DNA of 40,032 nt from Myxococcales bacterium (lineage in GTDB: Bacteria; Myxococcota_A; Bradymonadia; Bradymonadales; Bradymonadaceae), in contig SLJM01000220.1 of NCBI GenBank assembly GCA_007135085.1, positions 1 to 40,032 of the forward strand, read 5' to 3'. This document shows positions 1 through 40,032 of this stretch, piece after piece (the stretch's first letter is position 1; every line of letters begins with the position of its first letter). Both the position numbers and the translations under genes were made by a program. The notes beneath the pieces were generated by a model. It was not told the DNA's origin and did not search any database. It worked only from the letters and a program-made list of their open reading frames with translations.

Positions 1-1
1 C

Positions 2-2761
2 AACGTCACCGGACCGGCCACGCAGGGGCTCATCGACCAGATCGTCGATGGCCTTCCCGATGCCCGACATTACGTCTACGAGCCCCTGGCGAGCGACGCC
101 ACCCTGGCCGCCGCCGAAGCCGGCTACGGCAGCGCTCATATGCCCCACTACCGATTCGACCAGGCCGACCTGGTGGTCTCGCTGGGCAGCGATTTTCTGG
201 GCACCTGGTTGTCACCCGTCGAATTTGCCCGTGATTTTGCCTCGCAGCGCGACTTCTTCGACGCCGAGGAAGATGACGCCACTCCGACCATGAACCGGCT
301 GGTCACCTTCGAGCCCTCGTTGAGCCTGACTGGCATCAACGCCGACGATCGCTTCCGGGTCCGCCCCGACGATCTGGCATATGTGGCCATGGCGATCGCC
401 TACGAATTATTCCAAAACCACAACCCCGGTGGCGTCCCGGCCGGTGCGGTTCAGGCCTCTCTGGCCGGCTTCGACCCCGAATCGGTGGCCGACCGGCTCG
501 GTGATACGGTCAGCGCCGACGATCTTCGCGGTGTGGCCGCCGAACTGGCCGCCGCCCAGGGGCGCTCCATCGTCATCGCCGGCGGTGTGGCCAGCGCCAC
601 TGAAACGGGCATTGCCCTGGAATCGGCGGTCAACCTGATCAACGCTGCCCTCGGAAACGACGGGCAGACCATCGATCGCAGCCGCCCCTCCCTTCAGGCC
701 GCCGGCGGTCCGGCCCAATTGCAGGAACTGATCGCAGAGATCGAAGCGGGAGACGTCGACTTTTTGATCATCGCCGATGCCAATCCGGTCTACGCCGCGC
801 CGAGCGGTCTGGACGTGGCAGGGGCCATCGACTCCGTGGACTTCGTCGTCAGCACCTCCACCCACCTCGACGAGACCGCACGTCACGCCGACCTGGTGGC
901 CACGGGATGCCATTATCTGGAAGCCTGGGGCGACTCCAACCCCAGAGCCGACGTCTACGCCCTTCGCCAGCCGGCGATCTTGCCCCTCTTTTACACCCGC
1001 TCTCTGCAGGACAGCCTCCTGCATTGGTTCGGCGACGAGCAAGCCGCTCCTGAGCTGGCGGCTTATCTCGAAGAGCCTCCCGTGCCCACCGGTCCCCGGC
1101 CGGGCGCTGGAAAGCCCTACGATCCGGGCCCCTTCTACCGATTCCTTCGCGACTGGTGGGAGCGCGAGCTCTACGACCGGGCCGACACATTGGCCACGTT
1201 CGACCAGTTCTGGGAATCGATCATTCGTGACGGTCACTATACCGACCCGAATGGAGCCGGGAGGGCGCCGAATTTCAATCCCGGCGCCGCCGCAGCCCTC
1301 CTCCCCGAGGACCTTCCCGCTGCGGAGACGGTGGCCCACGGCGATCTGGACAATAAGGTACTCCACCTCTTTGGCTCGATCCCGATGTACGACGGGCGTC
1401 AGGCCAACAACGGTCATCTCCAGGAATTGCCCGACCCGATCAGCCGCCACACCTGGGGTTCCTACGCCATGGTGGGCTATCGCACCTTCGAGGCCGCCGG
1501 TCTTGAGTCGGGGCAGATTCTGGAAATCAGCACCGACGACGGTGAGACCCTGAGCTTTCCGGTCATCGCCGTTCCCGGCCTCCACGAAGACGTGATCGCC
1601 ATTCCCCTGGGCTACGGTCGTAGCGCCTCGGGAACCGTCGGCGACGACGTGGGCGCCAACGCATTTGGGCTGGCCCAGGCCACCGATGAGGGCGTGGTCC
1701 TCTCCGGACTGCCCGCCTCCATTCGAAAGACCAATACCGTCGACGATCTGTCGGTCATCAAGGGGGCGGGCGTCATCGACGTGGCGGCTCACCGAATCTT
1801 GGCCACCGCGTCCTTCGACGAGTATAGCGAAGATCACTCCGCCGGCGTCTATCACACCCCTGTCGACTACAGTCTGTGGGACGATCACGACTTCAGTGAA
1901 TTTACGGACGTCAAATGGGGCATGGCCATCGACATGACCAAGTGCACGGGCTGTTCGGCCTGTGTCATCGCCTGCCAGGAAGAGAATAATATCCCCGTCG
2001 TCGGACGACAGGGAATCCTGGAAGGCCGTGAGATGCACTGGCTGCGAATGGACCGCTACTACCGACTGCCCGACGACGCCGTGGAGGCTCGCAAGGGATT
2101 GTTCAACGATCCCATGTATGAATCGGAGCCCCATATCGCCTTTGGCGAATACCTCGACGAGCCGCGGGTGGTCATGCACGCCATGCTGTGCCAGCACTGC
2201 GATAAGGCTCCCTGCGAGTCGGTCTGCCCCGTATTGGCCACCATGCAGAGCAGCGACGGACTCAACCAGATGTCCTATCAGCGCTGCGTGGGCACTCGCT
2301 ATTGTGCCAATAACTGCCCCTATAAGGTGCGGCGCTACAACTGGTTCAACTATGGCGAGAACCGGGAAGACTCCTTCTTTGCCCGACTCTACCCGGAGCT
2401 CAAAGAGCACGGCCGCCTCAACCAGACCGAGCCCCTTCAGCTGGCCCTCAACCCGGACGTCACCGTCCGTACTCGGGGGGTCATGGAAAAGTGCACCTTC
2501 TGCGTCCAGCGCATCCGACGCGGCAAGTGGGACATCATGAAGGAAGGACGCCGCACATTCCACGAAGGAGAAGTCGTCACGGCCTGTCAGGAATCCTGCC
2601 CGGCCGACGCTATCTACTTTGGAAACGTCCTCGACGAGGAACACCGCGTCACCAAAATGCACAAGCGAAAGCGCGCCATGTTCGCCCTGTCCGACCTCGA
2701 TGTGAGACCGGCCGTGGCCTATATGACCAGCGTGTTCAACACCGAAGAAGATCTGGCTTAA
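2..2761 (+). CDS. actB: ACIII subunit ActB (molybdopterin-fold plus Fe-S domains), 5'-partial
   Basis: The frame is open from the first bases, so the start lies outside the window; 919 residues are visible. The N-terminal two thirds have the fold seen in molybdopterin oxidoreductases; in ACIII this domain is known to have lost its cofactor. The last ~300 residues form an iron-sulfur domain with the cysteine sets CTGCSACVIACQEEN, CQHCDKAPCESVCP, CVGTRYCANNCPYKVRR and CTFCVQRIRRGK followed by ACQESCPADAI. This fits the three 4Fe-4S and one 3Fe-4S clusters known for ActB. The fused arrangement is typical of ACIII. It is followed by actC after 83 bp. actA, the pentaheme subunit, is expected just upstream of the window. 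Role: electron transfer from the quinol site toward the c hemes on the periplasmic face. Confidence 0.95.
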   Translation, partial: NVTGPATQGLIDQIVDGLPDARHYVYEPLASDATLAAAEAGYGSAHMPHYRFDQADLVVSLGSDFLGTWLSPVEFARDFASQRDFFDAEEDDATPTMNRLVTFEPSLSLTGINADDRFRVRPDDLAYVAMAIAYELFQNHNPGGVPAGAVQASLAGFDPESVADRLGDTVSADDLRGVAAELAAAQGRSIVIAGGVASATETGIALESAVNLINAALGNDGQTIDRSRPSLQAAGGPAQLQELIAEIEAGDVDFLIIADANPVYAAPSGLDVAGAIDSVDFVVSTSTHLDETARHADLVATGCHYLEAWGDSNPRADVYALRQPAILPLFYTRSLQDSLLHWFGDEQAAPELAAYLEEPPVPTGPRPGAGKPYDPGPFYRFLRDWWERELYDRADTLATFDQFWESIIRDGHYTDPNGAGRAPNFNPGAAAALLPEDLPAAETVAHGDLDNKVLHLFGSIPMYDGRQANNGHLQELPDPISRHTWGSYAMVGYRTFEAAGLESGQILEISTDDGETLSFPVIAVPGLHEDVIAIPLGYGRSASGTVGDDVGANAFGLAQATDEGVVLSGLPASIRKTNTVDDLSVIKGAGVIDVAAHRILATASFDEYSEDHSAGVYHTPVDYSLWDDHDFSEFTDVKWGMAIDMTKCTGCSACVIACQEENNIPVVGRQGILEGREMHWLRMDRYYRLPDDAVEARKGLFNDPMYESEPHIAFGEYLDEPRVVMHAMLCQHCDKAPCESVCPVLATMQSSDGLNQMSYQRCVGTRYCANNCPYKVRRYNWFNYGENREDSFFARLYPELKEHGRLNQTEPLQLALNPDVTVRTRGVMEKCTFCVQRIRRGKWDIMKEGRRTFHEGEVVTACQESCPADAIYFGNVLDEEHRVTKMHKRKRAMFALSDLDVRPAVAYMTSVFNTEEDLA

Positions 2762-2844
2762 GCCCTGGTTGACCCGGCTCATTGAAGGGCCACCTACGAA
2801 TTGTAGTTTGTTTTTGACCCCTAGACGCTCGCAAGAGTTCAAGC

Positions 2845-4284
2845 ATGAAACGAAGTGAGTACACAGGACGCCCCCAGGTCGTAGAAGGGGAAGGCCCCTT
2901 TGGAGGCCCCCTGGCCACCCGCGAACCGCTGGTGGCCGACGACAAGACCTGGAAAGAAGTCGATGACGACATCGCTCGTCATACGGAGATTATGCCCACC
3001 AAGATGTGGTGGTTTGCATTTATCCCCTCCGTATTATTGATGCTGGTCTTCCTCGGCTCGCTCGGGGTTTCTATCGGCACCGGTATCGGCACCACAGGGA
3101 TCTCCCACCCCGTCGGCTGGGGTGTGTTCATCGTTAATTTCGTCTTCTGGATCGGTATCGGCCACGCCGGAACCCTGATCTCGGCCATTCTGTTTTTGTT
3201 CAAACAGAATTGGCGTACCGGGATTAACCGCTCCGCTGAGGCGATGACGATCTTTGCGGTCATGGTAGCCGGCCTCTTCCCGTTGCTGCACACCGGTCGG
3301 CCCTGGTTTGCCTACTACCTGTTCCCCATTCCCGACCACCGGGGACCGCTGTGGGTCAACTTTAACTCACCGCTTCTGTGGGACGTCTTCGCCGTATCGA
3401 CTTACGGCACGATCTCACTGGTGTTCTGGTATATCGGCCTCGTCCCCGACCTGGCCACCCTGCGCGACCGGGCAAAACACCCGCTTCGCCGCAAGATCTA
3501 CGGCATGATGTCGCTGGGCTGGACCGGTGCAAACCGCTCCTGGCGTCACTACGAGTCGGCCTATTTGATGCTCGCCGGCCTGGCCACCCCGCTGGTGCTG
3601 TCGGTGCACACCATCGTGTCCTTCGACTTCGCCGTCAGTGTCATCCCCGGATGGCACAGCACGATCTTCCCGCCCTACTTTGTGGCAGGCGCCGTGTTCT
3701 CCGGCTTCGCCATGGTGCTGACGCTGACGATTATCATGCGCCATGTGTTCAAGCTCAAGAGCTACATCACGATCAACCACCTGGAGTCGATGGCCAAGAT
3801 TGTCCTCCTCACAGGTGCGGTGGTCTCGATTGCCTACATCACTGAATTCGTCATCGCCTATTATTCAGCGGTGCCCGCCGAGCGCTTCCACTTCGCCAAC
3901 CGGGTCTTAGGTCCCTATTGGTGGGCCGCCGGTCTGATGTACGGCTGCAATATGCTGGCCCCACAATTGCTGTGGATTAAGAAGATTCGACGCAATATCG
4001 TCGCCCTCTTCATCATCTCCATCTTCGTGAATATCGGCATGTGGTTTGAGCGATTTGTCATCGTCACCACTTCGCTGCATCGCGATTTCGTCCCCAGCTC
4101 CTGGGGTATGTACGACTTCAAGGCCATGGACTGGCTGCTCACCATTGGTTCCTTCGGCATGTTCTTCACCCTCTTCCTGCTCTTTGCCAGGGTGCTGCCG
4201 ACGATCACCATGTTCGAGGTCAAAGCTGTGATGAATCCCACGACGGCGTCTCGCAAAAACCGCAAGGAGGTTGCCGATGGCTAA
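2845..4284 (+). CDS. actC: ACIII subunit ActC, NrfD-like quinol-binding membrane protein
   Basis: A 479-residue polytopic membrane protein of the NrfD/PsrC family. After a ~50-residue soluble N-terminus it alternates hydrophobic spans (first one FIPSVLLMLVFLGSLGVSIG) with short loops, consistent with about ten helices. Conserved-looking features include the HAGTLISAIL and GLFPLLHTGRPWF segments in the first helices. In ACIII, ActC is the main quinol-oxidising membrane subunit and contacts the ActB Fe-S domain, which is encoded just upstream. The stop overlaps the actD start by 8 nt, indicating translational coupling. The start at 2845 is the first ATG that precedes the soluble N-terminus; no strong Shine-Dalgarno sequence is visible. 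Confidence 0.94.
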   Translation: MKRSEYTGRPQVVEGEGPFGGPLATREPLVADDKTWKEVDDDIARHTEIMPTKMWWFAFIPSVLLMLVFLGSLGVSIGTGIGTTGISHPVGWGVFIVNFVFWIGIGHAGTLISAILFLFKQNWRTGINRSAEAMTIFAVMVAGLFPLLHTGRPWFAYYLFPIPDHRGPLWVNFNSPLLWDVFAVSTYGTISLVFWYIGLVPDLATLRDRAKHPLRRKIYGMMSLGWTGANRSWRHYESAYLMLAGLATPLVLSVHTIVSFDFAVSVIPGWHSTIFPPYFVAGAVFSGFAMVLTLTIIMRHVFKLKSYITINHLESMAKIVLLTGAVVSIAYITEFVIAYYSAVPAERFHFANRVLGPYWWAAGLMYGCNMLAPQLLWIKKIRRNIVALFIISIFVNIGMWFERFVIVTTSLHRDFVPSSWGMYDFKAMDWLLTIGSFGMFFTLFLLFARVLPTITMFEVKAVMNPTTASRKNRKEVADG

Positions 4285-5266
4285 GAACGACGAACATAAA
4301 GACGAAAAGACATCGGAAGAAGAAGAGACCGACACGGAAGAAGGCGTCGAAGAGAGTGACGTCGAAGAATCGGACGCCGAAGAATCGGACGCCGAAGAAG
4401 TTGCCTCCGACGAAGATGACTCTGACGACGAGGAAGAGGCTTCCGACGAAGACGACGACTCCGATGACGAGGAAGAGTCTTCCGACGAAGACTCTGATAT
4501 CGAGGAACCCGATGTCGACGAAGTTGTCGCCGATGACGGTGACGACGACGAGGAAGAAGCCTCCGACGACGACGAGGAAGAAGCCTCCGACGACGACGAG
4601 GAAGAAGCCTCCGACGACGACGAGGAAGAAGCCTCCGACGACGACGAGGCAGAAGCCTCCGACGACGACGAGGAAGAAGAGATCGTCGCCGCCGGAGGAG
4701 AAGATGGCAGCGTGGTTCCGCCCGCCGCTGTTGACGACTCCTCGCCGGAAGGGATGAAAGGTCTGGCCGCCTATTTTGACCTCCCCGACGACCTGATGCT
4801 CGCCGCCGCTCATACGCGGGACTCCAAATACGAGGACTTCGAGGCCTTTTCGCCCTTCCCCATTCACGGGATGGACGACGCTATGGGACTGGGTCGCTCC
4901 TGGATTCCCTGGGTGACCTTCGGAGCTGGCACGGCTGGATTTTTGACCGCCAACGCCCTCCAATTCGGGACCATGACCTTCGACTGGCCCATGATCGTCG
5001 GCGGAAAGCCCTTCGCTCCCTGGCCGGCCTTCGTGCCCATCATGTTCGAATTGACCGTTCTGCTTGCCGGATGCACCACGGCCCTGGTGATGCTTATCGC
5101 CGCCGGATGCTTTAAGAAACCGTTTATCATCGACCGCGAGATCACCCAGGACCGATTCGTCCTCTGGATCTCCGCCGATGACGAGTCCTTCGACGCCAAT
5201 GAAGTTCGCAGCTTCATGGAATCATTGGACCCCGTTGAAATCCGAACCATCACCAAGGGCGCATAA
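4277..5266 (+). CDS. actD: ACIII subunit ActD (DUF3341) with long acidic N-terminal extension
   Basis: 329 residues. The start is set at ATG 4277 because AAGGAGG (4264-4270) lies 6 nt upstream; a TTG at 4271 in the same frame is not needed. The C-terminal half (from about GLAAYFDLPDDLM, residue ~158) is a DUF3341 domain with two membrane helices (around WVTFGAGTAGFLTANAL and ELTVLLAGCTTALVMLIAAG), which defines ActD. The first ~145 residues are almost entirely Asp, Glu, Ser and Ala and include five copies of an 8-residue unit. ActD proteins are usually about 170-200 residues, so this is a large lineage-specific extension. It may shield the complex in high salt or form an electrostatic docking surface; that is inference, and the side of the membrane it occupies is not shown by the sequence. 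Confidence 0.92.
   Translation: MAKNDEHKDEKTSEEEETDTEEGVEESDVEESDAEESDAEEVASDEDDSDDEEEASDEDDDSDDEEESSDEDSDIEEPDVDEVVADDGDDDEEEASDDDEEEASDDDEEEASDDDEEEASDDDEAEASDDDEEEEIVAAGGEDGSVVPPAAVDDSSPEGMKGLAAYFDLPDDLMLAAAHTRDSKYEDFEAFSPFPIHGMDDAMGLGRSWIPWVTFGAGTAGFLTANALQFGTMTFDWPMIVGGKPFAPWPAFVPIMFELTVLLAGCTTALVMLIAAGCFKKPFIIDREITQDRFVLWISADDESFDANEVRSFMESLDPVEIRTITKGA
4541..4681 (+). repeat. 24-bp tandem repeat encoding DDDEEEAS units in actD
   Basis: Five consecutive 24-bp units (4541-4564, 4565-4588, 4589-4612, 4613-4636, 4637-4660) encode DDDEEEAS, the fifth with E to A at one position, followed by a partial sixth unit to 4681. The copies are nearly identical in DNA, so the array has grown recently by slippage or unequal exchange, and copy number probably varies between strains without breaking the frame. 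Confidence 0.95.
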
Positions 5267-5269
5267 CCG

Positions 5270-5893
5270 ATGAGCTACCCAAGGATGACAAAAATGAGGC
5301 TCGGACTCATCGCCCTCGCATTGCTGAGCATCAGCTTTAGCGGCTGTATCTACGAATTAGGCCTGCCCGCCGACGGCGACACCACCTTCCAGCGGTTTGT
5401 CCCGGTCCATGGCATGCATCAGCAGACCAAATTCAAGGATCAGCAAGCTCAGCCGATGTTTCGCGATGACCAACCGGAAGGGATGCGCTATCTGCCGCCC
5501 CAGACGGTGCCCGTCGACGGCCAATATCGTGCCGATCGACCCGACATCGAAGAGACGGCTCAACTGACCAACCCCGTGCCCCTCACAGAGAGCAATCTCG
5601 AGTACGGCCGCTATCTCTACGACGAGCAATGCGCGGTCTGTCACGGCACCACCGGTGTTGGCGACGGCCCGGTCATCGACGCCGGATTCGGCGCGCCGCC
5701 GACGCTCAACAGCGATTCGATGCGGCGCATGCCCGACGGCCAGATTTATCACATCATCACCTACGGACAGGGGTTGATGTGGCCCTATGACAACAACCTG
5801 ACCAAGATGGAGCGCTGGGCCGTGGTCAATTACGTGCGCGCCCTGCAACGCGCTGACTACCCGCAACCCATCGATCTCGATCGGCTCCGTTAA
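5270..5893 (+). CDS. actE: ACIII subunit ActE, monoheme cytochrome c lipoprotein
   Basis: 207 residues. The N-terminus is a lipoprotein signal peptide: hydrophobic LGLIALALLS then the lipobox SFSGC with Cys26 as lipidation site. A single heme c motif CAVCH lies at residues 121-125, followed by GTTGVGDG and, near residue 170, GLMWPY, whose Met is a likely sixth heme ligand. This is the standard ActE layout: a periplasmic monoheme cytochrome that passes electrons from the ACIII core to the downstream oxidase. The start at 5270 has AAGGG (5255-5259) 10 nt upstream, and the gene follows the actD stop by 3 nt. In-frame ATGs at 5285 and 5294 would give shorter signal peptides but have poorer ribosome binding sites. 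Confidence 0.93.
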   Translation: MSYPRMTKMRLGLIALALLSISFSGCIYELGLPADGDTTFQRFVPVHGMHQQTKFKDQQAQPMFRDDQPEGMRYLPPQTVPVDGQYRADRPDIEETAQLTNPVPLTESNLEYGRYLYDEQCAVCHGTTGVGDGPVIDAGFGAPPTLNSDSMRRMPDGQIYHIITYGQGLMWPYDNNLTKMERWAVVNYVRALQRADYPQPIDLDRLR

Positions 5894-5912
5894 CCGTGCC
5901 GGCTATCCAGGT

Positions 5913-5936
5913 CCTGGCTTATGAGCCGGGCTTTTT
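5913..5936 (+). terminator. Putative intrinsic terminator/attenuator between actE and actF
   Basis: A 7-bp stem (CCTGGCT at 5913-5919 with AGCCGGG at 5924-5930, one G-T pair) closes a 4-nt loop and is followed directly by CTTTTT (5931-5936). The shape is that of a rho-independent terminator but it sits inside an operon, so it more likely attenuates transcription of actF and the oxidase genes than stops it completely. Confidence 0.5.
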
Positions 5937-5974
5937 GAAACGGATATTTGTCGAATAGCGAAGAGGCAACTTCA

Positions 5975-7270
5975 ATGGCTCACGCAAGTCATCACCACGA
6001 CATCGAAAAACCGGGCAAGCTCGAATTACCAAAGAGCTTTACCACGGCGGCCATCGTATTGACCGTCATCGGCGTCATCGCCTTTGCGATCGGTCTGCTC
6101 TCCGAAGAACTGGTCGGTCGCGCCTGGCGGGCCTACGTCATCGGTCTGTGGTTCACGTTAGGGATCGCTCTTATCGGTCCCTTCTTTGCGGCCACCCAAT
6201 ATTTGTCGAAGGCCGGCTGGAGCGTGGGCATCCGGCGGATTCCCGAAGCATTCGGTGCCTTTATTTACCCGGGGATCATCCTCTTTGTGGTGGCCCTGCT
6301 CTTCGGTGCCAATACCCTCTTCGGCTGGCTCGACCCGGCCGTCTTCGACCCCGAGTCGGCTCAATTCGACCGCATCGTCGCTGAAAAAGAAGGGTTTTTG
6401 AACATCACTTCCCTGTGGCTGTTCACCCTTATCCCCCTCTCGGTGGCCGCTATTCTCTACTTCCTGATGCGCAAAAACAGCGTCGATCAGGACGAAGAAG
6501 GCGGCTATAAGCCGATGCAGAAGAACCTGTGGATCAGCGCCTTCTACATCATCTCCTTTGCCGTGACCGTCTCGTTCATCTCTTGGTATTGGCTGATGAC
6601 CTACGACCCCCACTGGTACTCCATGATGTGGTCGGTCCACGCCTTCGCCGGCGCATTTCAGGCCGGTCTGTGCCTGATGACGCTCATCCTCATCTACCTG
6701 CTTCGCAAAGGGCTCTACGGAGATGTGGTGGGCACCGAGCAGGTCCATCGGATGGGCCAGCTCGTCTTCGGATTCACCGTCTTCTACGCCTATATCCACT
6801 TCAGCCAATTTTTGCTGCTGTGGTACGCCAATATCCCGGAGACCGCCAAATGGTATGTCGATCGTATGAGCGAGGGCTGGGGCTTCTTCTTGCTCCTCAT
6901 CCCCTTGCTGCGATTTATCGTGCCCTTCGTGGCCCTTCTTCGCCAATCGGCCAAGAAAAACGCCAAAAATATCCTGGTCTTCATGTGCCTGCTCCTCATC
7001 CCCATGCAGGCTTACGAGACCTGGCTGTGGGTCATGCCCTACTGGTATGGCGAAGGCGGCCTGCACGCACCGATGGTTCCCCTGCTCGAAATCGGCGTCG
7101 TCCTTGGCTTCGTGGGCATCTTCATGCTCGTCGTCGGCCGCGCCCTGGCAGCTCAGAACCTGGTGCCCCTCAAAGATCCTCTGTTGGCGGAAGCAATTCC
7201 CCACTCTCACGACCACCTGATCTATCCCAATGGCAAGCCCGGCGAGTCCGGGCAAGATGACGACAAGTAA
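5975..7270 (+). CDS. actF: ACIII subunit ActF, second NrfD-like membrane subunit
   Basis: 431 residues. The ATG at 5975 is chosen because GAAGAGG lies 8 nt upstream; a TTG at 5948 in frame would add nine residues without better support. The protein has a short His-rich N-terminus (HASHHHD) and about ten hydrophobic spans, with soluble loops around residues 110-130 and 160-175. ActF is a paralogue of ActC in the NrfD superfamily; in known ACIII structures the two form the pseudo-symmetric membrane core. Position after actE and before an oxidase-linked cytochrome is as expected for actBCDEF order. A putative attenuator precedes it. The C-terminal tail (HSHDHLIYPNGKPG) is soluble and again His-rich. 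Confidence 0.93.
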   Translation: MAHASHHHDIEKPGKLELPKSFTTAAIVLTVIGVIAFAIGLLSEELVGRAWRAYVIGLWFTLGIALIGPFFAATQYLSKAGWSVGIRRIPEAFGAFIYPGIILFVVALLFGANTLFGWLDPAVFDPESAQFDRIVAEKEGFLNITSLWLFTLIPLSVAAILYFLMRKNSVDQDEEGGYKPMQKNLWISAFYIISFAVTVSFISWYWLMTYDPHWYSMMWSVHAFAGAFQAGLCLMTLILIYLLRKGLYGDVVGTEQVHRMGQLVFGFTVFYAYIHFSQFLLLWYANIPETAKWYVDRMSEGWGFFLLLIPLLRFIVPFVALLRQSAKKNAKNILVFMCLLLIPMQAYETWLWVMPYWYGEGGLHAPMVPLLEIGVVLGFVGIFMLVVGRALAAQNLVPLKDPLLAEAIPHSHDHLIYPNGKPGESGQDDDK

Positions 7271-7306
7271 TCTGGCCTGGCTCTTTTTGCCAAACGTAGT
7301 GACGAC

Positions 7307-8878
7307 ATGAATAAAGCAACCGCAAAAACCGGACTCAAGATCGCACTCGTCGCCGGGGGCGTCCTCGCCCTGGTCCCCGCCGTCTACGGACAGGGGATCG
7401 GTCTCCAGACTCTGGATCGAATGACCGCCGGCACGCCTCAGCAGTTAGAACGAGGCGAAGAGGTCTACGAAGACCAATGTGCCACCTGCCACGGAGACGA
7501 GGGCATGGGCGGCACCCCCGACGGACAACGTCTGGGTGCCCAGGGCTTCGTCGACGTCGAGGTGGAGCGATCCGGTCTGTACGCCATCTATGACGTGGTC
7601 GCCCGGGGCTACGAATTCGAAGACGGGGAGCATCCGGTCTTTGAAAACCTCTTTTATCAGGACCAGTGGGCGGTGGCTCATTATGTCCACAACCTCATCG
7701 ACGACCCGCAGCCCGATCCACCGGAGTTGGTGGAGCGCATCCGTCGCGAGGCCGTAGAGGGGATCTGTTTTCCCGAGATTCGCCAGGAGATCGCGCGATT
7801 TGCCGAGCCCGAGAGCGAAGAGCAACTCGAGCTTGGGGCCCAGGTCTATCAGCGCAACTGCGTGGTCTGCCACGGCGACGAAGGCCGCGGCGACGGACCC
7901 GGCGCGGGCACGGTACCGCCGGCCCGCGACTTCCACGCGCCGATAGACGAATGGACCGTCGGCACCAGCCCCTCCGGCCTGTTCAATGTGGTCGACCAGG
8001 GTATCGAGGGCACACCCATGCCCGGCTTTGGACATTTCCCGGAAGAAGAATTGTGGGCCGTCGTCCACTATATGCGCGAGGAGTTCATCCCCGCCGAGAT
8101 CCAGGAAGATATGACCGACGAGGAGATCGACGCGGTCTGCCGCTCCATGAGCGCTCCCCCTCGCCCCGATCCCCTTCCCATCGAGCGAGCCATCGAATTT
8201 TTGGCCGCCGACGCCGAAGAAGAGCGCTTCTTGCGGTTCCGTGAATATGGAGACCCCATCGTTCATAGCGCCGCCAACAGCGACCGGGGCCAGCAGATCT
8301 ACGATATGTCCTGCGCCTCCTGTCATGGCACCAGCGGACAGCCCAGCGCCAATCTCGGCCCTTACGGCACGTTCCCGCCCTACTTGAGCTTCAGGCCCAG
8401 TCCCCTGGAACCGGCTTCCGTTGGTGGCACCTATCCGGAAGTCGCCCAACGCGTCATCGCCGGCCCCCACGCCACCCTGCCCGACATGACCGCCGTGGCC
8501 ACTTTCTCGCGGCAAGATTGGCAGGACCTGCAGGCCTATCTGACCTCTCTCGACGGCGAAGGACAGGATCGCGTCCAGCGAGTCAATTACGATGCCATCG
8601 ACGCCGACACCCTGGCCAACTTCGACGCCGACGTGGCCCAACGGCTTGTCGAGGCCGTCGCCGACCCGGTCCTCGCCGCTGAATTGCGAGAGCTTCTCGA
8701 CGATATGACCGACGACGAAGAACTCGAGGAAGGTGAACTCGAAGAAGGTGAACTCGAAGAAGGTGAGTTCGACGATGAGCAACCTGAACAGGATGAACTC
8801 GAAGAAGAGGCCCCGGCCGAGCCGGAAGCCGACCAGGATGAGAGCGAGCAAGACGAGAACGAGCAAGACCAAGACTAG
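7307..8878 (+). CDS. Triheme c-type cytochrome with acidic C-terminal tail
   Basis: 523 residues. The N-terminus is a Sec signal (GLKIALVAGGVLALVPAVYG). Three heme c motifs are visible: CATCH at residues 58-62, CVVCH at 185-189 and CASCH at 336-340, each opening a class I cytochrome c domain. From about residue 465 the tail is almost wholly acidic, beginning with three copies of ELEEG. The gene sits exactly between actF and coxB, so the product probably relays electrons from ACIII to the oxidase, or binds both in a supercomplex. Monoheme carriers are more usual at this place; a triheme chain with an acidic tail is not a family I can name. No transmembrane anchor is evident beyond the signal. 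There is no clear Shine-Dalgarno sequence at 7307. Confidence 0.88.
   Translation: MNKATAKTGLKIALVAGGVLALVPAVYGQGIGLQTLDRMTAGTPQQLERGEEVYEDQCATCHGDEGMGGTPDGQRLGAQGFVDVEVERSGLYAIYDVVARGYEFEDGEHPVFENLFYQDQWAVAHYVHNLIDDPQPDPPELVERIRREAVEGICFPEIRQEIARFAEPESEEQLELGAQVYQRNCVVCHGDEGRGDGPGAGTVPPARDFHAPIDEWTVGTSPSGLFNVVDQGIEGTPMPGFGHFPEEELWAVVHYMREEFIPAEIQEDMTDEEIDAVCRSMSAPPRPDPLPIERAIEFLAADAEEERFLRFREYGDPIVHSAANSDRGQQIYDMSCASCHGTSGQPSANLGPYGTFPPYLSFRPSPLEPASVGGTYPEVAQRVIAGPHATLPDMTAVATFSRQDWQDLQAYLTSLDGEGQDRVQRVNYDAIDADTLANFDADVAQRLVEAVADPVLAAELRELLDDMTDDEELEEGELEEGELEEGEFDDEQPEQDELEEEAPAEPEADQDESEQDENEQDQD
8720..8764 (+). repeat. 15-bp tandem repeat encoding ELEEG in the triheme cytochrome
   Basis: Three head-to-tail 15-bp units (8720-8734, 8735-8749, 8750-8764) encode ELEEG, ELEEG, ELEEG, followed by the diverged EFDDE. 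They start the acidic tail of the cytochrome. Like the actD array, this is an in-frame acidic repeat that can change length without a frameshift. Confidence 0.9.
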
Positions 8879-8897
8879 ACTGGAGTGACGGCAAACT

Positions 8898-8922
8898 TTG
8901 CGCCTTAACAGCCTTGGCGCAA
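8898..8922. other. Hairpin upstream of coxB
   Basis: A perfect 7-bp inverted repeat, TTGCGCC (8898-8904) and GGCGCAA (8916-8922), with an 11-nt loop, in the 147-bp gap between the triheme cytochrome gene and coxB. No T-run follows, so it is not a normal terminator. It may be an operator or an mRNA processing or stability element. Confidence 0.35.
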
Positions 8923-9025
8923 CGAGCCATTACCCCTATTGTAAATCGCCATACTGTGAGTTTCGTCGACACACCACCGGGCCCTGTTGAGGGCGCGCGT
9001 CGACACAGCAGGAAAGACACCACCG

Positions 9026-10639
9026 ATGAGCGGCTATCCATATTCAAAGCATATCTCTGGCCTCGGCGCTCTGATCGCCGTTGCGGTCATCCTCCTGATC
9101 CCAACCGTGGCCTTTGCGGTGCCCGGCTCCGGCGAATTTATCGCCCATTATAGTGGCAGCGGTCGCGAGATGACCGAGCTCTATAATCTGATCGCCAAGA
9201 TCTGTCTGGCCGTCTTGATCATCGTCGAGGGTGTTCTACTCTTTGCGATCATCGCCTTTCGTCGACGAAGCGATGACGATCGACCGGTTCAGAACCACGG
9301 CGATCTCAGACTGGAGGCCGGATGGACCCTGGCGGCCCTGGGACTCCAGATCTGGATTGGCGTGGCCACAATCGACGTCATGTTCTCCACGGAGACCCCT
9401 CCCGAGGATGGTTTCGACATGACCATCATCGCCGAGGCGTCGCAGTGGGATTGGGACTTCTTCTACGAATTCCCCGACGACGATGGCCGCGAGCCCTTCA
9501 TGCACGAAGACCTGGTCGTGCCGGCTCACCAAAATATCAACCTCATCGTCACCTCGCGCGACGTCATCCACGCTATCTTCGTTCCCGACCTGGGGATCAA
9601 GATCGACGCCGTGCCTGGCCGAAACAACCGCTGGTGGTTCCGAGCCGACGGTCCTGTGGCTCAGGTGCGCGCCCCGGACTACGCCACTGTCGGCCCCCGG
9701 CAAGAGCCCTATCCCCAGACCCGCTCGGCCCGCTTTCGAAACGATCGATATGCCGCCGCCGATCGAGTGGTCACCGGACTGGAGCGCCGCGTCGACTTTT
9801 TGGGCTGGACCCGAGACGTCGGTGAAGTCTCTCCATACGAGGGCTATAACGCCGTGGAGTATCAGGGCACCTGCGCCGAACTGTGCGGCCGCGACCACTG
9901 GGATATGTATTTTCGGGCCGTCGTCATGACTCAATCCAGCTTTGACCGCTGGGTCGACGACCGCCTCTCGGCGGTGGACGAGCCAATCGGCGAAGCGGTC
10001 TACGCACGCCGTTGTGCGAGCTGCCACGGCGACGACGGTACCGGCGACGATATCAACCCCTCCCTGGTTGGCGCCGACCGGGTCATCAATCCAGACCGGA
10101 TTAACGATCACATCGAGATCGTCCTCCAGGGCGAAGGCCAGATGCAGGCATTTGGCCCGGTGCTCAACGACGCTGAGATCGCGGCGGTGATCAATCACGA
10201 ACGCACTAGCTGGGGCAACGACGGCGGCACCATCGACGCCGATGATGTCGCTGCCCTACGTGAGGAACTGGGCCTCGAGCCCCGTCCCTTCATGGCCGCC
10301 GAACCTACCCCCACTGACGAATTGATGGCCCGTGGCGAGCGCATCTATCAGAGCTGCGTCACCTGCCATGGCCAGGACGGTCAGAGTTACGACCCTCAGG
10401 CCGTGCCCAGCCTGGCTCAAAACGAGGTCGTCGTCGCCGAAGAGGTCGACGAGCTCGTCCAGGTGCTGGTCCAGGGTCGCGACTCCGACCAGTGGCCAGG
10501 ACGAAAGAGCCCGGTGGCCCGATCGATGACCGACCTGCAGTTGGCGTCGCTCCTGACTTATCTGCGCGGCTCTTTCGGCAACGACGCACCACCGGTGCAG
10601 CCCATCGAAGTCACCGATATTCGCGACGATTTGGACTGA
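9026..10639 (+). CDS. coxB: Cytochrome c oxidase subunit II with CuA and two fused cytochrome c domains
   Basis: 537 residues from ATG 9026 (AGGAAAG about 10 nt upstream); a TTG at 8987 is in frame but unsupported. Layout: signal-like helix (residues ~12-31), second membrane helices around 55-78 and 100-118, then the cupredoxin domain. CuA ligands are visible as H182 (DVIHAIFVPDLG) and C283-x-E285-x-C287-x3-H291-x2-M294; the aromatic patch WDWDFFY (141-147) is the usual cytochrome docking and electron entry site. Two heme c motifs follow, CASCH (330-334) and CVTCH (444-448), so this is a caa3-like enzyme with one more heme than the common single-heme subunit II. About 60 residues (roughly 211-272) are inserted between DAVPGR and the CuA loop. 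Periplasmic electron entry for the oxidase. Confidence 0.95.
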   Translation: MSGYPYSKHISGLGALIAVAVILLIPTVAFAVPGSGEFIAHYSGSGREMTELYNLIAKICLAVLIIVEGVLLFAIIAFRRRSDDDRPVQNHGDLRLEAGWTLAALGLQIWIGVATIDVMFSTETPPEDGFDMTIIAEASQWDWDFFYEFPDDDGREPFMHEDLVVPAHQNINLIVTSRDVIHAIFVPDLGIKIDAVPGRNNRWWFRADGPVAQVRAPDYATVGPRQEPYPQTRSARFRNDRYAAADRVVTGLERRVDFLGWTRDVGEVSPYEGYNAVEYQGTCAELCGRDHWDMYFRAVVMTQSSFDRWVDDRLSAVDEPIGEAVYARRCASCHGDDGTGDDINPSLVGADRVINPDRINDHIEIVLQGEGQMQAFGPVLNDAEIAAVINHERTSWGNDGGTIDADDVAALREELGLEPRPFMAAEPTPTDELMARGERIYQSCVTCHGQDGQSYDPQAVPSLAQNEVVVAEEVDELVQVLVQGRDSDQWPGRKSPVARSMTDLQLASLLTYLRGSFGNDAPPVQPIEVTDIRDDLD

Positions 10640-10651
10640 ATCTATTAATCC

Positions 10652-10680
10652 CGGTGGTCATCGGCCCAGCCGTACCACCG
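10652..10680. other. Hairpin between coxB and coxA
   Basis: CGGTGGT (10652-10658) pairs perfectly with ACCACCG (10674-10680) around a 15-nt loop that itself contains a small CGG/CCG pair. No T-run follows. It may stabilise or process the coxB-coxA message; function unknown. Confidence 0.3.
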
Positions 10681-10745
10681 TCAAGACCCCTTAATCACCA
10701 GAGTCGGCAACGTTTTCACGGCCGTATATGGCGAGGCATCGCACC

Positions 10746-12416
10746 ATGAAGGAAATCACAGCCAAAGGATACCTCTCCCCGCTCACCGAAGAGGCCAAGA
10801 CCAATAAGTTGGTCTACCTCAAGGAGTGGCTATGCTCCACGGATGCCAAGCGCATCGGCGTGCTCTATCTCGCCTTTGCGTTGGTCATGGGGATCTTCGG
10901 TGGCATCCTGTCATTGCTTATCAGGACCGAGCTGGCGCAGCATGGATCGCAGATCTTCGATCCCTCCTTTTATAATGCCCTGCCCGGCATGCACGCCACG
11001 GCGATGATCTTCTTCTTCATCATCCCCGCCTTTACGGGGATTGGTAACTTCGTGGTCCCCATTCAGGTGGGTGCCCCTGATATGGCCTTTCCCAAGCTCA
11101 ACCTGGCCGCGTTCTGGATCTTGCCCCCGGCCGCCCTGGTCACCTTCATGGGCTTTTTCCTCAACAGCCTGCCCGAGTTCGGTTGGACCGCCTATCCCCC
11201 GCTTTCCAACAACGTCTACAGCGGCATGTGGGGCGCCGACTTCTGGGTTCTCGGTCTGATCCTGGTCGGTGTCAGCTCCACCATGGCGGCCATCAACTTC
11301 CTTGCCACCGTCTTCAATATGCGCTGCAAGGGCATGAAGATGTTCCAGCTGCCCCTGTTCACCTGGTCGGTAGTGGTCACCAGCTTTTTGATCCTCGCCG
11401 CCACCCCCGTGCTCACCAGCGCTCTACTGATGCTGACCTTCGAGCGACTATTCCCCGGGGTCTTCCACTTCTTCAACCCCGCCGGCGGCGGCGACCCGAT
11501 TCTGTACCAGCACTTGTTCTGGTTCTACTCTCACCCGGCGGTCTACATCATGATCCTCCCCGGGTTCGGAGTCATCAGCGAAGTGGTCAGCACCTTTAGC
11601 CGAAAACATATCTTCGGCTACGTCCTGATGGCCTGGTCAATGATCGCCATCGCCGTGCTGGGCTTCGTGGTCTGGGCTCACCATATGTTCACCACGGGCA
11701 TCGCCCTTGAGGCGCGGGTGGGCTTTATGTTCCTCACCATGCTCATCGCCGTGCCCACGGGCATCAAAATCTTTAGCTGGCTGGCCACCATGTGGGGAGG
11801 CAGCATCAAATTCGACACGCCGATGCTCTTTGCCGTGGGCTTTATCGCCATGTTCACCATCGGTGGTCTCTCCGGCGTCGTGCTGGCCTCGGTGCCCGTC
11901 GATATTCAGCTCCACGACACCTATTACGTGGTCGCCCACATTCACTACGTGCTCGTCGCCGGGTCGATGATGACCATCTTCGCCGGAGCCTATTATTGGT
12001 ATCCGAAGATCACGGGCAAGATGTACAACGAATTCTGGGGCAAGATACACTTCTGGCTGACGGCGATCTTCATCAACGTCACCTTCTTCCTCCAGCACTG
12101 GATGGGTATGAAGGGCATGCCGCGAAGATATTACGATTATGACCCCCAATTCGAGTGGGCCAACACCATCTCCAGCCTGGGCTCGGCGGCCCTCTTTGCG
12201 GCCTCCCTGATCTTCGTGGTCAATATGGTCTGGAGTTGGAAGAGCGGCGAAGACGCCGACGAAAACCACTGGTACGGTGATGGGGTCAACCTGGAGTGGC
12301 TCATCGAGACTCCGCCCAATCATCATAACTTCCACGAGCCTCCGGAGTGGAAGCCGATCATCCGCCAGCACGTCTCCCCCGACCAGCCCGGCGGGCTGTG
12401 GCACGCCAAAGACTGA
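10746..12416 (+). CDS. coxA: Heme-copper oxidase subunit I, A2 type
   Basis: 556 residues, the catalytic oxygen-reducing, proton-pumping subunit with about twelve membrane helices. Ligands are visible: H83 (heme a), H263 with Y267 (CuB His and the cross-linked Tyr, in YSHPAVY at 261-267), H312-H313 (CuB, in WAHHMF), H398 (heme a3) and H400 (heme a) in VVAHIHYV. The helix VI glutamate of A1 enzymes (GHPEVY) is absent; YS replaces it, which is the signature of A2-type oxidases such as the Rhodothermus and Thermus caa3 enzymes. ATG 10746 is preferred (GCGAGG 9-10 nt upstream); ATG 10728 would add six residues. It follows coxB and precedes coxC. Confidence 0.97.
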
Positions 12417-12428
12417 TTTGCCCGATTG

Positions 12429-12454
12429 CCCCCCTGACGCCTGGCGTTGGGGGG
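12429..12454. other. Strong GC hairpin between coxA and coxC
   Basis: CCCCCC (12429-12434) pairs with GGGGGG (12449-12454), and inside it ACGCC (12437-12441) pairs with GGCGT (12443-12447). A T-run (TTTTTT, 12473-12478) comes 18 nt later, too far for a standard terminator. It is probably an mRNA stability or attenuation element lowering coxC relative to coxA, or protecting the coxA 3' end. Confidence 0.4.
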
Positions 12455-12511
12455 ACCTGAACTGAGTTACGATTTTTTCCGAGAAGTGTTTCGCCCCGAG
12501 AGGTTGTTGAT

Positions 12512-13141
12512 ATGGCACCCAAAGAAGCCTCCATTATGGAAGGTCCCGGCGCCGGCGAGGAATCGCTAGGTGTGACAAATGGCAAGATTGGAATGTGGAC
12601 CTTCCTGGTCATGGACGCCATGACCTTCGCTGGTCTGCTCGCCGGCTACGCCCGGTTGCGCTGGACTCCTGACAGCCTCTGGCCCTTTCCGATCGAAGCC
12701 TTCGGCGTCATCGGGATCCAGCTAACGGCCTTCAATACGTTCATCCTCATCTGCTCCAGTGTGGCCATGGTCCACGTGTTGGCCGAGCAGATGCGGGGCA
12801 ATATGGATCGCGCCGAAAAGTGGCTGATGGCCACCATCGCCGGCGGTCTGATCTTTTTGGGCATTCAAGCATTTGAATGGACCCACTTGATCATCGACAA
12901 ATTCCACCTGCTCATGGACGCCGGATATAATCAGAACTTCCCGGCTACCTTCTACCTGTTGACAGGATTCCACGGCGCTCACGTGGCCATCGGGGTCATC
13001 TACAACACCATTTTGTTGATGGGTATGCGCAGCGGGAAGGTCACCGAAGAGCATACGTCGACCACCGAAATTGCCGGGCTTTATTGGCACTTCGTCGACC
13101 TGGTCTGGATTCTTGTCTTCACTTTCGTCTACCTCATCTGA
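12512..13141 (+). CDS. coxC: Cytochrome c oxidase subunit III
   Basis: 209 residues with five clear membrane spans, the short form of subunit III found in bacterial caa3-like oxidases. Family features visible are FEWTHLI, the helix with GFHGAHVAIGVIYN (typical GxHxxHV motif) and the C-terminal GLYWHFVDLVWILVF (YWHFVD is diagnostic). The start ATG 12512 has GAGAGG about 7 nt upstream. The subunit stabilises the catalytic core and its proton uptake path. It lies between coxA and coxD in the oxidase operon. Confidence 0.96.
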   Translation: MAPKEASIMEGPGAGEESLGVTNGKIGMWTFLVMDAMTFAGLLAGYARLRWTPDSLWPFPIEAFGVIGIQLTAFNTFILICSSVAMVHVLAEQMRGNMDRAEKWLMATIAGGLIFLGIQAFEWTHLIIDKFHLLMDAGYNQNFPATFYLLTGFHGAHVAIGVIYNTILLMGMRSGKVTEEHTSTTEIAGLYWHFVDLVWILVFTFVYLI

Positions 13142-13200
13142 ATCACCACTGACGACACGGAATTACGGTTAAAAAACCCACGGTCACGACAGGAAATACG

Positions 13201-13614
13201 ATGGCTACAACCGATGCTGAAAATCATTACGCCGAGGGCTGGGGCTGGGGACGATGGGACTGGCTTTATGCTGAATATATGTGGGTCTGGGTCGCCCTGG
13301 CGGTGCTCACCCTGGTCGAGGTCTTCATCCCCGAGCCCGAGATCTTTGCGGCTCTCTTCTCGGCGATTCCTGGAATCTCGACCGTGGGCCCCGTCGAATC
13401 GCTGATCGCCTACCTGGACCAGCTCCAATTTAACCGGGTCTTCGTCGTGGTCTCCCTGATCGTGCTGGCCCTGGTCAAGACCTGGTTGGTGGCCTGGTAT
13501 TATATGCACCTCATCGCCGAGAAACCGGCGATTATTCTGGTGGCCTGCGCCCCCTTCGTCTTCGCCACCTTTTTGACGGTGGGCATCTTCCCCTGGCAGG
13601 GGGCCTACCTCTAA
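13201..13614 (+). CDS. coxD: Cytochrome c oxidase subunit IV (prokaryotic type)
   Basis: 137 residues with three hydrophobic spans (around YMWVWVALAVLTLVEVF, FVVVSLIVLALVKTWLVAWY and IILVACAPFVFATFLTVG). The motif KTWLVAWYYMHL matches the conserved K-x-x-x-V-x-x-x-F/Y-MHL of small bacterial subunit IV proteins. An insert of ~30 residues (IFAALFSAIPGISTVGPVES) separates helices 1 and 2. AGGAAA (13189-13194) precedes ATG 13201. It is a small accessory subunit at the end of the structural oxidase genes. Confidence 0.9.
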   Translation: MATTDAENHYAEGWGWGRWDWLYAEYMWVWVALAVLTLVEVFIPEPEIFAALFSAIPGISTVGPVESLIAYLDQLQFNRVFVVVSLIVLALVKTWLVAWYYMHLIAEKPAIILVACAPFVFATFLTVGIFPWQGAYL

Positions 13615-13671
13615 GGTCTTGAAAGGCTGCCAGTCCCAGGCGCTGCGACAATTTGCCGCCTTGGCTTGATT

Positions 13672-13717
13672 CCCCGCGGTTACCATGCTTAATTGCTGGC
13701 CGCGGGGTTTGCCTTTT
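13672..13717 (+). terminator. Putative terminator after coxD
   Basis: CCCCGCGG (13672-13679) pairs perfectly with CCGCGGGG (13700-13707) across a 20-nt loop, followed by TTTGCCTTTT. The long loop weakens it as a classical intrinsic terminator, but the place, between structural subunits and the assembly genes, suits partial termination. Confidence 0.45.
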
Positions 13718-13763
13718 GTGGCCCTCGCCTGGCCCTCACGTTGTCCTCCTCAGAGTTTAACCC

Positions 13764-14804
13764 ATGCATGGCCTATCGCGACTCTCTTTCATGGTCGGGC
13801 AATACGCCCAACTGACCAAGCCGGGCATTATCCGGCTGTTGGTGGTGACCATGTTTTGCACCATGCTCGTAGCTCAGGGGGGCATCCCCGATCTGTGGGT
13901 GGCGTTCTGGGCCATCGTCGGCACTGCCCTTATCTGCGGCAGCGCCAATACGATCAATATGGTCTGGGATCAGGATATCGACGCTGTCATGGAGCGCACC
14001 AAGGGGCGCCCCCTGGTCACGGGCACCATTCGCCCCGAACAGGCGCTGATCTTTTCCGGTATTATCGGCCTGGTGGCGGTGCTCATCCTGACCTTTTTCG
14101 TCAACCCCCTGGCCGCCCTGATGGGCATCTGTGGACACGCCTATTATTCGGTGCTCTACACGATGTGGCTCAAGCGCAGCACCCCCCAGAATATTGTCAT
14201 CGGCGGCGGCGCCGGGGCCTTCCCGGTACTCATCGGCTGGGCAGCGGTCACGGGCAATCTGAGCCTGACGGCCTGGCTTATCTTCGGCATCGTCTTTTTC
14301 TGGACCCCGCCCCACTTCTGGGCTCTCGCCCTGTATAAGGACATCGATTACGGCAAAGCCAATATCCCGATGATGCCCAACGTCAAGGGCCGGCGGGCCA
14401 CCAAATTTCAGATGCTCATCTATATGATGCTCCTGTTGGGCATCACCATGGCCCTTGCGTTGACCGGCTACGTGGGCCTCATTTATCTGGTCTCGGCGGT
14501 CCTGCTGGGCGCTGCCTTTACCTATTTCGTCATTCGCACCGCCTTCGAGAAGGGCAATCGCTGGGCCAAGCGCACCTTCGCCTTCTCCATTGTCTATCTG
14601 GGCCTGCTCTTCGCCGCCATGTCCGTGGACAGCCTCAAGACTTACCACTTTACCGAAAGTCACGACCTCGATGATATCGAACGCACGGCGGCCAGAATGA
14701 GGGCCGACCAGGATATCGACGAGTTGATCCGTCAGCATAATGAGGCCGCCCAGGCCTCGCAGCCGACCAATGGCGATAGAGCAGAAGACACCACAAACCG
14801 CTGA
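13764..14804 (+). CDS. ctaB: Protoheme IX farnesyltransferase (heme O synthase)
   Basis: 346 residues of the UbiA prenyltransferase superfamily, CtaB/COX10 branch. It transfers a farnesyl group from farnesyl diphosphate to heme b to give heme O, precursor of the heme a in CoxA. Visible motifs are QLTKPGIIRLLVV near the N-terminus, NTINMVWDQDID with the Asp-rich N-x3-D-x3-D motif, MERTKGRPLVTG, and DIDYGKANIPMMP. About eight or nine membrane spans follow. The C-terminal ~60 residues are soluble and longer than usual. An alternative start at 13791 (MVGQYAQ) would remove nine residues; neither has a clear Shine-Dalgarno sequence. It provides cofactor for the oxidase encoded upstream. Confidence 0.96.
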   Translation: MHGLSRLSFMVGQYAQLTKPGIIRLLVVTMFCTMLVAQGGIPDLWVAFWAIVGTALICGSANTINMVWDQDIDAVMERTKGRPLVTGTIRPEQALIFSGIIGLVAVLILTFFVNPLAALMGICGHAYYSVLYTMWLKRSTPQNIVIGGGAGAFPVLIGWAAVTGNLSLTAWLIFGIVFFWTPPHFWALALYKDIDYGKANIPMMPNVKGRRATKFQMLIYMMLLLGITMALALTGYVGLIYLVSAVLLGAAFTYFVIRTAFEKGNRWAKRTFAFSIVYLGLLFAAMSVDSLKTYHFTESHDLDDIERTAARMRADQDIDELIRQHNEAAQASQPTNGDRAEDTTNR

Positions 14805-14831
14805 ACCTCCTTCACAGGCCACAAAAAGATC

Positions 14832-15431
14832 ATGAGCCACACGACACCACCTTCGCACCATCATATCGATGCGGCGACCACTGAGAAAAACGCCCGCCTG
14901 GGCAAGATGGCCATCACCGTCGTGGTGGGCATGTTCCTGCTCGGCTTCGCCTCTATCCCCATCTATCGTCTGGTCTGCGCCCAGATCGACCCCGGCGGCT
15001 CCTCCTGGTATATCGGCGAGCCCGATGTCTATGAAGGGATCGAGGTCGACGAGAGTCGTCAACTCAGAGTTCGATTCAATACGGGCGTGGAGCGCCAACT
15101 CCCCTGGGAATTCGAGGTGCGCCAGCGCCACGTCGACGTCCATCCCGGTGAGCGAAATGATGTGGCCTTTATGGTGGTTAACCCCACCGGCCGCGACGTG
15201 ACCGGAAAAGCGGTCTACGATATCAGCCCCGCCGAGGCGGCGCCGTACTTCAAAAAACAGGAATGCTTCTGCTTTATCGAGCAGACCCTCCACGCCGGTC
15301 AGGAATTGGAGATGCCACTGGTCTTCTGGTTCGACCCGGAGATGCCCGACCATATCGACGAGGTCTATCTGGGCTATACCTTCTTCAACGCCGAGAGCTC
15401 TCGCTCCCGCGCTACCGCTGACAACCGATAA
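14832..15431 (+). CDS. ctaG: CtaG/Cox11-type copper chaperone for CuB insertion
   Basis: 199 residues. One membrane anchor (MAITVVVGMFLLGFASIPIYRLVC) is followed by an immunoglobulin-like periplasmic domain. The Cox11 copper-binding signature is present as QECFCFIEQTLHAGQE (Cys-x-Cys) and the downstream MPLVFWFDPEM matches the conserved MPV-x-F-x-DP segment. Family role: delivers copper to the CuB site of subunit I. It starts 27 nt after ctaB and belongs to the same assembly operon. The N-terminal 40 residues are cytoplasmic and His-rich (SHHHIDAATT). Confidence 0.94.
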   Translation: MSHTTPPSHHHIDAATTEKNARLGKMAITVVVGMFLLGFASIPIYRLVCAQIDPGGSSWYIGEPDVYEGIEVDESRQLRVRFNTGVERQLPWEFEVRQRHVDVHPGERNDVAFMVVNPTGRDVTGKAVYDISPAEAAPYFKKQECFCFIEQTLHAGQELEMPLVFWFDPEMPDHIDEVYLGYTFFNAESSRSRATADNR

Positions 15432-15447
15432 AGCCCACACCATCATT

Positions 15448-15618
15448 ATGAATGAAACCACTTCCAGCCCGGACCCTTCCTTCGACCCTCCTAAGGCGGA
15501 GGACGGCTTTCACGAGCCGGCGGCGGACGTCAAAAAACGCAATCTCATCACGGGATTGATCATTACCGCTTTCATCGTCGCCTGGGTTTTATTTGGCCTT
15601 CGCAAGCTTCTCTTCTAG
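15448..15618 (+). CDS. Small single-span membrane protein of 56 residues
   Basis: ATG 15448 to TAG 15616-15618. The first ~28 residues are polar and acidic (SSPDPSFDPPKAEDGF), then the basic stretch VKKRN, one membrane helix (LITGLIITAFIVAWVLFGL, residues 33-51) and the tail RKLLF. It fits tightly between ctaG (17 nt before) and SURF1 (14 nt after) on the same strand, leaving no other use for this DNA. The topology (polar N-terminus, single helix, very short tail) is like small oxidase accessory or assembly proteins such as CcoQ/CcoS-like peptides, but I see no specific homology. Role in oxidase assembly is inferred from position only. Confidence 0.65.
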   Translation: MNETTSSPDPSFDPPKAEDGFHEPAADVKKRNLITGLIITAFIVAWVLFGLRKLLF

Positions 15619-15632
15619 TCCCTCGAGCTGCC

Positions 15633-16430
15633 GTGACCCTTCGCATTCGCTTCTGGTCGACCTTTTTCTCTGTCATCGGCCTGGCCCTCCTCATTACTCT
15701 GGGAACCTGGCAGCTCATTCGCTACCAAGAAGCCAAGGATTTTGAGGATCGCCGCGACGCCCAGATTGGCGAGGCGCCCGTCGATCTGCTCGACCTGGAA
15801 GCTCTGGAGGCAGGAGATCTGGACTTTCGCCAGATTCGAGCTCGGGGCACCTGGGATTTAGATCGCACATTTTTGATCAAACACCGCGTCCTTCGCGGAA
15901 ACCCCGGGGCCTGGGTGGTCAACGCTCTGATTCTCGACGGCCATGCCGAACAAGATCCCCCTGCCCTGATGGTCAACCGCGGCTGGATTCCATTCGCCGA
16001 CGCCGCCGACCGGGCTCTGCTCCTTCAACAGGAGCTCCCAGAAGGCCCACAGACCATCACCGGCCTGGTTCATCCGCTGGACTACGTGGTGGTCGACGAT
16101 GGCGCTCAGCAGCGCCTTGACGAACTCGAGAGCGTGACTGGAGTCTTCGAGTTGGACTCCTACGATACGACGGCTATGCGGCGCGCCTTCGACGGCCCGA
16201 CCATCGAGCGCGACCTGGTGCTCACCATCAGCGCCACCGACGGGGCCGACACCTATCCCACTCCGACGGTGGGCCACGTCACCGATCGCTACCTGACCTC
16301 GGAGACCCATTTCGGTTATATGCTCACCTGGTATCTGCTCGCACTGGCCCTCATCGCCATCTGGCTGGCCGGAAGTCTGGGCATGCTCGGCTCCCGTTCC
16401 TATGACGATGACCCTCGCCCCACCTCTTGA
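15633..16430 (+). CDS. SURF1-family oxidase assembly protein
   Basis: 265 residues from GTG 15633. Two membrane helices frame a periplasmic domain: N-terminal FFSVIGLALLITLGTWQLIRY and C-terminal YMLTWYLLALALIAIWLAGSL. The motifs LGTWQLIRYQEAK (LG-x-WQ-x2-R-x3-K) and VNRGWIP are diagnostic of SURF1/Shy1. Bacterial SURF1 proteins aid heme a insertion into oxidase subunit I, in keeping with the neighbours ctaB and ctaG. It ends the respiratory region; the next gene converges and its stop is only 3 bp away, so no separate terminator fits between them. Confidence 0.92.
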   Translation: MTLRIRFWSTFFSVIGLALLITLGTWQLIRYQEAKDFEDRRDAQIGEAPVDLLDLEALEAGDLDFRQIRARGTWDLDRTFLIKHRVLRGNPGAWVVNALILDGHAEQDPPALMVNRGWIPFADAADRALLLQQELPEGPQTITGLVHPLDYVVVDDGAQQRLDELESVTGVFELDSYDTTAMRRAFDGPTIERDLVLTISATDGADTYPTPTVGHVTDRYLTSETHFGYMLTWYLLALALIAIWLAGSLGMLGSRSYDDDPRPTS

Positions 16431-16433
16431 TCT

Positions 16434-17411
16434 TCACTCCAACGACGAGATCATCACCGCGAGCAGATCCTCATCGTAGGGCTGCATCGTGATTTTTCCT
16501 TCTCCGAATACCGCCAGGCACGGCACGTCCTCACTGCTTCCGCAATCTCCCGGCCCCAGGTAGACCAGCCCATCCAGCCTGTGGGGTAGCGCCCAACGAC
16601 GCACCATTTCGGCGAATTCATCGGCGTCGAACGTCTCATTGAACCGGGGTATCTCTATCTGCTCGCCAGGCCCGACGGTGAGCCACCATCGTGTTGACTC
16701 TCCCTTCTCGCAGCTTCCCTCGACCAGATAGCTCCGATCCGGCGCCACCGCCAGGGGGGTTGAGGCCAGGGCTCCCCCGTTTACCTGGAGCTCGCACTCC
16801 TCGGATTCAATCCATGCCCCAATATCCAGGGTCGCTCCCCTTTTCCCCTGTTTGCCCCGCACTTCCTCCCACAGCTCGATCACCGGCGGTGGGACAATCC
16901 GCTCATCTGGTTGGTGAGCCGGCAAGGCCTCTACGAGTTGCTCCATGAGCCGTACGGCTTGTTGCTCCTGTCCCTGATCGAGATGACTTCGAACCAGAAA
17001 AATTGCCGCATCGAAGAGCTGTCCCGACGTTTCGCCATCAGCCATCCACAACTGGCTGACCTCCATCGAGCGTCGAACGGGAAGGTCGAGATGCTCCTGG
17101 GCCTGGCGAGCCCCCTCGAAAAAATAGAGTTGCTCTCCTTCGGCTTTGAGTCTCTCAACTGATTCCCCTTTTCCCTCGTCCACGATTCCATTTTCAGTGG
17201 GCTGCCATCGAACGAGGACCAGCCCATTTGAGGTCAACTCAGACTCCACCTGCCGGGCTTCCTCCTGCACCGACGACCCGCCATCGCCTATGATCAACCC
17301 CACTCGCGGCGCCGAAGTCGAGTGGCGCTCCCAGGGCGACGACCCAGCCGCCACCTGGGGAATCATGATGACCAGGACCGTCCACGTCAGATAGGCCGAA
17401 ATAATTCGCAT
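16434..17411 (-). CDS. Putative secreted protein with PEGA-like segment
   Basis: 325 residues from ATG at 17411 (minus strand), which is preceded by a GAGGGGG Shine-Dalgarno-like run and gives a good signal peptide (IISAYLTWTVLVIMIPQVAAG). Reading further upstream would run into a MITE, so the longer frame is rejected. The protein is soluble after the signal; residues ~120-200 look helical, possibly TPR-like (FDAAIFLVRSHLDQGQEQQA). A later segment (LQVNGGALASTPLAVAPDRS) resembles a PEGA domain repeat (VNG-x4-TPL). Two Cys occur near the end (GDCGSSEDVPC). It faces SURF1 tail to tail. Function is unknown; PEGA-like surface proteins are common in Myxococcota. Confidence 0.7.
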   Translation of the reverse strand: MRIISAYLTWTVLVIMIPQVAAGSSPWERHSTSAPRVGLIIGDGGSSVQEEARQVESELTSNGLVLVRWQPTENGIVDEGKGESVERLKAEGEQLYFFEGARQAQEHLDLPVRRSMEVSQLWMADGETSGQLFDAAIFLVRSHLDQGQEQQAVRLMEQLVEALPAHQPDERIVPPPVIELWEEVRGKQGKRGATLDIGAWIESEECELQVNGGALASTPLAVAPDRSYLVEGSCEKGESTRWWLTVGPGEQIEIPRFNETFDADEFAEMVRRWALPHRLDGLVYLGPGDCGSSEDVPCLAVFGEGKITMQPYDEDLLAVMISSLE

Positions 17412-17435
17412 ACCACCCCCTCGCTGCAGAAGAAG

Positions 17436-17514
17436 GTAGGCGTTCAGTCCCCCTTGGAGCGCGGCCAGCTTGGCCGCAAAGCGGACTGGCAGTCCGCGCT
17501 CCAATGAACGCTTA
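17436..17514. mobile_element. 79-bp MITE-like element with nested hairpins and 9-bp target duplication
   Basis: The ends GTAGGCGTTCA (17436-17446) and TGAACGCTTA(C) (17505-17515) are inverted repeats matching at 10 of 11 positions. Inside, TTGGAGC (17454-17460) pairs with GCTCCAA (17498-17504) and encloses two perfect hairpins: GCGGCCA/TGGCCGC (17461-17477, loop GCT) and GCGGACT/AGTCCGC (17481-17497, loop GGC). The element is flanked by the 9-bp direct repeat CAGAAGAAG at 17427-17435 and 17515-17523, a likely target duplication. It codes for nothing and must be moved in trans. It lies just upstream of the secreted-protein gene (start 17411). Confidence 0.75.
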
Positions 17515-17602
17515 CAGAAGAAGATGCCCTCCTATCTGTTGTCGACGAATCTCGACGAAGATTGCGTACTTTTACAAGGTTTTACAGCGACCGCCCTCTC
17601 TT

Positions 17603-18364
17603 TCAGCCGCCGTCTCGCTGATCGGCCCACTCCCGCATTTCTTCCATGAAGCGGTAATGGGTCAGATCCAGGCTAACCGGGGTGATGCTGATCAGGCCGT
17701 CGGCGACGGTATTGCAGTCGCTTCCGGGCAGATCGTGAAATCCCAACTCCGCCCCGCCGAGCCAAAAATAGGCTCGCCTTCTGGGATCGCGCTTCTCCAC
17801 GACGACTCGGCCGTAATTTCTCCGCCCCAATTTGGTGATCTTCGTAGCCGTCTGGGCCGTGACCTGAGGAGGGAAGTTGACGTTGACGAAGGTATCCCGC
17901 GGCATCTGTCGATCGAGCACCGCCCTGGCCAGATCTTGAACGTGTTGAGCCAGGGAATCAAAATTTCGCTCCCCGTATCCGGCCAGACTAAAGGCGATGG
18001 ACGGCACGTCGCACAGCGTCGCCTCGATGGCACCTGCCACGGTGCCGCTATACATGACGTCATCGCCCAGGTTTGCGCCGTGGTTGATCCCCGACACGCA
18101 CAGATCCGGTGGATCATCCAACAAATGGTTGAGCGCGATATAAACGCAGTCCGTCGGGGTCCCGCTGACCGCCATTTGCCGCGGACCGCGCTCTTCGACC
18201 CGCAAGGGGTCGCGCAGGCTGATGGCGTTGCTCACCGCGCTCTGCTCATCACGCGGTGCCACCACCCATACTTCACCGATCGATTCCATCGCCTCCCGCA
18301 GAGCCTGAATACCCGCGGCGTCGATGCCATCGTCATTTGTCACCAGGATAGTCGGTCTACTCAC
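17603..18364 (-). CDS. surE: 5'-nucleotidase SurE
   Basis: 253 residues, the usual SurE length. The family motifs are in order: ILVTNDDGIDAAGI at the N-terminus (the Asp-Asp pair binds the metal), VVAPRDEQSAVSNAIS, VSGTPTDCVYIAL, VSGINHGANLGDDVMYSGTV and VNVNFPP. SurE is a cytoplasmic metal-dependent phosphatase acting on nucleoside 5'- and 3'-monophosphates and polyphosphate. It begins 3 nt after the stop of the small coiled-coil gene upstream, so the two form an operon. The N-terminus immediately before the first beta strand (SRPT) fixes the start. Confidence 0.96.
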   Translation of the reverse strand: MSRPTILVTNDDGIDAAGIQALREAMESIGEVWVVAPRDEQSAVSNAISLRDPLRVEERGPRQMAVSGTPTDCVYIALNHLLDDPPDLCVSGINHGANLGDDVMYSGTVAGAIEATLCDVPSIAFSLAGYGERNFDSLAQHVQDLARAVLDRQMPRDTFVNVNFPPQVTAQTATKITKLGRRNYGRVVVEKRDPRRRAYFWLGGAELGFHDLPGSDCNTVADGLISITPVSLDLTHYRFMEEMREWADQRDGG

Positions 18365-18367
18365 ACA

Positions 18368-18655
18368 TCACTCGTCAGAATCGCTCTTGGACGCCTGGCG
18401 CTTGAGATGGTCCACCTGCCGGTGAAGCCGATCGAGTTCGCGCTTCATGGTGCGCAGATCGTCGCGGGTGGCCAAATTGAACCGGCGAGCGAAATCTTCC
18501 TTTTTTTCGTCCAGTCCGGTCTTAAGGTCGTAAGAGGCGCGAAACGCCTTGGCGACCCCTTTCTGGACCTTCTCGTTGTTCATGATTTTTTGAGCCGTAG
18601 GGCTCTGGAGGGCCTTCATGGCCCCGTCCAAGAGGTCGTCTTTCAAGCTACTCAT
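18368..18655 (-). CDS. Small coiled-coil protein upstream of surE
   Basis: 95 residues, highly charged and helical with no membrane span. The N-terminal half carries KIMNNEKVQKGVAKAFRAS; the C-terminal half (TMKRELDRLHRQVDHLKRQ) has leucines spaced for a coiled coil. It resembles small phasin-like or polyhydroxyalkanoate-type proteins in composition, but that is only a resemblance. It shares an operon with surE (3-nt gap), and a promoter candidate lies upstream. Function unknown. Confidence 0.75.
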   Translation of the reverse strand: MSSLKDDLLDGAMKALQSPTAQKIMNNEKVQKGVAKAFRASYDLKTGLDEKKEDFARRFNLATRDDLRTMKRELDRLHRQVDHLKRQASKSDSDE

Positions 18656-18744
18656 GGCTTCCTCGCCAGGGGACGGAATCGCGAAAATGCGCTCCTTCCA
18701 CAGGCACCAGACAGTCGCTGGCCACCCGCGCAGGAGATGGGCAA

Positions 18745-18773
18745 AAGATTGCTACATAGCCGCTAAAAGTCAA
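18745..18773 (-). promoter_or_regulatory. Candidate sigma-70-type promoter for the coiled-coil gene and surE
   Basis: Read on the minus strand, TTGACT (18773-18768) is followed after 17 nt by AATCTT (18750-18745). The -35 box is strong and the -10 box weak. A start near 18738 would leave a leader of about 80 nt before the ATG at 18655. It sits in the 282-bp divergent gap; for the plus-strand gene at 18938 I see only a TAGAAT at 18895-18900 without a matching -35. Confidence 0.35.
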
Positions 18774-18937
18774 GGCTGACCATGGGCCCACCGCCGCAAC
18801 CCCAGGCCCGGACGACGCCCTGGACCGAGCTGGCGCTTACTTTGATTTATCGACCCAGTTCAGGTAATTCATAGGGGTGGTCCCAGACGTCCCATAGAAT
18901 ATTTTTTTGACAACCACTCTTCCACGGTTTTTCGCCG

Positions 18938-21900
18938 ATGGACAAACCTTCTGGAAAGGTCGTTTCAAACCGGCGCCGCCTGATTCTCAGGATCGGCGCC
19001 GTCGCGGCCGGTTTACTAATTTTATTGGCCGGCCTCCTCTGGCTGGCGACCCCGCGCATCATCGAGTCGATGGTGGAAAAGCAACTGGCCAGCCTGGAGG
19101 CTCGTACGGGGTTGAATATCGACGTTGAATCCTTTGAAACCGTGGGGCGCGAGGGAATCGAAATTCGCGGGCTGTCCATCGCCCTTCCAGACGGCGACGC
19201 TCCCCTTGGCCAGATCGAGGCCATCGACGCCTCCATCGATCTTGTCCAGGCCGCCCGAGGCCGCCCGGCCTTTAGTTCTCTAGACATCGAAGGGGTGGCT
19301 CTGACCCTTCATCGCTATGGCGACGGCACGACCGACCTGGACCGTATCCGCGAAGGGCTCGGCGACGCCGAGGACGATGATGACGAAGGGGATGACGACT
19401 TCGATGTCCTCGACCTCGAAGATCGCCTGGAGGCGCTGGCCGAGCGCGGCCTTCGCTATTTCGGCGGCGCCTACCCCGACCTGGTGGTGCGGCAGGCCAG
19501 GCTGACCCTGACCCACGACGAAGGGGCGCAGCCCTGGCCCATAGACTCAGTCTCCACCGACCTCTTCACATTACAGGGCGACCACAAAAGAGCCCCCTTT
19601 GAGATGACCCTCGCCCTCGACGTACCCCACAGCGATTCATTGCAGATTCCCGAATCGGTCCAGCTCAGCGGCTCCCTTCACCGCCCGGTCTTTGAATCCC
19701 TGCTTCGCGTCGACTTTGAAGACGAACTTCGCGTGAGCAATCTGGCTCGTTTGCCCTTTAGCGAGCTGTCACTGACCGGCTTTGAGGTGGCCGAAAATTA
19801 CACCCTCCTCCTTCGCCAGCCTCGCATCGACTCACGACTGGGCCCCAACTCGGAGCGTCTGGCCTCGGCTCAACAGGTCTCTACCAGCTTTGCCGAATGG
19901 ACCACCGACCGCTCCGCCCTGTCCATCGTGGAGCTCCAGGTCGACGAGCCGCGGGTCTATATCGAATACGACGCCCATGGGGCTTCAAACCTGACCCAGC
20001 TCAATCATATCCTGCGCCAGCCCAGGGCACGCTCTACGGCCGCTCACGCCCGGCGAATCGCCACCCTCATCGACGAGGCAAACCGCGACGATGATGACGA
20101 CGGCGACGACGACGCTTCCGATGCTCCCACCGTCGATCCCAACGATCCCGTGGCTCGGTTCTCCTCGCTATTTGAGGGGCTGCCCGTCCAACAGTGGCTG
20201 ACCAATTATCTGCCACGTCAAACTTCGCTTCGCGACGTTCGAATCGTGGTCGACGACGCCAGAGAGCATGAAAATCTGACTCGCCCGGCGTCGCGATTCG
20301 AGATCACCGCCGAAGTGTTGGAGTTGGAGCACCATCCCCTGCGCGGAATTTTGGAGGGAGACTTCAAATTCCAGGTCATCGCCGGCGACGATAGTGCGCG
20401 AACGGACATCGAATTTCATATTCCCTATCGCCAGGGCAATTGGGACGTCTCCGTCGACATCGACGCATTGGAGCTCGCCCATTTCTCCCAGATCTTTGGA
20501 CCGCGCCTGGCCCAATACCTCCACGGAGGAGAGGTCACGGCCACCCTGGAGGTGGCAAACGCCGGGGAGGATGGCGGCGCCGTCACCCGCTTCGACGGGC
20601 TTCTGGCCTTGCGCGATTTCCGCGTTCATATGCCGGCCATCGCCGAAGACCCCATCGAAGTACCCTCGGCGAGCCTGTTGTTGGACGGCTCCTACGATCC
20701 GGCACTGCCCGTGCCGCCACCGGAACTGGTCTTTAGGGGCTACTCCGTCGTCGACTCCGATCCTGCCGCTGAGGACGAAGACGACGACGCCCAGGAAGAC
20801 CCCTACCCCTTCGATCCTCCCGACCGGGGCGCCTTTGTCATCGACAATGCCCGGGCTCAACTCTCCGATCTAGAGACCCAGTTCAGCCTGGCGATTCACG
20901 GCATCGACGGCACGAACCGGCCCAACCGGGTCACCATCGAGGTCGACCTGGAGCCCACCCCCCTGTCGGCGATCATCGACGCCGTCCCCGCCGCTATCCG
21001 AGGCCCCCTGGATGGGCTGGAGATGCGGGGCGACCTCACCTGGAAATACAAATTGGAGGTCCCCCTCTACGAGGCGAGCACCATGGCCTGGGAGGCCGAC
21101 GTCCATCTGTCACCCGATTTCGAGATCATCTACATCCCCGAGCCGGTCGACGTATTTAAGCTCACCGACGAATTCGAACATACCATCACCGATGAGTGGA
21201 CCGCCGACGTACGATGGGTGGAGCGCGACTTTTTCTATGAGCGCACGGTCACTATCCCCGAGATGACCCCCATCCCGGCCACCTGGATATTGGAAAATAC
21301 AGGCATCGAATTGAGCCGACTCGACGGCATTCGCCGCCAGCGGGAGTGGCCCCCTGTTCCGGAGTGGAGTCCCTATCTGGGATTGAGCCGGGCAGTGCTG
21401 GACAGCCCTGAGTATTGGCTGACCTCTCACGCCCTGGACAAATCAACTTCCCGCCCCCCCTGGGCAAAAGAGGAACGGCAAGCCCCGGCAGAGCCCTCGT
21501 TCGTCGACTCCTTCTTCCAGGGATTCGAGGAGGGCGATTCAGCCGCCGAAGACCAGTTTAATACCCCGTCGACCGAAGACGACGACGCTGCGGGCCTTCT
21601 GATCTACGAGAAGCCCGAACCCCTCAGGCCCCACGAAACTGAAATCCAGGTCGATCCCGATCGCTACGGCCCCTACGTCTTCGTACCGCTCCACCACATC
21701 TCGCCATATATGGTACGCGCCATCCTCACCACCGAGGACACCTCCTTCTTTACCCACGACGGCTTCAACTTTTTGGCCATTCGCCACTCCGTGGAGGCCA
21801 ACCTGGAAGCGGGCCGCTATGTACGTGGGGCGAGCACGATCAGCATGCAATTGGTCAAAAATGTCTTCCTCGACCGAAGCCGCGTCCTGTCACGGAAACT

Positions 21901-22390
21901 GCAGGAAGTGGCCCTGGTCTGGCTTATGGAGAGCGTGGCTGACGTCCCCAAAGAGCGGCTTATGGAGGTCTATCTCAACGTCATCGAATTCGGCCCCGGC
22001 ATCTTCGGAATCAATGAAGCGGCCATGCATTATTTCGGCAAACGCCCTGACGAACTGACCATCTCCGAGTCAGCCTGGTTGGTCAGTATCGTGCCCAACC
22101 CCAAGCGCTATCATCAATATTACGATCGCGGCGAAATCACGCCCGGTTGGTTTCGGCGCATGTCGCGTTATATTCGTGCCATGTATAATCGGGACCGCAT
22201 CACCGAAGTGGAAATGGAAGCCGCATTGGAGATTGTGCCCCAGTTCTATATCCCTGAAGATGGTGATCCCCTGCTGCGAGAAGACGCCGGCGAAGTGGTC
22301 CCCTCCGTGGAGCCCGATCAGGCGGTGACCACTGATGAGGACGGCGACGCAGGTGACGAAGCCGAACCGGCAGTTCCTCTCTTCGATTAA
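18938..22390 (+). CDS. AsmA-like protein fused to a GT51 peptidoglycan glycosyltransferase
   Basis: 1150 residues. A membrane anchor (residues ~12-35, LILRIGAVAAGLLILLAGLL) is followed by about 850 residues of AsmA/DUF748-like beta-rich sequence (for example GLNIDVESFE, IEIRGLSI, then repeated strands), broken by three acidic linkers (DDDDEGDDDFD, DDDDDGDDD, EDEDDDAQED). The C-terminal ~200 residues are a glycosyltransferase 51 domain: TTEDTSFFTHDGF with catalytic E933, RGASTISMQLVKN (from ~963), RKLQEV with E990, MEVYLNVIEFGPGIFGI and ISESAWLVSIVPNPKRY. No transpeptidase domain follows, so it would only polymerise lipid II glycan strands in the periplasm. AsmA-like proteins are bridge-like lipid carriers or envelope scaffolds; the fusion is uncommon. 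It stands alone with its own upstream region. An acidic tail closes the protein. Confidence 0.88.
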   Translation: MDKPSGKVVSNRRRLILRIGAVAAGLLILLAGLLWLATPRIIESMVEKQLASLEARTGLNIDVESFETVGREGIEIRGLSIALPDGDAPLGQIEAIDASIDLVQAARGRPAFSSLDIEGVALTLHRYGDGTTDLDRIREGLGDAEDDDDEGDDDFDVLDLEDRLEALAERGLRYFGGAYPDLVVRQARLTLTHDEGAQPWPIDSVSTDLFTLQGDHKRAPFEMTLALDVPHSDSLQIPESVQLSGSLHRPVFESLLRVDFEDELRVSNLARLPFSELSLTGFEVAENYTLLLRQPRIDSRLGPNSERLASAQQVSTSFAEWTTDRSALSIVELQVDEPRVYIEYDAHGASNLTQLNHILRQPRARSTAAHARRIATLIDEANRDDDDDGDDDASDAPTVDPNDPVARFSSLFEGLPVQQWLTNYLPRQTSLRDVRIVVDDAREHENLTRPASRFEITAEVLELEHHPLRGILEGDFKFQVIAGDDSARTDIEFHIPYRQGNWDVSVDIDALELAHFSQIFGPRLAQYLHGGEVTATLEVANAGEDGGAVTRFDGLLALRDFRVHMPAIAEDPIEVPSASLLLDGSYDPALPVPPPELVFRGYSVVDSDPAAEDEDDDAQEDPYPFDPPDRGAFVIDNARAQLSDLETQFSLAIHGIDGTNRPNRVTIEVDLEPTPLSAIIDAVPAAIRGPLDGLEMRGDLTWKYKLEVPLYEASTMAWEADVHLSPDFEIIYIPEPVDVFKLTDEFEHTITDEWTADVRWVERDFFYERTVTIPEMTPIPATWILENTGIELSRLDGIRRQREWPPVPEWSPYLGLSRAVLDSPEYWLTSHALDKSTSRPPWAKEERQAPAEPSFVDSFFQGFEEGDSAAEDQFNTPSTEDDDAAGLLIYEKPEPLRPHETEIQVDPDRYGPYVFVPLHHISPYMVRAILTTEDTSFFTHDGFNFLAIRHSVEANLEAGRYVRGASTISMQLVKNVFLDRSRVLSRKLQEVALVWLMESVADVPKERLMEVYLNVIEFGPGIFGINEAAMHYFGKRPDELTISESAWLVSIVPNPKRYHQYYDRGEITPGWFRRMSRYIRAMYNRDRITEVEMEAALEIVPQFYIPEDGDPLLREDAGEVVPSVEPDQAVTTDEDGDAGDEAEPAVPLFD

Positions 22391-22487
22391 CCGATCGCGC
22401 TGGAATACGGGGACCCTCACTGGAACTTTCAACCTGGTGGGCCCCGTGACTATTGCTCCTTTGAGATAACTGGATAAACGATAGGTC

Positions 22488-24548
22488 ATGCACCAAGCAG
22501 GCAAGCCAAATAGCCCCTCCATGAAGTCCATCGAGGGCCTGGTACAGCGATTCGAGCGACGGCTGCGCCTGCAGCGTATCGTCACGGGGGTCGTCGAAGG
22601 CGGCGCGCTCGGTCTGATGATCGCCGGCCTGTCCATCGCTGCCGTGCGCACGGGCTGGGCCGATCCGGTCATGTTGTGGTTTGCCCTGAGTTCGGCGCTG
22701 ATCTGCACCGCCGCCGGGGCGTTGATTCGAGGCTCCCAGCCCATCGACACCGTCGCCGCTGCCCAACAGATCGACCGAACCCACGGACTCCACGACCGCC
22801 TTTCAACAGCCATCTCCCTGGCTCGTCGCGATGTCCTCGGCGACGATGATCGAGCCTTCGTAAGCGCCCAATTACAGGACGCCCTGCGCCACGTCGACGG
22901 CGTCGACCCCCGTCGGGCTGCCCCCTGGAAGAGACCACCCGATCTCTTCTTGCTCGGATTGGCCGGTTTGGCTGTGCTCTCCATTGGACTGTTGCCCGTT
23001 CCCGACCACGAACAGCCCCTGCCCGAGACCTTCGCCGCCACCTACGGACAGGTCCTCGATGGCGCCACTCTGGCCATGGAGCGCGACCGGTTGAACGAGC
23101 TGCGGCGCCGACTCGATGAATTACCTGATGACAAAGCCGAAGCCATCGCCGACGAGATCGAAGCGCTCTTAGACGCCGTGGAAAATCGCCAGATCTCGGA
23201 ACGAGAATTTCTGGAGCAGATCGAAGCGCTCCTCCAGGACCATTTCGGTGACGACAGCGACGCCCGCGAATTGGAGACCCTCGCCCAGGCCCTGGCCGAA
23301 GCAGCCCTCGACTCCAGGAGTGAGCACGACGAGGCCCTGGGCGAAGATTTGCCCGAATTGGAGCAGGCCATGGAGGCCCTCGAAGAGGGTGATTTTCAGG
23401 CCGCCTCCGAGGCCTTGGCCGAGCTGGCCGACCGAATCGACACAGAGGGCATCGACCCCGATGACGCCGAACGGCTCGCCGATTTTCTCGAGACCTTCGC
23501 CGAAAACCTGGACAGCCGCGACGAGCGCCTCCAGGAACTCTTCGAGGAGCACCGCGACACCTTCGAGGAGCTCGCCGAGCAATTCGACAACGACGGCGGC
23601 ATGGACGAACAGCTCTTAGAGGACGCCCGCCAGCAGGCCGAAAACGCGCAGCAAGAGCGCGACGCCTATAATGAATCCGACGCCCGCCGCCAATTGGAGC
23701 AGCTCTCCCGTGAATTGGAGCAGACCGCCGAGGAATTGCGCGACCAGGCCGAGCAGGATCGCCAGGACGGTGACGACGGCCAGGATGGCCAGCCTGACGG
23801 CGGCGACGAAAGGGAAGGTCCTGCTCAGGCCCACGAAGACGCCCCGGACGACGCCGAGCGCATCGAGCCCGGCCAGAGTGACGACGGCGATAATGACCGC
23901 CCGGACTACAGGAACGAAATCGGCCGCCAGCTCGACGACGTCTCTCGCCAGCTTGAGGAGATGGACCGCCAGAAGCAGCGACAGCAACAACGGGAGCAAG
24001 CCCGCCGACAACTCGAGGAGATGCGCGAGAGCATGTCGCGAAGCGGCGGCGACTCCGAACAAGACCAGCGTCGTGGCGAGCAGATGGAAGACTATATGGA
24101 TCGCGCTCGCGGCGAGCAGCAAGAAGGTGAAAGCCAGTCCGGCGGCGGCGATGACGGCGAAGAGGGCCTGGATCAGATCGCCGATGGACAGGGCGACTCT
24201 CCTCACGATGGCGGTGAGGGCGGTGAAGACGGCCAAGGCGCTGACGCCGCCGGCAGTGGCGGTCCGGAAGACGATGACGGCCTCCTCGACGACGGCGACG
24301 GCAGCGGCGACGACATCGAATTCGCCCACCGTGACGAACAACTCTCCGGCACAGAAGGTGAAGAAGGCCCCACTCGCTCCGAGATCATCCGAAGCGCCAG
24401 CGAAGAAGGTTTTGCCACCGTGGACTATCAGGACGTCTACGCCGATTATGAAGCCATCGCCGAAGAGGTTATGGAGCGCGAGGACGTCCCCGACGGCTAT
24501 CGCTACTATATCAAGCGTTATTTTCAGCTCATTCGACCGGCGCAATAA
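22488..24548 (+). CDS. Membrane-anchored coiled-coil protein of a MoxR/VWA operon (DUF4175-like)
   Basis: 686 residues. The N-terminus has two membrane helices (GALGLMIAGLSIAAVRTG and MLWFALSSALICTAAGALI), with a third near residue 150 (LFLLGLAGLAVLSIGLLPV). The rest is a long, very charged helical region: heptad-rich coiled coil (~200-440) and a low-complexity DGQDGQ/EGGEDG section (~440-630). The C-terminus (YQDVYADYEAIAEEVMERED then YRYYIKRYFQLIRP) is globular; similar tails occur in proteins encoded beside MoxR genes in Myxococcota and Planctomycetes. It is the first gene of a tight operon with moxR (23 nt apart). Its likely role is as a partner or scaffold of the MoxR system; exact function unknown. 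Confidence 0.75.
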   Translation: MHQAGKPNSPSMKSIEGLVQRFERRLRLQRIVTGVVEGGALGLMIAGLSIAAVRTGWADPVMLWFALSSALICTAAGALIRGSQPIDTVAAAQQIDRTHGLHDRLSTAISLARRDVLGDDDRAFVSAQLQDALRHVDGVDPRRAAPWKRPPDLFLLGLAGLAVLSIGLLPVPDHEQPLPETFAATYGQVLDGATLAMERDRLNELRRRLDELPDDKAEAIADEIEALLDAVENRQISEREFLEQIEALLQDHFGDDSDARELETLAQALAEAALDSRSEHDEALGEDLPELEQAMEALEEGDFQAASEALAELADRIDTEGIDPDDAERLADFLETFAENLDSRDERLQELFEEHRDTFEELAEQFDNDGGMDEQLLEDARQQAENAQQERDAYNESDARRQLEQLSRELEQTAEELRDQAEQDRQDGDDGQDGQPDGGDEREGPAQAHEDAPDDAERIEPGQSDDGDNDRPDYRNEIGRQLDDVSRQLEEMDRQKQRQQQREQARRQLEEMRESMSRSGGDSEQDQRRGEQMEDYMDRARGEQQEGESQSGGGDDGEEGLDQIADGQGDSPHDGGEGGEDGQGADAAGSGGPEDDDGLLDDGDGSGDDIEFAHRDEQLSGTEGEEGPTRSEIIRSASEEGFATVDYQDVYADYEAIAEEVMEREDVPDGYRYYIKRYFQLIRPAQ

Positions 24549-24571
24549 TCAACACACCGCGGAGTTTGTGA

Positions 24572-25585
24572 ATGGCCCCCGAGAAATCACCGGTGAGTAA
24601 TCCGGAAGAGCAAGTCCAGGAATTTCAAAAAGATTGCGGACGAATCCGCGAAGAAATCGGCAAGATGATCGTCGGCAACCGGGACATCATCGACGGCGCG
24701 ATCATGGTCATGATGGCCGGCGGCAACGTCCTCCTCGAGGGCGTGCCGGGCCTGGGAAAGACCATGCTCGTACGTACCTTGAGCCAGGTCCTCGGCCTCG
24801 ATTTTTCGCGGATTCAATTTACGCCGGACCTGATGCCCTCCGATATTTTGGGGGCGACGATCATCGTCGAGGAAGAGGACGGCTCCAAGCATTTCCGCTT
24901 CGAGAAAGGCCCCATATTTAGCCACATCATCCTCGCCGACGAGATCAACCGGGCCACCCCCAAGACCCAGTCGGCGATGCTCGAGGCCATGCAGGAGCGT
25001 AGCGTCACCGTCGGCAATACGACCCACAAGCTCGATCCGCCGGTCTTCGTCCTCGCCACCCAGAACCCCCTGGAAATGGAGGGCACCTATCCCTTGCCGG
25101 AGGCTCAACTGGACCGGTTTTTATTCAAGCTGACCATTCGCTTTCCCGACCTGGACGACCTGCACACCATCATGGACCGCACCACTCAGGCCGACACCCC
25201 CGAGGTGGAGCGAGTCGTCGACCGGGATCGAATCCTGGCCATGCGCACTCTGGTACGGCACGTCCCGGTGGCCCGCCACGTCCAGGACTACGCTCTGCGC
25301 ATCCTCCAGGCCACTCACCCGGACCACCCGAACGCTCCGGAGATGACCAAACGCTATGCTCGCTTTGGTTCGTCTCCTCGCGGCGCCCAGGCCATATTGA
25401 GCACCGCCCGGGTTCACGCCCTGATGGACGGACGATTCAACGTCTCCTGCGAGGACGTGCGCCACACCGCCGTGCCCGCCCTTCGCCACCGGATCATCCT
25501 CAACTTCGAGGGCGAAGCCGAGGGGATCGAGGCCGACCAGATATTGGACGCCATCTTTGAGGAAACGCCGGAGTCCAAGTCGTGA
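24572..25585 (+). CDS. moxR: MoxR-family AAA+ ATPase
   Basis: 337 residues. Walker A is GVPGLGKT (57-64); Walker B and the following helix are ILADEINRATPKTQSAMLEAMQE in two pieces, ILADEINR and TQSAMLEAMQE. Sensor and arginine-finger segments follow (VLATQNPLEMEGTYPLPEAQ, LDRFLFKL). The C-terminal lid (RHVPVARHVQDYALRIL, SPRGAQAILSTARVHALMDGR) is typical. MoxR proteins are cytoplasmic AAA+ chaperones that work with VWA proteins to mature protein complexes or envelope components. The DUF58 and VWA partners are the next three genes in the operon. Confidence 0.96.
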   Translation: MAPEKSPVSNPEEQVQEFQKDCGRIREEIGKMIVGNRDIIDGAIMVMMAGGNVLLEGVPGLGKTMLVRTLSQVLGLDFSRIQFTPDLMPSDILGATIIVEEEDGSKHFRFEKGPIFSHIILADEINRATPKTQSAMLEAMQERSVTVGNTTHKLDPPVFVLATQNPLEMEGTYPLPEAQLDRFLFKLTIRFPDLDDLHTIMDRTTQADTPEVERVVDRDRILAMRTLVRHVPVARHVQDYALRILQATHPDHPNAPEMTKRYARFGSSPRGAQAILSTARVHALMDGRFNVSCEDVRHTAVPALRHRIILNFEGEAEGIEADQILDAIFEETPESKS

Positions 25586-25625
25586 TCGCCCTCGCTGGTT
25601 CTGATCTTTAAACCGGGAAGTCCCC

Positions 25626-26525
25626 ATGGCACAGGCCGCGCCACAATCTGCCGATGCCTTCGACGAGGCGTTCCTCAAAAAGTTGGAATACCTCTATATC
25701 GTCTCCCAGAAAATCGCCGCCGGAAAGCATAAGGCCAAGCGCAAGATGCGGCTCGTCGGCAGCGGCATCGACTTCGCCGATCACCGCCAATATTCGCCGG
25801 GCGACGACGTGCGAAACCTGGACTGGCGGGTCTACAACCGCACGGAAAAACTATTCTTGAAGCTCTACGAGGAAGAAGAAGATCTCCATATCTACTTCCT
25901 CGTCGACACCAGCCGATCCATGCACCTCGGGGCGCCCAACAAATGGAATCGGGCCCGCCAGGTCGCCGCCGCCCTGGCTTATATTGGTCTGTCGAACCTG
26001 GACCGGGTCAGCGTCGTACCTTTCGCCTCCAAGATCACGGACCGCATGGCTCCCACCCGCGGCCGTGCCCAGATCTTCAAGGTCTTCGACTTCCTCGACC
26101 GCGCCCAGCCCGGCGAGCAGACCACCCTCAAATCGGCGTTCAAGACCTTCGTCAGCCAGAACAAACGGGCCGGCCTGGCCGTGGTCATCTCCGACTTCTA
26201 CGACCCCGAGGGATTCGAAGAGGGCCTCAACATCCTGCGCTACCACCGCTTCGAGCCCATGGTCATCCAGCTCTTCGACGAGCGCGAACTCTCCTTCGAC
26301 CTGCAGGGCGACGTAGAGCTCATCGACTGCGAAACCGGCGAGCCCCGCCAGATCACGGTCACCCCGGCGATGATGCGAGAATATACCCGCGTCTTCGAGG
26401 AATTCTGCCAGGAACTCGAGACCTACTGCACCCAACGCCAGATCCTCTATTTCCGCTCCCCGATCCAACAATCCTTCGAGGACCTGGTCCTCAAGATCTT
26501 CCGCGCCGGAGGATTCTTAAAATGA
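25626..26525 (+). CDS. DUF58 protein with VWA-like fold
   Basis: 299 residues. The DUF58 signature is clear: GSGIDFADHRQYSPGDDVRN then LDWRVYNRTEKLFLKLYEEE. A VWA fold follows with a MIDAS metal-ion site, DTSRS, near residue 96. No membrane span is seen, so it is cytoplasmic. GGGAAG lies ahead of the ATG. DUF58 proteins are standard partners of MoxR ATPases and link the ATPase to membrane VWA proteins; here the BatA-like gene starts 14 nt later. The family is known from BatI/aerotolerance-type operons, though no specific substrate is established. Confidence 0.93.
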   Translation: MAQAAPQSADAFDEAFLKKLEYLYIVSQKIAAGKHKAKRKMRLVGSGIDFADHRQYSPGDDVRNLDWRVYNRTEKLFLKLYEEEEDLHIYFLVDTSRSMHLGAPNKWNRARQVAAALAYIGLSNLDRVSVVPFASKITDRMAPTRGRAQIFKVFDFLDRAQPGEQTTLKSAFKTFVSQNKRAGLAVVISDFYDPEGFEEGLNILRYHRFEPMVIQLFDERELSFDLQGDVELIDCETGEPRQITVTPAMMREYTRVFEEFCQELETYCTQRQILYFRSPIQQSFEDLVLKIFRAGGFLK

Positions 26526-26538
26526 AGGACTCGAAACT

Positions 26539-28419
26539 ATGCAGTTAACCGGACTACCGATCGAGACGGTGGGGTGGCTGGCGGCAGCAGCGGCGCTGCT
26601 TATCACCGTTCTCTATGTGCTCAAGCTGCGAAAGCGGAAGGTGGAGATCCCCTTCTCGCCGCTGTGGGGACGTGTGGTCACGGCCCAAAAGGACCGCACC
26701 GATTGGTGGCGCCGGCTGCAGCGATTTTTGTCCTGGTTGATTCATATCGTCATCGCCGCCCTTCTGGCCTTTGCCATGTTGGGGCCCCATTTCGACGACG
26801 AGGTCCTCGACGAGCGCCATATTCTCATCCTCCTCGATAACTCGGCGAGCATGGGAGCCACTGACGTCACCGGCGGGCATAGCCGGTTTGATGTGGCGCG
26901 AGACAAAGCTCGTGAAGTCCTCGATACGGTGGGGGGCAACGATCGGGTGATGGTCGCCCTATTTAGCAATCGCGTTCAACCGCTGGGTCCCTTTGTGGAC
27001 GATCCCTCGCTGGTCGAGGCGTCTCTGCGAGATCTGCAGGTCACGGCCAACCCCGTCGATCTGGGACAGGCCCTGGATTTCGCCGTCGACAGCCTCCGCG
27101 ATCGACAGCCGGCGGAGCTGGTCATCATCACCGACGGCGCCGGCTACGATCCGGACTACCCGCCGGACGTGGACTTCGGCGAGGAGGTCACGGTGAGGCA
27201 CCTGGCCATCGGTGAGCGCTCGGAGAACCTCGCGATCACCGCCTTTAACGCCCGTCGGTATCCGTCGAATCGCATGGACCACGAGCTCTTCGTGGAGGTC
27301 CGTAGTTTCTTCGACCGCCCAGTGGACGCCACCCTCGAGCTCTCCGCCGACGGCCGACTCATCGACACGCAATCGCTGAGCCTGGGGGCCCGCGAAATTC
27401 ACCGTCAGTTCTACCCTGGCCAGGCCACCGCCGGCGAACGCCTGGAGGCCCGCGTCCGCCTGAACACCCCGGACGCCCGCGACGTCTTCCCATTGGACGA
27501 TCGAGCCTACGCGGTCATCCCCCCACCGAGCAGGCTGTCCGTGCAGCTCGTCTCCGAGGGCAACCTCTTCATCGAGGGCCCCCTATTGCTCAATAACCAC
27601 GTCGACCTCGAGCGTCTCGACCCCGACGGCTATGACCCAAACGCCGAATTCGACGTCACCATCTTTGACCGTGTCGCCCCCGAGCCCCCGGCCACGGGTC
27701 ATCTGCTCTATTTGAACCCGCCCGAAGAGGGCTCACCTTTTGAGATCACCGGCCTCGAGGACTCGCCGATCGTCACTGACGTACGCCGCGAACATCCCCT
27801 GATGCGATGGGTGACCCTGGCGGACCTGAATATCGGCGAAACCAACACCTTCGCCCTCGCCGTCGACGACACCCCCGTGGTCGCCGCCTTCGGCCAGCCC
27901 ATCATCGTCGCCCGCGACGACGGTGAACGCCGAAAAGTGGGCATTGGCTTTGACCTTCGAAATAGCGACTTCCCCCTTCGCGTGGGCTTTCCTATCTTCG
28001 TGCTCAACGTCCTCGACTTCTTCGCCGCCGACGACGTGGAGATGGCCCGCTCCTATGCCACGGGCCAGACCTGGGCGATTCCCGTCGCCCGCGACGCCGA
28101 CACAGCGGAGATGATCGACCCCGACGGTCAGCGCCATCGAGCCGCCATCCAGCGCGACGCAGCCCTATTCTACGGCGAAAAGCCCGGCTTTTATCACCTC
28201 GAGACCAACGCCGGCGACATCACCATCGCCGCCAATATGGCCAACCCCGAAGAGTCGGATATCACCCCCCATATCCTCGAATTCGAATCGGCCCAGGTCG
28301 ATCATCAGATCGACGACCTGCTCTTTGACCGCCGCCAGATCTGGATCTGGCTGCTCTTCGCCGCCCTCGCCCTGCTGTTGGTCGAGTGGTTCACCTACAA
28401 CCGACGCTGGACGGTATGA
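26539..28419 (+). CDS. BatA-like VWA membrane protein
   Basis: 626 residues. The N-terminus is the BatA/aerotolerance-type module: helix VGWLAAAAALLITVLYVLKL, the KRKVEIPFSPLW segment, a second helix LIHIVIAALLAFAMLGPHF. A VWA domain follows with MIDAS D100-N-S102-A-S104 and the VIITDGAGYD segment. After ~residue 230 the protein is beta-rich, then ends with a helix (IWIWLLFAALALLLVEWFTYNRR), so the middle part probably lies in the periplasm. GAAGGA lies 10 nt upstream. It ends 3 nt before the next gene. Such proteins are thought to act with MoxR in envelope integrity or stress survival. Confidence 0.92.
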   Translation: MQLTGLPIETVGWLAAAAALLITVLYVLKLRKRKVEIPFSPLWGRVVTAQKDRTDWWRRLQRFLSWLIHIVIAALLAFAMLGPHFDDEVLDERHILILLDNSASMGATDVTGGHSRFDVARDKAREVLDTVGGNDRVMVALFSNRVQPLGPFVDDPSLVEASLRDLQVTANPVDLGQALDFAVDSLRDRQPAELVIITDGAGYDPDYPPDVDFGEEVTVRHLAIGERSENLAITAFNARRYPSNRMDHELFVEVRSFFDRPVDATLELSADGRLIDTQSLSLGAREIHRQFYPGQATAGERLEARVRLNTPDARDVFPLDDRAYAVIPPPSRLSVQLVSEGNLFIEGPLLLNNHVDLERLDPDGYDPNAEFDVTIFDRVAPEPPATGHLLYLNPPEEGSPFEITGLEDSPIVTDVRREHPLMRWVTLADLNIGETNTFALAVDDTPVVAAFGQPIIVARDDGERRKVGIGFDLRNSDFPLRVGFPIFVLNVLDFFAADDVEMARSYATGQTWAIPVARDADTAEMIDPDGQRHRAAIQRDAALFYGEKPGFYHLETNAGDITIAANMANPEESDITPHILEFESAQVDHQIDDLLFDRRQIWIWLLFAALALLLVEWFTYNRRWTV

Positions 28420-28422
28420 GTC

Positions 28423-31155
28423 ATGATTAGCACTCCCCGACTCATCAAAAACGTCTTCTTCTGGATCGTCTTATTGGCGGTCTGGGCCGTCGGTCTATGG
28501 GCCTATCTGGAAGGCCTGGTCTTGCCCGGCGTGGATACGCTGAGCTTCGAATATGGTGAGCGTACCTTCGAGGTTCTGCGGCCCCTCTTCTTCGGACTCC
28601 TCCTGGTCATCCCCGCCCTGGCCATTGGCACCCGCTATTCATTATCGGATCTGCCCGGCTATCAGCGGGGAATCAATATCGCCCTGCGCTCCCTGGTCAT
28701 CGCCGCCATCGTCGCCTCATTGGTGCAGGTCGTGGTTACCAGCTTCGACTCCCGGGTCTCCACGATCTATCTCGTCGACGCCTCGGCCTCCTTCCCCGAC
28801 GAGGCCCTCGATGAGGCTCTGGGCCATATCAACGCCGCCGTCGACGAGCTCGACGACGACGATCAGATCCAGGTCATCGCCTTCGCGGCGCGCCCCTACC
28901 TGGTCGAGCCCGGCGCCGACGGCCGCTACGCCGAGATTCCCCGACCGCAGTCCACAGACGACCTCTACGATACGGATATCGCCGCCGCCCTGCGCATGGC
29001 CTACGGCCTCTTTCCCGAGGACAACCTCAAGCGGGTGGTCCTGATGACCGACGGCAACGAAACCCACGGCGACTTTTTGGCCGAGGTCAACCGAGCCGCC
29101 GACTTCGGAATTCGTCTCTTCGCCTACGAGATCGACTACGAGCCCCGCCCGGAGGTGCTCATCGTCGACGTCGACGCCCCGCACAATATCGAGATGGGCG
29201 CCCCCTTCCACCTGACGGCGCGCATCTTCTCCACCCACGACGACCGCGTGGATCTGACCCTGTGGCAGGACGAATTTCGCGACGAGGAAAAGACCATCGA
29301 CGTCGCGCGGGGCATCACGGAGGTGCGCTTTCAGACCGAAGTATCGGAGCCGGGATTTCGCCGCTTCCACCTGGAGATGGAGGTCCACGGACAGGACACT
29401 CACCCGGAGAATAACGAATACGTCCACACCGCCCATATCAGCGGAGAGCCGCGAATTTTATATATCGAGGGGGAGATGCGCTCCCGCCATTATCTGGAAC
29501 GGGCGTTGCGCGACGAGGACTTCGACGTGCGCACCCGCAGTCCGGCGGGAATGCCCACCTCCCTCGACGAGATCGACGAATTCGATCTGATCTTGCTCTC
29601 CGATGTGCGCGCCGATGAGTTCACGTCGCAACAAATGGATCTTCTCGACGCCTATGTTCGCCGCCTGGGCGGGGGATTGATCATGGCCGGCGGGGAAGAC
29701 TCTTTTGGCCCCGGCGGCTGGCAGCAAACTCCGGTGGAACGCCTCATGCCCGTGAGCTTCGAGAGTCAGGAGCAGCGAGACACCCCGAGCCTTGCTCTGT
29801 TATTGGTCATCGACCGCTCGGGCTCCATGGCCCAGCACCGCCGGATGGAGCTCGCCCGCGAGGGCGCCCGGGCGGCGGTCAACGAGCTTCCAGACGACGC
29901 CGAGATCGGCATCCTCGCTTTCGATCACGAAGTGGTCACCGTGTCCCGCCTCCAGACGGTGGCCAACCGGGCGCGGATCATCAATCAGATCGACCGCATT
30001 CAAATCCGAGGCGGCACGGACATCGCCCTCGCGCTGGAAGAGGCCTACGACAAGCTCGTCTTTCATCCGGCGGCGATGCGCCACGTCATCTTGCTCACCG
30101 ACGGCATCTCGCCGGAAAATAACATCTTTACCGAGACCCTGCCGGCGATGCGCATCGAAAATATCACGGTCTCCACCGTCGCCGTCGGCGAAGGTGCCGA
30201 GACCTCGCTGATGCGCCGCGTCGCCGATCGCGGCAACGGCCGCTTCTACTACACCACACGCCCCCACGACGTGCCGCGGATCTTTATCGACGAGACCCGC
30301 GCCGTCTCCCATTCATCGCTCATCGAAGAGCCCATCCGTGCCCAGGTCTCGAGCCGCTCCCAGGTCTTGTCGGGCATCCAATGGGATCGCTCGCCATATC
30401 TGTTGGGCTACGTATCGACCACCCCCAAATCACAGGCTGAGATCTTATTGGCCACCGACAGTGGCGAGCCCCTCCTGGCCCGCTGGCGGGTGGGATTGGG
30501 AAAGACGGCTGTCTTCACATCGGATCTCAAAAACCGCTGGGGTGCCCAGTGGGTCCGCTGGTCGGGCTACCCCCAATTCTGGGCTCAGCTCATCCGGGAC
30601 ACCATGCGCACCGACGATCGGGACCACCTGCCCATGCATGCCTTTTTGGACCAGGATCGAGGCCGGGTCGTCGTCGACGCCATCGGCCCCGACGATCGCT
30701 TCATCAACGACCTGACCTCCACCATCGAAGTCACCGACCCTGAAGGAGAATCGCGCACCTACGAGCTCTACCAGATCGCCCCGGGCCGCTACGAAACCAC
30801 CTTCGAGCTCGACGCCTTCGGATCCTACGAAATCACCGCCCACCATGAGCGAGACGGCGCCACCTTCGCCACCAGCCAGACCAGCCTGTCCTACCCCTAT
30901 CCCCGGGGGCTTTCCTTTACCGAACCCAACACCGAACTCGTCACCCAGGCGGTCCAACTCGCCGACGGCATTATCGACCCCACGCCGGCCCAGATCTTCG
31001 ACCCCGATGGCGAAGAGGTCCGCTACCGCCGCCACCTCTGGCCCTATTTCGCAGGCCTGGCCCTCCTCTTGTTGCTCCTCGACTTGGGCCTTCGCCGAAT
31101 CCGCTTGTCCGGCAAGACCGACGTCAGCTGGCAGGATCTGGTCGCGAAATCCTGA
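28423..31155 (+). CDS. Double-VWA membrane protein with class I glutamine-amidotransferase-like domain
   Basis: 910 residues. Three N-terminal helices (FFWIVLLAVWAVGLWAYL, LFFGLLLVIPALAIGTRYS, ALRSLVIAAIVASLVQVVV) precede a first VWA-like domain whose MIDAS is D119-A-S-A-S with VVLMTDGNETHGD. A middle domain (RILYIEGEMRSRHYLERAL, FDLILLSDVRADEF, RRLGGGLIMAGGEDSFGPGG) has the GATase1-like fold found in this family, without an obvious catalytic triad. A second VWA follows with D464-R-S-G-S and VILLTDGISPEN, then a C-terminal helix (LWPYFAGLALLLLLLDLGL). Large proteins of this type are the usual last gene of MoxR-DUF58-BatA operons. Both VWA sites look intact. Confidence 0.92.
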   Translation: MISTPRLIKNVFFWIVLLAVWAVGLWAYLEGLVLPGVDTLSFEYGERTFEVLRPLFFGLLLVIPALAIGTRYSLSDLPGYQRGINIALRSLVIAAIVASLVQVVVTSFDSRVSTIYLVDASASFPDEALDEALGHINAAVDELDDDDQIQVIAFAARPYLVEPGADGRYAEIPRPQSTDDLYDTDIAAALRMAYGLFPEDNLKRVVLMTDGNETHGDFLAEVNRAADFGIRLFAYEIDYEPRPEVLIVDVDAPHNIEMGAPFHLTARIFSTHDDRVDLTLWQDEFRDEEKTIDVARGITEVRFQTEVSEPGFRRFHLEMEVHGQDTHPENNEYVHTAHISGEPRILYIEGEMRSRHYLERALRDEDFDVRTRSPAGMPTSLDEIDEFDLILLSDVRADEFTSQQMDLLDAYVRRLGGGLIMAGGEDSFGPGGWQQTPVERLMPVSFESQEQRDTPSLALLLVIDRSGSMAQHRRMELAREGARAAVNELPDDAEIGILAFDHEVVTVSRLQTVANRARIINQIDRIQIRGGTDIALALEEAYDKLVFHPAAMRHVILLTDGISPENNIFTETLPAMRIENITVSTVAVGEGAETSLMRRVADRGNGRFYYTTRPHDVPRIFIDETRAVSHSSLIEEPIRAQVSSRSQVLSGIQWDRSPYLLGYVSTTPKSQAEILLATDSGEPLLARWRVGLGKTAVFTSDLKNRWGAQWVRWSGYPQFWAQLIRDTMRTDDRDHLPMHAFLDQDRGRVVVDAIGPDDRFINDLTSTIEVTDPEGESRTYELYQIAPGRYETTFELDAFGSYEITAHHERDGATFATSQTSLSYPYPRGLSFTEPNTELVTQAVQLADGIIDPTPAQIFDPDGEEVRYRRHLWPYFAGLALLLLLLDLGLRRIRLSGKTDVSWQDLVAKS

Positions 31156-31254
31156 CTCCCCTTCACTAGACTCTACATCCCCAAAGGGTTATCATCACCG
31201 CGTAGCAGCCCGATTTCGTGACCAATGACGGTATTCTCATTCGAGACGACGGCG

Positions 31255-32010
31255 ATGCGAAAGTTTCTCGGCACCTTCTTTTTGATCTTTGCCCTGAGTA
31301 TCCCGGCCTTTATCCCCGCCGCGGTGGCTCAGGATGACGTAGCCCAGCAGGTGGAAGCCCTGTCTGCCGAAGGAGCCGGGCATTTTCGGGCCGGCGAATA
31401 TGAAGTAGCGATCGCTCTCTTTGAGGAAGCCTACGAGTTGGAGCCCGTGCCCAACCTGCTCTTCAATATCGGGCGATGCTACGAGCAGCTCGAGGAATGG
31501 GAGCTGGCCAAAGAGCACTTCGAAAAATTCATCACCTCTCCCGACGTGGCCTCCGAGGCCCGCCAGCAGGCGATGAACCGGGTGCAGTCACTCAACGAAA
31601 TCATCGCCGCCGAGGAGGCCGAAGAAGAAGAGCCGCAAGAGGAAATCGCCGAGGAAGAAGAGATCGAGGAGATCGACCAACCCAATATGCTCCCCGGCTA
31701 TGCCGCCGCGGGAACGGGCGGTCTGCTCATCGTCGGCGGCATCGTCATGGGCGTGATGGCCAACGGCAACGCCGGCCTCATCGGCGACTCCTCGCTTTCC
31801 TATGAACAACGCCTGGATGCCCAGCAATCGGCTCGCACCCAGGGGATCGTCGCCGACGTCTTTTATGTCACGGGAGCGCTGGCCACGGCGGCCGGTATCT
31901 ACCTGATCTTAAATGCCCGCCAACAACACGCTGACTCACAGCAGGTCCGGGCTCTGACCCCCTGGATCGGCCGCGACGGCGCCGGCGTGGGTGTTCATCT
32001 CGACTTCTGA
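31255..32010 (+). CDS. Secreted TPR protein with C-terminal membrane helices
   Basis: 251 residues from ATG 31255, which gives a classic signal peptide (RKFLGTFFLIFALSIPAFIP); the in-frame ATG at 31225 would add ten polar residues. TPR repeats follow (residues ~30-110: FRAGEYEVAIALFEEAYELE, LLFNIGRCYEQLEEWELAKE), then an acidic Glu-rich hinge, then two membrane helices (YAAAGTGGLLIVGGIVMGVMA and VFYVTGALATAAGIYLILN). The architecture, TPR plus linker plus paired helices, is common in Myxococcota and closely matches the protein at 38184-39257. It directly precedes a PEGA Ser/Thr kinase. Function unknown; probably an envelope scaffold. Confidence 0.85.
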   Translation: MRKFLGTFFLIFALSIPAFIPAAVAQDDVAQQVEALSAEGAGHFRAGEYEVAIALFEEAYELEPVPNLLFNIGRCYEQLEEWELAKEHFEKFITSPDVASEARQQAMNRVQSLNEIIAAEEAEEEEPQEEIAEEEEIEEIDQPNMLPGYAAAGTGGLLIVGGIVMGVMANGNAGLIGDSSLSYEQRLDAQQSARTQGIVADVFYVTGALATAAGIYLILNARQQHADSQQVRALTPWIGRDGAGVGVHLDF

Positions 32011-32024
32011 ATCCGCATGGACTC

Positions 32025-33596
32025 ATGAGCTCTTCACGTGAGAATCGACGACAACTCTACGAGCAGCTCGTCGGACAGACGGTGGCCAACCGCTACCAGA
32101 TCGCCAGCCTCATGGGTTTCGGCGGCATGGGCGCTGTCTACGAAGCGGTGGACCGCAATATGCAGCGGCGCATCGCCCTCAAATATATCCCCTCTCATGA
32201 CCCGGTGGCCACGGAGCGCTTCAAGCGCGAAGCCCTGACAGTGAGCAATCTGCGCCACCGCAATACGGTCACCGTCTTCGACCGCGGCGAGACCAGCGAC
32301 GGCTTTTTATTTTTGTCGATGGAGCTTCTGTCCGGTCGAACCCTGACAGACCTCATCAAACAAGAGAGCCCTCTCAACCCGGAGCGGGTGGTTCATATTG
32401 CCTCCCAGATCTGCGGTTCACTGGGCGAAGCTCACGAATCGGGCATCGTCCACCGCGACGTCAAACCGGACAATATCATCCTCATCAAAGACGACGGCGA
32501 CCCGGACTTTGTCAAAGTCCTGGACTTCGGCATCGCCAAAGCGGTCAGTCGAGAGGACGACGTCACCCTCACCGGCGACGGGCGCATCATCGGTACCCCT
32601 CGCTATATGTCGCCCGAGCAGATCCTCGGCGAGGAGATCACCCCACGCAGCGATATCTACAGCCTGGGTTGCATCATCTTCGAGATGCTCTGCGGCGCTC
32701 CTCCCTTTCGAGGAGGAACGACGACGGCGCTGATGATCAGTCACGCCCAGGATCCACCGCCTCCATTCGCCGAGCGCCTCTCCGAACAGGCCCTCCAACA
32801 GATCCCCGTGGGCCTAGAGCATGTGGTTCGCCGGGCGATGTCAAAGCGCCCCTCGAACCGCCCCCAGAACACCGACGAGCTTCGCCGCGAACTCGAGGAA
32901 GCTCTGGCGGCTCACCGCGCCGGCCGGCCTGCCAACGTCACCGCCCCGGCACCGGAGTTGCCGGCCACGCCGCCCCCGACGCTTCAGCAAATGCAAAATA
33001 CGGGCGCAGGCGGCTCCTCCCAGGGCTCGACCCTGGTCATTGCCATCGCCCTCCTGGCCGTGCTCATCTCTTTGACCGCCACGGCCATCGTCGTCTTGGA
33101 CGGAGGCGGCGGTGACGAACCGGTCGATGGCGACGCCCTCGCCGAAGCTGTTCCGCAGCCGCCACCGGACGCAGTCGCTCCCAGCGAGCGCACCGAGGAG
33201 GCCGACGAACCCGAAGAAGAGTCGCACCGCCCCACCTCGGTCTCCGTCCGTGACACCATCGCCATTCGCCTCGAGAGCGACCCCGACGGCGCCACCGTAT
33301 CTGAGGGCGGTCAGGAGCTGGGCACCACCCCATTTAACCTCACCGTTGGTCCCAATACGAGAACTCTGGAATATTCCCTGAGCCGCAGCGGCTACAGAGA
33401 CAAAGATATTACGGTCGAGATCGATCCCGACGGTGACGATCTCCAGGAATTCGCCTTCGAACTGGAGCGGCGACGGCCGACTCGCGTACAGCGTCGACCG
33501 CAGCCGCAGCCCGAAGAAGAGCAGGCGCCACGCCGCCCGGCCATCGAGCTTCTCAGCGACGACGACGATTCCGGCCCCTTCGTTCCCACTCTCTAG
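32025..33596 (+). CDS. Transmembrane Ser/Thr protein kinase with C-terminal PEGA domain
   Basis: 523 residues. The cytoplasmic kinase domain (~15-290) has the glycine loop GFGGMGAVYE, the catalytic Lys in RRIALKYIP, the HRD loop HRDVKPDNIILI, DFGIAKAV and GTPRYMSPEQ, so it should be active. A Pro/Ala linker leads to a membrane helix (LVIAIALLAVLISLTATAIV, ~335-357). Outside lies an acidic spacer and a PEGA domain (~412-485: RLESDPDGATVSEGG, ELGTTPFNLTVGPN). PEGA domains are surface beta-sandwich modules that may sense envelope state or ligands. Such Hanks-type kinases are abundant in Myxococcota. A hairpin follows the stop. Confidence 0.95.
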   Translation: MSSSRENRRQLYEQLVGQTVANRYQIASLMGFGGMGAVYEAVDRNMQRRIALKYIPSHDPVATERFKREALTVSNLRHRNTVTVFDRGETSDGFLFLSMELLSGRTLTDLIKQESPLNPERVVHIASQICGSLGEAHESGIVHRDVKPDNIILIKDDGDPDFVKVLDFGIAKAVSREDDVTLTGDGRIIGTPRYMSPEQILGEEITPRSDIYSLGCIIFEMLCGAPPFRGGTTTALMISHAQDPPPPFAERLSEQALQQIPVGLEHVVRRAMSKRPSNRPQNTDELRRELEEALAAHRAGRPANVTAPAPELPATPPPTLQQMQNTGAGGSSQGSTLVIAIALLAVLISLTATAIVVLDGGGGDEPVDGDALAEAVPQPPPDAVAPSERTEEADEPEEESHRPTSVSVRDTIAIRLESDPDGATVSEGGQELGTTPFNLTVGPNTRTLEYSLSRSGYRDKDITVEIDPDGDDLQEFAFELERRRPTRVQRRPQPQPEEEQAPRRPAIELLSDDDDSGPFVPTL

Positions 33597-33619
33597 TCCC
33601 CCTCGTCTCAACAGGGGGA
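33597..33619. other. Hairpin between the two kinase genes
   Basis: TCCCCCT (33597-33603) and AGGGGGA (33613-33619) are perfect inverted repeats with a 9-nt loop, beginning at the base after the kinase stop codon. There is no T-run. It may separate the two kinase messages; weak evidence. Confidence 0.35.
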
Positions 33620-33634
33620 GCCCCTATCGAGCCT

Positions 33635-35272
33635 ATGGAAAAAGTCTGTCCTACATGCCAAACCGAATATGGCGACGACGTCGAATTCTGTCCCCATGAC
33701 GGAATGAAGCTTCGCCGCCGTCGCGGTGGAGACGACGAAGATCCAATGATCGATCGGATCCTCGACGGCCGATGGGTCATCGAGTCCAGGATCGGCATGG
33801 GTGGCATGGGCGCGGTCTATCTGGGGCATCAGCGGAGCGTGGATCGCAAGGTCGCCATCAAGACCCTTCGCTCATCGCTGGCAGACACCGATGATTTCGT
33901 GGACCGCTTCTTTCGCGAGGCCCGGGTGGCCACCACGATCAACCACCCCCACTGCGTCACGATTCACGACTTCGGCCAGGACGAGGACGGCACCCTCTAT
34001 CTGGCCATGGAGTTTCTCGAAGGCCAGGATCTGACAAGCCGGATCAGCGACGGCGATATCAGCATCGAAGAAGCGCTGCGCATCGGCAGTCAGATCGCCT
34101 CGGCCCTGTCGGCGGCTCACCAGGCCAATATTGTCCACCGCGATCTCAAGCCGGACAATATCTTTTTGCTCGACATCTCCGACGGGAGCACCTTCGTCAA
34201 AGTACTCGACTTCGGCATCGCCAAGGTCATGGGCGCCGACACGCAGATGACCAAGACGGGACAGGTCTTTGGCACGCCGGCCTATATGAGCCCCGAACAA
34301 TGTCAGGGCCACACCATCGACGGGCGCTCCGACCTCTATAGCCTGGGCTGCATCCTCTACGAACTCGTCGGCGGACGCCCGCCCTTCGAGGGAGAGACGC
34401 CCATGGCGGTGCTCATGGCTCATGTGGCCAATGACGTGCCTCCTCTGAGCACCATCGATGGCGTGATGGACGGCGTCGATCCCAGGGTCGAACAAGAGAT
34501 CATGGCTCTGTTGTCAAAGGATCCTGACGGACGTCCGGCCACGGCATCGGAGGCCAAACAGCGCCTCAACGCCTTATTGTCGTCGCTCAACGCGCCGGAC
34601 CTGTCCTATACGGCGCCCCAGCAGGTGCCCAGGTCAACGGCTCCTACCACGGCAACCGCCGCCTCCTCTCGCCCTCAGGCGCCCGATACGGCCCCCGCCG
34701 ATGCCGCCAGCGGCGGCGATATTATGACCACTGCCCAGATCCAGCGGCAGGCCGGTTTTGGGGGCAGCGCACGGATCGCCATTGTCGCCATCATCGGCCT
34801 TCTCCTTGCCGCATTGGTCAGCGGTGCCATCTTTACCTTCGCCGTCCTCGCCGACGACGATGAAGACCCCGTAGAAATAGCCGACCAGGACGAAGCCCCC
34901 CTGGAAGAAGACCTGGCCGCAGCTGACGATCCCGATCATGACCAGCCGGCTGATGATGATGAAGAATTGGCTGCCGCAGATGACCTGAAAGACGATGCAG
35001 ACGACGAAGAAGATGGCGAGGCTTCCGACGACGAAGACGACGAAGAGCTCCAGGAGCGAGCTGAAGCTGATAGCGCCGACGACGAGTCCCGTGATACGGC
35101 CAGCCCCCGCGAACGCGACCCCGCACCTCGTCCACGACCGAGACCGCGACCGGAGCCGGTCGTCGAACCCGAGCCCGAGCCCGCGCCGCGTCCGACCCCG
35201 CGACCGGCTCCCAGCCCAGCCGAACCGGAAGAGGAAGAAGACGACCCTCTCGACTTTTTCGGCGATGATTGA
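33635..35272 (+). CDS. Transmembrane Ser/Thr kinase with N-terminal zinc ribbon and acidic/Pro-rich outer tail
   Basis: 545 residues. It opens with a zinc-ribbon-like motif, C5-P-T-C8 and FC19-PHDG, a form common ahead of myxobacterial kinases. The kinase domain (~45-320) has IGMGGMGAVYLG, the catalytic Lys in KVAIKTLRS, VHRDLKPDNIFLL, DFGIAKVMG and FGTPAYMSPEQ. A membrane helix lies at ~377-405 (IAIVAIIGLLLAALVSGAIF). The outer part is first acidic (DDDEEL-type) and then a Pro-Arg/Pro-Glu section (RPRPRPRPEP), ending DFFGDD. The stalk has no recognisable ligand domain and may span the cell wall. The next gene, for a BamA-like protein, begins 17 nt after the stop. Confidence 0.94.
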   Translation: MEKVCPTCQTEYGDDVEFCPHDGMKLRRRRGGDDEDPMIDRILDGRWVIESRIGMGGMGAVYLGHQRSVDRKVAIKTLRSSLADTDDFVDRFFREARVATTINHPHCVTIHDFGQDEDGTLYLAMEFLEGQDLTSRISDGDISIEEALRIGSQIASALSAAHQANIVHRDLKPDNIFLLDISDGSTFVKVLDFGIAKVMGADTQMTKTGQVFGTPAYMSPEQCQGHTIDGRSDLYSLGCILYELVGGRPPFEGETPMAVLMAHVANDVPPLSTIDGVMDGVDPRVEQEIMALLSKDPDGRPATASEAKQRLNALLSSLNAPDLSYTAPQQVPRSTAPTTATAASSRPQAPDTAPADAASGGDIMTTAQIQRQAGFGGSARIAIVAIIGLLLAALVSGAIFTFAVLADDDEDPVEIADQDEAPLEEDLAAADDPDHDQPADDDEELAAADDLKDDADDEEDGEASDDEDDEELQERAEADSADDESRDTASPRERDPAPRPRPRPRPEPVVEPEPEPAPRPTPRPAPSPAEPEEEEDDPLDFFGDD

Positions 35273-35289
35273 TTCTCTTGTCCAAATTT

Positions 35290-37602
35290 ATGATCACCCC
35301 CCTCCCCCAACGGCCTCTTGCGGCCGGCCTTTTGCTTCTCTCGCTCCTCATCAGCGCCTGCGCCACCGAGCCGGAGACCCGTGATTATATCCATCCCGGC
35401 ACCACCGAGCTCCACGTTGAACACCTTGAATTTCGAGGGGTAGAGAGCGTCTCGGAGCGCGATCTGAGAGCAGGTCTGGCCACCGTCGAAGATCCGGGCT
35501 GGCGCCGATGGCGGGTCATCAATCGTCTCCCCCTGGTGGGCGCGGAACCCCAATTTTTCAACCATTTTTCCTGGCGCCAGGACCGAGAGAGAATCCTCGC
35601 CTTCTACCACCAACGGGGCTATTTCGATGCTGCCGTGGTCTCGGAATCGCTCATCGAAGATCCCGAGGAAAATACGGTTCGCATCCGAGTGACCATCGAG
35701 GAAGGGGAGCCGACGCGGATCACCTCCATCGATATTCAGGGCCTGGTCGCAGACCTGACGCCAGAGGCCGACCAGCTTCTGCGGGGCCTGCCACTGTCGG
35801 AGGGAGAGATCTTCGTTCAGAATGACTATCGTCGCGCCCGTGACGCCATCGGCGACCGCCTGCGCCGCGCCGGCCACGCCTACGCCGTGGTCAGCGGACG
35901 GGTCTTCATCGACCCCAGCAGCCGCGAGGCCGACATCTTCTTCTATACCGATCCCGGCCCACGGACCACGATCGGCGAGGTCCATATTCTGGGACTCGAC
36001 GAGATCGACGAGGAAGCCGTGCGCCAGGCCATTCGCTTTCGCCAGGGCGATCCATACAACCCGGAGACCCTCCGCATGGCCCAGGAGGATATCTTCGATC
36101 TCGGCGTCTTCGGCATGGTCACCGTCTTACCCGCCCATGAGGCACGCGAGACCGACCTGCAGGGGGCCGACGAGCGCGAGGAGATCGACGCCGTCCTCGA
36201 CGAATACGATTTACCCGACGAAGAGCCAGATAGGACCGTTGATGCCCGCTCCTTTGAGGTCGACGACGACCGTCAGGCCCTTGGGGTCTCTAACGTCCTG
36301 GCCAGCGCCCAGAATCGAGCCGAGTCGCGAAGCCGTCTCGATCCGGAAGTCCCCATCGTGGTTCGCGTTCAGGAGGCCACGGGCTACAACCTGCGCGTCG
36401 GCGCCGGCGTCGCCGCCGAGACCACCCGTCAGGACGTACGCGGCCTGGTCAACTGGTCAAGCCGTAACTTCCTGGGCGGTCTGCGACGGCTCGAGCATTT
36501 CAACGCCATCGGCTATGCCTGGGCTCCCAATATTCTCTTTCCCTCTCAGATCACCAACCGGGGGGTCATTCTCTCCAGCGAACTTCGCTTCCAGCAGCCC
36601 CAATTTTTCGAGCGCAACACCAACCTTCGCCTCCGCGCTCGCGTCGGTCGCGACGTGCGCGAGGGCTTTTCGGTCTGGAATCCCTCGGCCCGCATCAGCG
36701 TGGATCGCACCTTCGGTCGCCACTTCGTAGTCGACGTGGGCTATAATCTGGCCTATTTCAACTACTTCAACGTCGAAGAGAGCCTCCTGGACCCGACGGC
36801 CACCGAATTGGGCGTCGACTTTCAAACCGAATTTATCCTCGAATATTTCGAGCAATCCCTGGCCTACGATCGCCGCGACGATATCCTGGCCCCCTCTCGT
36901 GGATTCCTCCTGGATCTGACCTTTCAGCAGGCGGGCCGATTCGCCGTGGGCGGCGAGTTCGACTTCATCAAGCCCATCGTCTCCGCCGAAAGCTATATCC
37001 CCCTGCCCTTATGGTTTCCCTCGCTCATCGCCCTTCGAAGCCGCCTGGGCAGCGCTTACGACATCGGCCGAGAGACGGGTGTTCCCTACCAGAACCGCCT
37101 CTACAGCGGCGGCACGGGAGGCATGCGCAGCTTCGGCCGCCGTCGCCTCTCCTTATTTACCGCCACCGGCGAGCCCGTCCCCATCGGCGGGTTGAGCCAA
37201 TTCGAAGCCTCTGTGGAGCCCCGCTTTCGACTGGTGCCCAATCTGCTGGGCATGGGCGATCTCTGGGGCGCCCTCTTCGTCGACGCCGCCACTGTCCTCG
37301 GTGGCCAGCTCTTCGTCGACACCGAGCCCAACCCACACGGCTCGGTCGACGTCGACGACCTGCGCACCACCCTCCTCTACGGCGCCGGCGCCGGCCTGTG
37401 GTGGCAAACCCCGGTGGGCCCGGTGCGCGTGGACTTCGCCTATACCCTGAGCGATATCACCGAAGATCCCCGCTTTCGCCGCTGTGAAGATCCCGCCGAC
37501 TACAACACCCCGGCCTGCCAATTCGTCCCCCTCGACGAGGACCGAATCCAGAATCAGATCTCAGGCTACGGCCTCTACCTGAGCATCGGCCACTCCTTCT
37601 AG
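35290..37602 (+). CDS. BamA/TamA-like outer-membrane beta-barrel protein with lipoprotein signal
   Basis: 770 residues from ATG 35290. The N-terminus is a lipoprotein signal (LAAGLLLLSLLISAC, lipobox ISAC). POTRA-like domains follow: LHVEHLEFRGVESVSERDL, RITSIDIQGLVADLTPEADQ and TIGEVHILGLDEIDEEAVRQ. The last POTRA seems split by a ~75-residue acidic insert (about 285-360) before VPIVVRVQEATG. The C-terminal ~400 residues form a 16-strand-type barrel with YDRRDDILAPSRGFLLDL, the loop motif GGTGGMRSFGRRRLS (compare the VRGF motif of Omp85 proteins) and a final Phe (LYLSIGHSF). Omp85 proteins insert or move proteins across the outer membrane. A TTG at 35269 overlapping the kinase stop is possible as a start but lacks a ribosome site. 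Confidence 0.88.
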   Translation: MITPLPQRPLAAGLLLLSLLISACATEPETRDYIHPGTTELHVEHLEFRGVESVSERDLRAGLATVEDPGWRRWRVINRLPLVGAEPQFFNHFSWRQDRERILAFYHQRGYFDAAVVSESLIEDPEENTVRIRVTIEEGEPTRITSIDIQGLVADLTPEADQLLRGLPLSEGEIFVQNDYRRARDAIGDRLRRAGHAYAVVSGRVFIDPSSREADIFFYTDPGPRTTIGEVHILGLDEIDEEAVRQAIRFRQGDPYNPETLRMAQEDIFDLGVFGMVTVLPAHEARETDLQGADEREEIDAVLDEYDLPDEEPDRTVDARSFEVDDDRQALGVSNVLASAQNRAESRSRLDPEVPIVVRVQEATGYNLRVGAGVAAETTRQDVRGLVNWSSRNFLGGLRRLEHFNAIGYAWAPNILFPSQITNRGVILSSELRFQQPQFFERNTNLRLRARVGRDVREGFSVWNPSARISVDRTFGRHFVVDVGYNLAYFNYFNVEESLLDPTATELGVDFQTEFILEYFEQSLAYDRRDDILAPSRGFLLDLTFQQAGRFAVGGEFDFIKPIVSAESYIPLPLWFPSLIALRSRLGSAYDIGRETGVPYQNRLYSGGTGGMRSFGRRRLSLFTATGEPVPIGGLSQFEASVEPRFRLVPNLLGMGDLWGALFVDAATVLGGQLFVDTEPNPHGSVDVDDLRTTLLYGAGAGLWWQTPVGPVRVDFAYTLSDITEDPRFRRCEDPADYNTPACQFVPLDEDRIQNQISGYGLYLSIGHSF

Positions 37603-37634
37603 ACCTTTCTCTTTTTGAACGGAACCGAGTCTCT

Positions 37635-37809
37635 TTTGAACGGAATCTAGAAGTCGAGCCAGCGGTCGTCACGAGGCAAAATCAGCGGGGAGGGCCCGAT
37701 GGTGAGCCCCGCAGGCGATGCGGACGCATCGTCGAGGAGTGAGCCGAAGGGAACTTCCCGCTGATGAGCCGCAGTAGGCCGCTGGCTCGACTTCTCGATT
37801 CCGTTCAAA
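37635..37809. repeat. 175-bp element with 31-bp inverted ends and internal stems
   Basis: The ends at 37635-37665 and 37779-37809 are inverted repeats of 31 bp with one mismatch. Inside them ATCAGCGGG (37681-37689) pairs with CCCGCTGAT (37757-37765), and CGATGCG (37716-37722) pairs with CGCATCG (37725-37731). Read as RNA it would fold into one long nested structure. The left end is preceded by a near copy of its own tip (TTTTTGAACGGAA at 37613-37625, TTTTGAACGGAA at 37634-37645). No target duplication or coding frame was found. It may be a MITE, a palindromic genome repeat or a structured RNA. Confidence 0.7.
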
Positions 37810-37840
37810 TAAAAAAGCGTCGGCCCCATGGGCCGACGCT
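37810..37840 (-). terminator. Strong intrinsic terminator for the minus-strand genes
   Basis: An 11-bp perfect stem (AGCGTCGGCCC at 37816-37826 with GGGCCGACGCT at 37830-37840) closes a 3-nt loop. On the minus strand it is followed by TTTTTTATTT (complement of 37807-37816), a textbook rho-independent terminator 39 nt past the stop of the small membrane gene. On the plus strand only a CCTCTTA follows, so it would work poorly for the BamA-like gene. Confidence 0.85.
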
Positions 37841-37879
37841 CCTCTTACCATCCACTCATCATCAATTTTCATTCATACA

Positions 37880-38074
37880 TTATGGTACGACGGAAAGATC
37901 CGCCGAATTCAGAACTTGCTCGCTGATCCCGCATCCCTCCCAGGGCACGGCGATAAAGAGAACCAGAATAAAGACCACCAGGATGATCTCTCTCGGATTC
38001 TCTCGCCACCAGTCCCACTGGATGGTTTTTCTCTCTTTGGCGATATGTTGGGGAGCTTCTTGTTGCATTTCCAT
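37880..38074 (-). CDS. Small single-span membrane protein (64 residues)
   Basis: ATG at 38074 to TAA at 37880-37882. The N-terminal half is polar (QQEAPQHIAKERKTIQWDWW), then REN and one membrane helix (IILVVFILVLFIAVPW), then a short polar tail with one Cys. A second ATG at 38068 is also possible and has GTGGATGG just upstream. A strong terminator 39 nt beyond the stop, in the correct orientation, supports a transcript here. It may share that transcript with the TPR gene at 38184-39257. No homology recognised. Confidence 0.55.
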   Translation of the reverse strand: MEMQQEAPQHIAKERKTIQWDWWRENPREIILVVFILVLFIAVPWEGCGISEQVLNSADLSVVP

Positions 38075-38119
38075 CCACTTCTAAACGGGGTGCAACCAGA
38101 TTTTGAAGACGGTCTTAAG

Positions 38120-38147
38120 GACCGGCTCGCGGCTTTGTCAGCCGGTC
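38120..38147. other. Hairpin between the TPR gene and the small membrane gene
   Basis: GACCGGCT (38120-38127) pairs perfectly with AGCCGGTC (38140-38147) around a 12-nt loop, in the 109-bp gap. No T-run follows on the minus strand, so it is more likely a processing or attenuation element than a full stop. Confidence 0.35.
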
Positions 38148-38183
38148 ATACCACCGGTGTTTGCGTACTTCAAGCGAGGTAGT

Positions 38184-39257
38184 TCAAAAATTGGTCTGCC
38201 ACCGCAACATAAAGCTCGAGCTGGCAGCGGGGATGCTCCCCGAAGGGGTGATCGAGGCGCTCGGTCGCCGATCGGCATCGGGCAGACCGCTGCGCCAATT
38301 ACGGCCCAGAAGATAAATGCCTCCCGCCGTGCCCACGGCCCAGGTGGTCAGCCCCCAACCCCAGGGAGCGTCCTCTCCGGAAAAATGGGTCGCCACGGTG
38401 CCGAATAACATCAACTGTCCCCCGGCAATGCCTATGAAGGCCAGCGTATTGGCCCACCAGGGAGGTCCGGCGTTGACGTAGTCCATCCGAATCGGGCGAT
38501 CTCGATCGGGCGACGCCTCTGGCGAGGGGATCACGTCATCGTGATCGGCCACCCCGTCGCGGGCTTCGTCGACGGCTTCGTCGACCAGATCGGCGGCGTC
38601 CGAAGGATCGGCGTCAGGCTCCACCCCCTCGGCGGCGGCCATCTCCGCCGATGCCTGGGCATCGTCGACCATATCCTCCGGGGCCACGGCGGTGCCGATC
38701 GAGAAGAAGCGCTCCTCCGTCGAACCGGCACCCACTTCGATATCGACCTCCAGGCGCTGCCCTCCGTCGAAGACCAGGGTCACCCGATTGCTGCCGGCGC
38801 CGACGGGAATGGTCGCCGGCGAAGACGCCTCGGGCTCCCCCATATAGCCGTGGAGGAAAATATCGACCCCCGCCGGCTCGGTCTCGATAAGCAGATAGGC
38901 CTGAATGGCACCCTCCAGGTCCCGAAGCTGTCGGATCGACGCCTCCACCCGACCCTTGACCGGGCTGTCCGGGTCCTCCTTGAGGTAGCGCTCTAGAAAA
39001 GCTCTGCCCCGCTCATAATTTCCCAGATTCTCGTAGCTCAGACCGATCCGATACAGAAGACGGGGATCGTCGAGCTCGTCATGGGCCTCTCGGTACAGGC
39101 GCAGTGCGTTTTCGAATTGCCCGTTATCATAAAAACTATTGGCCTGGCGCACCTTATCGAGGGGATCGCTGGCTGACGCGCTCGCCAGATTGCCGAGCAA
39201 GACCAGAGCCGTCACCGCCACGACCAGTGCCCGCCGCCACCATTTTCGATATCCCAT
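38184..39257 (-). CDS. Secreted TPR protein with PEGA domain and C-terminal membrane helices
   Basis: 357 residues. Signal peptide (RRALVVAVTALVLLGNLASA), then TPR repeats (~35-110: FYDNGQFENALRLYREAHDE, LLYRIGLSYENLGNYERGRA), then a PEGA domain (~118-180: LLIETEPAGVDIFLHG, EASSPATIPVGAGS), a long acidic/Ala linker and two helices near the end (WWANTLAFIGIAGGQLMLFG and WGWGLTTWAVGTAGGIYLLG). The last residues end in MLRWQTNF. It has the same plan as the protein at 31255-32010 with a PEGA domain added. The ATG at 39257 has AGGGA upstream. Probably an envelope-associated scaffold; function unknown. Confidence 0.85.
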   Translation of the reverse strand: MGYRKWWRRALVVAVTALVLLGNLASASASDPLDKVRQANSFYDNGQFENALRLYREAHDELDDPRLLYRIGLSYENLGNYERGRAFLERYLKEDPDSPVKGRVEASIRQLRDLEGAIQAYLLIETEPAGVDIFLHGYMGEPEASSPATIPVGAGSNRVTLVFDGGQRLEVDIEVGAGSTEERFFSIGTAVAPEDMVDDAQASAEMAAAEGVEPDADPSDAADLVDEAVDEARDGVADHDDVIPSPEASPDRDRPIRMDYVNAGPPWWANTLAFIGIAGGQLMLFGTVATHFSGEDAPWGWGLTTWAVGTAGGIYLLGRNWRSGLPDADRRPSASITPSGSIPAASSSFMLRWQTNF

Positions 39258-39419
39258 AGTCTGATACTCCCTGTTGCCCCAACTCCGCAGTTCGCCATCT
39301 TTTACGCCGCTACGGTACTCCGTCGACGGCGCTCAAGCAACCGTGGCGATCTTCGAGGCTTATCCACCACCCACCTCGCTCCCCCTCCTTCGCCATTCGC
39401 TCCCAATTGGACTTTCCTT

Positions 39420-39659
39420 TGGGTAACGAGCTTTGGGGTTCATCCACCTCCCCAGGTGTCGCATAAGGCGCTCCACCTGGGGCTACTCTGTCGCTTGGAC
39501 TGCGCGCAACGGCACGGCGACTACGCCTGCGGAAACTGCTACTACATGAGGTGCGGGGGCTGCGCGTACTTCTAAGCTGCGCTCGACCTTGCACGACAAA
39601 CTCTTGCGATCTCTTTTGGTTTTTCGTCTGGGTAACGACCTTTGGGGTTCATCCACCTC
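39420..39659 (+). repeat. 31-bp direct repeat pair
   Basis: The 31-bp sequences at 39420-39450 and 39629-39659 are identical except for one base. Both contain GGGTAACGA and TTTGGGGTTCATCCACCTC. They are 209 bp apart in the same orientation. The left copy abuts the left arm of the inverted repeat described at 39451. Confidence 0.9.
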
Positions 39660-39811
39660 GATCCCCTCACCACGAATACCCCGCGCACCGAACTCGCCCC
39701 CTCCCGTCGCACACGCCGTTGCTGTTCCCGCACGCGTAGTTTTCGTGCCGTCGAGGCGTCGTTTGCCGAGACAGAGTAGCCTCAGGTGGAGCGCCGTCTG
39801 CGACACCTGGG
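39451..39811. repeat. Inverted repeat arms 39451-39494 and 39768-39811
   Basis: The 44-bp arms match at about 40 positions when one is reversed and complemented; both hold GGCGCTCCACCTG and CTACTCTGTC. Weaker similarity continues inward for about 45 bp (GGCACG, ACTACGC, TGCGG), so the duplicated unit is nearly 90 bp. The spacer is about 270 bp. The longer homology with unequal divergence suggests duplicated sequence rather than a simple transposon end. Confidence 0.85.
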
Positions 39812-39815
39812 GTGC

Positions 39816-39911
39816 CTCGCACCACCCCCCAACGTCGCTCTCCTTTTCTCGCACCACCTCCCAACGTCGCTTCCCTTTTCTCCCACCACCTCCCAACGTC
39901 GCTCTCCCTCC
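39816..39911. repeat. Three tandem copies of a 32-bp unit
   Basis: Units at 39816-39847, 39848-39879 and 39880-39911 share CACCACC, TCCCAACGTCGCT and a pyrimidine-rich end, with a few differences. 32 is not a multiple of three, so translation through it would change frame at each copy, which argues against coding use. It lies 9 bp after the stop of the cysteine-rich gene on the minus strand, in its 3' flank. Confidence 0.88.
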
Positions 39912-39920
39912 TTGTGCACG

Positions 39921-40031
39921 TCAACAATTCGAAGCGGCGGCCTGGAGTGTGTCGTGGCAGGCGTCGCCTTCGTCGTCGCATTGCTCGGTGGCCTGGCACT
40001 CCCAACTATCGACGACGGCTCGCACACAGGC
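39921..40031 (-). CDS. Cysteine-rich protein, C-terminal 36 residues only
   Basis: The minus-strand frame is open from the window edge to TGA at 39921-39923. The visible end includes WECQATEQCDDEGDACH and finishes ASNC, with five cysteines in 36 residues, a regular spacing of disulfide-type cysteines, and codon use like the neighbouring genes. It is probably the end of a secreted cysteine-rich protein; such proteins are common in Myxococcota. The start and most of the gene lie beyond the window, so its family cannot be told. Confidence 0.6.
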   Translation of the reverse strand, partial: ACVRAVVDSWECQATEQCDDEGDACHDTLQAAASNC

Positions 40032-40032
40032 G

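Follow-up and report, generated by a model that had tools for sequence, protein, structure and literature searches.

An AsmA-like arm joined to a predicted monofunctional GT51 peptidoglycan polymerase in Myxococcota and other bacteria

GT51 peptidoglycan glycosyltransferases require lipid II, a substrate that resides in the inner membrane, and in the monofunctional enzyme MtgA (about 230–270 residues) the GT51 domain directly follows the transmembrane helix. In the 40,032-nucleotide stretch of DNA analyzed here (the window), one gene encodes a protein in which hundreds of residues separate these two elements, an arrangement that needs explaining given that loss of the membrane anchor impairs the glycosyltransferase activity of PBP2a (PMC4632607). 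The central question raised by this locus is how a GT51 domain so distant from its anchor reaches lipid II.

The corresponding open reading frame has an ATG start, one stop codon, and 0 internal stops. As proposed in the initial annotation, and as confirmed here from the reading frame, Pfam matches, and a motif check, it encodes a single 1150-residue chain combining an AsmA-like region with a complete GT51 domain that includes both E933 and E990, without a transpeptidase. The AsmA-like part is shorter than the ~850 residues originally assigned to it, however, as the arm covers only about 700 residues and the rest is a linker. The features of the gene are as follows:

18938..22390, + strand: AsmA-GT51 fusion protein, 1150 residues (open reading frame, Pfam, kept in close relatives)
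18974..19045, + strand: N-terminal transmembrane anchor, residues about 13–36 (hydropathy scan; helix 12–36 in the model)
19070..21193, + strand: AsmA/DUF748-like beta-rich arm, residues about 45–752 (Pfam, beta alternation, models)
20963..21193, + strand: conserved block at the C-terminal end of the arm, residues about 676–751 (invariant columns including P684 and G698)
21197..21673, + strand: predicted disordered linker, residues 754–912 (pLDDT; gap in other families)
21674..22252, + strand: GT51 peptidoglycan glycosyltransferase domain, residues about 913–1105 (Pfam, phmmer, Foldseek)
21734..21736, + strand: catalytic glutamate E933, EDTSFF motif (invariant in aligned fusions)
21905..21907, + strand: second catalytic glutamate E990, RKLQE motif (invariant in aligned fusions)

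The anchor is the only strongly hydrophobic stretch detected by the hydropathy scan of the fusion protein, while the block at residues 676–751 is the best-conserved region outside of GT51 across aligned fusions. In the model of the window protein, pLDDT values are 23–40 over most of the linker, with residues 754–868 and 879–912 below 50 and without a regular fold. This linker is an insertion specific to the family of the window protein and is missing from most other fusion families, in which GT51 follows the arm almost directly.

The identity of the C-terminal domain was established by three approaches, namely a Pfam match to Transgly (PF00912, 154.9 bits vs a cut-off of 27, residues 915–1065), a phmmer match to the GT51 domain of Aquifex PBP1A (E = 2e-28), and recovery of the GT51 fold by Foldseek (TM-score normalized by target, 0.86–0.89). 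All GT51 motif residues are present, and E933 and E990 are unchanged in all 36 aligned fusions. No transpeptidase family was matched by Pfam anywhere in the 1150-residue protein, and nothing transpeptidase-like was found C-terminal of GT51. The protein scored below the cut-off of the MtgA equivalog model in NCBIfam (TIGR02070, 155.4 vs 182.65 bits). The intact set of GT51 residues predicts that the fusion is a putative lipid II polymerase.

For the arm, two Pfam families were matched above their cut-offs, DUF748 (PF05359, 66.7 bits vs 50, best stretch at residues 10–142) and YdbH-like (PF11739, 30.7 bits vs 26.3, residues 26–272), and among the 36 aligned fusions, 33 matched DUF748 and 13 matched AsmA. 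Together with the Transgly match, this bears out both family assignments of the initial annotation. The arm also displays an alternation of hydrophobic residues at the beta angle (z = 4.0), a pattern found in E. coli AsmA, YdbH, YhdP, and TamB (z of 4.9–11.3), compared to about 0 or below for GT51 and globular controls, and this alternation is retained in distant members. The C-terminal domain of TamB (PF04357) had no Pfam match in the fusion protein. Since hhalign comparisons between arm profiles and single E. coli AsmA-like sequences were weak (about 20% or less), AsmA membership is based on the Pfam profiles and the hydrophobic pattern. Structure modeling, suggested in the initial annotation for both parts and restricted here to sequences from the window and from related loci, yielded a high-confidence GT51 domain but low confidence before residue 500 of the window protein, and a PDB fold search with this model returned GT51 matches only. 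A compact 650-residue member from Flavobacterium produced a better model (pLDDT 84, pTM 0.76) with a transmembrane helix, a beta-rich arm, and GT51 in this order, and the best non-GT51 PDB match of that model was the TamB chain of TamAB (9xdc), although this match was weak (E = 0.01, prob 0.25). Taken together, profiles and models support the arm being a member of the AsmA family with a predicted groove.

Nearly all close relatives of the window genome encode the fusion, as anticipated in the initial annotation, and the same architecture was found in dozens of separate assemblies, some of which consist of a single contig, so that chance is excluded. An assembly or frame artefact is likewise ruled out by these dozens of independent loci. 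In a sample of the phylum (Myxococcota, judging by its named members), roughly 165 of 284 genomes carry the fusion, based on a hand count of matches at an E-value of 1e-60 or better, a level at which the listed matches take in the arm. A profile of the arm end and GT51 matched somewhere in 283 of these 284 genomes, many of the matches being ordinary PBPs. Within Bacteroidia, we counted 37 of 149 sampled genomes with matches extending into the arm at E < 1e-80, many of which additionally hold a stand-alone MtgA-like gene. A scan of named genomes detected the fusion in Myxococcota MAGs, an Oligoflexales MAG (Bdellovibrionota), an Eisenbacteria MAG, several Bacteroidota (Flavobacterium, Pedobacter, Mucilaginibacter, and Phocaeicola), and probably a Thermoanaerobaculia MAG (Acidobacteriota). 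Among the fusions, the arm is highly variable in both sequence and length while GT51 is invariant, and in short members GT51 begins as early as residue about 365–440.

In a GT51 tree, the fusions and MtgA were separated from class A PBPs with an SH-aLRT support of 100, and the fusions, minus a second paralogue group, were supported at 88. Constraining all 71 fusions to a single clade led to a log-likelihood 22 above that of the free tree (p-AU 0.87). Arm profiles from distant families matched each other at 97–100% probability in most hhalign comparisons, with matches to the arm of the second paralogue confined to the C-terminal part of the arm. Judging from these sequence comparisons, the GT51 domains of the fusions make up a single lineage adjoining MtgA and separate from class A PBPs, and because the arms are homologous across phyla, one old fusion would be the simplest account. 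Repeated independent fusions are disfavored, as the one-clade constraint raises the likelihood and the arms are homologous.

Based on these observations, we propose, with roughly even confidence, that the protein is an inner-membrane-anchored monofunctional peptidoglycan polymerase in which the AsmA groove acts locally on a lipid, positions the enzyme, or both. An AsmA-type beta-groove arm would have been inserted between the transmembrane anchor and the catalytic domain of a GT51 enzyme from the MtgA side of the tree. This GT51 domain would polymerize lipid II, with crosslinking presumably left to PBPs since the fusion lacks a transpeptidase. The groove may hold the lipid chain of the substrate, of the product, or of a regulatory lipid beside the enzyme, and the arm may also, or instead, be a stalk keeping the enzyme off the membrane. 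In the window's family, the 160-residue linker argues against a rigid hand-off from groove to active site. A stricter version, in which the arm is a mere stalk or docking scaffold that places GT51 or recruits partners and any lipid in the groove is irrelevant, seems somewhat doubtful. It would fit the contrast between a highly variable arm and an invariant GT51, as well as the disordered linker in the window's family, but not the preservation of hydrophobic beta alternation in distant members, the conserved stretch with which the arm ends next to GT51, or the homology of the arm across phyla.

In its genomic context, the fusion probably shares one operon with the five genes that follow it on the same strand:

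22488..24548, + strand: 686-residue protein with hydrophobic N-terminal segments and a long acidic coiled region (adjoins the fusion in relatives)
24572..25585, + strand: MoxR-type AAA ATPase (Pfam AAA_3, 207 bits; synteny)
25626..26525, + strand: DUF58 protein (family match; synteny)
26539..28419, + strand: BatA-like VWA protein (family match; synteny)
28423..31155, + strand: VWA/glutamine-amidotransferase-like protein (family match; synteny)

This gene order is found in the window's family and in some further families. The 686-residue protein had no Pfam or NCBIfam match, and no other recognized peptidoglycan gene was found in the probable operon. Elsewhere in the window, a SurE gene (17603–18364, − strand, 210.6 bits) adjoins the fusion in relatives and is overlapped by a longer, probably spurious open reading frame (17504–18766, + strand). 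Two adjoining Ser/Thr protein kinases, one of them with a PEGA domain, are encoded at 32025–35272 (+ strand), and an Omp85-family protein with POTRA domains is encoded at 35269–37602 (+ strand), on the same contig as the fusion and downstream of it by about 13 kb.

The window genome also encodes two SEDS proteins and several class A PBPs as normal wall machinery, so that the fusion represents an added polymerase, and none of the six GT51 matches in this genome is a stand-alone MtgA. A second, weaker fusion was identified on another contig: on C356 (L086:5936–8407, − strand), a GT51 protein of 823 residues displays a long beta-patterned N-terminal arm and groups with the fusions, with no AsmA Pfam family matched. 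Contig C320 (L080:2528–5842, − strand) encodes a divergent class A PBP-like protein of 1104 residues with a weak GT51 match (45.9 bits), in which the RKxxE motif is not evident and GT51 may be inactive. A separate TamB homologue of 1885 residues is present as well.

This TamB homologue bears on a second alternative, namely that the arm is a true bridge between the inner and outer membranes, or an outer-membrane sensor, coupling wall polymerization to outer-membrane lipid supply or position, which we consider unlikely. The AsmA family does include the phospholipid transporters YhdP, TamB, and YdbH (PMC8593681, PMC8912898), and the window arm, at about 700 residues, approaches the length of YdbH (879 residues). 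YhdP and TamB are about 1260 residues long, however, and "could easily span the periplasm" (PMC8912898), and most arms of the fusion families fall far short of these E. coli proteins. With GT51 starting at residue about 365–440 in short members, the fusions do not have a periplasm-spanning arm in common. In addition, TamB meets Omp85 through its C-terminal end, the very position occupied by GT51 in the fusion, TamB is encoded separately in the same genome, and GT51 needs a substrate located in the inner membrane. Hence, of the coupling suggested in the initial annotation, the covalent union of an AsmA arm with what appears to be an active monofunctional GT51 stands at the sequence level, while an inner-to-outer membrane lipid bridge is partly disfavored by the short arms, the C-terminal GT51, and the separate TamB, and a conduit reaching all the way to the outer membrane is less likely than a local role. 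That the groove conducts lipid II, or its carrier, from the inner membrane to the distant GT51 for polymerization away from the membrane appears quite unlikely. Finally, polymerization of another undecaprenyl-linked glycan instead of lipid II would be in line with an extra polymerase alongside PBPs and SEDS and a probable operon without other recognized peptidoglycan genes, but is highly improbable given that every GT51 motif residue is retained and that we know of no GT51 with a substrate other than lipid II.

The fusion would illustrate that an AsmA lipid groove can serve an enzyme instead of a membrane bridge, or it would tie wall synthesis covalently to the family of lipid bridges. As the fusion appears to be old, is kept across phyla, and is found in Bacteroidota, these possibilities are testable in tractable organisms.

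Both halves of this protein are known, and we found no description of the joined chain in full-text searches of the open-access literature. A study of F. johnsoniae listing AsmA-like proteins does not mention a transglycosylase (PMC12045153). The initial annotation had held that the fusion might prove both common and already characterized; it is indeed common in several phyla, with no characterization found in this open-access literature. Compared to the AsmA-like/DUF748/YdbH family, the fusion has the same N-terminal transmembrane helix, profile matches above cut-off, and beta-groove sequence pattern, but ends in an enzyme and often has a much shorter arm than known bridge members. It resembles TamB in its transmembrane anchor and beta-rich periplasmic arm, with a fold match of the compact relative that is weak, and differs from it by the lack of a PF04357 domain and by the presence of TamB as a separate protein in the same genome. 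The GT51 domain is shared with class A PBPs (PBP1A/1B/1C), yet the fusion has no transpeptidase and the two GT51 lineages are split with a support of 100. The closest counterpart is MtgA, which is the nearest lineage in the tree and similarly has a single N-terminal transmembrane anchor and a GT51 domain without transpeptidase, whereas in the fusion hundreds of AsmA residues are found between the transmembrane helix (residues 13–36) and GT51 (from residue 913).
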